The position numbers were made by a program, and so were the translations under genes. A DNA stretch of 64,000 nucleotides from Saccharothrix violaceirubra (GTDB lineage: Bacteria > Actinomycetota > Actinomycetes > Mycobacteriales > Pseudonocardiaceae): NCBI RefSeq assembly GCF_014203755.1, contig NZ_JACHJS010000001.1:5084001-5148000 (forward strand), in the 5' to 3' direction. Below the pieces are notes generated by a model. The model was not told the DNA's origin. It searched no databases and saw only the letters and a program-made list of their open reading frames with translations. Below, in pieces: positions 1 to 64,000 of this stretch; position 1 is the stretch's first letter, and each line of letters opens with the position of its first letter.

Positions 1-52
1 GAATAGGCTGGCCGCAAGCGTCAGACCAGCGACTTCGAGCGAAGGGGGCGAC

Positions 53-1633
53 GTGAGGTTCGGCCTATACCCGGCTTACATCGGCGGCCGGGACGTCTTC
101 GGCGACAACGTCCGGTACGTCCACACGATCTCCGCCCGAGCGCTGCTGACGGATACTTTTCCGGCGCTGCGCGCGAAACAGGATCTCGATCGCGGGCTCG
201 TCACGCCCGACGAGGTCGGCGACATCGCCGTCGGCGCGTGCGTCGTCGCCGACGACCTCCTGGCCGACGCCGCCCTCGAAGCCGCCGCCGGTGCACAGCC
301 GGCCTGGGCGCGCGTGCCGGTCGGGGAGCGCGTCGAGATCGGCCTCCGGATCGCCCGGCGGATCCTGGAGCACCTGGACCCGCTCGTGGAGATCCTGGTC
401 GAGGAGGGCGTGCCGCGGTCGGCGGCGCTGGGCATGGTCGGCGGCATCCCGCACACGAGCTGGAGCGCCGAGACCATCCGGTGGTGCGCCGAGCAGCTCG
501 AGGTCCGCCGCTCCGACGGCAACCGGGACATGATCCTGCGCCGGCTCGCCGACGGCGTCGTCTGCATCAACCCGCCGCAGAACGCGGCCACGCCCAACGC
601 GCTCAACGGCCTCATCGCGCTGCTGTCCGGCAACACGGTCGTCGTCCGCGCGCCGCGCGGCGTGGCGTTGAGCTGTATGTACGCGATGCGCGAAGTGGTC
701 GCGCCAGTGCTGGAGGAGTTCGGGGCACCGCCCGGCACGCTCAACGCGTTCTGCGGTGCGCCCTCCCTCGACAAGTGGCTGGCCAGCGAGCACGTGGACG
801 ACGTCCTGTACTTCGGCGGCAGCCGCAAGGGCCTGGAGTTCGAGCGCGATGCCATCGCGGCCGGCAAGAAGCCGATCCTGGAGCTGGCCGGCAACGACTG
901 CTGCGTGGTGTGGCACGACGCCGACCTGGACGCGGCCGTCGAGACGATCACCCAGTTCTTCCTCAACTCCGGCCAGATCTGCAACGTGCCCAACCAGGTC
1001 GTGGCGCACCCGGCGATCGCCGACGAGCTGATCCGGCGACTGGTCGAGGCGACGCGGGTGATCACGCCCGGCTTCCCCGAGGACCCGGACGTGGTGCTCA
1101 CGCCCGTACTGGGCGCGGACTGGTTCACCGGCTGCCTGGCCGAGGCCCTGACCAAGGGCGCGCGGCTCGTGCACGGCGGACGGCGGCTGGAGGTCGACGG
1201 CACACCGTCGGACACCGGGTACTTCGTCGAGCCCACGATCGTGCGGATCGACGGCCTGCGGGACGCGCGGTCGCTGTCGGTCGTGCGCGACGAGACGTTC
1301 TTCCCGCTGCTGCCGGTCATCGTGCCGGAAGCCGCGTCGGACGAGGACCTCCTGGAGGAGGTGCTGGAGTTCGTCGACGGCAACGCCTACGGCCTGCGCA
1401 ACTCGTTCTGGTCGACCGGGCAGGCGGCGATCGACCGGTTCCTGGCGGCCACGCGCAACGGCGGCAACCTGCGCGTCAACGACTCGCACTCCGGCTTCCT
1501 GCCGTTCCTGCCCAACCAGGGCGGTCCGGGGCTGACCGGCGGCGTGTTCGGCGAGGCCAGCCATCCCATGCTGCGGACCACCCACTACCAGGCCGTCAGC
1601 GTGCTGCGGCCGTCCTCCGAGGAGGGGCGATGA
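53..1633 (+). CDS. Aldehyde dehydrogenase family protein
   Basis: This 526-residue protein is an NAD(P)-dependent aldehyde dehydrogenase, which oxidises an aldehyde to the acid through a cysteine thioester. The catalytic cysteine lies in the GQIC motif (about residue 310) and the general-base glutamate in LELAGND (about residue 277). The family's Asn motif (INPPQNAATPNA) and a C-terminal RDETFFPLLP segment are also present. The GTG start follows a GAAGGGGG ribosome site. The stop overlaps the next gene's start (ATGA), so the two are translationally coupled. With the SRPBCC and monooxygenase genes downstream it forms a small oxidative operon that may begin left of the window. The substrate is unknown. 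Confidence 0.85.
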   Translation: MRFGLYPAYIGGRDVFGDNVRYVHTISARALLTDTFPALRAKQDLDRGLVTPDEVGDIAVGACVVADDLLADAALEAAAGAQPAWARVPVGERVEIGLRIARRILEHLDPLVEILVEEGVPRSAALGMVGGIPHTSWSAETIRWCAEQLEVRRSDGNRDMILRRLADGVVCINPPQNAATPNALNGLIALLSGNTVVVRAPRGVALSCMYAMREVVAPVLEEFGAPPGTLNAFCGAPSLDKWLASEHVDDVLYFGGSRKGLEFERDAIAAGKKPILELAGNDCCVVWHDADLDAAVETITQFFLNSGQICNVPNQVVAHPAIADELIRRLVEATRVITPGFPEDPDVVLTPVLGADWFTGCLAEALTKGARLVHGGRRLEVDGTPSDTGYFVEPTIVRIDGLRDARSLSVVRDETFFPLLPVIVPEAASDEDLLEEVLEFVDGNAYGLRNSFWSTGQAAIDRFLAATRNGGNLRVNDSHSGFLPFLPNQGGPGLTGGVFGEASHPMLRTTHYQAVSVLRPSSEEGR

Positions 1634-2097
1634 CCACCCGGACGCTGCGGGCCGAGGTGCCCGCCACGGCCGCCGAGGTCGTCGCGTTCCTCGAACGCGA
1701 CACCGACTTCCCCACCTACGCGCCCGACCTGGTGTCGGTGAGCGGGCGGGGCGAGTGGGTGCTGGCCTTCCGGGGCGGCACGGCGACGTGGACGCAGGCC
1801 GTCCGCCGGTCGGCCGATCACCCGGACCGGTTGGAGTTCCTCCAGATCGAGGGGGACTTCCAACGACTGATGGGCTCCTGGACCGCGACCGACCTGCCCG
1901 AGGGCGGCAGCGAGGTCGAGTACCGGGTGGACTACGGCACGAGCGTCCCGCACCTGGCGGGCGCGATCGACTCGGCGGTCGGCCGGGTCCTGGTCCGCAC
2001 CGCGCACGCGATCGTCACGGCGATCGGCGGCCGGGCGCGGGTGACCGAGGGCGGCGAGTACGTCACCGACCCGCTGGAACGGCTCCTGCGGCGCTGA
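1630..2097 (+). CDS. SRPBCC (polyketide cyclase/START-like) family protein
   Basis: A 155-residue single-domain protein of the SRPBCC fold, a helix-grip hydrophobic pocket that binds lipids or aromatic ligands. It opens with RAEVPATAAEVVAFLERDTDFPTY, the usual first strand and helix of the family, and has central strands ending in EVEYRVDYG. It overlaps the aldehyde dehydrogenase by four bases and lies 19 bp before a monooxygenase that carries its own SRPBCC domain. It may bind the same ligand that the operon oxidises; that is inference. Confidence 0.75.
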   Translation: MTTRTLRAEVPATAAEVVAFLERDTDFPTYAPDLVSVSGRGEWVLAFRGGTATWTQAVRRSADHPDRLEFLQIEGDFQRLMGSWTATDLPEGGSEVEYRVDYGTSVPHLAGAIDSAVGRVLVRTAHAIVTAIGGRARVTEGGEYVTDPLERLLRR

Positions 2098-2116
2098 ACA
2101 CGAGGAGAGACCGAAG

Positions 2117-3955
2117 ATGGACCGCGTCTGCGTCATCGGAGCAGGTTGGTCGGGGCTTGCCGCCTGCCAGGTGCTCGACGAGCGAGGGATCGCGTTCGAC
2201 TGCTACGAGGCCGGGTCCCAGGTGGGCGGGAACTGGCGCTACCTCAACGACAACGGCCTGTCGTCGTCGTACCGGTCGCTGCACATCAACACGTCGAAGA
2301 AGCTGTCGGAGTACCGCAGTTTCCCCATGCCGGCGGACTACCCGGCCTACCCCGACCACGAGCTGATCGCGCGCTACCTGGACGACTTCGTCGACCACTT
2401 CGGTTTCGGCGACGCGATCTCGCTGCGCACGTTGGTCACGCACGTCGAGCCGGTCGACGGCGGCTGGGCGGTGACGGCCCGCGACCGCGACACCGGCGTC
2501 GAGACCGTGCGCCGGTACCGGGCCGTGCTGGTGGCCAACGGGCACCACTCCGACCCGAAGCTGCCCGACTTCCCGGGCGCGGACACGTTCACCGGCACGC
2601 AGATCCACTCGCACCACTACAAGGTGCCCGACGAGTACGCCGGCAAGCGCGTGCTCGTCGTGGGGTTCGGCAACTCCGCGTCGGACATCGCGGTGGAGAC
2701 GTCGGGTGTGGCCGCGCGCACGCTGCTGTCCACGCGGCGCGGCGGGTACGTGTTCCCCAAGTTCATGTTCGGCAAGGCCAGCGACGACCTGATCAACCCG
2801 TTCCTCACCACGGTGCTGCCGCGCGAGGTCCAGCGCTGGATCATGGCCGGGCTGCTGCGGTTGACGATCGGCAAGGTGACCGACTTCGGCCTGCCCGTGC
2901 CGGGGCACCGGCTGTTCAACTCGCACCCGACGGTGTCGGAGACGTTGCTGCCCAAGCTCGGGCACGGCGACATCGCGGTGAAGCCGAACGTCGAGCGGCT
3001 GGCGGGCGACACCGTGCACTTCACGGACGGCAGCAGCGAGGTCGTCGACTCGGTGATCTACTGCACCGGGTACCGCGTGGGGTTCCCGTTCCTGGACCCG
3101 TCGGTGATCGCGCCGACGGACAACGACGTGTCGCTGTACCACCGGGTCGTGGACCCACGCCACCCCGGCCTGTACTTCATCGGCCTGTTCCAGCCGTTGG
3201 GCGCGACGACCGTGCTCGCCGAGGCGCAGTCGCACTGGGTCGCGGACCTGTTGCAGGGCAGCGCCGCGCTGCCGCCGCCGGCCGAGATGGACCGGGAGAT
3301 CAAGCGGTACAAGGAGAACCTGGCCAAGCGGTACGTGACGTCCCAGCGGCACACCATGCAGGTGGACCACTACCCGTACCTGGCCGAGCTGCGCGGTGCG
3401 CGCAAGCACGGCGCACGACTGGCGCGCAAGGGCGCACTGCCCGCCGGGTACCGGCCGGAGGAGGTGTCGATCACGATCGACGCACCGCCGGAGCTGGTGT
3501 GGGACCTGGTCAGCGACGTGACGCGGATGGGCGAGTGGAGCCCGGAGTGCCGCAAGTGCACGTGGCGCGGCCCGGAGCGGGGCGTGGGCGCGCGGTTCAC
3601 CGGCGTCAACCGGCGCGGTTGGGTCAAGTGGGTGACGTCGAACCTGGTCGAGGAGTCCGAGCGCGGCCGGTCGTTCGCGTTCCACACCACGACCAACGGC
3701 GTGCGGTGGAGCTACCGGTTCGAGCCGGACGGCAACGGCGGCACGGTCCTGACCGAGCGGTGGGACGTGTCCGGGCAGAGCCGGGGGCAGCGCAAGCGCA
3801 CGGCGTCGTTCGCGAACATGGTGCTGGGCGGGCACGACGTGCACACGCGCGAACTCCGTGACGGGATCCACCAGACGTTGACCCGGGTCAAGGCGGCGGC
3901 CGAGGAGTCGGCCGCCGAGCGGCCGACCGCGGTGTTGGCGGACTCGGCGGCGTGA
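2117..3955 (+). CDS. Flavin-containing monooxygenase fused to a C-terminal SRPBCC domain
   Basis: 612 residues. Residues 1 to about 440 form a class B flavoprotein monooxygenase: FAD motif GAGWSGLAA near the N-terminus, FMO signature FTGTQIHSHHYK (about residue 155), and NADPH motif GFGNSASDIA (about residue 182). From about residue 450 (VSITIDAPPELVWDLV) to 580 the chain becomes an SRPBCC domain with a WSPEC segment and typical alternating strands. Ordinary FMO-family enzymes end before this, so the C-terminal third is an addition. Placing an oxygenase and a ligand-binding pocket in one chain, beside a free SRPBCC protein, suggests a hydrophobic substrate. Start chosen from the GAGGAGAG ribosome site. 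Confidence 0.85.
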   Translation: MDRVCVIGAGWSGLAACQVLDERGIAFDCYEAGSQVGGNWRYLNDNGLSSSYRSLHINTSKKLSEYRSFPMPADYPAYPDHELIARYLDDFVDHFGFGDAISLRTLVTHVEPVDGGWAVTARDRDTGVETVRRYRAVLVANGHHSDPKLPDFPGADTFTGTQIHSHHYKVPDEYAGKRVLVVGFGNSASDIAVETSGVAARTLLSTRRGGYVFPKFMFGKASDDLINPFLTTVLPREVQRWIMAGLLRLTIGKVTDFGLPVPGHRLFNSHPTVSETLLPKLGHGDIAVKPNVERLAGDTVHFTDGSSEVVDSVIYCTGYRVGFPFLDPSVIAPTDNDVSLYHRVVDPRHPGLYFIGLFQPLGATTVLAEAQSHWVADLLQGSAALPPPAEMDREIKRYKENLAKRYVTSQRHTMQVDHYPYLAELRGARKHGARLARKGALPAGYRPEEVSITIDAPPELVWDLVSDVTRMGEWSPECRKCTWRGPERGVGARFTGVNRRGWVKWVTSNLVEESERGRSFAFHTTTNGVRWSYRFEPDGNGGTVLTERWDVSGQSRGQRKRTASFANMVLGGHDVHTRELRDGIHQTLTRVKAAAEESAAERPTAVLADSAA

Positions 3956-4051
3956 AGGGCGTGCGGCGTCGACGCGGGTCGTCGGCGCCGCACTGCCGAC
4001 GGGTGTGCCGATGGGACACTCGGGGAAAGGTTCTGCGGAAAGGGTTGGGAC

Positions 4052-4627
4052 ATGGCGGACACCGCGCTGCGCTGCGAGACGATCGAGGAGTTCACCGACT
4101 GGATGGAGGCGAACCACGAATCGTCGACCGAGGTGTGGGTGGCACTGCCGAAGAAGGGCACGCCCGTGCCGTCGATCACCCGGTCGGAGGCATTGGACGT
4201 CGCGCTGTGCTACGGCTGGATCGACGGCAAGGCGTACTCCGGGGACGTGCCGGACGGGTGGTGGGCCCAGCGGTTCTCGCCGCGGCGCAAGCGCAGCCCG
4301 TGGTCGAAGATCAACTGTGGTCGGGTCGAGGAGCTGATCGCGGAGGGCCGCATGCGCCCGCCCGGTCTGGCACAGGTGGACCAGGCCAAGGAGGACGGCC
4401 GCTGGGGTGCCGCGTACGCGCCGCAGAGCACCGCCGAGGTGCCCGCCGACCTGCGGGCGGCGTTGGACGCCTCGCCGGTGGCCGCCGAGAGGTTCGACGC
4501 CCTGAGTCGCAGCAACCGGTACCAGATCCTGCTGAACGTGGAGAAGGCCGTGAAGCCGGAGACGCGGGCGCGGCGCATCGCCAACTACGTCCTGAAGTTG
4601 GCTTCGGACGGTCCTTTCCGGGCGTGA
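4052..4627 (+). CDS. YdeI/OmpD-associated family protein
   Basis: A 191-residue protein of the YdeI/OmpD-associated family. Recognisable segments are the N-terminal FTDWMEANHESSTEVWVALPKK, the SEALDVALCYGWIDG block, the RRKRSPWSKIN block and a C-terminal SRSNRYQILLNVEKAVKPETRARRI helix. The biochemical role of the family is not established; members are often annotated as stress or bacteriocin-protection proteins. The gene is preceded by AAAGGGTTGGG and seems monocistronic. Confidence 0.8.
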   Translation: MADTALRCETIEEFTDWMEANHESSTEVWVALPKKGTPVPSITRSEALDVALCYGWIDGKAYSGDVPDGWWAQRFSPRRKRSPWSKINCGRVEELIAEGRMRPPGLAQVDQAKEDGRWGAAYAPQSTAEVPADLRAALDASPVAAERFDALSRSNRYQILLNVEKAVKPETRARRIANYVLKLASDGPFRA

Positions 4628-4651
4628 CCGGCGTCGGGTAGCGTGCGGATC

Positions 4652-4743
4652 ATGGTGAGTCCCGAGTCGGACGAGTCGGGGGCTTTCGGTCACGCCGTCA
4701 GCCCCTAGGACCGCTCGAACGCGCCCCGGGGGCGGGCGGTGGT
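4652..4743 (+). promoter_or_regulatory. Candidate translation attenuator: 18-codon leader peptide and hairpins before the MFS gene
   Basis: An ATG at 4652 opens an 18-codon frame, MVSPESDESGAFGHAVSP, ending in TAG at 4706-4708. Its distal codons contain GGGGCT (4679-4684) pairing with AGCCCC (4700-4705). A second stem CGCCCC/GGGGCG follows at 4722-4734. A short peptide overlapping alternative stems before a drug-exporter gene fits ribosome-mediated attenuation, as known for chloramphenicol and macrolide resistance genes. The assignment is inference. Confidence 0.4.
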
Positions 4744-4829
4744 GACGAGACGACCTCTTCGGCCTCTCCTCACCTCGGAGTCCTCCCTTTCCCGCATCGC
4801 TGTACCTGCTCGCCCTGGCCGTCTTCGCC

Positions 4830-5969
4830 ATGGGCACCTCGGAGTTCATGCTCGCCGGGTTCCTGCCGGACCTCGCCGGGGACCTGCACGTCACCGTCGG
4901 CACGGCCGGCACGCTCACCACCGCGTTCGCGGTCGGCATGGTCGTCGGCGCACCGCTCGTGGCCGTACTCGCCCGCCGGTGGTCGGGTCGGGTGCTGCCC
5001 GGATTCGTGCTGGTGTTCCTGGCGACCCACGTCGTGGGCGCGACCACCTCGTCGTTCGCGGTGCTGTTCGCGACCAGGGTGGTCGCGGCGCTCGCGTACG
5101 CGGGATTCCTCGCCGTGGCGCTGACGACCGCGACCGGACTGGTCCCACCCGACCGGACGGGCCGTGCCCTCGCGGTGTTGCTGTCGGGCACCACCCTGGC
5201 GACGGTCGTCGGCGTGCCCGGAGGGGCGGTGCTCGGCGCGCTGTCCGGGTGGCGGTCCGCGTTCTGGGTCGTCACGCTGCTGTGCGTCCCGGCGGCGGTG
5301 GGCGTTCTCACCGGACGCCCCGCGCGAACCGCACCCGCGGCACGACCGGCCCTGCGCTCGGAGTTCGCCCTGCTCGGACGTCCGCGACTTGCCCTGGCCA
5401 TGCTGCTCGGCGCCTTGGTGAACGCGGCGACGTTCGGCGGCTTCACCTTCCTGGCACCGGTCGTGACCGACACCGCCGGACTGGACGGACTGTGGGTACC
5501 TGTCGTCCTGATGCTCTTCGGCGTCGGGTCCTTCTTCGGCGTCACGGCCGCGGGCCGGCTGTCCGAGCGGCACCGCGACCGGGTCCTCGCGGTCGGCGGC
5601 CCCCTGCTGTCGCTCGGGTGGGCCGCCCTGGCACTACTGGCGGACGAGTCGGTCGCCCTCATGATCCTGGTGCCCGTCCAGGGCGCCCTGTCGTTCGCCG
5701 TGGGCGGCGTGCTGATCACGCGGGTGGTGCACGAGGCTTCCGGGGCGCCGACCCTGGCCGGCGCCTACGCGACCGCCGCGCTCAACGTCGGCGCCGCCGT
5801 CGGGCCGCTGGTGGCGGCGGGCACGTCGGGAACCCGGGGACCGCTCTGGGCGAGCGTGGCTTTGGTCGCCTTGGCGTCGCTCATCGCGTTCGCCGCGCGG
5901 AACGTCCTTACCGCACGGGAAGCCCACGACGCAGGGTCCGGAGAAAGGCGTCGAACCCGCCGTCGGTGA
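4830..5969 (+). CDS. MFS drug exporter (Cmx/CmrA-like), N-terminus uncertain
   Basis: A 12-helix major facilitator of the chloramphenicol-exporter type. FAMGTSEFMLAGFLPDLAGDL in the first helix and the following AGTLTTAFAVGMVVGAPL are typical. Homology-like sequence (ASLYLLALAVF) extends upstream of the first ATG to about 4791, but an in-frame TGA at 4743 and no ATG/GTG/TTG between leave no conventional start there. A CTG at 4800, a frameshift from the overlapping GTG frame at 4739, or the ATG at 4830 (losing half of helix 1) are the options. The 3' end overlaps the convergent DUF397 gene by 62 bp. Substrate unknown. Confidence 0.75.
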   Translation: MGTSEFMLAGFLPDLAGDLHVTVGTAGTLTTAFAVGMVVGAPLVAVLARRWSGRVLPGFVLVFLATHVVGATTSSFAVLFATRVVAALAYAGFLAVALTTATGLVPPDRTGRALAVLLSGTTLATVVGVPGGAVLGALSGWRSAFWVVTLLCVPAAVGVLTGRPARTAPAARPALRSEFALLGRPRLALAMLLGALVNAATFGGFTFLAPVVTDTAGLDGLWVPVVLMLFGVGSFFGVTAAGRLSERHRDRVLAVGGPLLSLGWAALALLADESVALMILVPVQGALSFAVGGVLITRVVHEASGAPTLAGAYATAALNVGAAVGPLVAAGTSGTRGPLWASVALVALASLIAFAARNVLTAREAHDAGSGERRRTRRR

Positions 5970-6099
5970 AGGACAGCTCACGCTTGTCCGGGTCCTTCGA
6001 GTCCCGGATCGCGCGGACGCCCAGCGTGGCGGCGACCTCGACGCACTGTTCGGGGTTGCCCACGCTGTGGCTGGACTTGCGCCATCGTCCGTCGTTCAT
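5908..6099 (-). CDS. DUF397 domain protein
   Basis: A 63-residue protein with the DUF397 pattern: WRKSSHS near the N-terminus, a CVEVAAT strand, VRAIRDSKDP and a final LSFTDGGFDAFL block. In actinomycetes such proteins are encoded directly downstream of Scr1/XRE regulators with a DUF5753 domain, as here, and are thought to be their partners. Only 12 bp separate it from the regulator stop codon, so the two are cotranscribed. Confidence 0.85.
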   Translation of the reverse strand: MNDGRWRKSSHSVGNPEQCVEVAATLGVRAIRDSKDPDKRELSFTDGGFDAFLRTLRRGLPVR

Positions 6100-6111
6100 C
6101 CTCGTGCCCTT

Positions 6112-6975
6112 TCAGCGCTTGTGGTTCAGGTCGTACTTCTCGGCGATGGCCGCGGCACAACGCATCAGCACCCGCCGCGCGTCGTCGCCCTCGGCCGCGA
6201 CCGTCCACAGGGAGTCGGCGAGTTTGTGGTAGGTGGCGAGGTCGACGGGCGAGTCGGTGTCGATCTCGCTGTCGACGGTCTCGACGAGGACGCGGTGGCC
6301 CACGATCCAGAAGCCGTTGGTCGGCACGCTCGGGAGCACGGTGTCGAGCGGAATGATGCCGAAGCGGACGGCGGCCAGGCCGATCAGCGCGAGGAGCCGG
6401 TCGATCTGGGCGAGCATGACGTCGGGCGGGCACACGAAGTAGCGCAACGCCGATTCGCACATCAGGAGTTCGATGCTCTTGGTGCTGTCGTACAGGACAC
6501 GCTGGCGTTCGAGGCGGATGCGGACGGCTTCATCGGTGTCCGGCGGGGTTTCCTGCAACTCCGCTGCGGTGACGAAGACGTGGCGGGCATATTCGGCGAT
6601 CTGCACGAGCCCGGGGACGACCATGAGTTCGAAGGCGCGAATCCTGGTCGCGGCACCCTCGACCTCGACGCTGTACCGCTGGCGGTCGCCGTGCCCCTTG
6701 CGCAGCCGGTTCTTCCAGGAGTTGGTCTCGATGCGCATGCCGCGCAACTCGTCCCGCATCCGGGTGGCGACCGGTGCCGGCGCCTCGACCGCGTCGAGCC
6801 ACGCCGCGACATCGGCATCCGTCGGGTCCTGCCGGTTGTTCTCGATCTTCGAGACCTTCGACGGGTGCCAGCCGAGCCTGTCGGCGAACTCCTTGCCGTT
6901 GAGGCCGGCTCCAATGCGGAGGAACCGCAGTTCGTCGGCGAACTCGACTCGACGCTTGTCCGGCGTGCTGCTCAC
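6112..6975 (-). CDS. XRE-family regulator with DUF5753 domain (Scr1 type)
   Basis: 287 residues. An N-terminal helix-turn-helix (GLNGKEFADRLGWHPSKVSKIENNR, about residues 25-50) is followed by a DUF5753 region (PGLVQIAEYARHVF to the C-terminus). This is the regulator of the widespread actinobacterial XRE/DUF397 cassette; some members influence development or antibiotic production. GTG start at 6975. Upstream lies the broken DUF6879-type gene, downstream DUF397. Confidence 0.85.
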   Translation of the reverse strand: MSSTPDKRRVEFADELRFLRIGAGLNGKEFADRLGWHPSKVSKIENNRQDPTDADVAAWLDAVEAPAPVATRMRDELRGMRIETNSWKNRLRKGHGDRQRYSVEVEGAATRIRAFELMVVPGLVQIAEYARHVFVTAAELQETPPDTDEAVRIRLERQRVLYDSTKSIELLMCESALRYFVCPPDVMLAQIDRLLALIGLAAVRFGIIPLDTVLPSVPTNGFWIVGHRVLVETVDSEIDTDSPVDLATYHKLADSLWTVAAEGDDARRVLMRCAAAIAEKYDLNHKR

Positions 6976-6991
6976 GGTCTCCTCTTGATGG

Positions 6992-7350
6992 CTATCGCGA
7001 TACGTACCGCTCGAACGCGACCGAATGCCGCCACGCCCGGTCGCGGTGGTGCCTGTACCGCGCCACCGTAGCCGGATCGGTCACGATCTCCGCACCGTCG
7101 AGCCCCGTCGGGGTGAAGCGCAGGATCGCCAGTCGTTCGTCGTCGAACAGCCAGAAGTCGTGTTCGGGCAGGTCGAGCCCCTGGGCCAGGGCTTGCGGAA
7201 GCACTCGGATGATCTCCCCGGCGTGGCGGCGGGGGCCTCGGGGTCGGTGACGACGGAACCTTGGACCACGTAGGTGTCCCGGTCGGTCAGGTAGAGGTTC
7301 GGGCAGGACCCGGTATTGCCCGTCGAGCCCAGGAAGGTCAACTTCGACAC
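6992..7350 (-). pseudogene. Frameshifted chimera of a small cassette protein and the C-terminus of a DUF6879 protein
   Basis: From GTG 7350 the frame reads as the small protein often found in these cassettes (GSTGNTGSCPNLYLTDRDTYVVQG). After about 45 codons the recognisable sequence moves to another frame, where GTG 7204 opens DLPEHDFWLFDDERLAILRF and a VARYRHHRDRAW block, which is the C-terminal part of DUF6879 proteins. The usual N-terminal 100 residues of DUF6879 are absent. The simplest reading is an internal deletion that fused the two neighbouring genes out of frame. The 70-residue remnant at 6992-7204 could still be translated. Confidence 0.55.
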
Positions 7351-7564
7351 GAGGTCGTCGGCGACGACATCCACATCGCCGTCGGGCGCCAGGAGATCGA
7401 CCTCGTGCTCACCCCACGAGCCACGCGGGAACCGCTGAGCCGCCGCACGGACGCCTTGAATGCCCCGGCCGCGCCCGACTCCCCTGACGCCGTGGACGAC
7501 TGCGCCGACCACTCGACAATCCGACCCTGATCGGGAAACACCCGTCCGGACCGAGGACGTCGGC

Positions 7565-7873
7565 ATGTCATCACGACAGTTCAGATGGCTTCCCCACGAG
7601 GGACACCGGCACGCCGTTCAGACCGACCTGGTGGCGGGGAGGGGAGGCACGACCCTGTGCGGACTCGCGGTCACGGCCCCGACCCACCCGCCACCGAGGT
7701 ACCCCGACGGGTGTCGGCCCACCTGCGCGTTGTGCGATGCCGCGTGGCGACGTGCCGAAGGAATCCCGATACGCGCGGAAGGTCGACCTTCCGCGAAGTC
7801 CGTAGCGGACGCGCGAGGAAAGCCGCCCCGAGAGTCGGAATCGAAGCGACCCCATCCGCGACAATCCCCCTAG
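7565..7873 (+). CDS. Small zinc-finger protein (zf-HC3-like)
   Basis: 102 residues from ATG 7565 (an open frame extends further upstream without similarity). The pattern RWLPHEGHRHAV, then TLCG, then CRPTCALCDAAWR matches the small His/Cys zinc-finger proteins common in Pseudonocardiales. The C-terminal 35 residues are basic and low in complexity. Its stop overlaps the 3' end of the convergent SARP gene by 4 bp. Function unknown. Confidence 0.6.
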   Translation: MSSRQFRWLPHEGHRHAVQTDLVAGRGGTTLCGLAVTAPTHPPPRYPDGCRPTCALCDAAWRRAEGIPIRAEGRPSAKSVADARGKPPRESESKRPHPRQSP

Positions 7874-8598
7874 AGCAACGAAAGGTGCAAGGAACGCAGC
7901 CGAGACGACGGTTCGACGCCCAGCTCGCGGACCAAAGTGGTGCGCAACGTCCGATAAGCCTCAAGTGCCTGGAACTGGCGGCCCGAACGCGCCAACGCGG
8001 TCATGTGGTGGGCGCACAGGTTCTCGTTCAGCGGGTGGCGGGCGGTCAGCACGGCCAGTTCGCTCAACAGCACGTGGTGCCGCCCGCACCGCAGCTCGGC
8101 GTCGATCCGACACTCCACTGTGGACAGTCGGCTGTCCTCCAGCCTGGTCACCTCGATGGACAGCGAGTCCCCCGTGGGCACGTCCACCAGGGCCGGTCCG
8201 CGCCACAGGTCCAACGCCGCCCGGAAGTGGTGGGCCGCGGTCTCGTGGTCGGCGCGCTCGACGGCCTCCCGCCCCGCCTCCACCAGGCGTTCGTAGTCGG
8301 CCACGTCGACCGCCGTCGACGGCACGTCCAGCACGTAGCCGCCGAAACGCGTACCCAACGCGTCGCACCCGGCGTCGCGCATCAACCGGCGCAGCTGCTT
8401 CACATAAGTCTGAAGCGTGGCGTGCGCGCTGCGCGGCGGCCGGTCCCCCCACAGTTCCGCGAACAGCGTCGGCACCGGCACGACCCGGCCCGCACGCACC
8501 GCCAGCAGCGCGAACACCTGACGCGGCTTCGCCGCGGACGGCAGCACGGAACGGTGGTGCTCGGTCGCCTCCAACATGCCCAGAACCCTGATCTCCAT
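7870..8598 (-). CDS. Stand-alone SARP (AfsR/BTAD) regulator of the RiPP locus
   Basis: 242 residues beginning MEIRVLGMLEA. The N-terminal OmpR-type winged helix (KPRQVFALLAVRAGRVVPV, LWGDRPPRSAHATLQTYVKQLRR) is followed by a bacterial transcriptional activation domain (VADYERLVEAGREA to LGVEPSSRLR). ATG 8598 was chosen over an in-frame upstream codon because GGAGGAACGGCG precedes it. SARPs activate antibiotic clusters by binding direct repeats near the -35 region. This one is divergent from the candidate precursor gene, so that gene and its operon are its likely target. Confidence 0.88.
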   Translation of the reverse strand: MEIRVLGMLEATEHHRSVLPSAAKPRQVFALLAVRAGRVVPVPTLFAELWGDRPPRSAHATLQTYVKQLRRLMRDAGCDALGTRFGGYVLDVPSTAVDVADYERLVEAGREAVERADHETAAHHFRAALDLWRGPALVDVPTGDSLSIEVTRLEDSRLSTVECRIDAELRCGRHHVLLSELAVLTARHPLNENLCAHHMTALARSGRQFQALEAYRTLRTTLVRELGVEPSSRLRSLHLSLL

Positions 8599-8789
8599 CG
8601 CCGTTCCTCCCCTCGGCACCCGTTCGAGCCAAGTGGACCCCACGAACGGGCCGGCGCCCCAGTGGGCGGCACACCAGTCGGGGGTGAAAATCTCATGTCC
8701 GCTCCCGTTACGGCCGCACTACCGGCGACTTCGCCCGGCTCAGCAGAATTCCGACCATCAGATCACGGGCCGCCACCCGAGGAGCCGAG
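8599..8789. promoter_or_regulatory. Divergent promoter region, SARP / RiPP precursor
   Basis: The 191 bp between the SARP start and the precursor start must hold both promoters and any SARP heptamer repeats. A strong ribosome site GAGGAGCCGAG precedes the precursor ATG. I could not identify -35/-10 boxes with confidence. Confidence 0.4.
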
Positions 8790-8939
8790 ATGAACACCGA
8801 CGCCATCACCGCCACCACCACCGACTGCGACCTCGTCATCCACGAGTTCGACCGCCCGAGCACGCTCGCCCTGGACTTCCTCGCGTTCAGCGTGCACACC
8901 TCCGGCCCGACGGCCGCCGCACCCGCCCTCGCGGTGTGA
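8790..8939 (+). CDS. Candidate RiPP (azoline/TOMM) precursor peptide
   Basis: A 49-residue peptide starting MNTDAITATTTDCDLV after a strong ribosome site (GAGGAGCCGAG). It lies 13 bp before the leader-binding/YcaO gene, the normal position of a TOMM precursor. The middle segment STLALDFLAFSV resembles the hydrophobic leader motif recognised by RRE domains. The C-terminal stretch (S34, T37, S38, T41, then Ala/Pro) has few residues that can be cyclised, and the only cysteine (C13) lies in the N-terminal half. That is unlike the Cys/Ser/Thr-rich cores of known thiazole/oxazole peptides. It may be atypical, or the true substrate may lie elsewhere. Confidence 0.6.
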   Translation: MNTDAITATTTDCDLVIHEFDRPSTLALDFLAFSVHTSGPTAAAPALAV

Positions 8940-8952
8940 GCCGGAGCCGGCC

Positions 8953-11160
8953 GTGCGCACCCGGGAACGGATCGCGTTCAAGCGTCACCTCAAGACCGAG
9001 ATCGTGCCCGGCGAGGCCGTCTACCTCGTCTCCGACGACCACGTGACGACCCTCCAGGGCCGGCACGTCGAAGCGCTCGCACCACTGCTCGACGGCACCC
9101 GCACGCCCGACCGCGTGCTCGCCGACCTGCCCGCCGACATCCCCGCGGACCAGGCCCGGCGCCTGCTCGACCGGCTGGACGCGGCGGGGTTGACCACCCT
9201 GCTGCCCGACGACGACCCCGAAGACGACCCCGAGGCGGCGTACTGGGACGCCGCCCGCCTGGCCGCACCGCGCGGCCGGGTCCGGGTCGTCCGGGTCGGC
9301 GACGTCCCCTTCGACACCACGGTCGACGCCCTGCGTCGCGCCGGACTGCACGTCACCGACGACGACGCCGACTTCACGATCGTCGTCTGCCGCGACTACC
9401 TCGACCCCGGCCTGCGCGTCGTCGACCGCGGCACGACGCCGTGGCTCCCGGTCAAACCGACCGGTGCGCGGGCCTGGGTCGGCCCGGTCTTCACCCCCGG
9501 CGACGGCCCGTGCCGCCGCTGTCTGGTCACCCGACTCGCCGCCAACCGCCCGGCCGAGGCGCACCTGTGCGCCTCGCTCGGGCGGCCCGGGCCGCTGGCC
9601 CGGCCGCTCGTCGGCCTGGCACCGGTCGCCGCGATCGCCTGCCATACCGCCGCACTGGAGGCGGCGAAGTGGCTGGCCGGGCACCGCCCGACGGGCCGCC
9701 GTGCCATCTGGGAGTTCGACAGCCTCGACCTGCGCGGCAACCGCCACGAGGTGTCCCGGCTGCCGCAGTGCCCCGAGTGCGGCGACCCCGGCGTGTGCCA
9801 GGAGCGCAACACCGCACCGGTGCTCCTGCGCTCCCGCACCAAGCGCTCCGTGGACGGCGGCGGGCACCGGTCCGCCTCGCCCGGCGAGGTGCTCGACCGC
9901 TACCGCCACCTGGTCGGCCCGGTCACCGGCGTGGTCCGGGACATCCGCCGGGACGACCGCGGCCACGCGTTCTTCAACTCCTACCGCTCCGGGACGAACA
10001 CCGCGGTCGGTCCCACCGGCCTGGCCGCGTTGCGCTCCACTTTGCGCTGCGAGAACGGCGGCAAGGGCGTCACGCCGCTGCACGCCGAGGTCGGCGCGCT
10101 GTGCGAGGCGCTCGAACGGCACAGCGCCGTGCACCGGGGGGACGAGACCGTGGTGCGCGGCAGCTTCGACTGCCTCGACGACGCGGTGCACCCCGACTCC
10201 GTCCAGCTCTACGACCCGCGCCAGTACGTCGACCGGCATGCCTACAACGCCGCGCACTCCGCGTTCCAGCACGTGCCCGAGCCGTTCGACGACCGCGAGG
10301 TCCTCGACTGGACGCCGGTGTGGTCGCTGACCGCGCGACGCCACCGACTGCTGCCCACCGGCATGCTCTACTACGGTGCGCCCTCCCCCGCGTCCGTCAC
10401 CGCGAACTCCAACGGGTGCGCCGCCGGGAGCAGCCTGGAGGACGCCGTCCTCCAGGGGATGTTGGAGATCGTGGAGCGCGACGCGATCGCGCTCTGGTGG
10501 TACAACCGCACCCGCATGCCCGCGGTCGACCTCGACGCGGCGGGCGACCCGTTCGTCGACGAACTGCGGGACGTGTACGCCGGACTCGACCGCGAGGTGT
10601 GGGTACTGGACCTGACCGCGGACCTGGGCATCCCGGTGCTGGCCGCGGTCTCGCGCCGGATCGGCGGGCCGCACGACGACGTCATGTTCGGGTTCGGGGC
10701 GCACCTGGACCCGAAGGTGGCGCTGCGCCGGGCGTTGACCGAGTTGAACCAGGTCATGCCGGCGGTGTGCGCGTTGCGCGAGGAGGACCGGCCGGGGTTG
10801 GACGTTGACCTGCGGAACTGGCTGCGGGACTGCACGGCCGACAACCAGCCGTACCTGCGGCCCGACCCGGTGCTGCCGGTCCGGCGGCCGGGCGACTTCG
10901 GGTACACGCCCGACGACGACCTGCTGACCGACGTCGAGGCCGTCCGGTCCACGTTGGAGCGGCGCGGCATGGAGGTGCTGGTGCTCGACCAGACGCGGCC
11001 CGACATCGGGTTGCCCGTCGTGAAGGTGGTCGTGCCCGGCATGCGGCACCACTGGTCGAGGCTCGGTCCGGGCCGGCTCTACGACGTGCCGGTGGAGCTG
11101 GGCCGGGTCGCCCGACCCGTCGCGTACGAGGAGACCAACCCGGTGCCGATGTTCCTGTGA
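8953..11160 (+). CDS. Fused leader-peptide-binding/E1-like and YcaO cyclodehydratase
   Basis: 735 residues. The N-terminal about 90 residues look like the RRE leader-binding wing. An E1/ThiF-like zinc segment follows, with a CRRC pair (about 187) and a CPEC pair (about 273). The C-terminal half is YcaO: GKGVTPLHAEVGALCEALERHS (about 368-390) and NSNGCAAGSSLEDAVLQ..EIVERDA (about 483-515) carry the ATP/Mg residues, and the chain ends in the proline-rich NPVPMFL typical of azoline-forming YcaO enzymes. Such fused enzymes convert Cys/Ser/Thr of a precursor into azolines with ATP. GTG start 8953. Confidence 0.88.
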   Translation: MRTRERIAFKRHLKTEIVPGEAVYLVSDDHVTTLQGRHVEALAPLLDGTRTPDRVLADLPADIPADQARRLLDRLDAAGLTTLLPDDDPEDDPEAAYWDAARLAAPRGRVRVVRVGDVPFDTTVDALRRAGLHVTDDDADFTIVVCRDYLDPGLRVVDRGTTPWLPVKPTGARAWVGPVFTPGDGPCRRCLVTRLAANRPAEAHLCASLGRPGPLARPLVGLAPVAAIACHTAALEAAKWLAGHRPTGRRAIWEFDSLDLRGNRHEVSRLPQCPECGDPGVCQERNTAPVLLRSRTKRSVDGGGHRSASPGEVLDRYRHLVGPVTGVVRDIRRDDRGHAFFNSYRSGTNTAVGPTGLAALRSTLRCENGGKGVTPLHAEVGALCEALERHSAVHRGDETVVRGSFDCLDDAVHPDSVQLYDPRQYVDRHAYNAAHSAFQHVPEPFDDREVLDWTPVWSLTARRHRLLPTGMLYYGAPSPASVTANSNGCAAGSSLEDAVLQGMLEIVERDAIALWWYNRTRMPAVDLDAAGDPFVDELRDVYAGLDREVWVLDLTADLGIPVLAAVSRRIGGPHDDVMFGFGAHLDPKVALRRALTELNQVMPAVCALREEDRPGLDVDLRNWLRDCTADNQPYLRPDPVLPVRRPGDFGYTPDDDLLTDVEAVRSTLERRGMEVLVLDQTRPDIGLPVVKVVVPGMRHHWSRLGPGRLYDVPVELGRVARPVAYEETNPVPMFL

Positions 11161-11202
11161 CCGGTGCCGGGCACGTGGGCCGGCAGAACTGGAGAAGCAC
11201 CC

Positions 11203-11871
11203 GTGACATCCGAGTTCCCTTCCGGGAAGCCGCTGTTCTCGCTCCTGGAAGGCACGAGAGTCAGTGCCGGACGGCACCGGTTGACGGTGCACGGGCGGTG
11301 GGCCGACATCGACGTCGAGGACGACAGTCCGCTGGTACGCGAGGCGTTGTACCGGATGAGCCTGGGACCGGTGTCGCTGGAGCACATCCCGGTGCTGTTC
11401 GCCGAGTACAACCGGTGGTTGGCCGACGGGTTCTGCGGCCCGGAGTGGCCGCGGCTGAAACTGGCCCTCGACGGGCTTGGCGGGTGCGTGGTGCCGTCGC
11501 TGGGGTTGCACGACGGCGCGGGACCGACCCTGTCCCTCGTCGCCGTCGTCGGCCACGCGGAGTTCCACTGGCCGAGCATCGACGACAAGGAGTGCGTCGA
11601 ACTGCTGCCGGGCACCCGGATCGGCGAGTACGACGGCGAACGGGCGCTGCTGCGTCGTGGCGCACCCTACGCCGTCGTGCTGCACCGCGCGCCCGCGGAC
11701 CGGATCGCGGAGCTGCTGGCGAACGGCCCGACCACGGTCGTGGAGCTGGCCGACCGGCTGGGTGTGGACCGGCCGTTGGTCGCCGACGTGGTCGCCTACC
11801 TCGCGAGCGCGGGCGTTTTGTACGCCACTGACCAATTCCCACCCGGTGGGGATCCGCCGTACCGACGGTAA
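11203..11871 (+). CDS. SagB-like N-terminal domain protein lacking the nitroreductase domain
   Basis: 222 residues from GTG 11203, preceded by GGAG. The sequence (FSLLEGTRVSAGRHRLTVHGRW, EALYRMSLGPVSLEHI) and the winged-helix end (TTVVELADRLGVDRPLVADVVAYLASAGVLY) look like the N-terminal half of SagB-type azoline dehydrogenases. The FMN-binding nitroreductase half that should follow is missing; the chain stops 14 residues after the winged helix. The locus therefore shows no azoline oxidase. It may be a substrate-recruiting subunit or a relic. The domain assignment rests on pattern recognition. Confidence 0.5.
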   Translation: MTSEFPSGKPLFSLLEGTRVSAGRHRLTVHGRWADIDVEDDSPLVREALYRMSLGPVSLEHIPVLFAEYNRWLADGFCGPEWPRLKLALDGLGGCVVPSLGLHDGAGPTLSLVAVVGHAEFHWPSIDDKECVELLPGTRIGEYDGERALLRRGAPYAVVLHRAPADRIAELLANGPTTVVELADRLGVDRPLVADVVAYLASAGVLYATDQFPPGGDPPYRR

Positions 11872-11879
11872 AATCACGG

Positions 11880-11900
11880 CTCGCAGTCGGCGACTGCGAG
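11880..11900. promoter_or_regulatory. Perfect 9-bp inverted repeat before the double kinase gene
   Basis: CTCGCAGTC, loop GGC, GACTGCGAG forms a perfect palindromic stem 26 bp before the GTG at 11927. TAAAAT at 11869-11874, overlapping the previous stop codon, could be a -10 box; the stem would then sit at the transcription start, as expected for an operator. There is no U-run, so it is not a typical terminator. Confidence 0.45.
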
Positions 11901-11926
11901 TTCCCTCTCCGGCTTGGGAGCACCTT

Positions 11927-14230
11927 GTGGCAGGAAGCCTCGATCCAGCACGACCGACCGGGCACGGCGCCGCCGGCCTCGCACCGCGCCTCACGTTGCT
12001 GGTCGTGACGGTCGTCTTCGGCGGCTTCGTCGTGAACGCGGCCCAGTACGTGGTCGCGGAGAGCACGGCGCTCGCGCACGTCGCGCCGGCCGCGTTCTGC
12101 CTGACCGTGATGATGGTGCTCCAGCTCGGCTTCTTCGCCACGCCCACGGCCGACGTGCGCAACGCCGTCGGCTACGCGGCGTTGGTGGTGCAGGCCGCCG
12201 TGGTGCTCGGCCCGATCGCCCTGTACGGCGAGGGCTGGACCGGAATGCCGGGGTTCCTGGCCGGCGACGTGCTGCTGGTGCTGCGCCCACCCGCCGGGTG
12301 GGTGCTGTTCGCGCTGATCGCGGCGGCCAACGGGTACGCCCAGTACCGGCTCACCGACGTGCCGCTGGAAGCCGTCTACATCACGACCCTGACCGCGGTG
12401 ATCGGCCTGGTCGTCTACGGCCTGTCGCGCCTGCGGGGTCTGGTGCGGGAACTGGCCGACGCCCGGTCGGAACTGGCCGGTCTCGCCGTGGCGCGGGAAC
12501 GCCTGCGGTTCGCCCGTGACCTGCACGACCTGCTCGGGTTCTCGCTGTCGGCGGTCACGCTCAAGGCGGAGCTGGCCTACCGGCTGGTGCCGGGCCGCAA
12601 GGACCACGCCCGGCGGGAGCTGGCCGAGATCCTCGACATCTCGCGGCAGGCGCTGGCCGACGTGCGCGCGGTCGCGTCGTCGTACCGGGAGCTGTCGCTG
12701 GACGACGAGCTGGCGTCCGCGCGGTCGGTGTTGACCGCGGCCGAGGTCGTCGTCTCCGTGCGGTGCACGGCGGGCGAGTTACCGACCCGGACCCGGACCG
12801 TGCTCGCGACCGTGGTGCGCGAGGGCGTCACGAACCTGTTGCGGCACAGCAAAGCCGAGACGTGCGACATCGTCGCGACGGCCACGGCCGACGGCGTGTC
12901 GATCGAGATCGTCAACGACGGCGTGCGGCCGGTGCCCGAGGAACGCCCGGACGGCAACGGGATCCGCAACCTCACCGCACGCGTGGAGGCGTTGGGCGGC
13001 ACGCTCACCGCGGGCCCCGGACCGGACGACACCTACCGGTTGCACGCCGTGGTGCCGCACCTGTCCGAGGACGGGGACCAGGCCGACGCGACGCCCGACC
13101 CGCGCCGTGGCCAGGCCATGGCACCCCGGATCGGCACGTTGATCGCCACCGCCGTGTTCACCGGCTACGCGGTGATCGGCTCGGTGTTCGTCGTGGTCTC
13201 GAAGGCGGAGCCGGCCGGGCAGGTCTTCGCCGAGGCGTGCGTGCTGGCCTCGTTGGCGCTGGTGCTCGGGTTCTTCAGCCGCCCCGAGGCCCGGGTCCGC
13301 TCGCCCCTGGGCTACGCCCTGCTGGGCGTGCTGGCCCTGGTCACGTACCTGCCGGGCCTGCTGCTGGCCGATCCCTACCTGGGACTGCACGGCCTGCTCG
13401 CGGGCAGCCTGCTGGTGGCGCTGCGCGCCCGGGTCGGGCTGCCGCTGTTCTTCGCCGTGGTCGTGAGCGCGGGCGTCATCCACCTGCTGGAGGGCGGCGG
13501 CGCGATCAACGTGACGTACGGCTTCCTGGTCACGGTCAACCACGGCCTGGTCGTGTTCGCGTTGTCCCGGCTGCGGTCCATGGTCAGCGACCTGCACGAG
13601 GCACGGTCCGAACTGGCCGATCTCGCGGTGACCGGCGAACGGCTCCGGTTCGCCCGCGACCTGCACGACCTGCTCGGGTACTCGCTGTCGGCGATCACGC
13701 TCAAGACCGAGCTGACGCAGCGGCTGGTGGACCGCGATCCCGGCCGTGCGCAACAGGAGCTGTCCGGCATCCTCGACGTGTCCCGCCAGGCGTTGGCCGA
13801 CGTCCGCGCCGTGGCCACCTCCTACCGGGAACTGTCGCTGGACGAGGAGATCTCGTCCGCGCGCGACCTGCTGACCGCCTCCGACATCGCGGTGACCGTG
13901 CGGGTCGAACCGGTCGAGCTGCCGCCGGACGTGCGGACCGTGCTGGCCACGGTGTTGCGCGAGGGCATCGCGAACCTGTTGCGGCACAGCCATGCCACGC
14001 GCTGCGGCATCACGCTGGCGCACGAGGACGGTGTCCTGGTGCTGGACGTGGTGAACGACGGCGTGCGCCGGGCCGGCGGCACGACCCGTGCGCGGGTGAC
14101 CGCGGCCGTCGGCGGAAGCGGTTCGGGCATCCGCAACCTGACGGTCCGGGTGACCGGGGTGGGCGGCACGCTGTGCGCCGGTGTCGAGGAGGACGACGTC
14201 TACCGGCTGCGGGCCGAGATCCCGCGGTAG
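11927..14230 (+). CDS. Tandem fusion of two NarL-type membrane histidine kinases
   Basis: 767 residues from GTG 11927 (GGGAG at 11916-11920). Two complete kinases lie head to tail. Each has about five hydrophobic helices, a HisKA_3 dimerisation box and an ATPase domain. The phospho-acceptor histidines are H200 (FARDLHDLLGFSLSAVTLK) and H580 (FARDLHDLLGYSLSAITLK). Both ATPase domains carry NLLRHS and G(I/S)GIRNLT-like boxes. No stop codon separates them; an ATG at 13118 could start a separate second kinase but lacks a good ribosome site. The halves are clearly similar, so a duplication is likely. Probable partners are the response regulators at 14331 and 17802. Confidence 0.8.
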   Translation: MAGSLDPARPTGHGAAGLAPRLTLLVVTVVFGGFVVNAAQYVVAESTALAHVAPAAFCLTVMMVLQLGFFATPTADVRNAVGYAALVVQAAVVLGPIALYGEGWTGMPGFLAGDVLLVLRPPAGWVLFALIAAANGYAQYRLTDVPLEAVYITTLTAVIGLVVYGLSRLRGLVRELADARSELAGLAVARERLRFARDLHDLLGFSLSAVTLKAELAYRLVPGRKDHARRELAEILDISRQALADVRAVASSYRELSLDDELASARSVLTAAEVVVSVRCTAGELPTRTRTVLATVVREGVTNLLRHSKAETCDIVATATADGVSIEIVNDGVRPVPEERPDGNGIRNLTARVEALGGTLTAGPGPDDTYRLHAVVPHLSEDGDQADATPDPRRGQAMAPRIGTLIATAVFTGYAVIGSVFVVVSKAEPAGQVFAEACVLASLALVLGFFSRPEARVRSPLGYALLGVLALVTYLPGLLLADPYLGLHGLLAGSLLVALRARVGLPLFFAVVVSAGVIHLLEGGGAINVTYGFLVTVNHGLVVFALSRLRSMVSDLHEARSELADLAVTGERLRFARDLHDLLGYSLSAITLKTELTQRLVDRDPGRAQQELSGILDVSRQALADVRAVATSYRELSLDEEISSARDLLTASDIAVTVRVEPVELPPDVRTVLATVLREGIANLLRHSHATRCGITLAHEDGVLVLDVVNDGVRRAGGTTRARVTAAVGGSGSGIRNLTVRVTGVGGTLCAGVEEDDVYRLRAEIPR

Positions 14231-14293
14231 GTCGTTCCGGGAGTCACGAATCCCTTGTCGTCGCGGGCGAATGCCCGGCCAGGGCACGAGAAC

Positions 14294-14317
14294 GCCGGTC
14301 CACCGCGGTGGACCGGC
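14294..14317. terminator. Bidirectional terminator palindrome
   Basis: A perfect 24-bp palindrome (half GCCGGTCCACCG) lies between the convergent kinase gene and response-regulator gene. On the plus strand it is followed by TTCGTCG. Confidence 0.7.
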
Positions 14318-14330
14318 TTCGTCGCGGGGG

Positions 14331-14936
14331 TCAGATCCAGCCCGCGTCGGCCGCGATGCGGACCGCGTCGACCCGGTTGCGGGCGTTGAGCTTGCCGACG
14401 ATCGCGGTCAGGTAGTTGCGGACCGTCCCGGCGGACAGGGACAGCGCGCGGGCGATGTCCGGCGCGTCCGTGCCGATCGCGGTCAGCCGCAGGACTTCCA
14501 GTTCCCGGTCGGTCAACGGGCACTCGCCGCGGTCCCAGGCCGCCAGGGCGAGCTGCGAGTCGACGACCCGCCGACCGGCGGCGACGTCGCGGATCGCGTC
14601 GGCCAGCCGCGCGGGCGGCGCGTCCTTGAGGATGAATCCGTCCACACCGGCCGCCAGTGCCCGGCGCAGCGTTCCCGGCCTGGCCAGGGACGTCAGCATC
14701 AGCGTGCGCACGCCGGGTAAGGCGGTGCGGATGTCGAGCGCAGCCGTGAGGCCGTCGAGCACGGGCAGGTCGATGTCGATGACGGCGACATCGGGCTCGT
14801 GGCGGCGGACCATCGGGACGATCTGGTCGCCCGACTCCACCTCCACCACCACTTCGATGTCGGGTTCCAGGTCCAGCAACGCGACCAGTGCACCCCGGAC
14901 CATGTGCATGTCCTCGGCCAACAAGACCCTGATCAT
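14331..14936 (-). CDS. NarL/LuxR-family response regulator
   Basis: 201 residues. The receiver domain (MIRVLLAEDMHMVRGALVALL) has the phospho-acceptor D54 in AVIDIDLP, the conserved T/S in LTSL and K in FILKDAPP. The C-terminal LuxR helix-turn-helix is PLTDRELEVLRL..IARALSLSAGTVRNYL. It shares long identical stretches with the regulator at 17802-18407, pointing to a recent duplication together with the kinases. Convergent to the double kinase gene. Confidence 0.9.
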   Translation of the reverse strand: MIRVLLAEDMHMVRGALVALLDLEPDIEVVVEVESGDQIVPMVRRHEPDVAVIDIDLPVLDGLTAALDIRTALPGVRTLMLTSLARPGTLRRALAAGVDGFILKDAPPARLADAIRDVAAGRRVVDSQLALAAWDRGECPLTDRELEVLRLTAIGTDAPDIARALSLSAGTVRNYLTAIVGKLNARNRVDAVRIAADAGWI

Positions 14937-15016
14937 CCGAGCCGTTTCCCCTCCACGAGGTCCGCCACATGGTAGCGCCGGGCCGTCCGGCGCCGCCGCG
15001 CGACGCGCGTCCGCTG

Positions 15017-15817
15017 TCAGGACGCGAACGTGTGCAGAACGTTCACGTCCGGTACATCCAAAGTGGAATCGGCGTGCAGCACGGCTTCGTGCAGCCGCCG
15101 CAACCGTTCCGACGGCACCAGGCCCAGCCGGTCGACCATCCGCTCGTGCAGGGCGCGGTACGACTCCAGCGCACGCCACGGCCGACCGGCGCGGTAGAGC
15201 GCGATCATGTGCTGGGCGTGGAAGTTCTCGTTCATCGGGTGCTGCGCGGTGAGCAGCGACAGGTCGGCCAGGACGCCGCGGTGGCGGCCCAGCGACAGGT
15301 CGAGGTCGATCCGCGTCTCCTGTACGCCCAGCCGCGCCTCCTCCAGCCGTGCGACCTCCTCGGCCAGGCGGGGACCGATCCGCACGTCCGCGAGCACCGG
15401 GCCACGCCACACCGCGAGGGCCTGCCCGAGCAGCGCGGACGCCTCCTCGGGCAACCCCGCGTCGACCGCGTCGCGACCAGCCGTCGCCAGGCGCTCGAAC
15501 GTGGTCACGTCGACCGCGGCCGGGTCCAGGTCGAGCAGGTAGCCGCCGTAGCGCGTGACGAGCAGGTCCTTGGCCGACGTCGCGCCGGCCGCCGCGTCGA
15601 TCCGTCGGCGCACGCGCAGCACGTAGGTCTGGAGCGTGGTCACGGCGCTGCGCGGCGGCTCGGCACCCCACAGCTCCTCGATCAGGTCGGCCATCGTCAC
15701 GACCCGGCCCGCGTGCAGGCCGAGCAGGGCCAGCAGTTGACGCGGTTTGCTCGCCGTCGGGGTCACCGGCACGCCGGCCAGCCTCGCCTCCAACGGTCCC
15801 AGCACCTTGATCTGCAT
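15017..15817 (-). CDS. Second stand-alone SARP (AfsR/BTAD) regulator
   Basis: 266 residues beginning MQIKVLGPLEARLAG. Winged helix (KPRQLLALLGLHAGRVVTMADLIEELWG, AVTTLQTYVLRVRRRI) followed by the BTAD activation domain. ATG 15817 was chosen because GGGAGAGAC precedes it. It is of the same type as the SARP at 7870 but clearly diverged. It sits between the two regulator/kinase sets and diverges from the kinase at 16061. Confidence 0.88.
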   Translation of the reverse strand: MQIKVLGPLEARLAGVPVTPTASKPRQLLALLGLHAGRVVTMADLIEELWGAEPPRSAVTTLQTYVLRVRRRIDAAAGATSAKDLLVTRYGGYLLDLDPAAVDVTTFERLATAGRDAVDAGLPEEASALLGQALAVWRGPVLADVRIGPRLAEEVARLEEARLGVQETRIDLDLSLGRHRGVLADLSLLTAQHPMNENFHAQHMIALYRAGRPWRALESYRALHERMVDRLGLVPSERLRRLHEAVLHADSTLDVPDVNVLHTFAS

Positions 15818-16060
15818 GAGGTCTCTCCCCCGGATGAAGTGCGGTCCACGGACTACAAGTCCACCCGAACGGCGACCCTTCGCACCACATACGGCCACAC
15901 GTAATCGGTGTGATCGCACAACGCGGAGACCATGAAATCGTCATCGGAAATGGCGATCCGGGGATGATCGGACCACCCCGACTGCTCCGCTCGCCGGTCA
16001 CCGTCGATGCGTGCGCCGGTAGAATTCCCGGCACGGATACTCCCGGGGGGAGGAATGGCC

Positions 16061-17152
16061 GTGGCACACCTTCCTCCCGCGTTCGGGTCGCTACGCCGGA
16101 GCGCCGCACGGGCCGCCGTCGTCGTCGCGTGCGCACTGGCCGTCGCCGAGGTGATCCGGCTGCTGCTCACCGATCTTTCCCCGCACCGGGTCGCGATGGC
16201 CGCGGCGGTGGTGCCGGCGACCGCCCTGCAGTTGCACCGGTTCACGCCATCGTCGGCGAAACCCCGGTTCGCGGCGTTCGGTGTGCTGGTGGTCCTGGTG
16301 TTCGCGCCGGTGCTGTCGGCGCGGGAGCCGTGGATCGCGTTGCCCGGGTTCGTCGCGGCGGCGGCACTGGGCGTGTTCGCGGTGGTCCCCGGCCTGGTGA
16401 TCGCGACGGCGACGGTCGTCGCCTCGGGCGCGACGCACCTGGGCGGCGGGCCGAACGCCGTAGTGTCCGGTGTCGTCGCGACCACGCTGGCCGCGCTCGT
16501 GCTGTACGGCCCGACCTGGCTCGCGACCGCCGCGGACCCCGACTCCGCGCGGTCGGCGGTGGCCGCCGAACGCCGTCGGGTGGCCCGCGATCTGCACGAC
16601 CTGCTCGGTTCCGGGTTGTCGGCGATCACCGTGCAGGGCGAGTTGGCGAACCGGCTGCTGCCGGAGGACCCGCTGCGCGCCAAGGAGTGCGTGACCGAGG
16701 TCGTGGACATCGCGCGGCACGCGTTGGGCGACGTCCGTTCCCTGGCGTTGGAGTTCCGGACGCCGTCCGTGCCCGAGGTGTTCGCGTCGGCGCGGGCGTT
16801 GCTGACGGCGGCCCAGGTCGCCGTGCGCCTGGACGTCGACGACCGCGAGGTTCCCGAGCCCGCCGCGACCGTGGTGGCCAAGCTGGTGCGCGAGGGCGTG
16901 ACGAACGTGGTCCGGCACAGCCGGGCGACCCGGTGCGAGATCGCGTTGCGGCGTGACGGCCGAGGTCTGGAGCTGGACATCGTGAACGACGGCGCCCCCG
17001 CGTGCGCGGGCATGCCCGGCAGCGGCGTGCGGAACATGACCGAACGCGTGCGCGAGATCGGCGGCGTGCTCACGGTCGAACGCCTCGACGGCGACCTGTT
17101 CCGCCTGCGCGCCCGGGTTCCCCTGGGCGCGTCCGGCGGGCTGACCGGCTAG
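16061..17152 (+). CDS. NarL-type membrane histidine kinase
   Basis: 363 residues from GTG 16061; ATG 16055 is an in-frame alternative but sits too close to the GGGGGGAGGA ribosome site. Five hydrophobic segments precede the HisKA_3 box with H179 (VARDLHDLLGSGLSAITVQ), and an ATPase domain follows (VREGVTNVVRHS, GSGVRNMTERV). It is the third kinase of this locus and probably works with one of the two similar response regulators. TAGAAT at 16020-16025 may be its -10 box. Its stop shares a CTAG with the stop of the convergent secreted-protein gene. Confidence 0.85.
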   Translation: MAHLPPAFGSLRRSAARAAVVVACALAVAEVIRLLLTDLSPHRVAMAAAVVPATALQLHRFTPSSAKPRFAAFGVLVVLVFAPVLSAREPWIALPGFVAAAALGVFAVVPGLVIATATVVASGATHLGGGPNAVVSGVVATTLAALVLYGPTWLATAADPDSARSAVAAERRRVARDLHDLLGSGLSAITVQGELANRLLPEDPLRAKECVTEVVDIARHALGDVRSLALEFRTPSVPEVFASARALLTAAQVAVRLDVDDREVPEPAATVVAKLVREGVTNVVRHSRATRCEIALRRDGRGLELDIVNDGAPACAGMPGSGVRNMTERVREIGGVLTVERLDGDLFRLRARVPLGASGGLTG

Positions 17153-17628
17153 TAGCGCAGGAGCAGGTACTCCTTGGGGTTCGCGCCCGTGCCCGGCGCG
17201 TAGCACTCGCCGTTGGTCCGCACGGCCTGGTAGGTGTAGCCGGACGGCAGGCCGCACGCCCACGTGCCGGTCAGGTTCCGCTTGGCCGGGTCGGCGAGCA
17301 CGAATTCGAGGTTGTAGAAGCCCTTCAACGGGCAGGCCACGTTGGTCCGGGACGCCGTGTAGGTGAGACCGGCCGGCACCTCGCAGGCGGCGGTGCCGGT
17401 GAGGTCGTAGCGGACGTAGTCGAGCAGCAGGTACTCCACCGAGGTCGGCACGCCGCCGCACGCCATGTTGTCCCGCAGGCGGGCATAGGTGTAACCGGGC
17501 GGCACGGAACACGCGTACGTGCCGTGCAGACTGGCTGTGCGGACTTCCTCGGCCTGTGCGGTGGCACTGCCCACGAGCACGCTGCCCGCGAGCGCCACGA
17601 CGGCGGCCAGTACCGCGGATCTGATCAC
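17149..17628 (-). CDS. Secreted protein with three cysteine-pair repeats
   Basis: 159 residues from GTG 17628 (ribosome site GGGGGA). A signal peptide (IRSAVLAAVVALAGSVLVGSATAQA) is followed by three tandem repeats of about 40 residues. The shared pattern is L-x-G-T-x-A-C-x-(V/L)-P-x-G-x-T-Y, then R-x-N-x-x-C, then E-(Y/F)-x-L. Each repeat holds two cysteines, presumably a disulfide. I do not recognise the family. Its place among kinase and regulator genes of the RiPP locus suggests an extracellular sensing, immunity or binding role, but that is inference. Confidence 0.75.
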   Translation of the reverse strand: MIRSAVLAAVVALAGSVLVGSATAQAEEVRTASLHGTYACSVPPGYTYARLRDNMACGGVPTSVEYLLLDYVRYDLTGTAACEVPAGLTYTASRTNVACPLKGFYNLEFVLADPAKRNLTGTWACGLPSGYTYQAVRTNGECYAPGTGANPKEYLLLRY

Positions 17629-17801
17629 TGTTCCCCCTGGGGAAGGCGACGGAAAGACCGCCCCATGCAACCGCTCGGGTCGGCGCCCGGCCGGCCGCCG
17701 AACGCCCGCACCTCGCGGTCCGGTCTGCCCGGTGCTGCGAAAACCCTTCGCCCGCGGGGAGAACGTCACCCGGACCGCCGCCTGCCGTTCGGGTCGTCGG
17801 C

Positions 17802-18407
17802 CTAGAGCCAGCCCGCGGTGCGGGCGATCCGGATGGCGTCGACGCGGTTGCGCGCCTCGAGTTTCATGGTCACGGTGGTCAGGTAGTTGCGGATCGTCCC
17901 GACCGACAGGAACAGGGCGCGGGCGATCTCCATGGCGTCCGCGCCGTCGGCCGCGAGCCGTAAGACCTCCAGTTCGCGGGGCGTCAGCGGGCATTCGTCG
18001 CCCTCCCACGCGGCGAGCGCGAGTTGGGACTCGATCACCCGGCGGCCCACCGCCACGCCCCGGATCGCGTCGGCGAGCCGGTCGATCGGGGCGTCTTTCA
18101 GGATGAAACCGTTGACCCGCGCGGTGAGTGCCCGGCGCAGGGTCCCCGGTCTGCCCAGGCTGGTGAGGATCAGCGTGCGGGTCTGCGGCACGGTCTGGTG
18201 GATCAGCGCCGCCGCGGACAGGCCGTCGAGGCCGGGCAGGTCGATGTCGAGCACGGCCACGTCGGGTTTCTCGCGGGTGACGACCGGGACGATCTCGTCG
18301 CCGGTGGCGACCGAGGCGACCACCTCGATGTCGGGTTCGAGGTCGAGCAGGGCGACGAGTGCGCCGCGCACCATTTGCACGTCCTCGGCGAGCACAACCT
18401 TGATCAT
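17802..18407 (-). CDS. NarL/LuxR-family response regulator, paralogue of the one at 14331
   Basis: 201 residues. Receiver domain with D54 (AVLDIDLP), LTSLGRPGTLRRAL and FILKDAP; LuxR helix-turn-helix PLTPRELEVLRL..IARALFLSVGTIRNYL. Length and most sequence match the regulator at 14331. GGGGGACC precedes ATG 18407. It likely forms a two-component system with the kinase at 16061 or with part of the tandem kinase. Confidence 0.9.
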   Translation of the reverse strand: MIKVVLAEDVQMVRGALVALLDLEPDIEVVASVATGDEIVPVVTREKPDVAVLDIDLPGLDGLSAAALIHQTVPQTRTLILTSLGRPGTLRRALTARVNGFILKDAPIDRLADAIRGVAVGRRVIESQLALAAWEGDECPLTPRELEVLRLAADGADAMEIARALFLSVGTIRNYLTTVTMKLEARNRVDAIRIARTAGWL

Positions 18408-18550
18408 GGTCCCCCCATGGCGGCGCGGCGGTACCAGAGTCTTACACAGCGACTTGGGGCGTCCCATGGAATTGCGCCGAATGTCCGTACCGTTCTTCAG
18501 GTTCGGCGGCTGATTTTCCCGAGGTCCATTAATGCGGTGAATCGTCGACA

Positions 18551-18584
18551 CGGTCGGGTGTCCGGACATCGGGACACCCGACCG
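18551..18584 (-). terminator. Terminator of the 3-hydroxyanthranilate/salicylate operon
   Basis: Thirteen-base arms CGGTCGGGTGTCC / GGACACCCGACCG with an 8-nt loop lie 7 bp beyond the stop of the PhzE-like gene. Confidence 0.75.
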
Positions 18585-18590
18585 TTTCGC

Positions 18591-20477
18591 TCACCGCGCG
18601 TCCGCCGTCAGATCGCCCAGGATTTCCCCGAGGATCTCCGCACCATTGCGGGTCAACACGGACGCCAGGTGGCACTGGACCGACGCGAACCCCGGGCCGC
18701 GCAAGGCGTGCACCTCGTCCTCCTCCCGGAACACCTCCACCACGCCGCCGCGCGCCGCGCACGGCACGCGGTCGGCCGTCGTCCGGGCCGAGAAGGTGTT
18801 GTAGAAGCCCACCAACTCGGTCCGCCCGAAAAAGTCGATCTTGCGCTGGACGCCCTGGTTGGGCACCTCGCGGCGGCGCACCGACAACCCGAGCAGCGTG
18901 CTGAGCACCTGGTGTCCCAGGCAGACGGCGAAGAACGGGATGCCGCGCGCCAGCAGGGTCGTCACCAGCCCCCGCAGCGCCGCGATCTTCGGGTGGGTCA
19001 CGTCGTTGGGATCGCCCGGCCCCGGTCCCACGATCACCAGGTCGTACCCGTCGACCGCGTACGCCTCGTCGAACCGGGCCACGGACACGTCGAACCCGAC
19101 CGCCCGCAGCAACGTCCGCGCCATGGCCGTGAACGTGTCCTCGGCGTCGACGACCAGGATCCGCCGCCCGACCGCCGCCGGCACGCGCCGGGACCGGGTC
19201 GCCGGGTCCTCGAACCAGAAGTCGGCCAACGGCACGTTGCGTTCCGCCAACGCGGCGCGCACGGCCGGGTCCGCGCCCAGCTCGGGCACGCGGGCGAACG
19301 CGGCCGGCGGGTCCTCCCCGCGCAGCGCGGCCAGCAGACCCGCCGCCTTGGCCCGCGTCTCGGCCGCCTCGGACTCCGGCGACGAGTCGCGCACCAGCGT
19401 GGCGCCGACGCCGATGGTCATCCGCCCGGACGCCGACACCTCGGCGGTGCGGATCAGGATCGCCGAGTCCAGCGACCGCTCCCCCGCCGCGTCCCGACCG
19501 AACAACGCGACCACACCGGCGTAGTAGCCGCGTCCGCCCGGCTCGTACCGGGAGATCACCCGACAGGCGCTCTCCAGTGGACCACCGGTGACCGTCGGCG
19601 CGAACAGCGTCTGCCGCAGCACGTCGCGCACGTCGGCCGTCGTGCGGCCCTCGATGAGGTATTCGGTGTGCGCCAACCGGTTCATCGGCTTGAGGTACGG
19701 GCCGCGCGCGCGGGCGCCGAGGTCGCACACCCGGCCCATCATCTTCAGTTCCTCGTCCAGCACCATGTACAGCTCGTTGGCCTCCTTGGCGTCGGCCAGG
19801 AACCGCAGCACCTCGGCCGGGTCGGGCCCGGCCTCCGGGTACCGGTAGGTGCCGCTGATCGGGTTCATCACGGCCAGGCCGGCGTCCAGGCTGACGTGCC
19901 GCTCCGGCGAGGACCCGACGAACGTCCGGCCGCCGGCGCACACCAGGAACGTCCAGTAGGCACCGGGATCGCGGCCGAGCAACCGGCGGAAGAACGCCAG
20001 CGCGGTGCGCCGGGACCAGTTGGTGATCTCGGCGGTGAACGAGCGCTTGAGGACGAAGTTCGCGCCCGTGCCGCGCCCGATCTCCTCGGTGACCACCCGC
20101 CGCACCAGGTCGGCGTACCGCTCGTCGTCCAGGTCGAACCCGCCCGCGCCCAGGTCGATCGGCGCGTCGGGCAGCGTGTCGAGGACCTCGGCGTAGGGCA
20201 GCACACGCTGGTCGGCGACGGTGAGCGTGATCAGCGGCTCGCCGTCGTCGGCGTGGTCGAAGCCCCGTTCCCGGATCTGCCGGTACGGCAGCACCGCGAG
20301 CACGTCGTGCCGGTCGCGGACGTCGTCCGCCGGCAGCGCGATGTCGGCGATCAGGTCGACCTCGCGCACGTCGCCGAACAGCAGGTCGACGCGGTCCGCG
20401 CCGACCGAGCCGGGCCGGTGCAGCAGCGCGAACGCCGGGGCGTCCGGTGCGAGCACGCGGTCGAGCCAGGCGGTCAT
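18591..20477 (-). CDS. phzE: PhzE-like 2-amino-2-deoxyisochorismate (ADIC) synthase
   Basis: 628 residues, a fusion of a chorismate-binding (TrpE-like) domain (about 1-420, with SSPERH, NPISGTYRYP and GRGYYAGVVALFG) and a glutamine amidotransferase domain (about 440-628, nucleophile in FAVCLGHQ). This arrangement is that of PhzE, which turns chorismate and glutamine into ADIC. The usual HPES/HAES motif reads CHLAS, so the Glu normally assisting the catalytic His appears replaced by Ala. Neighbouring PhzD- and EntA-like genes support flow to 3-hydroxyanthranilate rather than tryptophan. ATGA overlap with the PhzD gene. Confidence 0.85.
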   Translation of the reverse strand: MTAWLDRVLAPDAPAFALLHRPGSVGADRVDLLFGDVREVDLIADIALPADDVRDRHDVLAVLPYRQIRERGFDHADDGEPLITLTVADQRVLPYAEVLDTLPDAPIDLGAGGFDLDDERYADLVRRVVTEEIGRGTGANFVLKRSFTAEITNWSRRTALAFFRRLLGRDPGAYWTFLVCAGGRTFVGSSPERHVSLDAGLAVMNPISGTYRYPEAGPDPAEVLRFLADAKEANELYMVLDEELKMMGRVCDLGARARGPYLKPMNRLAHTEYLIEGRTTADVRDVLRQTLFAPTVTGGPLESACRVISRYEPGGRGYYAGVVALFGRDAAGERSLDSAILIRTAEVSASGRMTIGVGATLVRDSSPESEAAETRAKAAGLLAALRGEDPPAAFARVPELGADPAVRAALAERNVPLADFWFEDPATRSRRVPAAVGRRILVVDAEDTFTAMARTLLRAVGFDVSVARFDEAYAVDGYDLVIVGPGPGDPNDVTHPKIAALRGLVTTLLARGIPFFAVCLGHQVLSTLLGLSVRRREVPNQGVQRKIDFFGRTELVGFYNTFSARTTADRVPCAARGGVVEVFREEDEVHALRGPGFASVQCHLASVLTRNGAEILGEILGDLTADAR

Positions 20478-21121
20478 CGCCCGTCACCCCCGATCATGCC
20501 CAGGGCGATGCGCGTGGACACGGCGACCGAGCAGCGCGCCGCCGCGTAGTCCAGCGCCATCCGGTGGTACTCCGAGGAGAAGTCGGCGATCGCGTCGGCC
20601 ACGAGGAACGTCTGGATGTCGTGGGAGAAGCCCTCGTGCGCGGTCATGAGGATGCCGACGTGCGCGTAGACGCCGCAGATCACCAACTGGTCGCGACCGC
20701 CGGCGCGCATGCGCTCCAACAGGTCCGTGCGGCAGAACGCGCTGGGCCGCCACTTGGTGAGCACGATGTCGTCCGGCCCGGGTTCGAGACCGGCCAGGAT
20801 CGCCTTGTGCTCGGGGTCGGTGGTCATGCCCGGACCCCAGAAGTCCTTGAGCAGACCGCGTTGGCCGTCGGTCATGCCACCCGGCTGCGCGGTGTACGCG
20901 ACCGGCGCACCCAGCGCGGTGAACCGCTCGCGCAACGCGCGCACGTGGGTGACCAGGTCGGACATCGGCGCCTGGCCGGTCTGGAAGGGACGGAGGAAGA
21001 AGTTCTGCATGTCGTGCACCAGCAGCACGGCACGCGCGGGGTCGATCGTCCAGCGGGCGATGTTCTCGGGCAGCTCGTGCTCGGCCGGCATGGGGTACGG
21101 CTCGATCACCGGGATGGCCAT
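20474..21121 (-). CDS. phzD: PhzD-like isochorismatase
   Basis: 215 residues of the isochorismatase family, with aspartate in LLVHDMQNFF and lysine in LTKWRPSAF at the active-site positions. PhzD hydrolyses the enolpyruvyl ether of ADIC to give trans-2,3-dihydro-3-hydroxyanthranilate. Between the PhzE-like and dehydrogenase genes it completes a three-step route from chorismate to 3-hydroxyanthranilate. Confidence 0.88.
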   Translation of the reverse strand: MAIPVIEPYPMPAEHELPENIARWTIDPARAVLLVHDMQNFFLRPFQTGQAPMSDLVTHVRALRERFTALGAPVAYTAQPGGMTDGQRGLLKDFWGPGMTTDPEHKAILAGLEPGPDDIVLTKWRPSAFCRTDLLERMRAGGRDQLVICGVYAHVGILMTAHEGFSHDIQTFLVADAIADFSSEYHRMALDYAAARCSVAVSTRIALGMIGGDGR

Positions 21122-21143
21122 GATGGGTGGTCTCCTTGGGGCG

Positions 21144-21920
21144 TCAGTTGCCGAGCGCGGCGCCGCCGTCGACGGTCAGCTCGTGCAGGGTGATGTGCGA
21201 GGCGCGGTCGGACAGCAGGAACAGCACGGCGTCGGCCACCTGCTCGGGCCGGGCCAGCCGGCCCAGCGGGATGCCCACCCGGTACTGGCCGGGGATGCCG
21301 TCGATGGACGCCCGCAGGGCGGCGTCGGCGGCCTCGGACCACAGCGAGGTCAGCATGGGCGTGTCGGTCGAACCGGGTGCCACGACGTTGCAGCGGATGC
21401 CGTACCCGGCCAGTTCCAGGCCGAGGCACTTGGTGAAGCTGCTCGACGCGGCCTTGGACGCGGCGTAGGCGGCCATGTTCCAGCGCGGTGTGCTCGCCGC
21501 GTTGGACGCGACCGTGACGATCGCGCCGTGCGCGCGGGTGACCATCCGCCGGGCCACGGCCCGGCTGACGTTGAACACGCCCGTGGTGTTGACCGCGAAC
21601 GTGATGTCCCAGTCCTCGTCGCGCAGGTCGAGGGCCTCGGCGATGCGCAGCACACCGGCCGCGTTCACCAGTCCGTCGATCGGGCCGAGTTCGTCCTCCA
21701 CCCGCGTGACCACGTCGGTCACGGCGGCGGCCGACGAGACGTCCACGGGGTAGCCGCGGACCGTGCCGCCGTCGGCGACGAGCGTCTTCACCAGCAGCGC
21801 CAAGGCCTCGGCGTCCGCGTCGAGGGCGGCGACGGCCTGCCCCTCCGCCGTGAGCGCGCGCACCACGGCCGTTCCGATGCCACCGGCCGCGCCGGTGACC
21901 AGGGCGATCTTCCCGGACAT
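21144..21920 (-). CDS. EntA/DhbA-like short-chain dehydrogenase (forms 3-hydroxyanthranilate)
   Basis: 258 residues, classical [11 protein letters not shown] cofactor motif, NAAGVL, catalytic S in VASNAAS and YAASK. It resembles 2,3-dihydro-2,3-dihydroxybenzoate dehydrogenases. Given the PhzE and PhzD neighbours, the likely reaction is NAD-dependent aromatisation of dihydro-3-hydroxyanthranilate to 3-hydroxyanthranilate, as proposed for benzoxazole and pyrrolobenzodiazepine-type pathways. Short gaps (22 bp and 3 bp) to its neighbours indicate one operon. Confidence 0.8.
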
Positions 21921-21923
21921 CGC

Positions 21924-23390
21924 TCACACCCCTTTCGTCGCGCGCCGACCGGTCGCCGCGCGGACAACCTCGGGAGGGACCCCGAGCACCCGCACCGAGA
22001 ACGACCCGACCGCGTCGAGGTAGTCCGCTTCCAGTTCCGTTTCGTCCACCAGGACCGCGCGCCCGCCGCGCACCAGGACCTTCCCGTCGACGATCACGGT
22101 GTCGACGTCGGTCGAGCCGCCGAGGGCGAGGAAGCCCTCCAGGGGGCGCGGGTTGAGCAGGTAGCGCCAGTCGTCGGCGGGCACGAGCACGAGGTCGCCG
22201 CGCTTGCCGACCTCCAGGCTGCCGATCTCGCCGGCCCAGTCGAGGCCACGCGCGGCGACGCTCGTGGCCATGGCCAGGGCGTCGGTGGGCCGCAGGTCGG
22301 TCGGGTCGGCGGCCAGTTCGTTGAACGCCTGGTACGCCGCCTTCATCGCCTCGGCCATGCCGCCGACCGGCACGGCGCCGCCGTCGGTGGACAGCGACAC
22401 GTCCAGCCCGGCCCGGCGCAGCACCGGTACGAGACCGGTCTCCGTGAGCGTGGACTCGCCCGCGTGGCCGTACTTGGCGGGCGAGATGCTGATGTGGACC
22501 TCGTTGTCCACCAAGAGCTTCCGCTCGTCCTCGTCGACGAACGCGGTGTGCACGGCCATGGTGCGCGGGCCGAGCAGACCGAGGTCGGCGAGCCGGCGCA
22601 CGGGACTCGCGCCGAAGTAGGTCCGGGACACCTCCGGTTCGTTGCGCAGGGCGCCGACGTGCGTGGCGAACGGCACGTCGTGGCGGGCCGCCAGGTCGGC
22701 GAGCCCCCGGCCCAGCTCGTCGGTCATGTTCACGCCGTAGACGGCGGTGGGTCGGGCGCGCAGCAGGCCGGTGGTGTCGGCCTCGGCACGCTGGAGCAGG
22801 GCCTCGATCTCCGCGAGCACGCCGTCCGCGTCGCGGGTGCGGCGGAACCGGGTGGCACCCGCCTCGCAGACCGCGTCGCTCGCCCACGTGCTGACCGAGG
22901 CGCGCACGCCGAGGAACAGCGCGGCGTCGGCGAGCGCATCGGGCCGGTTGAACGAACCGACGTCGCCGAGCGTCGTGACGCCGGACCGCAACTGGGTCCA
23001 CAGCGAGTAGCGGGCGATCGCGGCGGCCTCGTCCGGGTCCAGGAGCGCGATCCGGCCGGCGAACGCGTCGAACGTCGTGGTCACCTGGTGCAGGTCGCCG
23101 CCCAGGGCCAGGAACGCGGGCTTGTCGTCGCGGTCGTGCGGCGGGCGCAGCGCACCCCGCAGCGGGAAGCGCAACGCGAACAGGTCGTGCCAGTGGGCGT
23201 TGACGAAACCGGGCAGGATCATCGTCCCGGTCGCGTCGACGACCTGCGCGTCGGCGGGCGCGGCGACCTCGGCGGCGGGACCGACGGCCGTGATCCGGCC
23301 GTCCTCCACCAGCACCGCGCCGTCCGGGATCACCGACGCGGCGGCGTCGGCCGGGTAGAGGGTCCCGCCGGTGACCAGCAGGGCGGCCAT
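21924..23390 (-). CDS. Metal-dependent amidohydrolase, candidate benzoxazole-forming enzyme
   Basis: 488 residues of the amidohydrolase superfamily (ATZ/TRZ-like). Metal-binding signatures are HWH in VNAHWHDLF, H in ATHVG, H in AVHTAF and D in STDGG; the C-terminal GKRGDLVLV block belongs to the composite sheet. In the A33853 and nataxazole pathways an amidohydrolase homologue closes the benzoxazole ring from a 3-hydroxyanthranilate intermediate. The same neighbourhood here (3-hydroxyanthranilate synthesis, AMP ligase, KASIII) suggests that role; an ordinary deaminase is the alternative. Its start overlaps the carrier-protein stop. Confidence 0.75.
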   Translation of the reverse strand: MAALLVTGGTLYPADAAASVIPDGAVLVEDGRITAVGPAAEVAAPADAQVVDATGTMILPGFVNAHWHDLFALRFPLRGALRPPHDRDDKPAFLALGGDLHQVTTTFDAFAGRIALLDPDEAAAIARYSLWTQLRSGVTTLGDVGSFNRPDALADAALFLGVRASVSTWASDAVCEAGATRFRRTRDADGVLAEIEALLQRAEADTTGLLRARPTAVYGVNMTDELGRGLADLAARHDVPFATHVGALRNEPEVSRTYFGASPVRRLADLGLLGPRTMAVHTAFVDEDERKLLVDNEVHISISPAKYGHAGESTLTETGLVPVLRRAGLDVSLSTDGGAVPVGGMAEAMKAAYQAFNELAADPTDLRPTDALAMATSVAARGLDWAGEIGSLEVGKRGDLVLVPADDWRYLLNPRPLEGFLALGGSTDVDTVIVDGKVLVRGGRAVLVDETELEADYLDAVGSFSVRVLGVPPEVVRAATGRRATKGV

Positions 23391-23644
23391 CAGTCGGCCC
23401 CCCGCGTGCGGTCGAGGTAGGCGGCCCAGGCGTCGATCGTGGGCTCGGCGGCCAGTTCGGAGAACTCGATCGCGAGGCCCTCGCGCCGCCACCGGGTGAC
23501 CAGGCGCATCAGCTCCAGGGAGCCCAGGCCCAGGAAGACCAGGTTGGCGTCGCCCGCGATGTCGGCGGCGGTCGTGCCGACGATGCCCGCGACGATCTCG
23601 CGCAACGAGTCCGCTGTGGACGGTCCGAGCGTGTTCGGGGGCAT
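23390..23644 (-). CDS. Acyl/aryl carrier protein
   Basis: 84 residues with the phosphopantetheine serine in LGLGSLELMRL and the helical pattern of a carrier domain. It lies between the aryl-AMP ligase and the amidohydrolase, 4 bp from the ligase stop, so it probably holds the activated salicylate or 3-hydroxyanthranilate as a thioester. Confidence 0.88.
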   Translation of the reverse strand: MPPNTLGPSTADSLREIVAGIVGTTAADIAGDANLVFLGLGSLELMRLVTRWRREGLAIEFSELAAEPTIDAWAAYLDRTRGAD

Positions 23645-23648
23645 GGTG

Positions 23649-25286
23649 TCAGCCTTCCTTCGGTTCGACGGGTGCCCAGTCGCGGGCGAGTCCGGGGTCG
23701 GCCGCCGCGGCGGCCAGGACCTTCTTGTCCACCTTCCCCAGCGGGGTCAGCGGGAACGCTTCGACGTACTCGACGCGGTCTGGGAGCTTGAACTCCGCGA
23801 GGCCGCGCTCGTGCAGGGCGCGCTTCAGCTCGGGCAGCGCGGGCTTGTCGTCGCGGTGCACGAGGAACGCGTAGATCCGCTCGCCGAGGAACTCGTCGGG
23901 CACCGGCACGACCGCCGCCCGCGCCACCTCGGGGTGGGCGAGCAGGTGGCCCTCCACCTCGCCCGCGGAGACCTTGTCGCCGCCCCGGATCACGACGTCC
24001 TTGAGCCGGCCCTCGATGACCAGCCGCCCTTCGGCCGTGAGGCTGGCCAGGTCGCCGCTGCGGTAGAAGCCGTCGGCGGTGAACGCGCGCTTGTTGTGCT
24101 CGTCGGCGCGGTAGTAGCCGCGCAGGGTGTAGGGACCACGGGTGAGCAGCTCGCCCGCGACGCCGGCGGGTACCTCCCGGTCGTTCTCGTCGACGATGCG
24201 GATCTCGTCGGCGGGCGAGATCGGGTGTCCCTGCGTGTGCACGACCGCGTCGAGGTCGTCGTCCGCGCGGGTCATGGACAGCAGGCCCTCGGCCATGCCG
24301 AACACCTGCTGGAGCCGGGCACCCAGCTCGGGTTCGATGCGGGCGGCGAGTCCGGGTTGCAGGCGTGCGCCGCCGATCTGCACGAACCGCAGCGACGACA
24401 GGTCCGCGGTGGACCACTCGCGTTCCTCCAGCCACAGGTGCGCGACCGTGGGGACGAGCGAGGTGAACGTGACGCGTTCGCGTTCCACCAGCCGGAACGA
24501 GTCCTCGGCACCGGGGTCGGCGGCCAGCACGACCGTGCCGCCCACGCCGAACGTGCCGATCACGCCGGGGCAGCCCCAGGTGAAGTTGAACTCGACCGGC
24601 AGCGCGGCCAGGTAGACGTCGTCGGCCGTGACGCCGCAGACCTCGGCGACCGCGCGGGTCTGGTACGCGTAGTCGTCGTGCGTCCTGGGGATCAGCTTCG
24701 GCAACGCGGTCGTGCCGCCGGAGAGCAGGAAGAAGGCGACATCGGACGGGTCGTTGGACCGCGGCGCCTGGGGCTCGGCGTCCACTTCGGACAGTGTGGT
24801 GAACCCGGCGTCGCCCGTGGTGAAGACCTGGCGCAGCGTCGGGACCTCGGCGAGCATCAGCGCGGCGAGCGCGTCGTGGTCGAAGCCCCGGTGCACCCCC
24901 GGCACCACGTAGGCGACCGCGCCGGACAGGGACAGCAGGTGGCGGATCTCGTTGGCCCGGTGCGAGGCCAACGAGAACACCGGCTTGGCGCCGACCCGGA
25001 ACAGCGCGAACACCACGATCACGAAGTCCGGCGTGTTCGGGAGCTGCACCACGACCCGGTCGCCCGGCGCGATGCCCCGGTCGGCGAACCCGGCGGCCGT
25101 CCGGTCGATCCGGTCCGCCAGCTCCCGGTACGACAGCCGGGTCTCCCCGTGTACCAACGCGGTCTTGCCGCCCGAGCGTTCGGCCCACCGGCGCGGGAGC
25201 CCGCCCAGGTCCTGGCCGCGCCACAACCCGTCGCGGACGTACCGGGCGGCGAGGTCCGCCGGCCACGTCGTGCATCCGTCCAACAT
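23649..25286 (-). CDS. Aryl acid-AMP ligase (DhbE/EntE-like)
   Basis: 545 residues, ANL superfamily. The N-terminal LSYRELADRIDRTAAGF, the phosphate loop LLSGGTTALPKL, the adenine-binding FGMAEGL, the YRSGDLA motif and the C-terminal LTPLGKVDKK lysine are all present. It resembles 2,3-dihydroxybenzoate/salicylate-AMP ligases. In this operon it should activate salicylate or 3-hydroxyanthranilate and load the adjacent carrier protein. ATG 25286 follows GAGGAG, which lies inside the end of the upstream KASIII gene. Confidence 0.88.
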   Translation of the reverse strand: MLDGCTTWPADLAARYVRDGLWRGQDLGGLPRRWAERSGGKTALVHGETRLSYRELADRIDRTAAGFADRGIAPGDRVVVQLPNTPDFVIVVFALFRVGAKPVFSLASHRANEIRHLLSLSGAVAYVVPGVHRGFDHDALAALMLAEVPTLRQVFTTGDAGFTTLSEVDAEPQAPRSNDPSDVAFFLLSGGTTALPKLIPRTHDDYAYQTRAVAEVCGVTADDVYLAALPVEFNFTWGCPGVIGTFGVGGTVVLAADPGAEDSFRLVERERVTFTSLVPTVAHLWLEEREWSTADLSSLRFVQIGGARLQPGLAARIEPELGARLQQVFGMAEGLLSMTRADDDLDAVVHTQGHPISPADEIRIVDENDREVPAGVAGELLTRGPYTLRGYYRADEHNKRAFTADGFYRSGDLASLTAEGRLVIEGRLKDVVIRGGDKVSAGEVEGHLLAHPEVARAAVVPVPDEFLGERIYAFLVHRDDKPALPELKRALHERGLAEFKLPDRVEYVEAFPLTPLGKVDKKVLAAAAADPGLARDWAPVEPKEG

Positions 25287-25291
25287 CGGTC

Positions 25292-26329
25292 TCACTCCTC
25301 GGTCTCGGGCGGTTCGACGATCTCCAGCACGGCGCAGCCGGCCTCCATGCCGGGCGCGTTCGCGATCAGCAGCACGTGGTCGCCGGGCCCCACCTCGCCG
25401 GTGCGCCACAGGTGTTCCAGGCCGATGAACGGGTCGGCCGCGCCCACGTGCCCGGTCCGGGAGGTGACCTCCCAGGTGCCCCGCTCGGGCTCGATGCCCA
25501 GGGCGTCCAGGTAGATGGCGTGCAGCGGACCGCGCGCGAAGCCGACGTGGCAGACCCGCGCGATCTTGGCCAGGTCGATCCCGGCGTCGGCCAACGCCCG
25601 GTCCGCGGCACCCGCGACGCACTCGCCCAGGTGCCCCATGGGCGGCGTGACGCCCTTGGCCCACTGCGCACGCCAGTAGTCGCTGCGCTCCTCGAAGTTG
25701 AGCGAGATCCCCCGCGTGATGCCGGGCGGGAAGAGTCGCTCGCCACCGCGGTGCAACGCCTCCATGCCGGGGTTGCTGTACGCGGCGACCGACAGCACGC
25801 GGGCGAACCCGCCGCGGCGCGACACGACCGCCGCCGCACCGCCGTCGCCGAGCACGAACAGCTTGGCCGCCCGCCACCGGTCCACGATCGGCACGGAGAA
25901 GTTGTCCGCCGTGGTGAGCAGGACGGCGTCGTGCTCGCGATCGGCGGTCAGCCGGTGCACGGCCAGTTCCAGCGCGGAGATCATGCCCACGCAGCCCTGG
26001 CGCAGTTCGACCGCGGAGATCGGGCGGTCGAGCGTCTCCCGCAGCACGTAGTGCGGCGCGGACCAGCCGTCCGGCCCCTGGTGGTAGGTGGTGCTGTGGA
26101 TCAGCGCGCCGAACGCGTCGGCGGGCAGGCCCGCGTGGCGCAGTGCCGCGCGGGCCGCGTCCACGGCCATGTCGGGTGCGGGCAGGTCGCCCGCGACGAG
26201 CACGCTCCGGTAGCCGGCGGCGTTCCGGTCGGCCTCGGGGTAGTCGCCCCGCGCGACCGCGTGCGCGGTCGGCACGGCGGGCGGCAGGTGGACGCCGACC
26301 CCGGCGAGGTAGACGTCGTCGGCCCTCAT
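25292..26329 (-). CDS. KASIII-like acyltransferase (candidate amide/ester-forming enzyme)
   Basis: 345 residues, ketoacyl-ACP synthase III fold. The nucleophilic cysteine lies in ELRQGCVGMISALELA and a histidine in RVCHVGFARG; the position of the FabH asparagine reads GHVGAAD, so Asn is His. No polyketide genes are near. In A33853 biosynthesis a KASIII-like protein (BomK) joins aryl units through an amide bond, and a similar coupling is the best hypothesis here. Start overlaps the stop of salicylate synthase (ATGA). Confidence 0.8.
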   Translation of the reverse strand: MRADDVYLAGVGVHLPPAVPTAHAVARGDYPEADRNAAGYRSVLVAGDLPAPDMAVDAARAALRHAGLPADAFGALIHSTTYHQGPDGWSAPHYVLRETLDRPISAVELRQGCVGMISALELAVHRLTADREHDAVLLTTADNFSVPIVDRWRAAKLFVLGDGGAAAVVSRRGGFARVLSVAAYSNPGMEALHRGGERLFPPGITRGISLNFEERSDYWRAQWAKGVTPPMGHLGECVAGAADRALADAGIDLAKIARVCHVGFARGPLHAIYLDALGIEPERGTWEVTSRTGHVGAADPFIGLEHLWRTGEVGPGDHVLLIANAPGMEAGCAVLEIVEPPETEE

Positions 26330-27660
26330 CCCGCCCGCCCTCCCGACGCCGGGACCAGGTAGCGGGCGACGCTGTCCAGCTTCTCGCAGGTCTCCTCGTA
26401 CTCGCGCTCGGGCGTGGACTGGCCGACGATGCCCGCGCCCGCGCGCAGCCACGTGCGGCCGTCCTGGCGGTACGCGGACCGCAGCACCAGGGCCGCGTCC
26501 ATCTCGCCGGTGTGGTCGACGGTGAGCACCGCGCCGCTGTACAGGCCGCGGCTCTCGGCCTCGAAGTTGCGGATCGCCTCGTACGCGGCGACCTTCGGCA
26601 CGCCCGAGGCCGTGACGGCGGGGAACACCGCGCCGAACGCGTCCCAGGTGGCGAACCCGTCGGCCAGCAAGCCCGCGACCTGCGAGGCCAGGTGCTGGCA
26701 CGTGCCGCGCTCCTTGATGGCCATGAACTCCGGCACCTCGATCGAGCCGGGCCGGCAGACGTCGGTCAGCTCGTCCGTGCCGACCTTCACCGAGATGGCG
26801 TGCTCGTAGACCTCCTTGGCCGAGCCGAACAGGTCGTTGCGCAGCTTCTCGTTGACCACCAGGTCGGGCGTGAGCGCGCGGGTGCCGGCCAGCGGCTGGC
26901 TGACCACGCGGCCGTCCGCGGAGACCTTGACGACGATCTCGGGGCTGAAGCCGGTGGCCTCGATGCCGCCGAGGTCGAGCAGGAAGGAGCGCGCGGGGTT
27001 GTTGCCCTCGCGGCCGACCTGGTAGGTGGCGACGAGGTCGACGTCGTAGTCCACGTCGACGACCCGGGACAGGATGACCTTGTGCAGGTCGCCGGCGTTG
27101 ATGGAGTCGACGGCGAGCTGGACGGAACGCTGGTACTGGTCGACGCCCAGGCCGCGGACGTCCAGCGGTCGCGGGGTGTTCTCCTCGGACACGGTGTCGG
27201 CGGTGACGGTGTCGATCAGGTCGGTCATGGTCCGCTGGTCGGCGGCGCGCAGGTGGGCGGCGCCCGCGATGATGCGGACCTCGGCCTTCGGGACGATCAG
27301 GTGCAGCAGGCGGTTGGCGCTGACGTGGTCGAGGTCGCCGTCCTTGGCGTAGGACAGCTCGAACGTGGCCCAGCCGTAGGCCCGCCAGCCGGGGATCGTC
27401 ACGGCGTCGAGCAGGCGGGAGACCTGGTGCAGCGGCTTGTCGCTCCAGGGCAGGACGGTGTCGGGGGCGTTCTCCTGCTTCAGGACGGCACCGGTGCGGT
27501 CCAGCGTCAGCTCGGCGCGCACGCCGCCCGCGTAGGCCCACGTGCCGCCGGTCTCGTACACGACGTAGGAGTCGTGGAGTCCGGACGCGGCGAGGCGGGT
27601 GGCGACCGTGACGGGGTCGGCGGTCAGGGGGACCTGCGTCTCGAAGTAGTGGGTGCTCAT
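26326..27660 (-). CDS. Salicylate synthase (MbtI/Irp9-like)
   Basis: 444 residues of the chorismate-utilising family. Diagnostic blocks are KVILSRVVDVDYDVDL, ARSFLLDLGGIEATGFSPE, PLAGTRA, IKERGTCQHLASQVAG and LRAGAGIVGQSTPE. MbtI/Irp9-type enzymes convert chorismate to salicylate through isochorismate. It is the first gene of the operon 27660 to 18591 and lies downstream of operator-like site 1 (27710-27738). Confidence 0.9.
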   Translation of the reverse strand: MSTHYFETQVPLTADPVTVATRLAASGLHDSYVVYETGGTWAYAGGVRAELTLDRTGAVLKQENAPDTVLPWSDKPLHQVSRLLDAVTIPGWRAYGWATFELSYAKDGDLDHVSANRLLHLIVPKAEVRIIAGAAHLRAADQRTMTDLIDTVTADTVSEENTPRPLDVRGLGVDQYQRSVQLAVDSINAGDLHKVILSRVVDVDYDVDLVATYQVGREGNNPARSFLLDLGGIEATGFSPEIVVKVSADGRVVSQPLAGTRALTPDLVVNEKLRNDLFGSAKEVYEHAISVKVGTDELTDVCRPGSIEVPEFMAIKERGTCQHLASQVAGLLADGFATWDAFGAVFPAVTASGVPKVAAYEAIRNFEAESRGLYSGAVLTVDHTGEMDAALVLRSAYRQDGRTWLRAGAGIVGQSTPEREYEETCEKLDSVARYLVPASGGRAG

Positions 27661-27709
27661 GGTCTGCGGGTGTCCTCTCGGAGGGCGACGGGATTCCGCC
27701 ACGACACGA

Positions 27710-27738
27710 GTTACTGACCAAAACGCTACGGCGGTATC
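27710..27738 (-). promoter_or_regulatory. 29-bp operator-like element, copy 1
   Basis: Plus-strand ends GTTACT and GGTATC flank a core AAAACGCTACGG. It lies 50 bp upstream of the salicylate synthase ATG. Copies 2-4 at 32596, 34178 and 36169 have the same 29-bp length and end sequences. Confidence 0.65.
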
Positions 27739-27822
27739 TGTTGTGCGCCAACACTTGCGCGATAAGCCTTGGTACTCGTCCGGCTAACAGAGTTCGCCGG
27801 TAACGCGTGCCACACCTGCCCG

Positions 27823-27878
27823 CGCGAGTTATACGTTCAGACACCGCGAGTTGTGCACTCAGACACCGCGAGTTGTGC
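27823..27878 (+). repeat. 22-bp repeat array A (2.5 units)
   Basis: Units at 27823-27844, 27845-27866 and a partial at 27867-27878. Each begins CGCGAGTTRTRC and the full units end TCAGACAC. Related arrays occur at 32698, 34331 and 47317. Confidence 0.8.
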
Positions 27879-28055
27879 GGTGGGGATCGTGGGGTGTTTT
27901 CGGAAGCGTGAAGGGCACGCTCGCCGCTGGGCAGGCCGCCGGAAAGCGGCTGTCGTGCCTCACCGGCCTGCCGTCGTTGTTGCGATCTCTGCCGTTGTCG
28001 TCGTGTGGCGGGATTGCGGTGCCGAATTCGCTTGCCTGTCCACTGTCGGCATGGT

Positions 28056-28089
28056 CAAGGCCGGTCCCGGGGGTCCGGGACCGGCCTTG
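28056..28089 (-). terminator. Terminator of the A-PCP/DAHP synthase operon
   Basis: Arms CAAGGCCGGTCCC and GGGACCGGCCTTG (13 bp, 8-nt loop) start 12 bp beyond the stop of the A-PCP gene. Confidence 0.75.
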
Positions 28090-28101
28090 GTGGACGTTCT
28101 C

Positions 28102-30423
28102 CTACACGGTCATCGACGCCAGGGCTCGTGCCATGCCTTCGATGCTGGGCTGGTCGAACAGTTCGAAGAACAGTTCGTCCTGACCCTTCTCCACCTTGAA
28201 GCGTTCTCCGATGCGTGCCGTCAGCGTTGCCGCGCGCATCGAGTCGCCGCCCAGGTCGAAGAAGTTGTCCAGCACGCCCACGGCCTCCAGGTCCAGGGCC
28301 TGCTCCCAGATCTCCTGCAGCGCCCGCTCGAACTCGTCGCGGGGTTCCTGGTAGTCGGTGTCCACGTCGGGTCGGGTGCGGGGTGGTTCGGGCAGGGCGT
28401 TGCGGTCGATCTTTCCGTTCGTACTCAACTCGAACACGCCGACCACGTACGCCGACGGGACCATGAACGTGGGCAGCTTCTGCTTCAACGCGGCCCTGAT
28501 CCCGCGGACCGCGGGTTCCTCGCCCGGGCTCGCCTCCAGGTACGCGACGAGGCGGGTGTCGCCCTTGTCGTCGGTCTTGGCCAGGACCGCCGCCTGGCCC
28601 ACGCCGGGAAGCCCGGCCAGTACCGCCTCGATCTCGCCCAGGTGCACGCGGTTGCCGCGCACCTTCACCTGGTTGTCGGTCCGCCCCACGATCTCGATGT
28701 CGCCGTCCGGCCAGTACCGCGCCAGGTCGCCGGTCAGGTACAGGATCGGGTGGCGGTCCGGGTCGATCGGGTTGGCGATCCACTTCTCCGCGGTCGCCTC
28801 CGGCTGGTCCAGGTAGCCCGCCGAGAGGCTGTCGCCGGTCACCGCGAGCTGCCCCACGACGCCCGGCGGGACCGGCTTCAGGTCGTCGCCCAGGACGAAC
28901 GTCCGCACGTTGGGCGTGGGCTTGCCGATCGGCGGCGTGCGCCGGGCCCGGCCGTCCTCACCGAGAACGCGGCCCAGCTCGGTGATGTCGCAGATGGCCA
29001 CGACGGTGGCCTCCGCCGACCCGTACAGGTTGAGGACCTGGAACGGCAGGGACGCGTCCGGCCACGACTGCACACGCTCGCCGCAGATCCGGATGTTGTG
29101 CAAGGCCGTCTCCGCCGGCCAGTCCAGGGTGAGGATCCGCTCGCACACCGCCTTCATCAGCAGCGTGTGGGTGATCCGTTCGGTCACGAACCAGTCCCGG
29201 AGCCACTCCGGCGAGGTCACCACCGAAGGCTCGGGGATGCGCACGGGCGCGCCCGCCGCCAGCACCGAGAAACATTCGACCTCCACCATGCCGTAGCCCG
29301 GTGCGGCCAACCACGTGCCCCGCGATTCGCTGGTGATGCCGCACAGGGTGCGCATGGAGTGGATCAGGTTCCGGGCCGCCCCGTGCCGCACCAGCACGGC
29401 CTTGGGCACGCCCGTGGAACCCGAGGTGTAGCAGATGTGGATGAAGTCGTCGGCCTCCACTTCGACGTCTACGGGGGTGGTCGGCTCGGTCCGCCAGTCG
29501 GCGGCGTCCAGGGCCAGCACGCGCGTGTCACCGGACACGACGTGCTTGTGCTCGCGCATCGTCAGCACCAGCACGGCACTCGCGTTGCGGATCATGAAGC
29601 GGACCCGGTCGGCGGGGAAGTCGGGGTCGAGCAGGATGGCGGCGGCGCCGAGCTTGAAGCACGCGATCTGCGCGATCAGGCTTTCCGGACCACGCGGGAA
29701 ACACGTGCCCACGTTGTCGCCGCGCTTCACGCCCAACGACCGCAGCCGGTGGGCGAGCTGGGTCGACCGGTCGTCCAGCTCGCCGAACGAGAGCCGCCCG
29801 CCCGGCCACACGACGGCGTCCGCGTCGGGGGTCCGCCGGGCGATCGCGGCGATCTCCTCGTGGAAGAAGCCGCCGGGGACCTCCTCGTCGGTGTCGTTCC
29901 ACTCGACCAGCATGCGGTGCAGGTCGGCGTCGTCGAGCAGGACGACGTCGCGCACCTTCACGTCCGGCGCGGCGGCCAGCACGCGGCCCAGGTGCAGTGC
30001 GTACTGGTCGGCCGCGTCGGCACCGAACTCGGCGCGGGCGGCCAGGAGCGTCAGGCCCGTTTGTCCACTGAGGACGGTCAACGCCGCGGTGGCGTGCTCG
30101 GCCCGGTCGGTGACGGCGGCCTGGAAGTCGCCGTCCTCCGCCGGCTCGACGACCGTGGTGTCCACGGCGTAGCGCAACTGGGACAGGGTCTGGTCGCCGG
30201 TCACCGCCAGCCGGACCGCGCCGGCGACGCCGCGGCGGATCACGACGGAGGTCTGGCCGGTGTAGCGGTGGATCAGCGCGGCGAGGGCGGCCACCGCGGC
30301 GGTGTCCTGGCTCGTCCACGGTCGGTCGTCGGGCAGGATCACCGGTCGGCGGTGCGCGGCTCCGGTGCGGTCGGCGCCCGTCGCCCGCGCCAGCGGCAGC
30401 GAAGTGCTCTGGGACGTGCTCAT
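28102..30423 (-). CDS. NRPS adenylation-PCP didomain protein
   Basis: 773 residues from ATG 30423; ATG 30429 sits too close to the AGAGGA ribosome site. An N-terminal about 170 residues resembles the tail of a condensation domain (ending LLDDADLHRMLVEWNDT) but has no HHxxxDG motif. An adenylation domain follows (ICYTSGSTGVPKAV, LYGSAEATVVA, YLTGDLARYWPDG, NGKIDRNALP), then a PCP with FFDLGGDSMRAATLT. No condensation or thioesterase domain is present, so it probably supplies a PCP-bound amino acid for transfer by a separate enzyme such as the KASIII-like proteins. I could not read the substrate code reliably. Confidence 0.85.
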   Translation of the reverse strand: MSTSQSTSLPLARATGADRTGAAHRRPVILPDDRPWTSQDTAAVAALAALIHRYTGQTSVVIRRGVAGAVRLAVTGDQTLSQLRYAVDTTVVEPAEDGDFQAAVTDRAEHATAALTVLSGQTGLTLLAARAEFGADAADQYALHLGRVLAAAPDVKVRDVVLLDDADLHRMLVEWNDTDEEVPGGFFHEEIAAIARRTPDADAVVWPGGRLSFGELDDRSTQLAHRLRSLGVKRGDNVGTCFPRGPESLIAQIACFKLGAAAILLDPDFPADRVRFMIRNASAVLVLTMREHKHVVSGDTRVLALDAADWRTEPTTPVDVEVEADDFIHICYTSGSTGVPKAVLVRHGAARNLIHSMRTLCGITSESRGTWLAAPGYGMVEVECFSVLAAGAPVRIPEPSVVTSPEWLRDWFVTERITHTLLMKAVCERILTLDWPAETALHNIRICGERVQSWPDASLPFQVLNLYGSAEATVVAICDITELGRVLGEDGRARRTPPIGKPTPNVRTFVLGDDLKPVPPGVVGQLAVTGDSLSAGYLDQPEATAEKWIANPIDPDRHPILYLTGDLARYWPDGDIEIVGRTDNQVKVRGNRVHLGEIEAVLAGLPGVGQAAVLAKTDDKGDTRLVAYLEASPGEEPAVRGIRAALKQKLPTFMVPSAYVVGVFELSTNGKIDRNALPEPPRTRPDVDTDYQEPRDEFERALQEIWEQALDLEAVGVLDNFFDLGGDSMRAATLTARIGERFKVEKGQDELFFELFDQPSIEGMARALASMTV

Positions 30424-30442
30424 CTTCATGTCCTCTCGTGGG

Positions 30443-31537
30443 TCAGCCGACCAGCGCGGCCTGCGGGTGGAACGCGGCACGACGGGTGGCGACGGCCTCG
30501 GCCAGCCGCTCGACCAGGCGGACCGTGCCCGACCAGTCGACGCAGGCGTCCGTGACGCTCTGCCCGTACGCGAGCTGCTCGGACCGGCCGAGCACGAGCT
30601 TCTGGTTGCCCTCCACCAGGAAGCTCTCCAGCATGACCCCGGCGACGCCCTCCTCGCCGCGGCCGATCCGCCCGGCGAGGTCGCCGACGACGAGCGGCTG
30701 GCGACGGTGGTCCTTGTTGCTGTTGCCGTGGCTGGCGTCGATCACCAGGCGCTGCTCCAGACCGGCCTGCCCGAGCAGGCGCAGGCTCTTGGCGACGTCG
30801 ATCGGCCCGTAGTTGGGACCGGCGCTGCCGCCGCGCAGGACGACGTGGCCGTCCGGATTGCCGGTGGTCGTGACGAGCCCGACGCGACCGTCGTCGGTCA
30901 CCGACGGGAACGTGTGCGGGCGGGACGCGGCCACGATCGCGTCGACCGCGTCGAGGACGTCGCCGCTGGTGGCGTTCTTGAAGCCGATCGGCATGGGCAG
31001 GCCGCTGGCGAACTGGCGGTGCGTCTGGCTCTGCACCGTGCGCGCGCCGACACAACCCCACGAGACGACGTCGGCCAGGTAGCCCGGCACGCTCGGGTCG
31101 AGGAACTCGCAGGCGACGGGCAGGCCGCTGCCGGCGATCTGGGTCATGAGGCCGCGGGTGAGCCGCAGGCCGCTGTTGACGTCGTCGGAGCCGTCCAGGT
31201 GCGGGTCGGTGAGCAGGCCCTTCCACCCCAGGCGGGTGCGGGGCTTCTCCACGTAGACGCGCATGACCACCACCGCGTGGTCGGCCACGTCGGCGGCGAG
31301 CGCGGCCAGGCGCTCGGCGTAGTCGAGGGCGGAGGCCGGGTCGTGCGCGGAGCACGGACCGGTGATCACCACGAGCCGGTCGTCCTCGCCGGAGAGCACT
31401 TGGCGGATGTCCTCGCGGGCCTGTCGGGCGGTGGTGATCGCGGCGGCCGACGCGGGGATCTCCGCGCGCAGGTCGGCGGGCGTGATCAACGGCTCGACTC
31501 CGGCGATGCGGGCGTCTTGGGGCCTGATGGAACGCAT
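30443..31537 (-). CDS. aroG: 3-Deoxy-7-phosphoheptulonate (DAHP) synthase, type I
   Basis: 364 residues of the AroF/G/H type: VVITGPCSAHDP, MRVYVEKPRTRLGWKG, EFLDP, WGCVGARTVQSQTHR, FKNATSG and IDASHGNSNKDHRRQP. It condenses PEP and erythrose 4-phosphate, the first shikimate step. A cluster copy raises chorismate for both salicylate and 3-hydroxyanthranilate. It lies 19 bp after the atypical KASIII gene and 19 bp before the A-PCP start. Confidence 0.93.
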   Translation of the reverse strand: MRSIRPQDARIAGVEPLITPADLRAEIPASAAAITTARQAREDIRQVLSGEDDRLVVITGPCSAHDPASALDYAERLAALAADVADHAVVVMRVYVEKPRTRLGWKGLLTDPHLDGSDDVNSGLRLTRGLMTQIAGSGLPVACEFLDPSVPGYLADVVSWGCVGARTVQSQTHRQFASGLPMPIGFKNATSGDVLDAVDAIVAASRPHTFPSVTDDGRVGLVTTTGNPDGHVVLRGGSAGPNYGPIDVAKSLRLLGQAGLEQRLVIDASHGNSNKDHRRQPLVVGDLAGRIGRGEEGVAGVMLESFLVEGNQKLVLGRSEQLAYGQSVTDACVDWSGTVRLVERLAEAVATRRAAFHPQAALVG

Positions 31538-31556
31538 GGTCGGGGTTTCCTTTTCC

Positions 31557-32570
31557 CTAGGCGGCGGTCAGGACGGCCGCGGAGAACGTGAAGCCCATCG
31601 CGGTGCCGAGCAGCAGCACCGTCGAGCCGGGCCGGAGGAGGTCCTCGGTGACGAGGTGGGCCAGGGCGTAGAGCTGGTCGGCGGGACCGAGGTGGCCGAT
31701 CGTGAGACCGGTCTCCAGCAACGTGTTGCGGGGCGTGAAGCCCAGGGGCCGCAGGAAGCTGTCCTGGAACAGCGCGCGGCCGACGAACGGGGTGACGAAC
31801 CAGTCGACGTCGTCGAGCGTGCGACCGGCCTCGGTCAGAGCGCGGGTGACCACGCTGACCGTGCGGTCGCCGGAACGGCGGCGGACCTCGCTGAGCGAGA
31901 TGCCGCTGCGGGCCAGGAAGGCGCGGGTGCGCTTGCGCATGTCGGGGCGGGGCACGGATTCGGTGCCGAACGGCTCGTCGCCCCGGCTCAGGCCCTCCAG
32001 TGCGGCGTCGGTCTCGGACACGATGCTGTCCAGCCTCAGGAGGCCCGCGCGCCGCGAGACCACGGCCGCGGCGCCACCGTCGCCGAACACCATGCCCGGC
32101 GAGAGGTACCAGCGGTCGACCGGTTCGGCGAACCGGTCCCCCAGCGTGATCAACGCGGTCTCGGCGCGGCCCGCCTGGAGGGCGGTGGCGGCGAGGTCGA
32201 GGCTCGTGAGCGAGCCGTTGGAGGCGGCCTGCACGACGGTCGGCTGGCCTTCGAGGTCGGTGCCGATCAGCTCCTTGGCGACCCAACTGGCCACCGGCCA
32301 CATGTCCAGGCCCTGGTAGTTGCTGTGGCTGTGCAGGTGCAGCGTGGCGCGGTCGACGACGACGCCGTGGTCGGCGGCGGCCTTGATCGCCTGGCGTCCG
32401 GCCGTGACGGCCAGTTCCGGTGGTGCCTGGGTGGCCTGGGCGACGGAGATCATGCCGGTGCCGCGGGCGACGTCGGCGGAGTAGGAGCCGTCCGCGATCG
32501 CGTGCTCGACGGGCACCCGGTCACCGAGGGTGCCACCGGTGCCGGCGATCCAGATGTCCTCGAAACGCAT
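31557..32570 (-). CDS. Atypical KASIII-like protein with Ser in place of the catalytic Cys
   Basis: 337 residues of the KASIII fold (FGDGGAAAVVSRR, LTIGHLGPADQL, AMGFTFSAAVL). The nucleophile position reads QAASNGSLTSLDLA, Ser instead of Cys. The segment aligning with the FabH His reads VTPFVGRA, so that His is absent, and the Asn position is His. Ser-containing KASIII proteins such as DpsC are known to act as acyltransferases, so function is possible, but it may be a non-catalytic partner of the KASIII at 25292. It leads an operon behind operator site 2. Confidence 0.75.
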   Translation of the reverse strand: MRFEDIWIAGTGGTLGDRVPVEHAIADGSYSADVARGTGMISVAQATQAPPELAVTAGRQAIKAAADHGVVVDRATLHLHSHSNYQGLDMWPVASWVAKELIGTDLEGQPTVVQAASNGSLTSLDLAATALQAGRAETALITLGDRFAEPVDRWYLSPGMVFGDGGAAAVVSRRAGLLRLDSIVSETDAALEGLSRGDEPFGTESVPRPDMRKRTRAFLARSGISLSEVRRRSGDRTVSVVTRALTEAGRTLDDVDWFVTPFVGRALFQDSFLRPLGFTPRNTLLETGLTIGHLGPADQLYALAHLVTEDLLRPGSTVLLLGTAMGFTFSAAVLTAA

Positions 32571-32595
32571 CTCGCCAGTCCTTCCTCGTTCGTCT

Positions 32596-32624
32596 GTTAC
32601 TAGCTAAAACGCTACGGAGGTAAC
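32596..32624 (-). promoter_or_regulatory. 29-bp operator-like element, copy 2
   Basis: Ends GTTACT and GGTAAC flank the core AAAACGCTACGG, identical to copy 1 in the core. It lies 26 bp upstream of the KASIII-like gene start. Confidence 0.7.
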
Positions 32625-32697
32625 CTCTGTCCCACAACGGATCTCCGATCACCCCTGCTTCTCGATTGACCACCGAACCTTGTTCGCTGGTAAACCT

Positions 32698-32763
32698 CGC
32701 GAGTTATACGTTCAGACACCGCGAGTTGTGCGTTCAGGCACCGCGAAATGTGCGTTCAGGCAC
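32698..32763 (+). repeat. 22-bp repeat array B (3 units)
   Basis: Units at 32698-32719, 32720-32741 and 32742-32763, all starting CGCGA and ending TCAGRCAC; the third has the variant AAATGTGC in the middle. The third unit supplies the stop codon of the flavoprotein hydroxylase gene. Confidence 0.85.
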
Positions 32764-33919
32764 CGTGCAGCCAGGCGACCTGGTCGTACAGGTCCGCCAC
32801 GCTCAACGCGGCGAGCATCTCGTTGCGGCGCAACGCTTCCGCACCCTCCGGGTGGTAGAGCGCCGACCCGAGCGCCCGCGCGACGAGCTGGATGCGCGCG
32901 GTCCGGTCACGCCGCGAGGCCGCGTACTTCGCCAACCGCTGCGGCACCTCGGACCCGCCGCCGTCGAGCACCTCGCCGAGCACGACCGCGTCCTCCAACG
33001 CCTGGCACGCGCCCTGAGCCGCGTACTGGAGCATCGGGTGGGCGGCGTCGCCGAGCAGCGCCACGCGGCCGTCGGTCCACCGCCGCACGGGATCGCGGTC
33101 GCACAGCACCCAGGTGCGCCAGTCCTCGCCGAGGTCGAGCAGTCGGCGCGCGGTGTCACCCAGGCCCGGAAAGCGCAGCGGCACAAGCTCTTTGGCCACG
33201 GGTTCGCCGGAGATCTCCTCCAGCGCGCCGTCGTCCCGCGTGGCCGCGAGGTTGAGGAACTCGCCGCCGCCGATCGGGTAGTGCACGAAGTGCCACTTCG
33301 GCCCGGCCCACAGCGTCACGGTGTTCCAGCGCAGCTCCTCGGGCACGCGGTCCATCGGGATCACGCTGCGGTAGATGGTGTGCCCGGACACGCGCGGACG
33401 CCCGTCGCCGACGAGTTGGCCCCGGATCACGCTGCGGATGCCGTCCGCGCCGAGCAGTGCCGAGCCGCGGAACGTCGACCCGGACGCGGTGCGCGCGGTG
33501 ACCGAGCCGGCGTCCTGGGTGTAGCCGACGACCGGCTGGTCGGCGTGCAGCTCGATGTCGGACGTGGCGCGGCACGCGTCGAGCAGCACCTGGTACAGGT
33601 CGCCGCGGTGCACGACGGCGTAAGGGTTTCCGAATCTGCGGCGGTACTCGCCGGTCAACGGCATCGCGGCGACCTTCTCGCCGGTCGTGCCGTCCATGAA
33701 GCGCAGTTCGTCGATGAACACGGCCCGGTCCCGGGCCCGGTCACCGACGCCGAGCCGGTCGAGCGCGTGGAACGCGTTGGGACCCAACTGGATTCCCGCG
33801 CCCAGCTCGGCGAAGCGCGGTGCGCGTTCCAGGACGACGACGTGGTGGCCGTGCCCGGCGACGGCCAGAGCCGTCGCCAGGCCGCCGATGCCGCCGCCCA
33901 CGATCAGGATGTCCGTCAT
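32756..33919 (-). CDS. FAD-dependent aromatic hydroxylase (salicylate/3-hydroxybenzoate hydroxylase-like)
   Basis: 387 residues of the PHBH-type group A flavoprotein monooxygenases: GGGIGGLATALAVAGHG, HRGDLYQVL, GADGIRSVIR and RVALLGDAAHPMLQYAAQGACQALEDA. It resembles salicylate or 3-hydroxybenzoate hydroxylases, so it may add a hydroxyl group to salicylate, 3-hydroxyanthranilate or the coupled product. The ATG at 33919 (MTDILIVGG) matches the usual family N-terminus. The stop codon lies inside a 22-bp repeat. Confidence 0.85.
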   Translation of the reverse strand: MTDILIVGGGIGGLATALAVAGHGHHVVVLERAPRFAELGAGIQLGPNAFHALDRLGVGDRARDRAVFIDELRFMDGTTGEKVAAMPLTGEYRRRFGNPYAVVHRGDLYQVLLDACRATSDIELHADQPVVGYTQDAGSVTARTASGSTFRGSALLGADGIRSVIRGQLVGDGRPRVSGHTIYRSVIPMDRVPEELRWNTVTLWAGPKWHFVHYPIGGGEFLNLAATRDDGALEEISGEPVAKELVPLRFPGLGDTARRLLDLGEDWRTWVLCDRDPVRRWTDGRVALLGDAAHPMLQYAAQGACQALEDAVVLGEVLDGGGSEVPQRLAKYAASRRDRTARIQLVARALGSALYHPEGAEALRRNEMLAALSVADLYDQVAWLHGA

Positions 33920-33936
33920 GGTCAGCTCGCCTCCGG

Positions 33937-34152
33937 TTACGCGGCTCGGTTCTCCGTCAGGCGCAGGGCACGCCGACGGGCCAGTTCCGCCTGGGACCGG
34001 GCGTCGTCGGCCTCGGCGCCGCCGTCGGCGGCGATCAGCTCGAACAACGCGGCTTTGCGCCGGTACCAGGCGGCCACCGCGGTCGGGGGCGAGTGCAGAC
34101 CGGGACGGGACTGTGCCAGCTCCCCGAGCCGGCACAGGATCTGGTTGTTCAC
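33937..34152 (-). CDS. Small helical protein of unknown function
   Basis: 71 residues from GTG 34152, preceded by GAGGAGGG. The C-terminal half (AAWYRRKAALFELIAADGG, SQAELARRRALRL) is predicted to be helical. I do not recognise it. It is the first gene after operator site 3 and is followed 17 bp later by the hydroxylase. Confidence 0.6.
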   Translation of the reverse strand: MNNQILCRLGELAQSRPGLHSPPTAVAAWYRRKAALFELIAADGGAEADDARSQAELARRRALRLTENRAA

Positions 34153-34177
34153 GCGACCCTCCTCCACTCCGACTGTG

Positions 34178-34206
34178 GTTACCACTTAAGACGTTATGGC
34201 GGTAAC
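34178..34206 (-). promoter_or_regulatory. 29-bp operator-like element, copy 3
   Basis: Ends GTTACC and GGTAAC form a perfect 6-bp inverted repeat; the core AAGACGTTATGG matches copies 1 and 2 in most positions. It lies 26 bp upstream of the small-protein GTG, the same spacing as copy 2. Confidence 0.7.
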
Positions 34207-34330
34207 GCGGAGTGGGGCAACGGGCACGCGATCAGAAGAGTTTCTCGAAAGGCGTGCGGACGTTCACGGAACGCCGGTATCCGGGGTGGGGAGGGAGGCG
34301 TGACCGGGGTGCGTGAGTGTGTGTTTCGGG

Positions 34331-34440
34331 GTGTCCGAGCGGAGGACTCGCGCGGGGAGACGGTCGGTCGGGGGTGTCCCGAGTGCACATTTCGTGGTGT
34401 CTGAACGTACGACTCGCGGTGTCCGAACGTATAACTCGCG
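34331..34440 (-). repeat. 22-bp repeat array C (reverse orientation)
   Basis: Two good units at 34397-34418 and 34419-34440 read GTGTCYGAACGTAYRACTCG, the reverse complement of the other arrays. Degenerate units lie at 34331-34352 and 34374-34396 (AAATGTGCAC variant). The array sits between the small-protein promoter and the exporter terminator. Confidence 0.75.
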
Positions 34441-34456
34441 TGGTGTGGGCATGGGA

Positions 34457-34487
34457 AAGGCCGGTCCGACGGAGTCGGACCGGCCTT
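34457..34487 (-). terminator. Terminator of the exporter gene
   Basis: Arms AAGGCCGGTCCGAC / GTCGGACCGGCCTT (14 bp, loop GGA) begin 17 bp beyond the stop of the MFS gene. Confidence 0.8.
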
Positions 34488-34503
34488 GGGGAGGTGGTGG
34501 TGG

Positions 34504-35952
34504 CTAGTTGCCGGCGACCGGGCTGAGCTTCGTGTCCCGCTCCTGCCGGGGGGCGGGAGCCTGGGGCGGTACCGGGAGGTTCTTCTTGGCGGGCACGACG
34601 ATCGCCGAGATCACCGCGACCAGCACCGCCAGTGCCGCCGACAGCCAGAACGCCGCCTGGATGCCCTCGACCGAGATGCCGGCACCGGCGCCCGACGTCA
34701 GCGTGGCCACGGTGACCGCCACGCTCAGGCACAGGCCGACACCCAGCTGCCGGTTCGAGTTGTACAGACCGGACGCCAGGCCCATGTGCTGCACGGGCAC
34801 GCCGGACGTGGCCGCGACGGCCGTGCTGATCATCATGACCGTGATGCCCAGGCCCAGCAGGACACCACCCGGCAGCACGTTCACCAGGAACCCGCCGTCG
34901 GTGGGCGCCAGCGCCAGGTAGGCCGAGCCGGCGATGAGGAACAGCGCGCCGAACGTCAGCAGCGGCCGGGCGCCGTGCTTCGCGGTCGCCTTGGCCACCG
35001 GGAGCGAGGCCAGCACGACCACCAGCGCCTGCGGGAAGAACGCCAGGCCGGTGATGATCGCCGAGAAGCCGAGCACGTGCTGCAGGTACAGCGTCACGAA
35101 GAACGTCGAGATCGACATGACGCCGCCGGACAGGAACGCGACCAGGTTGCCGCCGGTCACGCCCCGGTTGCGGAAGACCGACAGCGGCACCAGCGGCGCC
35201 GACACCTTGGTCTGCACGAACAGGAACACCAGCAGCAGGACGCCGCCGCCGATCAGCGGGGTCAGCACGCTGGAGTCGCCCCACCCGAGGTCGGACGCGA
35301 GCGTCAACGCGTACGCCAGCGAGCACATGCTCGCGGTGACCAGGATCGCGCCCGGGATGTCGATCTTCACCTTGCGCGTCCGCGAGCGGTCGTCGTCGAG
35401 CCGGATCGCGGCCCGGACGACCATGTAGATGCCGACCGGGATGTTGACCAGCATGACCGCGCGCCAGCCGAAGACCTCGGTCAGCACGCCGCCGGCCAGC
35501 ACGCCGCCGGCGAAGCCCACCGAGGACACGGCGCCGAACACGCCCATGGCCTTGGCGCGCTCGGGACCCTCGGGGTACCCGGCGCCGATCATGGCGAGCA
35601 CGGCCGGTGCGACCGCCGCGGCCGACAGGCCCTGCAACGCCCGCGAGATGATCAGCACGATCGGCGTGGTGGCCACGCCGCCGAGCACGGACGCGGCCGT
35701 GAAGATCGCGAGACCCCACACGAACATGCGCTTGCGCCCGATGATGTCGCCGACGCGCCCGCCCAGCAGCAGGAAGCCGCCGTAGAACAACGCGTAGGCG
35801 CCGACCACCCACGGCAGCGCGCCCGAGGTGAACGAGAGGTCGGTCTTGATCCACGGGAGGGCCACGTTGACGATGGCGAAGTCGAGCGTGAGCATGAACT
35901 GCGCCAGGCAGAGCAGGAGCAGCGGAGGCCGCTTCCTCTCCTGAGTGCTCAT
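34504..35952 (-). CDS. DHA2-family (EmrB/QacA-like) MFS exporter
   Basis: 482 residues, 14 hydrophobic helices. DHA2 signatures include LDFAIVNVALPWI in helix 1, GGRVGDIIGRKRMF after helix 2 and the motif C-like GPAVLAMIGAGYPEGPERAKAMG region. These proton-driven exporters expel drugs or the cell's own antibiotic. It diverges from the CGNR regulator gene and is expected to export the cluster product. Start ATG 35952. Confidence 0.9.
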   Translation of the reverse strand: MSTQERKRPPLLLLCLAQFMLTLDFAIVNVALPWIKTDLSFTSGALPWVVGAYALFYGGFLLLGGRVGDIIGRKRMFVWGLAIFTAASVLGGVATTPIVLIISRALQGLSAAAVAPAVLAMIGAGYPEGPERAKAMGVFGAVSSVGFAGGVLAGGVLTEVFGWRAVMLVNIPVGIYMVVRAAIRLDDDRSRTRKVKIDIPGAILVTASMCSLAYALTLASDLGWGDSSVLTPLIGGGVLLLVFLFVQTKVSAPLVPLSVFRNRGVTGGNLVAFLSGGVMSISTFFVTLYLQHVLGFSAIITGLAFFPQALVVVLASLPVAKATAKHGARPLLTFGALFLIAGSAYLALAPTDGGFLVNVLPGGVLLGLGITVMMISTAVAATSGVPVQHMGLASGLYNSNRQLGVGLCLSVAVTVATLTSGAGAGISVEGIQAAFWLSAALAVLVAVISAIVVPAKKNLPVPPQAPAPRQERDTKLSPVAGN

Positions 35953-36168
35953 GATTCCTTGTCTCCTCTGTCTCTTCGTGCGAGACGGGGTTCGCACTGA
36001 GGACGATTCCTGACCTGTGTCGTCGGGGGCGGGCTGGTCGATGACGGCCGGCCCCGGCGTGCGGATGTCGTTGCTCGCTAACGACCCCCCGACGTCGGGC
36101 AGGGAGGCTCACGACCGCGGCGTCCGGCCGGACACGTGACGGATTCACCCGGAACGCCTGACATCGTC

Positions 36169-36197
36169 GCTACCGGCGACTGAACTACACCGGTAAC
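36169..36197 (+). promoter_or_regulatory. 29-bp operator-like element, copy 4
   Basis: Ends GCTACC and GGTAAC with the same 29-bp length; the core (ACTGAACTACAC) is more divergent. It ends 9 bp before the regulator GTG, so binding there would block its own translation-start region or promoter, and it lies in the divergent exporter/regulator interval. Confidence 0.55.
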
Positions 36198-36206
36198 ATC
36201 ACCGAC

Positions 36207-36767
36207 GTGACCAGGCAACCAGGGGACAGGGCGGCGGCACCGGGCGGACTCACGCTGGTGCAGTCGTTCGTCAACAGCATCAACGTCGAGTTCGGGCCGG
36301 ACGAGTTCGCCACCACCGAGGGCCTCGCGCACTGGTTGGGGCGCAACGGTTTCCCGGACGCCCGACCCGACGACCTCGACCGCCGCGACGCGGTGGCGCT
36401 GCGCGAGGCGTTGCGCGCACTGCTGCGGGAGAACAACGGCGTCGAACCGGACCCCGAGGCCCGCCGGACGTTCGAGCACATCGCCCGCGCCTGCCCCCTC
36501 GTCCTGCGCTGCGACCCGACGGGCGCGATCGGCCTGGCGCCCGCGCAGAACGACGTGCGCGGCGCGTTCGGGACCGTGCTGGCGCGGGTCGCCGAGGCGA
36601 CGGTGGACGGCTCCTGGCAACGTCTCAAGGCCTGCCAGGAGCACCGCTGCGAGTGGGCCTTCTACGACCGGTCCCGGAACCGGGCGAGTCGGTGGTGTTC
36701 CATGGCCGTGTGCGGCACGAGAGCGAAGATGCGCGTCTACCGCCAGGCCAAGCGCGGTCAGGACTGA
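36207..36767 (+). CDS. CGNR zinc-finger (ABATE-type) regulator
   Basis: 186 residues. An N-terminal ABATE-like domain (LVQSFVNSINVEFGPDEF, LREALRALL) is followed by the C-terminal zinc finger CQEHRCEWAFYDRSRNRASRWCSMAVCG, with four cysteines and the SRNRxxRWCSM pattern of CGNR proteins. Members are thought to be stress or antibiotic-responsive DNA-binding regulators. It is divergent from the exporter and adjacent to operator copy 4; it is the best candidate for the protein recognising all four copies. Confidence 0.85.
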   Translation: MTRQPGDRAAAPGGLTLVQSFVNSINVEFGPDEFATTEGLAHWLGRNGFPDARPDDLDRRDAVALREALRALLRENNGVEPDPEARRTFEHIARACPLVLRCDPTGAIGLAPAQNDVRGAFGTVLARVAEATVDGSWQRLKACQEHRCEWAFYDRSRNRASRWCSMAVCGTRAKMRVYRQAKRGQD

Positions 36768-37037
36768 CATTTCCCCTCCCTCCACCGACAAACCGATTCC
36801 GTCGGAAACCAGTATGGATTCCCCGAAATCCTCGCGACCAGTTCACCGGTCACCAAAAGCGCGTGCTTCGGTCAGGCCCGCACACATGACGAAATCAGGT
36901 CGAATTCCCCTGGAATGCGAATCAAGGGGCACGCCAAGCCTTGAACAGCGGTTATACCCCAGCCGATCACACCGCAGGGCCGCCACGCCGCGAACGCCGC
37001 CACGCATACGACCACGTGGCGGCGAAAGCGGGGTCCG
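36768..37037. other. Intergenic region with no recognised feature
   Basis: The 270 bp between the convergent CGNR regulator and CoA ligase genes is slightly lower in GC than its surroundings. Only a weak inverted repeat (CCGAC / GTCGG around 36790) is visible. No gene or strong terminator was seen. Confidence 0.5.
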
Positions 37038-38645
37038 TCACGCACCCGCCCGCAGGCGTTCGCGAAGGACGAATTTCTGGATTTTCCCGGACGGCGTCCG
37101 GGGCAGTTCCGGCAGGAATTCGAGCCGTTCCGGCCAGTAGTGCTTGACCATGCCGAGGCCGTCGAGGTGGTGGCGCACGTCGGCGAGCGTGAGCGGCACG
37201 CCGCCGGTCACCAGCACGGCGCACGCGCGCTCGCCGAGCCGGTCGTCGGGGTAGCCCACCACGGCCACGTCCCGGACCGCCTCGTGCCGCAGCAACGCGG
37301 CCTCGACCTCGATCGCCGGGATGTTCTCCGCGCCGCGCATGATCAGGTCCTTCACCCGGCCGGTGATCCGGATGCCGCCGTGGCCGTCGTCGCGGGCCAG
37401 GTCGCCGGTGTCGAACCAGCCGTCGGGGGTGACGCACGCGGCGTACACCTGGGGCCTGCGGTAGTAGCCCAGGCACTGCGCGGACCCGCGGACCTGGAGC
37501 AGGCCGGGTCTCCCGCCGGTCGCGGGCGTGCCCGTGTCGCGGTCGACGACGCGGACCTCCATGCCGGGCACGGCCGTGCCGTCGCTCTCGGCCGCGCGCA
37601 TGGCCGGGTCCTCGGGGCGGGTGATCGTGACGCAGCCGTTCTCGGTCATGCCCCACAACGCGTACAGCCGGCAGCCCAGGACGTCGCGACAGCGCTCGAC
37701 GAGCAGCGGCGGGATCGGTGCGCTGCCCGTGGCGAACGTGTGCAACGCGGACAGGTCGCGTGGCGCGTCGGCCTGGCGCGCGATGAGGTCGGACAGGAAC
37801 GTGGGAGCGCCCATGAAGAACGTGACCCGCCGCTTCTCCAGGATCTCCTGCATCAGCGCCGCGTCCCAGTGGTCGACGTGCACCGACGTGGCGCCCAGCA
37901 GCAGCGGCATCACCAGGTTCCACGTGTAGCCGGCCTGGTGCGTGGTCGGGGAGCCCATCGCGGTGACCTCGTCGCCGGACAGGTGCAGCACGTCGGCCTG
38001 CGCGCGGTTCATCGAGTACAGGGTGTTGTGGCTGTGCACGACCCCCTTCGGCTCGCCGGTCGTGCCGGACGTGAACATGACCTGGGCGACGTCGTCCGGA
38101 CCGGCCTCGACTGATCCGTCCAAAGAGGACTCCGGAGCCAGCAGTTCCGCCTCGAAGTCGAGCGAGCCGTCGGCACCGCCGCCGAGCAGCACACGGTGCC
38201 GCAACGTCGGCACGGTCTCGGCGACCCGCGCGCTCATCGCCGCGTAGTCGAAGCCCCGGAACGTCGCGGCGCCGACGTAGACCGGGCTCGCGGTCAACCG
38301 GGTGGCGAACTCGACCTCGCGCCGGCGCATGATCGGCACGACCGGTCCGGCGACCGCGCCGATCCGGGCGCACGCCAGGATCGTGGCGACGAGCTGCCAC
38401 GTGTTGGGGAGCTGGAGCGTCACCACGTCGCCGTGCCGCACGCCGAGCCGGTGCAGGTTGCCCGCGATCCGCTCGACCTTCGCGGTCAGCTCGCGGTAGG
38501 TCAGCGCCACCGGGCCGTGACCACCGTCAGCGTCTTCCTGGTAGCACACCACTGCGGTCTTGTCGGGGGTCGCGGCGGTCGCCCGCCGCAGGTCGTCCAG
38601 GATGGTGCCGTCCCGCCACCACCCGCGTAACCGGTAGTCGTTCAC
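37038..38645 (-). CDS. Acyl/aryl-CoA or AMP ligase (cyclohexanecarboxylate-CoA ligase-like)
   Basis: 535 residues, ANL superfamily: MFTSGTTGEPKGVVHSHNT, LWGMTENGCV, DGWFDTGDLARDD and RTPSGKIQKFVLRE. It resembles AliA-type acyl-CoA ligases. In nataxazole biosynthesis a ligase of this kind works with the amidohydrolase on the 3-hydroxyanthranilate carboxylate, which makes it a candidate for the second activation step. It is the last gene of the LysW operon; GTG 38645 overlaps the transketolase stop by four bases. Confidence 0.8.
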   Translation of the reverse strand: MNDYRLRGWWRDGTILDDLRRATAATPDKTAVVCYQEDADGGHGPVALTYRELTAKVERIAGNLHRLGVRHGDVVTLQLPNTWQLVATILACARIGAVAGPVVPIMRRREVEFATRLTASPVYVGAATFRGFDYAAMSARVAETVPTLRHRVLLGGGADGSLDFEAELLAPESSLDGSVEAGPDDVAQVMFTSGTTGEPKGVVHSHNTLYSMNRAQADVLHLSGDEVTAMGSPTTHQAGYTWNLVMPLLLGATSVHVDHWDAALMQEILEKRRVTFFMGAPTFLSDLIARQADAPRDLSALHTFATGSAPIPPLLVERCRDVLGCRLYALWGMTENGCVTITRPEDPAMRAAESDGTAVPGMEVRVVDRDTGTPATGGRPGLLQVRGSAQCLGYYRRPQVYAACVTPDGWFDTGDLARDDGHGGIRITGRVKDLIMRGAENIPAIEVEAALLRHEAVRDVAVVGYPDDRLGERACAVLVTGGVPLTLADVRHHLDGLGMVKHYWPERLEFLPELPRTPSGKIQKFVLRERLRAGA

Positions 38646-39592
38646 CGGATCTTTCCTCTCATGCTCCGCTTGGCCCGCTCGGCGATCGCGGCGGCGGTCA
38701 CGCCCGCGCGGTCGAGCAGGAAGCGCTGGGAACCCGACACGCCGACGAACTCGTCGGGCAGCGCCAACCGGTGCACGCGCACCGGCATCAGCTCGGTGAG
38801 CGCCTCGGCCACCGCCGAGCCGAAGCCACCGGCGGCCCAGTGCTCCTCGACGGTGACGACGGCGCCGGTGAAGCCCGCCGCGGCGGCCAGCGTCGCGGTG
38901 TCCAGCGGCTTGACCGTGTGCACGTGCAGCACGGTCGCCTCGACGCCCTCGGCCGCGAGCAGGTCGGCGGCCTCGATCGCGGACAGCACGGGGTACGCAC
39001 CGCACGCGGCGAGCACGACGTCCGTGCCCTGGCGCAGCACCTGGGCCTCGCCGAGCCGCACGGGCGGGCCGGCCGGCAGGTCCGGCGTGGCGTTGCGGCC
39101 CAGCCGCAGGTACACCGGTCCGGGCAGCGACAAAGCCTGGCGCAGCAGGCTTTCCGTGGTCGCCGCGTCGGCGGCGACCACCACGGTCATGTTCGGCAGC
39201 ACGCGCATCGCCGCCAGGTCCTCCAACGCGTGGTGCGTGGGACCGAGGTGGCCCGCGGACACCCCGGAGTGGGTGGCGGCGATGCGCACGGGCAGGTTGT
39301 TGTAGGCGATGTCGATCTTGACGGCCTCGATCGCCCGCGAGGCCGCGAACGCGGCCATCGTGTTGACGAACGGGACGCGCCCCTCCTTGGCCAACCCGGC
39401 GGCGGCGCCCATCACCGTGTGCTCGGCGATGCCGATGTTGACGTAACGCCGCGCCGCCGCGCCGAAGTCGACGCCGGCGAACAGGCCGGTGTCGGTGTCC
39501 AGGCAGATCGCGCGCTCGTCGTCGGCGAGCACCTCCACCAGGACGTCGCGGTAGACCTCCCGCGACGAGCGGACCTTGACGGGTGCGGTCAC
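38642..39592 (-). CDS. Transketolase, C-terminal subunit
   Basis: 316 residues covering the pyrimidine-binding and C-terminal domains of a split transketolase (NIGIAEHTVMGAAAGLA, THSGVSAGHLGPTHHALEDLA, VVTVEEHWAAGGFGSAVAEAL). Together with the overlapping N-terminal subunit it transfers a two-carbon ketol unit. Two roles fit: making erythrose 4-phosphate for the cluster DAHP synthase, or adding a C2 unit to a carrier-bound glutamate semialdehyde as in DADH biosynthesis. The gene order (directly after LysY) favours the second. Confidence 0.88.
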   Translation of the reverse strand: MTAPVKVRSSREVYRDVLVEVLADDERAICLDTDTGLFAGVDFGAAARRYVNIGIAEHTVMGAAAGLAKEGRVPFVNTMAAFAASRAIEAVKIDIAYNNLPVRIAATHSGVSAGHLGPTHHALEDLAAMRVLPNMTVVVAADAATTESLLRQALSLPGPVYLRLGRNATPDLPAGPPVRLGEAQVLRQGTDVVLAACGAYPVLSAIEAADLLAAEGVEATVLHVHTVKPLDTATLAAAAGFTGAVVTVEEHWAAGGFGSAVAEALTELMPVRVHRLALPDEFVGVSGSQRFLLDRAGVTAAAIAERAKRSMRGKIR

Positions 39593-40464
39593 GACGACCG
39601 TCCCTCGCGCAACGCCGCGCGGGCCAGCCGGTGCGCCCGGCCGCCGAGCTTGGCGTAGTGGCTGCGGATCTGGTTCTCCACCATGGGCAGGCCCTTGCCC
39701 TTGACCGTGCGGGCGAGCACGACCGTCGGACGACCGTTCTCGGGCTCGGTGGTCAGCGCGTCGGTGAGCGCGTCGACGTCGTGACCGTCCACTTCGAACA
39801 CCCGCCAGCCGAACGCCCGCCACCGGTCGGCCAGCGGCTCCAGGTCGTTGACCTCGTGCGTGCCGCCGGTGATCTGCAGGCCGTTGCGGTCGACCACGGC
39901 GACCAGGTTGTCCAGCCGCTGCGCCGCCGCGACCGACGCCGACTCCCACACCGAGCCCTCCTGGAGCTCGCCGTCGCCCATGATCACGAACGTGCGGCGG
40001 TCGGACTCGTCGAGCCGGGCGGCCAGCGCGTACCCGATGCCCAGGGCCAGGCCGTGGCCCAGCGACCCGGTCGGCATCTCGACACCGGGCACGGCCGTGT
40101 TCGGGTGCGCCATCAGCGGGCTGCCGGGCGTGCCGTACCCGGCGAGGCGCTCGGCCGGGAAGAACCCGGCCTCGGCCAGCGTCGCGTACAGCGCGATCCC
40201 GCCGTGCCCCTTGCTGAGCAGCAGCACGTCGCGGTCCGGCGAGGCCGGGAACCGCGGGTCGACCAGCATCACCCGGAAGTACAGGGTGGCCAGGATCTCG
40301 ACGAGCGACATCGACCCGCCGACGTGCCCGCCCTCGGGACCCGCGCACATGTCGACGACGTGTTCGCGGATACGTGCGGCGATCTCGGCCAGGTCGACCC
40401 CGGCCGCGGTGTCCACCGACACCGCCGCCACCGTGCTCGGCGGCGCCAACGTGCTGCTGCTCAT
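39589..40464 (-). CDS. Transketolase, N-terminal (TPP-binding) subunit
   Basis: 291 residues with the thiamine diphosphate motif GDGELQEGSVWESASVAAAQRLDNLVAVVDRNG reading GDG ... N, and N-terminal AGPEGGHVGGSMS and LLSKGHGG. It overlaps the C-terminal subunit gene by four bases and follows LysY after 21 bp, so both subunits are made together as part of the carrier-protein pathway. Confidence 0.88.
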   Translation of the reverse strand: MSSSTLAPPSTVAAVSVDTAAGVDLAEIAARIREHVVDMCAGPEGGHVGGSMSLVEILATLYFRVMLVDPRFPASPDRDVLLLSKGHGGIALYATLAEAGFFPAERLAGYGTPGSPLMAHPNTAVPGVEMPTGSLGHGLALGIGYALAARLDESDRRTFVIMGDGELQEGSVWESASVAAAQRLDNLVAVVDRNGLQITGGTHEVNDLEPLADRWRAFGWRVFEVDGHDVDALTDALTTEPENGRPTVVLARTVKGKGLPMVENQIRSHYAKLGGRAHRLARAALREGRSS

Positions 40465-40485
40465 GCCTCTTCCCTTCCCCAGCGG

Positions 40486-41511
40486 TCAGTTCGGGTGCAG
40501 ACCGGTGAACTCGAGCCCGGCCCGCTCCGACAGGCCGTAGCGCACGTTCAGACACTGCACGGCGTTGCCGGCGCCGCCCTTGACGAGGTTGTCCAGCGCC
40601 GAGATCACGGTGACCTGCGGCGAGCCGGCCTCGAGCGCGAAGCCGACGTCGCAGAAGTTGGACCCGGACAGGATCTTGGCGTCCGGGAACCGGTGCAGGC
40701 CCCGCCGGTGCGCCACCACGCGGACGAACGGCTCGTCGCCGTACGCCGCCCGGTAGGCGGACCGGATGTCGCGCTCGTCCACGTCCGGCGCGAGGTGCGC
40801 CCGGCTGACGAGCTGCACGCCGCGCACCGCCTCGACGCCCGTGGCCGTCATGCGCACCGGCAGACCCGTGGCCTGGGAGATCTCGGCCTCGTGCCGGTGC
40901 CTGGTCGGCGCGAACACCCGCAGGGCGCCGCTGCGCTCGGCGTGCAGGTTCTCCGAGCCGGCCTTGGCGCCCGAGCCGCTGGAGCCGGTGCGCGCGTCCA
41001 CGGTGATCTCGCCGCGGATCAGCCCGGCGTGCGCGAGCGGGGTCAGCGCGAGGATGCCCGCGCTGGCCATGCAGCCCGGCACGCTGATCCGGTCGGCCGT
41101 GCGCAGCGCCTCGCGGTGCAACTCGGGCAGGCCGGTGACGAACGACTCGATCAGGTCGGGCGCCGTGTGCGGTGTGCCGTAGTAGTCCTCGTAGGCGGCG
41201 GTCGACGCGAGCCGGAAGTCGCCGGACAGGTCGATCACGGTCCGGGCCAGGCCCAGGAACTCCGTCATCCGCGCCATGGTCTCGCGGTGCGGCGTCGCCA
41301 GGAAGATCGCGTCGTAGTGGTCGAGTTCGTCCTCGGCGCTGAACCTCAGCGTGGTGCGGCTGCGCAGGTTCGGGTGCACGCCGTCGATCTGGCGGCCCTG
41401 GAGGCTGCGCGAGGTGGCCGCGGCCAGCTCGACGTCCGGGTGGGACACGAGCAGGCGGAGCAGTTCGCCGCCGATGTAGCCGGCGGCACCGACGACCGCG
41501 ACCCGGATCAT
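40486..41511 (-). CDS. lysY: LysY/ArgC-like reductase acting on a LysW-bound acyl phosphate
   Basis: 341 residues. GAAGYIGGELLRLL is the NADP fold and SVPGCMASAGILALTPL carries the catalytic cysteine; TGSSGSGAKAGSENLHAE and GSNFCDVGF follow. ArgC/LysY enzymes reduce an acyl phosphate to a semialdehyde. Beside LysW and LysX the substrate should be LysW-gamma-glutamyl (or aminoadipyl) phosphate. Its start overlaps the LysX stop by four bases. Confidence 0.9.
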   Translation of the reverse strand: MIRVAVVGAAGYIGGELLRLLVSHPDVELAAATSRSLQGRQIDGVHPNLRSRTTLRFSAEDELDHYDAIFLATPHRETMARMTEFLGLARTVIDLSGDFRLASTAAYEDYYGTPHTAPDLIESFVTGLPELHREALRTADRISVPGCMASAGILALTPLAHAGLIRGEITVDARTGSSGSGAKAGSENLHAERSGALRVFAPTRHRHEAEISQATGLPVRMTATGVEAVRGVQLVSRAHLAPDVDERDIRSAYRAAYGDEPFVRVVAHRRGLHRFPDAKILSGSNFCDVGFALEAGSPQVTVISALDNLVKGGAGNAVQCLNVRYGLSERAGLEFTGLHPN

Positions 41512-42374
41512 GCGGCGGCCCTGCTCAGCAGCAGGTCCACGATGCGGTCCGCGACGTCCAGACCGGGGTGGGCGCTCTGGAAGCCCTTGAACTCCACCCG
41601 GTCGTTGACTTCGAGCACGGTCAGGCGTCCTTCCTCTGCCTCGATGAGGTCGACCCCGGCGATGTCCGCGCCCACGGCGGCGGCGGCGCGGACCGCGAGA
41701 TCGGTGATCTCGTCCGTGAGCGGGCACGGCTCGCTGGCCGCGCCGCGCGCCACGTTGGTGCGCCACTCGTCGCCCCGCCGGTGCGTCGCGCCGACGACCT
41801 CGCCGCCGACGACGATCACGCGGATGTCGCGGTCGGCCCGACCCACCAGTTCCTGGAGGTAGACCACGTGCGACTGGGGCGAGGGCAGCGCCTCGACGTG
41901 TTCGAGCACGGCCGCGGCCGAGTCGCGGTCGGCGACCTTGGTGACCAGCCGGCCCCAGGACCCGACCAGCGGCTTGATCACCGCCGGGTAGCCGATCTCC
42001 TCCAACGCCTTGAGCGCGGCCTCGGAGGTGAGCGCCAGCGTGGTCGCCGGTGTCGGCAGCCCGGCCGCGAGCAGGGCCGCCGACGTGTGCCACTTGTCGC
42101 CGCTGACGTGGGTCGCGGCGGCCGAGTTCAGCACGGTCGCCCCGGCCGCTTCGAGGGCACTGGCCGCGTAGAGCGCGCGGTAGTGCCCGACCTCGCGGTT
42201 GACGACGAACTCCGGACCCGCCCAGGCGGCGCCGCCGGTGACGGACAACGTCCTGGGGTCCAGGTGCTCGAATGCGACGCCGCGCCGGTCGAGCGCGGCC
42301 ATGATGGCTTTCTCCTCGACGCGCACCCGGGATGCCAGAACGCCCAGGCGCGGACCAACCGGATTCATCCTCAT
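41508..42374 (-). CDS. lysX: LysX/ArgX-like RimK-family ligase loading LysW
   Basis: 288 residues of the RimK ATP-grasp fold: VNREVGHYRALYAASALEAAG, YPAVIKPLVGSWGRLVTKV, RDIRVIVVGGEVVGATHR and LTVLEVNDRVEFKGFQ. LysX-type enzymes join the alpha-amino group of glutamate or aminoadipate to the C-terminal Glu of LysW. Whether this copy prefers glutamate is not clear from the sequence. Start at 42374; ATG 42368 is an alternative. Confidence 0.9.
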   Translation of the reverse strand: MRMNPVGPRLGVLASRVRVEEKAIMAALDRRGVAFEHLDPRTLSVTGGAAWAGPEFVVNREVGHYRALYAASALEAAGATVLNSAAATHVSGDKWHTSAALLAAGLPTPATTLALTSEAALKALEEIGYPAVIKPLVGSWGRLVTKVADRDSAAAVLEHVEALPSPQSHVVYLQELVGRADRDIRVIVVGGEVVGATHRRGDEWRTNVARGAASEPCPLTDEITDLAVRAAAAVGADIAGVDLIEAEEGRLTVLEVNDRVEFKGFQSAHPGLDVADRIVDLLLSRAAA

Positions 42375-42397
42375 ACGTCCCTAGATGAGGGGGCGGA

Positions 42398-42580
42398 CTA
42401 CTCGCCCCAGTCCTCTTCGACCTCCGGCGCGCGCACCAGGGTCGGCGGATCGACGGATTCGATCTCCAATTCGCTGCGGCACTCGACGCATTCGACGATC
42501 TCGCTCACGCGGGCGTCGGCGTCGAGGCCGACGTCGGCCGCGCACTCGGGGCACTCGGCGGCGAGCACGGTCTTCGACAT
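42398..42580 (-). CDS. lysW: LysW-type amino-group carrier protein
   Basis: 60 residues. A zinc ribbon of two CxxC pairs (CPEC at 10-13, CVEC about 31-34) and the C-terminal EDWGE are the hallmarks of LysW/AmCP. The terminal glutamate is the attachment point for the amino acid substrate. Outside primary lysine/arginine synthesis, such carriers serve secondary pathways, for example that to 2,6-diamino-5,7-dihydroxyheptanoate (vazabitide A). It heads the minus-strand operon 42580 to 37038. Confidence 0.93.
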   Translation of the reverse strand: MSKTVLAAECPECAADVGLDADARVSEIVECVECRSELEIESVDPPTLVRAPEVEEDWGE

Positions 42581-42821
42581 GTCATTCCCTACTTCCTGGC
42601 GGTGCGTGATCGGGGTAGGACCAAGTTATGTCCGGAACGTGAAAATATCCAATAACCGCCCGTTGTCGTCTCACACCGGACGACTTATGAGCAGGCACGA
42701 TAATCACGCGGCTACACATGTATAAGCAGGGCTGCGGCTGCGGAGCGTAAAAATCCCGGCATCCGATCCTATGCTCGTCCGGAGGCTTTCCGACTCTTTC
42801 CGCCGCCCACGAGGAGTGCAG
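42581..42821. promoter_or_regulatory. Divergent promoter region, LysW operon / encapsulin operon
   Basis: 240 bp, locally AT-richer than the surroundings (for example around 42640-42730). On the minus strand TTGGAT and TAACTT, 18 bp apart, are a weak promoter candidate for LysW. An inverted repeat GTCGTC / GACGAC lies at about 42666-42686. The 29-bp element found elsewhere in the cluster is not evident here. Confidence 0.4.
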
Positions 42822-43679
42822 ATGACTTCGACCCTGACCGTCGCGGACCCCGCCCGTACGCCCGGCGCGGAGTTCGCCGCGATCGCCGGTGCCGCGTCGG
42901 ACGCCGGGGACCTGGTGGTCCCGTTCTCCACCCACCTGCCCGCGGCGTTCCCGCTGTTCGCGTCCCGCCCGCGCTACCCCGTCCGGCACCTGCTCAAGAC
43001 CGCGCGGGTGGCCGACGGGCCGGCGACGTTCGTGCACGAGCCGCCGCGCGGCGCGCTCGCCACCGCGGGCACCTCGTACGCGAGCACGCCCGAGGCCGCG
43101 TTCGCGCCCCGGCTCGCCGAGACGCCGCTGACCGACCTGGTCGCCCGCGTCCCCGCGCCCGAGGGCGTGCTCGACCACCCGGAGCTGCTCGCCCAGTACG
43201 TCGACTTCCGCGTGCTGGTCCGGCTGTCCGTGGTGGAGAACCAGTCCCTGCTCACCGGCACGGCCGACGGCGCGATCACCGGTCTGCTGAACCTGCCGGG
43301 CACCCGGCACACCGCGTCGCCGCACGGCCTGGAGCAGGCCGTCACCCGGGCCGCCGCCGAGGTCGAGGAGACCGGCGGGTCGTGCGACGGGATCGTGGCG
43401 CACCCGTTCACCTACTGGGAGATGGTGCGCACCGGTCTGCTGGGCCGCCTCCAGGTCGCGGGCATCACCGTGTCGCGCACCCGGATGATCCCGCGCGACT
43501 CGTTGCTGCTGGGCGACTTCCGGGCCGCGTTCACGCTGCTGCTGCCCGACGTCGCGCACATCGCGCTGCGCCGGGAGTCCGACGGCGACGTGTTCGAGGC
43601 GTCCACCCGGATCGGCCTGGCCGTACACCTGCCGCAACACCTCATGACGCTGTCGTGGCAGGCCGACGATGGCGCCTGA
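42822..43679 (+). CDS. HK97-fold encapsulin shell protein (biosynthetic-cluster, Family 3-like)
   Basis: 285 residues from ATG 42822 (ribosome site GAGGAG). The sequence follows the HK97 major capsid/encapsulin pattern: an N-terminal helix, FVHEPPRGALATAGTSYAST for the E-loop region, DHPELLAQYVDFRVLVRLSVVENQSLLTGTADGAITGLLNLPGT for the P-domain spine helix and loop, HPFTYWEMVRTG, then LLLGDFRAAFTLLL and a closing ASTRIGLAVHLPQHLMTLSW strand. No protease, portal, terminase or tail genes are near, so it is not a prophage. Encapsulins form self-assembling protein shells; those proposed as Family 3 sit in natural-product clusters. The sulfotransferase gene starts 11 bp before its stop. Confidence 0.8.
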   Translation: MTSTLTVADPARTPGAEFAAIAGAASDAGDLVVPFSTHLPAAFPLFASRPRYPVRHLLKTARVADGPATFVHEPPRGALATAGTSYASTPEAAFAPRLAETPLTDLVARVPAPEGVLDHPELLAQYVDFRVLVRLSVVENQSLLTGTADGAITGLLNLPGTRHTASPHGLEQAVTRAAAEVEETGGSCDGIVAHPFTYWEMVRTGLLGRLQVAGITVSRTRMIPRDSLLLGDFRAAFTLLLPDVAHIALRRESDGDVFEASTRIGLAVHLPQHLMTLSWQADDGA

Positions 43680-44592
43680 GACCCGCGTCCTCTACATCAC
43701 GGGCTGGATGCGCAGCGGCAGCACGCTGCTGGGCAACGTGCTCAACGAACTGCCCGGCGTGCTGCACGTCGGCGAGCTGCACTACCTGTGGCGCAACGGC
43801 GTCCTCAAAGAGGGCACCAACACGCTGTGCGGCTGCGGCCAGGACCTGACGCAGTGCGAGCTGTGGTCGGCTGTCCTGTACGCCGACGGCTCCGCCGACC
43901 CGTCGGCCGCGCGCCGGATGGTCGCGCAGCAGCGGCACTACCTGCGCACCCGGCACACCGCCGCCCGCCTGGCCGACTGGCGACGCGGCGGGAGGCCGCC
44001 GCGCGGGGTCGTCGAGGCGACCGGGCGCACGGCCGGGATCTACCGTGGTCTGGCGGGCAACGGCGCCGGCCGACTGGTCGTCGACGGGTCGAAGTACCCC
44101 GGCGAGGCCGCCGCCCTGCTCGGCCGCGAGGACCTGGACGTGCGCGTGCTGCACATGGTCCGCGACCCGCGGCCGACCGCGCTGTCCTACAAGCGCGCCA
44201 AGGACTACATCGACCCGATGAGCCCGGCGGGCAGCAGTGCCTACTGGACCGCGTTCAACGTCGCGTCCGAACTGCTCGGCCGCGCCGCGCCCGACCGCTA
44301 CCTGCGGGTGCGGCACGAGGACCTGTGCGCCGACCCGCGCGGCGTGCTGACCGAGGTCATGGAGTTCGCGGGACTCGACGGGGAGCCGCCCGTCGACGCC
44401 GACGGTCGGGTGACCCTCGGCGTGAACCACACCGTCACCGGCAACCCGGACCGGCTCGCCCGGGGTGCCACCACGATCCGCGCCGACGACCGGTGGCGCT
44501 CCGCACTGAGCACACGGGAGATCGTCGCCGCGTCCGTGCCCGCGCTGCCGCTGCTCGCGCGCTACGGATACCGGCATCTGCCGATCGGATGA
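43669..44592 (+). CDS. PAPS-dependent sulfotransferase
   Basis: 307 residues. The 5'-phosphosulfate loop is YITGWMRSGSTLLGNVLNEL (residues about 8-27) and the 3'-phosphate motif is MVRDPRPTALSYKRA; EDLCADPRGVL and a C-terminal RWRSAL segment complete the fold. It should transfer sulfate from PAPS to a hydroxyl or amine of the cluster product. It overlaps the encapsulin gene by 11 bp, implying coupled expression and perhaps encapsulation. A full PAPS-making operon lies at 49.7-53.2 kb. Confidence 0.88.
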   Translation: MAPETRVLYITGWMRSGSTLLGNVLNELPGVLHVGELHYLWRNGVLKEGTNTLCGCGQDLTQCELWSAVLYADGSADPSAARRMVAQQRHYLRTRHTAARLADWRRGGRPPRGVVEATGRTAGIYRGLAGNGAGRLVVDGSKYPGEAAALLGREDLDVRVLHMVRDPRPTALSYKRAKDYIDPMSPAGSSAYWTAFNVASELLGRAAPDRYLRVRHEDLCADPRGVLTEVMEFAGLDGEPPVDADGRVTLGVNHTVTGNPDRLARGATTIRADDRWRSALSTREIVAASVPALPLLARYGYRHLPIG

Positions 44593-44604
44593 AGAGGATG
44601 GGAC

Positions 44605-45375
44605 ATGGACCTCGGGATCAAGGGGCGGGTGGCCCTGGTCGCGGCGTCGAGCAGCGGACTCGGCCTCGCCGTCGCCAAGGCGTTCGCCGCGGAGGGCGCG
44701 CACGTGTCGATCTGCGGGCGCGACCCGGCACGGCTGGCCAAGGCGCACGCCGAGGTGAACGCGGCCGGACCCGGTGACGTGCTCAGCGTCCCCGTGGACA
44801 TCCGCGACGAGCACGCGGCGGCGGCCTGGGTGCGGCACACCGCCGACGTGTTCGGCGGACTCGACATCGTGGTCACCAACACCGGCGGCGTGCCGTTCGG
44901 CCCGGTCGACAGCTTCGAGCCCGCCGACTACCGCGAGGCGGTCGACGGGAACCTGCTGCCGCACGTGTCGATCACCCTGGCCGCGCTGCCGATCCTCAAG
45001 GCGGCCGGCTGGGGCCGCATCGTGATGATCGCGTCCGAGGCGGTCAAGCAGCCCAGCCCGGCCAGCGGCCTGTCGTCGGTGGCCCGGCTGGGGCTGCTCG
45101 GGCACATGAAGGGCCTCGTGCACGCGTTGGGCGCCAACGGGGTCACGGTCAACGTGATCGCGCCCGGCTACCACCGCACCCCGATCCTCGACGAGCAGTT
45201 CGGCGACCACGTCGAGGACGAACTCGCCCGCGTGGCGCGCGGCATCCCGCTCGGGCGCATCGGCGACGCCGGGCACTTCGGCGCGCTGGTCGCCATGCTC
45301 TCCGGTGACCAGGCGTCCTACGTCACCGGCACGGTTCTCGTCGCCGACGGCGGCAACACCCGCGGCATCGGCTGA
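44605..45375 (+). CDS. Atypical short-chain dehydrogenase/reductase
   Basis: 256 residues with an SDR fold: cofactor loop AASSSGLG in place of TGxxxGxG, TNTGGVPFG, VIAPGYHRT and VADGGNTRGIG. The catalytic YxxxK is not present; the segment reads PASGLSSVARLGLLG, with Ser and Arg at the equivalent places. Such divergent SDRs exist, but activity must be tested. Between the sulfotransferase and the LysZ-LysK gene, it could reduce the ketone produced by the transketolase on the carrier protein. Confidence 0.8.
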   Translation: MDLGIKGRVALVAASSSGLGLAVAKAFAAEGAHVSICGRDPARLAKAHAEVNAAGPGDVLSVPVDIRDEHAAAAWVRHTADVFGGLDIVVTNTGGVPFGPVDSFEPADYREAVDGNLLPHVSITLAALPILKAAGWGRIVMIASEAVKQPSPASGLSSVARLGLLGHMKGLVHALGANGVTVNVIAPGYHRTPILDEQFGDHVEDELARVARGIPLGRIGDAGHFGALVAMLSGDQASYVTGTVLVADGGNTRGIG

Positions 45376-45390
45376 ACAGGAGACGCAAGG

Positions 45391-47274
45391 ATGTCCGTAC
45401 TCGGGCACGTCGCCGGCACACGGAAGTCGGCGCTGTACGTTGTGAAGATCGGAAGCGCGTCGCTGCGCCACGACACCGTCTTCGACGAACTGGCGGGCAT
45501 CCCGCTGCGCGGCGCGCGCGTGCTGCTGGTGGCGGGCGGCGCGGCCGGGATCGTCGAGCACTACGAGAGCATCGGCCGGGACATCAGGTTCCTGCGGCTG
45601 CGCAACGGCGACGACGTGCGCTACTGCCCGCCGGAGGAGATGGCGCACATCGTCGAGGCGTACCGGCGGGTCACGCTGCCGCGCGTGCGGCAGGCGCTGG
45701 CCACGCGCGGGATCATCGCCTACACGGCACCGGCGGCGGACGACGCCCTGGTGTGCGGCACGGCCAACCCGCCGATCCGCGCGGTCAGCGACGGCCGGGT
45801 GACCGTGGTGCGCGACCACCGCGCGGGCGTGGTGTCCGGTGTGGACGTCGAGCGCATCCTGTCCCTGCTGGAGGCTTTCGACGTGGTGTGCCTGTCGCCG
45901 CCGGTGTCCGACAGCGCGGGCGGGTCGGCGTTGAACGTGGACGCGGACGTGCTGGCCGCGGAGCTGGCCAACGCCCTGGACGCCGACCACCTGCGGCTGG
46001 TGACCGGGACGCCGGGACTGCTGGCCGACCCGACCGACCCGACCTCGCGGCAGGAGCACGTGCTGCCGGGCGAGGGCGGGCAGTACGCGTCCGGGCGGAT
46101 GAAGCAGAAGGTCCGCGCGGCCGAGATCGCGCTGACCGGCGCGGCGGACGTGGCGATCACCGGGCCGCACGTGCTGGCACCCGCGTCCGGGACGCGGTTC
46201 TGGCGGGCCACGCCGCCGGCCGACGACCTGAACCTGCTGACGCGGACGGTGGAGCTGTCGTCGGTGTCGGCCGACGAGCGCGAACTCGCCGACTACCTGG
46301 TCGACTGGTGTACCGAGCACGGCGTGGACTCCGGCATCGACCAGGCCGGGAACTTCGTGGCCGTGCGCGGGTCCGGCGCGCGCCGACTGCTGCTGCTGGG
46401 CCACCTGGACACCGTGGCCCACCGGTGGCCGGCGCGGTGGTCGAACGACGAGGTGCTGCACGGACGCGGGACCGTGGACGCGAAGGGCAGCCTGGCCGCG
46501 TTCCTGGAGACCCTCGTCGAGGCGGACGTCCCGGCGGGCACGCAGTTGCGCGTGGTCGGTGCGGTCGAGGAGGAGATGACCTCGGCCGGTGCGTTCTTCG
46601 TCCGCGACAACTACCCGGCCGACGCGGTGATCGTCGGCGAGCCGTCCGGCGCCGGTGCGTTGACGATCAGCTACCGGGGTCTGCTCAAGATCCGGCTGAC
46701 CGTGCGCACGCCGGTCGGCCACACGGCCGGGCACGGTGTCGTGACGGCCGCGGACCAGTTGGTGGACGTGGTGGCCCGGTTGCGCGCGGCGATCGCGGAG
46801 TACTCGCCCGAGGCGATGATGGCCGTGCTGGGCCTGGACGCGCGCAACGGCGGCGACGTGCAGTTGGGCGAGGCGGTGTTCGACGTGCGGGTGCCGCACA
46901 CGACCGACGTGCACGCGTTGGCGGCGTTGGTGGAACGGGTGGCCGAGCCGGTGCGGACGACCGTGCTGCGGGCGACGCCGGGCCACGCCACGCCGCGGAC
47001 CAGTCCGCTGGTGCGGGCGTTCTCGCCCGCTTTCCGGGCGGCCGGGGTCACGCCCCGGTACCTGGCCAAGAAGGGCAGCAGCGACATGAACACGTTGGCC
47101 ACGACGTGGCGCGACGTGCCCATGGTGGCCTACGGCCCGGGTGACGCTTCCCTGGACCACACCCCCCAGGAGCACATCACCGCCGCGGAGTTCCGCCTGT
47201 CCCGCAAGGTCCTGTCCGCCGCCGTGACCCACTGGCTGACCCGCACCGACCACCCCACCACCACCCCCGCCTAA
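45391..47274 (+). CDS. LysZ-LysK fusion: amino-acid kinase plus M20 carrier-releasing peptidase
   Basis: 627 residues. Residues 1 to about 270 are an amino-acid kinase of the LysZ/ArgB type (KIGSASLRHD, VLLVAGGAAGIVEHY, GSALNVDADVLAAELA, SGRMKQKVRAAEIAL). Residues about 285-627 are an M20 metallopeptidase of the LysK type with every metal ligand visible: H and D in LLLGHLDTVA, D in GTVDAKGS, EE in GAVEEEM, E in IVGEPSG, H in DHTPQEH. The first activates the LysW-bound side-chain carboxylate, the last frees the finished amino acid from LysW. These are normally separate proteins, so the first and last processing steps are joined here. Confidence 0.88.
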   Translation: MSVLGHVAGTRKSALYVVKIGSASLRHDTVFDELAGIPLRGARVLLVAGGAAGIVEHYESIGRDIRFLRLRNGDDVRYCPPEEMAHIVEAYRRVTLPRVRQALATRGIIAYTAPAADDALVCGTANPPIRAVSDGRVTVVRDHRAGVVSGVDVERILSLLEAFDVVCLSPPVSDSAGGSALNVDADVLAAELANALDADHLRLVTGTPGLLADPTDPTSRQEHVLPGEGGQYASGRMKQKVRAAEIALTGAADVAITGPHVLAPASGTRFWRATPPADDLNLLTRTVELSSVSADERELADYLVDWCTEHGVDSGIDQAGNFVAVRGSGARRLLLLGHLDTVAHRWPARWSNDEVLHGRGTVDAKGSLAAFLETLVEADVPAGTQLRVVGAVEEEMTSAGAFFVRDNYPADAVIVGEPSGAGALTISYRGLLKIRLTVRTPVGHTAGHGVVTAADQLVDVVARLRAAIAEYSPEAMMAVLGLDARNGGDVQLGEAVFDVRVPHTTDVHALAALVERVAEPVRTTVLRATPGHATPRTSPLVRAFSPAFRAAGVTPRYLAKKGSSDMNTLATTWRDVPMVAYGPGDASLDHTPQEHITAAEFRLSRKVLSAAVTHWLTRTDHPTTTPA

Positions 47275-47283
47275 TCCCTCCCC

Positions 47284-47309
47284 GGGTGGGCCGGCCCTCC
47301 GGCCCACCC
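47284..47309 (+). terminator. Terminator of the encapsulin/LysZ-LysK operon
   Basis: Arms GGGTGGGCCGG / CCGGCCCACCC (11 bp, loop CCCT) begin 9 bp after the stop codon. Confidence 0.75.
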
Positions 47310-47316
47310 CCACCCT

Positions 47317-47468
47317 CGCGAGTTATGCACTCGGACACCACGAAATGTGCACTCGGACACCATGAGTTATGCGTTCGGGCACCATGGGCCTCGCCAGGGT
47401 CGGTGCACGAATGCATGTTTCACGGTGTCCGAGTGCACATTTCGCGGTGTCTGAACGTATAACTCGCG
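47317..47468. repeat. 22-bp repeat array D, mirrored (three units forward, three inverted)
   Basis: Forward units at 47317-47338, 47339-47360 and 47361-47382; inverted units at 47403-47424, 47425-47446 and 47447-47468, around a 20-bp centre. The second pair is almost perfectly complementary (CGAAATGTGCACTCGGACAC). The 152-bp block would fold into a long imperfect hairpin in either transcript. It lies between the convergent LysZ-LysK and flavoprotein genes, 3 bp from the latter's stop. Confidence 0.85.
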
Positions 47469-47471
47469 GGG

Positions 47472-48773
47472 TCAGGCCGCGTGGTAGGCGGTGGTGGACA
47501 GGTGGGTGGCGACGGACTCGGCGACGGTGGTGGCCTGGGCGCGGATCTCGGGGTACGCGGTGGTCTCCCACAGGTCGCCTCGGCGCGGGGCGCCGATGGT
47601 CCACAGTGGAGCGTCGAGCGGCAGCACACGGCCGTCGGGGGCGGTGCGGATGCCCAGGCCCAGAGGGTCACGGCGGATCAGACCGGTCCGGAGCAGGGAC
47701 CGGATCAGGGGGTCGGTGGCGAGCGCGGGGTCGTTGTGCTGACCCGTGCAGTCGACGACGGCACCCACGCGCAGCACCGAACCCGTCGACAAGCGCACGT
47801 GCACGGCGCGGCGGAACAGGTCGGCCGCCACGACGGACCCCCGGTGCACGCGCAGACGACCGACGGCCCGCGTCCTGCCCACCCACGAGGCAGCCGCCGG
47901 CGGCATCCGGTGCCGACGGACGTCCCACAGCCGCACGTCCTCGGCCAGGAACCGCGCCCGATCCACCTCGGACAGCCGTTGCCACAACCCCGCCGTCACG
48001 GGCCGCAGCCCGTCGACGGCCGTGCGCCAGTCCCCCAGCGCACGCACCCGCCCGACGAGCAAGGCGCGCACCGAGTCCAAGTCCGAACACCCCTCCACCC
48101 GCGGCACGTCGACCGGCCGGGACGGCGCATGTGCACGGGGCAGCAACCCGTGCCGGGACACCGCGTGCACCACCCGTCCGGGCCGGTCCAGCAGCATGGT
48201 CACGTCCACCGCCGTCAACCCGGTCCCCACCAGCAGCACGTCCAGGTCGTCCGGCACCGACACGAAAGCGTTTGCGGACCAGGGGTTCGGCACGAAGCGC
48301 GAGTCGGCGACCAGCGCCGGCGGAGCCCACGACCCCGACGACGGGAACGCGCCCACCGCCAGCACGGCCGCGTCGAACGGCAACGCCCGCCCGTCCGCCA
48401 ACTCGACCGCACCCGCACGCACCCCCACCGCCCGCGCCCGCACGTGGCGCACGGGACACCCCGCGAGCACCGACCCCAGGTACGTGCCGAAGTGGTGGCG
48501 GGCCAGGAACTCCCCCGGCCCCACCGCGCGCCCGGTCAGCCGGGACGCCCACCGCACGAAGTGGTCCGGCTCGTCCGGGAACGCGCTCATCCGCCCCGCC
48601 GGGGTGTTGAGCAGGTGCCCGGCGTGGCCGGTCGAGTACGCCACGCCCCGGCCGGGCCGCGGGTCCGGGTCGACCAGCGACACGTCGGCGGGCAGACCGG
48701 CGAGCCGGGCCGCGACCGTGACGCCGGCGGCACCGGCACCCACGATCACGACCCGGCTCCTGGTGTGGTCCAT
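47472..48773 (-). CDS. FAD/NAD(P)-binding oxidoreductase-like protein
   Basis: 433 residues from ATG 48773, spaced 6 nt from GGGAGG; ATG 48779 is too close. The N-terminal VVIVGAGAAGVTVAARLAG is a Rossmann FAD site, PGRGVAYSTGHAGHLLNTPAGRMS matches the FAD-NAD(P)-binding (NAD_binding_9) family, and VLLVGTGLTAVDVTMLL is a second dinucleotide site. The substrate is unknown. It is the distal gene of the LysR/sulfate-activation block and may oxidise a cluster intermediate. Confidence 0.8.
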   Translation of the reverse strand: MDHTRSRVVIVGAGAAGVTVAARLAGLPADVSLVDPDPRPGRGVAYSTGHAGHLLNTPAGRMSAFPDEPDHFVRWASRLTGRAVGPGEFLARHHFGTYLGSVLAGCPVRHVRARAVGVRAGAVELADGRALPFDAAVLAVGAFPSSGSWAPPALVADSRFVPNPWSANAFVSVPDDLDVLLVGTGLTAVDVTMLLDRPGRVVHAVSRHGLLPRAHAPSRPVDVPRVEGCSDLDSVRALLVGRVRALGDWRTAVDGLRPVTAGLWQRLSEVDRARFLAEDVRLWDVRRHRMPPAAASWVGRTRAVGRLRVHRGSVVAADLFRRAVHVRLSTGSVLRVGAVVDCTGQHNDPALATDPLIRSLLRTGLIRRDPLGLGIRTAPDGRVLPLDAPLWTIGAPRRGDLWETTAYPEIRAQATTVAESVATHLSTTAYHAA

Positions 48774-48788
48774 GGTCATCCTCCCCGG

Positions 48789-49661
48789 TCATTCGGCGAA
48801 CGGGTAGCCGTGCAAAGCGTTCTGGAGCGCGCGCTTGGCCACGCGCGTGAAGCCCGGCGACGCCGCACCCGGCGAGATCGCCATCGTCACCGGCACCGGG
48901 CCGGGCGGCTCGGGCAGCTCGCGCTCGGTGCGCGGCAGGCCCCACAGCTCGTCGCCGTTGGCGACCAGGCACGCCACGCCGAGACCGGCCTTGGCCGCCG
49001 CCCGCAGGCCGATCAGCTCCGCACCCTCGTAGCCGACACGCCAGGGCATGTCGGAGGCGTTGAACGCGTCGACGATCCGGCCGCGCAGGCTGCACGGCTC
49101 GGTGAACAGGGTCAACGGCAGCGCGGCGCCGTCGGAGTGCACGGGCCGGCCGAACCAGTCCATCCGCAGCCGCCCCAGTTCGTGGCTGGTGCCCGCGGTG
49201 AGCTGCGGCCGGGGTTGCAGCAGCAACGCCAGGTCGAGCCGACCGGCCGCCACCTGCGACTCCAAGGACTCGCTCAGGCCCGTGCGCACGCTCACCTGCG
49301 CGTGCGGCATGCCCTTGGCCAGCAACGCCAGGATCTCCGGCAACGCCTCGGCCAACTGGTCGCCGATCCCGATCGCCAGCCGCACCTTGCCCGACTGCGG
49401 CACGAAGCGGTCGACGGCCTCGTCGTTGAGCGCGACGATCCGCCGGGCGTAGCCGAGCAGCTCCTCGCCCTGCGCGCTGAGCTTCAGCTCGCGCCCGGTC
49501 GACAGGAAGATCGGCCCCTTGACCAGGCTGCCGAGCTGCCGGATCTGCTGGCTCACGGCCGGCTGCGTCACGTGCAACACCTCGGCCGCGCGGCGGAAAC
49601 CGCCGACGTCGACGACGGTGACCAACGCCCGCAGGCGGTTGATCTGCAAATCGTGGTACAT
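48789..49661 (-). CDS. LysR-family regulator
   Basis: 290 residues: an N-terminal helix-turn-helix (INRLRALVTVVDVGGFRRAAEVLHVTQPAVSQQIRQL) and a periplasmic-binding-like effector domain. It follows CysQ after 70 bp in the same direction. LysR proteins such as CysB and Cbl control sulfate assimilation, so it may tune PAPS supply to product synthesis; that link is inference. Confidence 0.9.
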   Translation of the reverse strand: MYHDLQINRLRALVTVVDVGGFRRAAEVLHVTQPAVSQQIRQLGSLVKGPIFLSTGRELKLSAQGEELLGYARRIVALNDEAVDRFVPQSGKVRLAIGIGDQLAEALPEILALLAKGMPHAQVSVRTGLSESLESQVAAGRLDLALLLQPRPQLTAGTSHELGRLRMDWFGRPVHSDGAALPLTLFTEPCSLRGRIVDAFNASDMPWRVGYEGAELIGLRAAAKAGLGVACLVANGDELWGLPRTERELPEPPGPVPVTMAISPGAASPGFTRVAKRALQNALHGYPFAE

Positions 49662-49731
49662 CTCGCGTGCACCTCCACGGTGGCGGACCGCGCGGCCGGG
49701 ACCGCGCCGGGCGGTCCCGTCGCGACGCGGC

Positions 49732-50466
49732 TCAGGTCGCCCTGATCGCCGCCAGCACCCTCGGCGCCGCGTCCGCGCGGCAGATGAGCAGGTCGGGCAG
49801 GTACGGGTGGGGCCGGTTGTAGACCAGGGGCGAACCATCCACACGGGACGCGTGCAGTCCGGCGGCGAGCGCGACGCCGACCGGTGCGGCCGAGTCCCAC
49901 TCCCACTGCCCACCCGCGTGGACGAACGCCTCGGCCTCGCCCCGCAGCACGGCCGTCGCCTTGGCGCCCGCCGAACCCATGGGCGTCAGCACCGCGCCGA
50001 GGTCGTCGGCGACGGCGGCGGCGAACGACGGCGGCCTGCTGTCGCTGACCAGGATTCGCGGTACCGCTGGAGCGGGCGCTGACTTCCGGACGACGTCGTC
50101 GCTGGCGTGCACCAGGTTCAAGCCCGGCACGGCGACGGCGGCGGCCATGATGCCACGTCCGCGTTGCCACAGCGCCACGTGCACGGCCCAGTCGACCCGT
50201 CCGGGCCGGCCGTACTCGCGCGTGCCGTCGAGCGGGTCGACTATCCACACGCGACTCGCGCCCAGCCGGGCCGGGTCGTCCGCGGCTTCCTCGGACAGCA
50301 CGGCGTCGTCCGGTCGACACGCGGCCAGCTCCGCGAGCAGGAACGCGTTGGACTCGGCGTCGCCGCGCCGCATGAGGTCGTCGCCGCCGGACTCGCGGAT
50401 CTTGAGCAGGAGGTCGCCCGCCTCGCGCGCCAACCGCGCCGCGAGCCGGGCGTCGGCGTCGCTCAT
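49732..50466 (-). CDS. cysQ: CysQ-like 3'(2'),5'-bisphosphate nucleotidase
   Basis: 244 residues of the inositol-monophosphatase-like fold: AVLSEEAADDPARLGASRVWIVDPLDGTREYG holds the metal-binding E and WIVDPLDGT aspartates, and GGQWEWDSAAPVGVALAAG closes the site. CysQ hydrolyses PAP, the inhibitory by-product of sulfotransferases, to AMP. Its presence beside the PAPS-making genes argues for heavy sulfotransferase use. Start overlaps the CysN-CysC stop by four bases. Confidence 0.88.
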   Translation of the reverse strand: MSDADARLAARLAREAGDLLLKIRESGGDDLMRRGDAESNAFLLAELAACRPDDAVLSEEAADDPARLGASRVWIVDPLDGTREYGRPGRVDWAVHVALWQRGRGIMAAAVAVPGLNLVHASDDVVRKSAPAPAVPRILVSDSRPPSFAAAVADDLGAVLTPMGSAGAKATAVLRGEAEAFVHAGGQWEWDSAAPVGVALAAGLHASRVDGSPLVYNRPHPYLPDLLICRADAAPRVLAAIRAT

Positions 50467-52286
50467 CGGTCCAGCAGCGCGAGCACGGCGGCGGCACCGT
50501 CCGCCGGGTCGCCGTCGGCGGGGCGCAGCACCAGCTCCGGGTCGACGGGCGCCTCGTACGGGTCGTCGACCCCGGTGAAGCCGCGGATCTCCCCGGCCCG
50601 CGCCCGCGCGTACATGCCCTTGGGGTCACGTCGCTCGCAGATCTCCAACGGCGTGTCCACGAACACCTCGACGAACTCCAGCCCGGCCGCCTCGTGCGCG
50701 GCGCGCACCGCGTCGCGGTCGGCCTGGTACGGGCTGATCAGGGACACGATCGCGACCGTGCCCGCGTCGGCGAACAGCCGCGCGACGGCACCCGTGCGAC
50801 GCACGTTCTCCGCGCGGTCGTCGGCGGCGAACCCGAGGTCGGCGTTGAGGTCGTGGCGCAGGTTGTCGCCGTCGAGCAGGTACGCGGGCCGGCCGGACGC
50901 GACCAGGCGGCGTTCGAGTTCGGCGGCCACGGTCGACTTGCCCGAGCCGGACAGGCCGGTGAGCCACACGGTCAGGCCGCGCGTCGGCCGCTGCTCGCGG
51001 GTGACGGTCGGCGCGTGCCACACGACGTTGGACGAGGACACGCGCGGGCCGGTGATCATGCCCGCCGCGACCGTGTCGTTGGTGGCCTCGTCGACCAGGA
51101 CGAAGCTGCCCGTGCCCCGGTTGCGCCGGTAGGAGTCGAACAGCAGCGGCGTCTGGGTGTGCAGGCTGATGCGGCCGATCTCGTTGAGCGACAAGCCCGT
51201 CGCGGTCTCGTCGCGGTGCAGCGTGTTGACGTCGAGCCGGTAGTCCAGCGTGCGCACGGACGCCTTCACGAGCTGCGACGTGTGCTTCACCAGGTACTTC
51301 GCCCCCGGCTTCAACGTCGACCGCTCGGTCAGCCAGCAGACCATGGCGTCCACGTCCTGGCCCACGTGCGGCCGGTTGTTGGGCCGGCACAGCAGGTCGC
51401 CCCGGCTCACGTCCACGTGGTCGGCCAGCTCGACGGTCACGGCCTGGGGCGGGAACGCCTCGGCGACCGGCTCGCCGCCGGGTCCCCAGAGCCGCTCGAC
51501 GACCGTGGTGAACCCGGACGGCAGCACCACGACCTCGTCGCCGGGCCGGAACACGCCGCCGGACACCGTGCCCGCGTAGCCCCGGAAGTCCTGGTGCGGC
51601 CGGATCACGTACTGGACGGGCAGCCGCGCGTCGATCAGGTTGTGGTCGGACGCGACGTGCACCTCCTCCAGGTGGTGCAGCAGCGACGTGCCCTCGTACC
51701 AGGGCGCCTCGGTGCCCCGGTTCACCACGTTGTCGCCGTTGAGCGCGGACATCGGCACGAACGACAGGTCGGGCACGTCCAGCCGCATGGCGAACCGGCG
51801 GAACTCCTCGCGGATCTCGTCGTAGCGCTCCTGGGACCAGCCGACCAGGTCCATCTTGTTCACGCACACCACGAAGTGCGGGATGCCGAGCAGGGCGGCG
51901 ATGAACGCGTGCCGCCGGGACTGCTCCAACACGCCCTTGCGCGCGTCGACCAGGATCAGCGCCACGTCGGCGGTGGACGCGCCGGTGACCATGTTGCGCG
52001 TGTACTGGACGTGTCCGGGCGTGTCGGCGATGACGAACTTGCGCCGGGGCGTGGCGAAGTAGCGGTGCGCGACGTCGATGGTGATGCCCTGCTCGCGCTC
52101 GGCGCGCAGGCCGTCGGTGAGCAGCGCCAGGTTCGGCACGTCCTCGCCGCGTTCGCGGCTGGTGCGCTCGATGGCGGCGAGCTGGTCGACGAAGAACGCC
52201 TTGGAGTCGTAGAGCAGTCGGCCGATCAGGGTCGACTTGCCGTCGTCGACGCTGCCCGCGGTCGCGATCCGGAGTAGCGGTCCCAT
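50463..52286 (-). CDS. cysNC: CysN-CysC fusion: ATP sulfurylase GTPase subunit plus APS kinase
   Basis: 607 residues. Residues 1 to about 425 are CysN (P-loop GSVDDGKSTLIGRLL, DTPGHVQYTRNM, NKMDL), the GTPase that drives CysD. Residues about 435-607 are APS kinase (P-loop GLSGSGKSTVAAELE, DGDNLRHDLNADLGF, FVDTPLEICERRDPKGMYARARAG), making PAPS. The fused architecture is common in actinobacteria and proteobacteria. The CysD stop and this ATG share bases (TGATG). Confidence 0.93.
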   Translation of the reverse strand: MGPLLRIATAGSVDDGKSTLIGRLLYDSKAFFVDQLAAIERTSRERGEDVPNLALLTDGLRAEREQGITIDVAHRYFATPRRKFVIADTPGHVQYTRNMVTGASTADVALILVDARKGVLEQSRRHAFIAALLGIPHFVVCVNKMDLVGWSQERYDEIREEFRRFAMRLDVPDLSFVPMSALNGDNVVNRGTEAPWYEGTSLLHHLEEVHVASDHNLIDARLPVQYVIRPHQDFRGYAGTVSGGVFRPGDEVVVLPSGFTTVVERLWGPGGEPVAEAFPPQAVTVELADHVDVSRGDLLCRPNNRPHVGQDVDAMVCWLTERSTLKPGAKYLVKHTSQLVKASVRTLDYRLDVNTLHRDETATGLSLNEIGRISLHTQTPLLFDSYRRNRGTGSFVLVDEATNDTVAAGMITGPRVSSSNVVWHAPTVTREQRPTRGLTVWLTGLSGSGKSTVAAELERRLVASGRPAYLLDGDNLRHDLNADLGFAADDRAENVRRTGAVARLFADAGTVAIVSLISPYQADRDAVRAAHEAAGLEFVEVFVDTPLEICERRDPKGMYARARAGEIRGFTGVDDPYEAPVDPELVLRPADGDPADGAAAVLALLDR

Positions 52287-53197
52287 CAGAAGTACCCCTC
52301 CTTCTTCCGGTCTTCCATGCCCGCCTCGGAGATCCGGTCGTCGGCGCGGGTGGCGCCGCGTTCGGTGACGCGGGTGGCCGCGACCTCCGCGACCACCTCC
52401 TCCGGGGTGGTGGCGTCGGACTCGACGCAGCCGGTGCACGTGGCGTCGCCGACGGTGCGGAACCGCACCAGCTGCTCGACCGGCTCCTCGCCGTCGAGCA
52501 GCGTGACGAACCTGGTGTGCGCCAACAACATCCCGTCGCGGTGCACCACCGGCCGGCGGTGCGCGTAGTAGATGGACGGCAGCTCGATCGCCTCGTCCCG
52601 GATGTACTGCCAGATGTCCAGCTCGGTCCAGTTGGACAGCGGGAACACCCGGATGTGCTCGCCCTTGCGGTGCCGCCCGTTGTAGAGGTTCCACAGCTCG
52701 GGGCGCTGGTTGCGCGGGTCCCACTGGCCGTACTCGTCGCGGAAGCTGAAGACCCGCTCCTTGGCGCGGGCCTTCTCCTCGTCGCGACGGGCGCCGCCGA
52801 ACACGGCCGTGAAGCCGTTCTCGGTGATGCCGCGCAGCAAAGCCGCGGTCTGCAACCGGTTGCGGCTCGCGCGCGGACCCGTCTCCTCGACGACCCGGCC
52901 CGCGTCGATGTCGTCCTGCACGCTGCTCACCACCAGCCGCAGCCCGAAGCGCTCGACGGTGGCGTCCCGGTAGGCGATGACCTCGTCGAAGTTGTGCCCG
53001 GTGTCGACGTGCATCACCGGGAACGGCAGCGGTGCGGGCCAGAACGCCTTGGCGGCCAGGTGCAGCATCACCACCGAGTCCTTGCCGCCGGAGAACAGCA
53101 GCACGGGTTTCTCGAACGTGGCGGCGACCTCGCGGAAGATGTGCACCGACTCGGCTTCCAGTGCCCGCAGGTGGGAAAGCTCGTACGTGGTGGTCAC
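52286..53197 (-). CDS. cysD: CysD, sulfate adenylyltransferase small subunit
   Basis: 303 residues from GTG 53197 (GGAG upstream). The PP-loop SGGKDSVVMLHLA, VDTGHNFDEVI, GGARRDEEKARAKERVFSFRDEYGQWDPRNQRPE and the FPLSNWTELDIWQYI block are diagnostic. With CysN it makes APS from sulfate and ATP. No APS/PAPS reductase or sulfite reductase is adjacent, so the operon makes PAPS for sulfation rather than cysteine. Confidence 0.94.
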   Translation of the reverse strand: MTTTYELSHLRALEAESVHIFREVAATFEKPVLLFSGGKDSVVMLHLAAKAFWPAPLPFPVMHVDTGHNFDEVIAYRDATVERFGLRLVVSSVQDDIDAGRVVEETGPRASRNRLQTAALLRGITENGFTAVFGGARRDEEKARAKERVFSFRDEYGQWDPRNQRPELWNLYNGRHRKGEHIRVFPLSNWTELDIWQYIRDEAIELPSIYYAHRRPVVHRDGMLLAHTRFVTLLDGEEPVEQLVRFRTVGDATCTGCVESDATTPEEVVAEVAATRVTERGATRADDRISEAGMEDRKKEGYF

Positions 53198-53229
53198 GGG
53201 ATCTCCGTCCCTTCGCAGGTGTTCGCGGA

Positions 53230-53739
53230 TCACGAGCGCCGCTTGGTCCGGCGCCGGCGTGCGCGGTGGCCGCCCGAGGGACGCCGGGGTGCGCGGGTGC
53301 GCAGGGCGAGCCACTCCTGGCCCGCCTCGCACCGGTCCGGTGCGCACGTGGCGTGCCCGCAGTCGGTCACGGGCCGGCCGGCGGCCTCGACCAGCTCGCG
53401 CACCTCGACGGCGAAGTCCGCGGCGGCGGCGTGCCCGGCCAGCCAGGCGAGGTTCACGTCGAGGAACACGGCGAGGTCCTCGACCTCGCCGGTGGCAGGC
53501 CCCACCACACCGCGCTCGCACACGACCAGCGAGCACCAGGAGGCGAGGATGTCGTCGACATCCGCACGCACCCGCGTGGTCCGCGCGTCGTCGTGCCACG
53601 CGCCGCACTCCCGGTGGAGCGCGGGCAGCGAGAGCAGTTCGCGGGCCAGCACCTGCCGGCACTGGCCGCACAGGTGGAATCCGGCCCCGGTCCGGTGCGC
53701 GCAGACCGGCGTTTCGCATGCCTTGTCGGCGTCTCCCAT
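53230..53739 (-). CDS. Cysteine-containing hypothetical protein (OvmZ-like)
   Basis: 169 residues from ATG 53739 (ATG 53742 also possible; GGAGG adjoins). An N-terminal zinc-ribbon-like part (CETPVCAHRTGAGFHLCGQCRQVL), a helical middle (DDILASWCSLVVCERG) and a C-terminal CGHATCAPDRC followed by a very basic tail. It resembles small proteins of the OvmZ type reported next to some Streptomyces antibiotic clusters; similarity is by memory only. It is 32 bp upstream of cysD and probably in its operon. Confidence 0.6.
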   Translation of the reverse strand: MGDADKACETPVCAHRTGAGFHLCGQCRQVLARELLSLPALHRECGAWHDDARTTRVRADVDDILASWCSLVVCERGVVGPATGEVEDLAVFLDVNLAWLAGHAAAADFAVEVRELVEAAGRPVTDCGHATCAPDRCEAGQEWLALRTRAPRRPSGGHRARRRRTKRRS

Positions 53740-54349
53740 CATTCCTCCCAGCGGTCGGTCGCCCCGAATCCTGCGAACGGCCGCTGGACCCCCGGTAGCG
53801 GCGGCCTTGACTCCGGCCGGCACACCGTTCGGCGGAGCGGGTGGGATACGCCTGGCAGTGCTTGGACCGCGACGGTCTCGCCGCGGGGTCCGACGGCGGA
53901 GATGGCGGCAGAAGCCGTTGCGCGACAGTGAAGACGTGTCAGCACGAGTACGACTGCGCGGCGTGGATTCCCGAGGCGCGATTCGCGACATGAGTTCGAC
54001 GGACCCGCTCACCCCGTCGACCCGCTCGCTCCGACGGGATGTCCCGCACCGACCCGGTTCGGCCGCCCTGCCCGATTCGGCGTGGTTCGGCCCGCCGCGG
54101 TTCGGTGGCGGGCGCGAAGAAGAGGCCCCAAAGAAGAAACCCGAGAGACGAGGCCCGCGTGGAGGCCCGGCGGGTGGGCGCGAAGGGGGTGTCGCGCCCA
54201 GCCGCCGGGCTGCTCTCCGACCTCTCGGCGCGAGAGGGGTGTCCGCCGGGTCGGAGAGGCTGGGTCCGAGAGTGCGCCCCCGCCCTGGAGTCCGGACGGA
54301 CCAAAACGAGATGTTCCCATCATCTGGATTGTGTGCGTATCCTGATGAC
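53740..54349. other. 610-bp intergenic region with strong RNA-structure potential
   Basis: Divergent interval between the cysD-side operon and the TetR gene. A long stem pairs CTCTCCGACC (54213-54222) with GGTCGGAGAG (54249-54258); inside it TCTCG/CGAGA forms a small hairpin (54223-54235). Further pairs are GGCGCGA/TCGCGCC (about 54178-54198) and GGTCCG/CGGACC near 54265-54301. No reading frame in it looks protein-like. It may be a long 5' leader or a small RNA. Confidence 0.45.
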
Positions 54350-54372
54350 ATGAGTACCGAGCCGGGTGCGCC

Positions 54373-55404
54373 GTGGTCCGCCTGACCCGCGCCCAACAGC
54401 AGGAACGCACCCGTGACGCGGTCCTGGCCGCCGCCCGCGACGAGTTCGCCGAGCATGGCTACCTGGAAGCCCGGATCGACCGGATCGCCGACCGGGCCGA
54501 CCTGACCCGCGGCGCGGTGTACTCCAACTTCCCCGGCAAACGCGCCCTCTACCTGGCCGTCCTGGTCGACCTCGTGGACCACGCCGAGGGTGGCCCGGTG
54601 CCGTCCCCGGGCACGCCGGGTGCGTTCGCCCGCGCCTGGCTCGACCGCCTGCCGCTCGCGGGCGACGCACCGGCGGACGGCCACCTGCGACTGCGGTCGT
54701 TGGGCGGCGTGCTGGACGACGAGCCGCTGCGCGCGGCATTGGCCCAGGTCGTGCAGGTCGAAGCGCTGCTGCTGGGGCTGGCCCTGGAGACCGGTTCCCG
54801 CCGGGTGCGGTTGGCCGAACTGGTGCTGACGCTGCTCGGCGGCGTCGCCCGGCTCGCCGAGGCCGCGCCCGGCGCCGGCGACCCGTTCGACGTGGCCCGC
54901 GCGTGCGACCACCTGGCGTCGCTCGACCTCGAAGACTCCTGGGACCCGCCGTACCTGCCGCTGATCCCGCCGCCGACTCCCGGCGACGACCCGTGGCGAC
55001 CGCCCGCGTGGTGGCCGGACCTGGTGGGCGGCGGGTCGGCCGACCTGACGCTCGACGGGGTCGTGGCGTTCCTGGGCACGCGGCGCCTCGGCGCGATCGA
55101 GGAGGCCGTGCGCGCGGCCGGCCCCGAGGACGCGGTCACGGCCGTGGTGCTCACGTCGAACCCCGCCGAGGCGGGACGGTTGGTGCGCCTGCGGATCGGG
55201 GACGTGGCGGGGTGCCTGCACCGGGCGTTCGAGGCACCGCCGGCGCTGCGGATCGTGCTCGACGACGACACCCTGGCCGCCTACGCCGGGGTGGCCAACG
55301 CCGACGACACCGAGGCCGCGATCCGGGTCCGGAACGGGAAGGTCGTGGCCCACGCCTCCGGTCGGGGAGCCTGCCACGCGGTCGCGAAAGGGCTTGACCG
55401 ATGA
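54373..55404 (+). CDS. TetR-family regulator with a long C-terminal extension
   Basis: 343 residues from GTG 54373. The N-terminal helix-turn-helix is ERTRDAVLAAARDEFAEHGYLEARIDRIADRADLTRGAVYSNFPGKRALY. Typical TetR proteins end near residue 200; here about 140 further residues (from DLTLDGVVAFLGTRRLG) form a second domain of unknown type, perhaps thioredoxin-like. An 11-codon frame starting at ATG 54350 overlaps the GTG and could couple translation. It overlaps the next gene by 4 bp. Confidence 0.8.
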   Translation: MVRLTRAQQQERTRDAVLAAARDEFAEHGYLEARIDRIADRADLTRGAVYSNFPGKRALYLAVLVDLVDHAEGGPVPSPGTPGAFARAWLDRLPLAGDAPADGHLRLRSLGGVLDDEPLRAALAQVVQVEALLLGLALETGSRRVRLAELVLTLLGGVARLAEAAPGAGDPFDVARACDHLASLDLEDSWDPPYLPLIPPPTPGDDPWRPPAWWPDLVGGGSADLTLDGVVAFLGTRRLGAIEEAVRAAGPEDAVTAVVLTSNPAEAGRLVRLRIGDVAGCLHRAFEAPPALRIVLDDDTLAAYAGVANADDTEAAIRVRNGKVVAHASGRGACHAVAKGLDR

Positions 55405-55949
55405 CATCCGTCGCCACGCTGTACGCATTGCGCTGCATGGGTTCCTGCGGCACGGCGCGAATCGCCGTCGCCCTCGGGACCGAAGAGTCCACAGTGGACT
55501 CCGACCTGATCGACCTCGCGGTGGCGGGCATGGTCGCACGCGCCCAGGGCGCGTGGTGCCTGACCGACAAGGGCCGGGCCGCCGACGCGTGGTACCGGGC
55601 CGAGGAGGTGAAGGCCGTCCACGACGCGGTCATGGCCGCGTACAAGGACTTCATGGTCCTCAACCCGGAACTGCTCGACCTGTGCACGGCGTGGCAGCTA
55701 CGCCGCGCCGACACCGACCGGGTGCTGGAGCTGTTCGCCGACTTCGACCACCGGGCGGACGCGGTGCTCGAAGCGCTGGCCACCGCGCTCCCCCGGTTCG
55801 CGCGCTACCGCGAACGCCTGTCGGCCGCGCTGGCCCGCGCCCGCTCCGGGGAGTCGGCGTACCTGGCGGACCACCTGGAGTCCTACCACACGGTGTGGTT
55901 CCAGCTGCACGAAGACCTGTTGGCCACGTTGGGCATGCCCCGGTGGTGA
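55401..55949 (+). CDS. Winged-helix domain protein of unknown function
   Basis: 182 residues. The N-terminal 60 residues look like a winged helix (RIAVALGTEESTVDSDLIDLAVAGMVARAQGAWCLTDKGR); the rest is helical (LDLCTAWQLRRADTDRVLELFADFDHRADAVLEAL). It lies between the TetR gene and a PPDK-like gene with overlaps on both sides, so the three are one operon. It may regulate or assist the phosphotransfer protein. Confidence 0.65.
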   Translation: MTSVATLYALRCMGSCGTARIAVALGTEESTVDSDLIDLAVAGMVARAQGAWCLTDKGRAADAWYRAEEVKAVHDAVMAAYKDFMVLNPELLDLCTAWQLRRADTDRVLELFADFDHRADAVLEALATALPRFARYRERLSAALARARSGESAYLADHLESYHTVWFQLHEDLLATLGMPRW

Positions 55950-57238
55950 GCCACGTCCACCCCCTTGTCCCCGCACCGGTACGACTTGTCGGTGCCAAGG
56001 CACAGGGCCTGGCCACCATGCTGGGCCTGGGCCTTCCCGTGCCGCCCGGCGTCGTCGTGGACACGGCCGCGTGCCGGGAGTTCCTGGGCTCGGGCCGGTT
56101 GCCGACGGGCCTGCTCGCCGAGCTGACCGCCGCCGTGCCCGACGGGCCGCTGTCGGTCCGCTCGGGCGCGGCCGTGTCGATGCCGGGGATGATGTCCACG
56201 ATCCTGGACGTGGACCGCGCGCACCTGGAAAGCGCGGTCGAGGCCGTGTTCTCGTCCTGGAACACGCCGCGTGCGCGGACCTACCGCGCCCTGCACGACA
56301 TCCCGCACGGCCTGGGCACGGCAGCGGTCGTCCAGGCCATGGTCTTCGGCGACCGGGACCCGCACAGCGGCACCGGGGTGGCGTTCAGCCGCGACCCGAA
56401 CACCGGCGCTCCCACACCGTACGGCGAAGTCCTTTTCGGACACCGGGGCACGGACGTGGTGTCCGGCAGCCACCTCACGTCGCCGCTCGCGGCGCTGGAC
56501 CGCGAACCCGGCGTGTGGCACGACCTGCGGTCCGCTTTGGCGACGCTGGAGGGGCACTACCGCGACGTGTGTTCCGTGGAGTTCACCTTCGAGTCCGGGA
56601 AGCTCTGGCTCCTCCAGGCCCGAGCGGGTGGACTGGTCGGCACGGCGGCCGTGCGCGCGGCGGTCGACCTCGCGCGGGAGGGTCGGATCGACCGGACGAG
56701 GGCGGTACTCCGCGTCGATCCCCGGGATCTGGCGGAGGTCCCCCGCATCGCCGACCCGACCCCGCTGCTGGGCCGCGGCACCGGCGCCGTACCCGGCGTC
56801 GCCGTGGGCCGCGTGGCCACGACCGCGGACCGGGCCGCGCGGACGACCGGGCCGGTGATCCTGGTCCGCCCGGAGACGTCCCCGCTGGACCTGCACGGCA
56901 TGGCCGCGTCGGTCGGCATCGTCACCGCACGCGGCGGTCCGACCAGCCACGCCGCCGTGGTGGCCCGCGCCGCCGGGACCCCGGCCGTGGTCGGTGTCCG
57001 TGACCTGGTCGTCCACGAAGGCGAGGCCCGCTTCGGGTCGACCGTGGTCCGCGACGGGACCGTGATCGCGGTGGACGGCGGCGGCGGGCTGGTCGTCGAA
57101 GGACGGCCGGACATCACCACGTCGCCGTCCACGCACATGCGCACCTTGCTCGCGTGGGCGGACGAGATCTCGGGAACGACCTTCCCGTCGGCACCCGAAC
57201 GCCTCGCCACCGCGCACTCCGCGCTCCGGACCACCTGA
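55946..57238 (+). CDS. Pyruvate phosphate dikinase-like protein lacking the PEP-binding barrel
   Basis: 430 residues from GTG 55946 (55943 also possible). The ATP-grasp part shows VGAKAQGLATMLGLGLPVPPGVVV and LSVRSGAAVSMPGMMSTIL, signature of PPDK; the swivelling phosphohistidine domain shows TARGGPTSHAAVVARAAGTPAVVG. Full PPDK has about 880 residues with a C-terminal PEP/pyruvate TIM barrel that is absent here. The protein could phosphorylate its own histidine and pass the phosphate to an unknown acceptor, like other truncated PEP-utiliser proteins. GTGA overlap with the previous gene. Confidence 0.8.
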   Translation: MSHVHPLVPAPVRLVGAKAQGLATMLGLGLPVPPGVVVDTAACREFLGSGRLPTGLLAELTAAVPDGPLSVRSGAAVSMPGMMSTILDVDRAHLESAVEAVFSSWNTPRARTYRALHDIPHGLGTAAVVQAMVFGDRDPHSGTGVAFSRDPNTGAPTPYGEVLFGHRGTDVVSGSHLTSPLAALDREPGVWHDLRSALATLEGHYRDVCSVEFTFESGKLWLLQARAGGLVGTAAVRAAVDLAREGRIDRTRAVLRVDPRDLAEVPRIADPTPLLGRGTGAVPGVAVGRVATTADRAARTTGPVILVRPETSPLDLHGMAASVGIVTARGGPTSHAAVVARAAGTPAVVGVRDLVVHEGEARFGSTVVRDGTVIAVDGGGGLVVEGRPDITTSPSTHMRTLLAWADEISGTTFPSAPERLATAHSALRTT

Positions 57239-57282
57239 TGGAGTGATCCCCGGAACCCTTCGACGCCACTACCCTCGCCTGG

Positions 57283-58428
57283 ATGCGACGAGCGAAAAGC
57301 TTGCGACACAAGCACTTCCGACTGGCCGTGCTCCTGGCACTGGTCGCGGCCCTCGTCCCGGGCACGGCGTCGGCCGCGACCCCGATCGTCGAGTACGGCC
57401 CGGTGCCGTCGGCACTGCCGGTGGGCGGGGTCTGCGAGGTCGAGTTCGACGACACCGGCGCGCTGTGGATCGAGCAGTACCTGAGCGGCCAGGTCGCCCG
57501 CTTCGACCCGGTGTCCGGCACCTTCGCGAACTTCTCCACACCGATGCCGCTGTCCGTGCCGGGCGGCATGGACGTGGCCGGCGACGGCCTGTGGCTGCCG
57601 CAGGTCACCGGCAACAGCCTGCTCCGCGTCGACACGACCGACGGCTCGATGACCGAACACCTCCTGCCGTGGGCGAACGCGTTCAGCCTGACCGCCCTGG
57701 ACATCCCCCTGCACACCGGGCTCGGCCTGGCCAACGACCTCGCCGTCGGCCCGGACGGTGCGCTGTGGTTCACGCTCGGCGGGCTCGACTCGATCGGCCG
57801 CTACGACCCGGCCACCGGGGAGTGGGGCAGGTACCGCGTGCCGGGTGAGATCCTCGGGCAGCTCGGCGCCCTGTTCGGCATCATCAAGCCGGGGCCGGGG
57901 CGGACCGTGCTGTTCAACCTGCCGCAGCTGAACAAGGTCGCGACGATCGACGTCGACACCAAGGCGTTCACGCAGTACACGATGCCCACCCCGGCGTCGT
58001 ACCCGGTAGGCGTCCGCACGGCGGGCGACGGCACGATCTGGGTCGGCGAGTCGCTGGGCATGAAGATCGCGAACATCGACCCCGTCACCGGACGCATCGT
58101 CGAGTACCCGCTGTCCGGCCTCGGCGGCATCCTGAACAGCGTGTTGGCGGGTCTGGGCATCGGCAGCGTCGGCAACCCGCTGCCCATGGCCGGTCCGATC
58201 GCCGAGGCGGCGGACGGCCGGATCTACTTCTCGGTGAGCTTCCCGGCCGCGTTCGGCCTGGGCAACCAGATCGCCCGCTTCGACCCGACCACCCGCCAGG
58301 TCCGCATGTGGCCCACCCCGTCGTCGGCCTCGTACCCGTGCGACGTCAACGTCACCAGCCCGGACGCCGTGTGGTTCGGCCTGCTCACCCCGAACCGGAT
58401 CGGAAAGCTCCCGCTGTCCACGCCGTGA
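57283..58428 (+). CDS. Secreted Vgb/SMP-30-like beta-propeller protein
   Basis: 381 residues with a signal peptide (FRLAVLLALVAALVPGTASAA) and repeated blades of the pattern GxLWxxxxxxxxIxRxDPxTG (GALWIEQYLSGQVARFDP, GALWFTLGGLDSIGRYDP, GTIWVGESLGMKIANIDP). It resembles virginiamycin B lyases, which open streptogramins, but export and lack of a resistance context make that activity uncertain. A secreted lactonase or binding protein is equally possible. Confidence 0.75.
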   Translation: MRRAKSLRHKHFRLAVLLALVAALVPGTASAATPIVEYGPVPSALPVGGVCEVEFDDTGALWIEQYLSGQVARFDPVSGTFANFSTPMPLSVPGGMDVAGDGLWLPQVTGNSLLRVDTTDGSMTEHLLPWANAFSLTALDIPLHTGLGLANDLAVGPDGALWFTLGGLDSIGRYDPATGEWGRYRVPGEILGQLGALFGIIKPGPGRTVLFNLPQLNKVATIDVDTKAFTQYTMPTPASYPVGVRTAGDGTIWVGESLGMKIANIDPVTGRIVEYPLSGLGGILNSVLAGLGIGSVGNPLPMAGPIAEAADGRIYFSVSFPAAFGLGNQIARFDPTTRQVRMWPTPSSASYPCDVNVTSPDAVWFGLLTPNRIGKLPLSTP

Positions 58429-58434
58429 CCCGCC

Positions 58435-58466
58435 GGCGCGGGGGTTCTCCGGAGAACCCCCGCGCC
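58435..58466. terminator. Bidirectional terminator, 32-bp perfect palindrome
   Basis: Half-site GGCGCGGGGGTTCTCC followed directly by its reverse complement, between the convergent propeller and maltokinase genes. Confidence 0.85.
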
Positions 58467-58472
58467 CTGGCA

Positions 58473-59743
58473 TCAGCCCACGGGTCCGATCAGGTCGCGG
58501 ACCGCCCGCAGGGGCACGGTCCGCCACTCCGGCCGGTTGGCCGACTCGTAGCGCACCTCGTACAACGCCTTGTCCAGCTCGTAAGCCCGCAACAACGCCT
58601 TCGACGCTTTGAGGTCCACGGCCGAGTGGCCGGAGTAGCCGGTGAGGAACGCGCGCCGGGCGTCACGCACCCAGTCGCGCGACCGGCGTTCGTGGTCGGC
58701 CGACCACGTCGACGCGTCGAGCCGGTGGTGGCCCGCCACGTAGTCGAACGACCGCAGCATCCCGGCCACGTCGCGCAGCGGCGAGTCCGCCCGTGCCCGT
58801 TCGGTCGGCGACGCGCTGGGTTCGCCTTCGAAGTCCAGCAGCGTCCACTGGCCAGAGGAGAGCAGCACCTGGCCCAGGTGCAGGTCGCCGTGCACCCGGT
58901 GCGCCACGGCCGGTTCGGCGGACCGCACCCGTTCGTCGAGCAGCACCCGCAGCGCGGACGCGTGCGGCGCCAACTCCGGTGCCACGGCCAAGGTGTCGTC
59001 GAGCCGGCCGAGGAACCGGTCGGCGGTGGTGTCCGGCGACAGGCGGGAGAAGCCCAGCGCCCGGCCGAGCCGACCGTGCACCCCCGCCACCGCGACCCCG
59101 AGCCGACCGAGCCCGCCGACCAGGTCCAGGTCGCGCGACCGGCCCGCGAGCACGTGCCCGAGGTCGTCCAGGGCCGCCGACCAGCCCTCGACCGCGTCCG
59201 CGACGAACGACTCGACCAGGCCGAGCGTGTCCGTGCCGTCCAACGCGAACGTGCCCAGCAGGTCCGGCACGTAAGGACTTTCCCGCAACACGCGGTGCAA
59301 CGTCACGTCCGGGTTCTCCCCCGGCCACACGCGCCGGAACACCTTGAGCACGCTGTGCCCGCCGATCACCACCGAGGTGTTCGACTGCTCCACGCCCATC
59401 GCCCGCACGGACACCGGCAGCGGCAGTTCGGCGCCGGGTTCCGGGCGGAACGCCACGGCACCGGGCCGTCCGGCGGCCACCGCCTCGTACAGCCCGACCA
59501 CCAGCTCCGGGTCGGCCAAGGCGTCGAAGTGCACCAGGCCGTCCGCCGTGCCGATCACCGCCCCGGCGGGCACGTCGGCCGACGTGCGGATGCCCACGGG
59601 CACGTGGAACCGTCCCAGTGCGGTGTCCACAATGGCCAGTACGCCGCCGTCCGCGAACGGCTCGGCCCGCACCACGCGCACCTCGCCCGCGTCCTCGCCG
59701 GGGAACCAGCGCTGCCGGGGCAGCCAGTCCGCCAGTCCGGGGA

Positions 59744-59747
<4 letters not shown>
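58473..59747 (-). CDS. mak: Maltokinase
   Basis: 424 residues of the Pep2/Mak type: [13 protein letters not shown] at the N-terminus, [10 protein letters not shown], and the kinase loop [14 protein letters not shown] with LLDFEGEPS (metal site). Maltokinase makes maltose 1-phosphate from maltose and ATP, feeding GlgE. GTG 59747 overlaps the TreS stop by four bases; in many actinobacteria the two are fused or coupled. Confidence 0.92.
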
Positions 59748-63336
<3,589 letters not shown>

Positions 63337-63502
63337 TCCAGACCACCCTCTTCCCGGATTCCCCTGGGAGGAGCAGACCTCCCGCTTTCGAGGGTGAACC
63401 CGGGGCACGAGCGGCAGCCACCAACCCGATACCACTCACAAGATTCGACGTAGTAGCCGCGATCGTCGCTTCCGGCGGCCGGGATGGCGCCCGGACAGCC
63501 GC

Positions 63503-63601
63503 ACCGACATCCTGTTCGCCGCCAAGGACGTCCTGCTCCCCGGCACCGTCGCCGTGGTCGGGGCATTGGCCGCTTTGGTACTGAGTAGGGTGCGCCGGTG
63601 A
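63503..63601 (+). other. Possible end of a small membrane protein, start not found
   Basis: The plus frame ending in TGA at 63599-63601 reads TDILFAAKDVLLPGTVAVVG then a hydrophobic LAALVL and a basic end, which looks like a real single-helix membrane segment. No start codon was found for it further upstream in the frame. Its stop overlaps the GTG of the next gene, as in a coupled pair. It may be a broken or misframed gene. Confidence 0.3.
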
Positions 63602-63906
63602 GCGAACACCCGACCGGCGACCTCGACGACGTGGTGCGCCAGCGTGATCGACTGGGCATCCTCACGATCGCCAACGAGGCCGACCGCGTGGAGTTCGGCT
63701 ACCTGCGGTCGACCCTGGACCGGACCGCCGGCAACCTGTCCCGGCACATCAGCGTGCTGGAGCAGGCGGACCTGGTCGAGGCGGCCAAGGGCTACGAGGG
63801 CAAGCGGCCCCGCACGTGGATCACCATCTCCCGGGCCGGACGCGCGGCGCCGGCCCGGGAGATGGCCGTCCTACGCGCTTTGCTCACCCGCCACGACGAC
63901 GCCTGA
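63598..63906 (+). CDS. Winged-helix DNA-binding protein (MarR/ArsR-like)
   Basis: 102 residues from GTG 63598. RLGILTIANEADRVEFGYLRSTLDRTAGNLSRHISVLEQADLVEAAKGYEGKRPRTWITISRAGR is a compact winged helix of the 'transcriptional regulator' HTH_27 type; no effector domain follows. Target genes are unknown. Confidence 0.8.
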   Translation: MSEHPTGDLDDVVRQRDRLGILTIANEADRVEFGYLRSTLDRTAGNLSRHISVLEQADLVEAAKGYEGKRPRTWITISRAGRAAPAREMAVLRALLTRHDDA

Positions 63907-64000
63907 CCCGACGACGTCGCGCAGAGCCCGCACCAACCCGGCCTCGGGCAGGTCGACCCGCAGCCCGACCGGTCCGCACAGCCGCAGGACGAAGTCCTCG
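63871..64000 (-). CDS. Partial gene entering from the right (C-terminal end only)
   Basis: The minus frame from 63999 reads EDFVLRLCGPVGLRVDLPEA, then a helical LVRALRDVV, and stops at 63871-63873. Codon use fits the surroundings and the other two frames do not look like protein. The 3' end would overlap the winged-helix gene by 36 bp. Only 42 codons are visible; function cannot be assigned. Confidence 0.45.
   Translation of the reverse strand, partial: EDFVLRLCGPVGLRVDLPEAGLVRALRDVVGSGVVVAGEQSA

Follow-up and report, generated by a model that had tools for sequence, protein, structure and literature searches.

Why a gene resembling those of virus capsids should lie among genes for natural-product synthesis, and what its product might hold there, is the question raised by this locus of Saccharothrix violaceirubra. 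The window analyzed here is a stretch of 64,000 nucleotides (contig NZ_JACHJS010000001.1, positions 5,084,001 to 5,148,000). A sequence-only reading of it had ascribed the encapsulin/HK97 pattern to the 285-aa product of the ORF at 42822-43679, and had taken its gene for that of a Family 3 encapsulin, adjacent to a sulfotransferase gene within a LysW-type cluster. Both claims were borne out. The ORF, which has a GAGGAG shortly 5' of its start, scored 329.9 bits against the NCBIfam model NF041188 (encap_f3; curated cut-off 180), and its match to Pfam Phage_capsid was weak (24.4 bits, cut-off 24.2). Structure prediction gives an HK97 fold over the full length of the protein, which excludes the unrelated fold that the reading had allowed for. 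Since family model, fold and context agree, the assignment of the product to Family 3 (natural product) encapsulins, a virus-derived type already described and little studied, is supported. An alternative in-frame ATG at 42771 would give a protein of 302 aa. The genes of the cluster are the following.

34504..35952, minus strand: MFS exporter (MFS_1 186.6 bits; kept in related loci)
37038..38645, minus strand: AMP-binding acid ligase (AMP-binding 262.5 bits; nearest curated model cyclohexanecarboxylate-CoA ligase, TIGR03208, 549.5 bits, below its cut-off of 792.3)
38642..39592, minus strand: transketolase, C-terminal subunit (Transket_pyr, Transketolase_C)
39589..40464, minus strand: transketolase, N-terminal subunit (Transketolase_N 157.4 bits)
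40486..41511, minus strand: LysY-type semialdehyde dehydrogenase (Semialdhyde_dh domains)
41508..42374, minus strand: LysX-type ATP-grasp ligase (TIGR02144 280.2 bits, cut-off 275.6)
42398..42580, minus strand: LysW-type amino-group carrier protein, C-terminus EDWGE (TIGR01206 54.3 bits, cut-off 53.2; PF21344)
42822..43679, plus strand: Family 3 encapsulin shell protein with HK97 fold, 285 aa (NF041188, Phage_capsid, predicted structure)
43669..44592, plus strand: sulfotransferase, its start overlapping the shell stop (Sulfotransfer_3 51.7 bits)
44605..45375, plus strand: atypical SDR-fold protein whose Ser-Tyr-Lys positions hold Ser144-Ser157-Arg161 (adh_short_C2 150.4 bits; residues; fold)
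45391..47274, plus strand: LysZ-LysK fusion, carrier-linked amino-acid kinase and M20 [LysW]-hydrolase (AA_kinase, Peptidase_M20; TIGR01902 278.6 bits, cut-off 163.1)
48789..49661, minus strand: LysR-type regulator, start uncertain (LysR_substrate and HTH_1 on the ORF 48789-49913; shorter start chosen by composition)
49732..50466, minus strand: CysQ-like inositol-monophosphatase-family protein (Inositol_P 90.2 bits, nothing in NCBIfam at 1e-30; a role as PAP phosphatase is suggested by context only)
50463..52286, minus strand: CysNC, ATP sulfurylase large subunit fused to APS kinase (NF004035 955.8 bits, cut-off 715)
52286..53233, minus strand: CysD, ATP sulfurylase small subunit (TIGR02039 458.7 bits, cut-off 396.6)

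The layout agrees with what the sequence-only reading had noted: the end of the shell gene and the start of the sulfotransferase share 11 bases (43669-43679), and the shell gene diverges from the LysW operon. Homologues of LysW, LysX, LysZ, LysY and LysK are all present together, LysZ and LysK being fused. The carrier, a single copy in the genome, retains the C-terminal Glu that is the predicted tethering site in the LysW-type pathway. CysN and CysD each score over cut-off twice in the genome, once within the cluster and once elsewhere, but the single APS kinase over cut-off is the kinase domain of the cluster's CysNC. This fits a supply of PAPS to the sulfotransferase by CysD and CysNC, an arrangement that is not universal across Family 3. 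A FAD/NAD(P)-binding protein (NAD_binding_9; 47472-48779), with a relative at the end of L007, lies between the LysZ-LysK fusion and the LysR gene. Genes for a DAHP synthase, a chorismate-binding enzyme, an AMP-binding/PCP protein, a KAS III-like protein and a FAD monooxygenase at 26326-34135 possibly form an adjoining second cluster; relatives of this monooxygenase adjoin the MFS gene in L075-L086.

Given the HK97 fold and the Phage_capsid match, the shell gene could be a capsid gene left over from a prophage. The reading had seen no phage gene nearby, and PHROGs indeed assigned none of ten regional proteins, the shell included, to a phage structural family. At the sensitivity used, the shell protein matched no phage or plasmid record and its alignment matched no IMG/VR contig; its identity to HK97-type phage major capsid proteins is about 19%, with no phage morphogenesis gene alongside. 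Moreover, the cluster context is kept in several other genera, so the arrangement is not due to chance. We therefore reject a prophage remnant, to which we give next to no likelihood. Compared with Family 1 and Family 2 encapsulins, the shell protein shows 13-16% identity in the rows compared, its neighbours differ, and it has no known cargo.

Family 3 was defined by Andreas and Giessen in 2021 from 132 systems, near which sulfotransferases, SDRs, PKS/NRPS and amino-group carrier proteins are frequent (PMC8346489). These authors proposed that some of the biosynthetic enzymes are cargo, that SDR and sulfotransferase act sequentially, and that reactive aldehyde or ketone intermediates may be sequestered. 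The only Family 3 cluster studied experimentally at that time was that of chloromyxamide, which contains the C7 residue 6-chloromethyl-5-methoxypipecolic acid (PMC8346489). A review of the same year described the family as still to be characterised (PMC8229669), and we found no later experimental work on it in the openly licensed PMC literature. Since family and neighbours had already been named, the present finding is less new than the sequence-only reading implied: the described systems (PMC8346489, NF041188) share with the present locus the family model, the placement in a cluster, and a sulfotransferase, an SDR and a LysW-like carrier as neighbours, and we found nothing that distinguishes the present shell protein from them. 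Relative to the sections of PMC8346489 consulted, our additions are the PAPS-supply genes, the missing Tyr and Lys of the SDR, and the partner counts given below.

Aiming to learn which neighbours accompany the shell, we retrieved 68 long regions, each with a Family 3 gene, and searched them by tblastn with the cluster proteins as queries. We kept 66 loci; L051 and L097 were dropped as presumed duplicates, since their contigs equal in length those of L002 and L010. The window does not count towards the 66, nor do G171 (a short contig) and G761, which are both over the family cut-off; matches falling short of that cut-off, L037-L047 for instance, were not treated as Family 3. A sulfotransferase was found in 65 of the 66 loci, and an SDR or aldo/keto reductase in all 66. 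LysW and transketolase were found in 30 and 29 loci, respectively, and a DegT aminotransferase in 29 (L053-L062, L064, L072-L089); LysW/transketolase and DegT were mutually exclusive, and seven loci had neither. CysN/CysD occurred in at least 19/66 loci, one of them (L062) by a weak match; since some loci end at contig ends, this and the counts of other distant partners are lower bounds. AcylDH was found in 30/65 loci, with no match in the window. In 20 control stretches of 20 kb, taken at hand-chosen positions from 13 of the same genomes, the sulfotransferase queries gave no match and the reductase queries matched in four.

The partners are not always of the same families: L050 has a Sulfotransfer_5 protein and an aldo/keto reductase, and the partners in L066 and L098 match those of L050 by similarity. 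A second Family 3 shell gene in one genome (L063, on G058 contig 21) has an SDR, no sulfotransferase match, and an adjoining IS1595-type transposase; the same genome has another locus, L062, carrying both partners. Searching 200 genomes of one order with the window SDR, with no more than 13 candidates per genome scored, we found that each of the 24 strongest matches has a Family 3 shell gene at a distance of 5.3 kb or less, and that four of the best 35 are away from any. An SDR match was present within 10 kb in 31 of the 32 shell loci of these genomes, the remaining one being L066 with its aldo/keto reductase. What the analysis shows is the family, the fold, the gene order, the unusual residue triad of the SDR described below, and an almost constant association of the shell with a sulfotransferase and a reductase-family protein. 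These counts indicate that the shell tracks this pair of partners rather than the carrier pathway, although the loci are related by descent and thus are not independent observations. On such genomic grounds, sulfation with the SDR step is favoured as the putatively confined chemistry over the carrier protein or the transketolase product.

Classical SDRs have the catalytic residues Ser-Tyr-x3-Lys. The partner SDR departs from this pattern: Ser157 and Arg161 occupy the classical Tyr and Lys columns in 64/64 partner SDRs (the window and 63 loci), and Ser-Ser-Arg was found in 120/120 database homologues among the matches listed, the query included. For comparison we took 11 other SDRs, of which control stretches and Family 3 loci supplied five each and the window one; ten had both Tyr and Lys and one sequence was incomplete. 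Such conservation, together with a Lys-to-Arg change that recalls halohydrin dehalogenases, raises the idea that the SDR-fold partner is no reductase and instead would displace sulfate inside the shell, with an amine or hydroxyl in vicinal or alpha position closing the ring, by analogy to halide displacement in those enzymes. We consider this very unlikely. The same residues are present in all 15 shell-free homologues (L125-L139) that we hand-picked from SDR matches unlinked to shell genes, and the stretches of about 10 kb around these had no sulfotransferase match. The solved relatives bind NADP(H) (5idy, 5va8, 5vps, and AerF from Microcystis, 6jha/6jhb), and in three loci the SDR is replaced by an aldo/keto reductase whose tetrad is intact by eye. 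The 50 structure matches listed for the SDR include no halohydrin dehalogenase, which excludes nothing. The partner SDR is close in fold and sequence to AerF and to the NADP-bound Burkholderia SDRs (6jhb, 5idy, 5va8, 5vps), and in alignments 5idx and 5vps have the Ser-Ser-Arg site too; to our knowledge, none of these proteins is linked to an encapsulin. Because shell-free homologues carry Ser/Arg and relatives bind NADP(H), the partner represents an older atypical SDR branch put to use by the cluster. Reductase activity of the partner is plausible from these similarities, though not to be assumed.

Our preferred reading, to which we assign a probability of roughly 0.5, is that the shell encloses or docks the sulfotransferase and the SDR, and that a LysW-tethered C7 ketol is reduced, sulfated and cyclised. 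Co-occurrence does not equal encapsulation, however, and we saw no terminal extension on the sulfotransferase or SDR of the window. Candidate loading signals do appear elsewhere in Family 3. In 21 of the 61 SDRs with tails measured, all 21 from DegT-type loci, there is a C-terminal tail of 19-22 residues, which in most has a PHLT variant and a final DTY-like motif; and in four loci of Streptomyces type (L005, L008, L009, L010) a long low-complexity extension at the C-terminus of the sulfotransferase ends in LWPGE or in WPGE plus two residues.

The lack of a tag in the window would also suit a protein that has kept the HK97 fold and encloses no cargo, be it an unfilled shell, an incomplete assembly or a scaffold carrying the pathway enzymes on its outside, and we found no solved Family 3 shell in the PDB. 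Against this, the fold is full length and 56 columns are invariant in the alignment of 52 shell homologues, as expected if assembly is kept; we regard the absence of cargo as rather unlikely. A true shell might instead have the carrier stage as its cargo, either LysW together with its enzymes or the transketolase, and shield the LysW-semialdehyde or the ketol, leaving sulfotransferase and SDR outside. The divergent LysW operon, the presence of LysW and transketolase beside the shell in close to half of the loci, and the sequestration suggested in 2021 (PMC8346489) speak for it. Yet 36/66 loci have no LysW match while 65 have the sulfotransferase, which disfavours confinement of the carrier protein as a general role, and the carrier enzymes of the LysW class had no conserved C-terminal extension among the rows listed in a C-terminal alignment. 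We judge carrier-stage cargo unlikely.

We propose the route to the cyclised product on account of the enzyme set and of the precedent of azinomycin and vazabitide, in which glutamate is extended by two carbons by a transketolase, followed by sulfation and displacement (PMC9570651); assembly, cargo identity, reaction order and the product of the shell cluster are what we infer. The shell protein is a domesticated HK97-type capsid protein, with icosahedral assembly most likely. Glutamate or a homologue would be loaded onto LysW and phosphorylated; reduction would then give the semialdehyde, which would gain two carbons. Together, LysW, LysX, LysZ, LysY and the transketolase would yield a C7 amino acid that is bound to LysW and bears a terminal ketol. 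The SDR/sulfotransferase pair, at a stage confined by the shell, would reduce and then sulfate this ketol with PAPS from CysD, CysNC and the CysQ-like protein. After release by LysK, the freed alpha-amine would displace the sulfate, and six-membered closure would give a hydroxymethyl-hydroxypipecolate-type ring, which the AMP-binding ligase would activate. The nearest model of the ligase and that of a neighbouring acyl-CoA dehydrogenase in L002 (cyclohexanecarboxyl-CoA dehydrogenase), both below cut-off, fit a six-membered ring acid.

In its C7 skeleton the proposed pipecolate would match the 6-chloromethyl-5-methoxypipecolic acid residue of chloromyxamide (PMC8346489). Glutamate activation, two-carbon extension by transketolase and sulfation are common to the azinomycin/vazabitide pathways, vazabitide also using a carrier-protein route; there an aminotransferase acts next, and the sulfate gives way to an aziridine (PMC9570651). 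Unlike these pathways, the present cluster has an encapsulin and an SDR, and no aminotransferase was annotated among the genes scanned within 34504-53233. Azinomycin-type aziridine formation proceeds by sulfate elimination with a ring-forming enzyme of the Vzb10/11 or AziU3/U2 type. Counting against our preferred reading are also the absence of the classical Tyr and Lys from the SDR, the limited number of loci in which CysN/CysD was found, the lack of an AcylDH match in the window, and the sub-cut-off match of the ligase.

Extended to the whole family, Family 3 shells could be sulfation organelles, in which an enclosed sulfotransferase and the SDR lacking Tyr and Lys would add a sulfate and either effect or control its intramolecular displacement, shielding the cell from an alkylating sulfo-intermediate, while the upstream routes (LysW/transketolase or DegT aminotransferase) would be interchangeable. 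We put this forward as a speculative idea that is probably not correct as stated. The comparison narrows the question of Family 3 from some tailoring enzyme to a sulfotransferase and atypical SDR pair, and supplies candidate loading tags in related clusters. The value of the finding lies in this sharpened, testable link of Family 3 shells to sulfation; if the shells do enclose the sulfation step, they would represent a new kind of natural-product reaction chamber and offer a way towards cyclic amino acids as building blocks.
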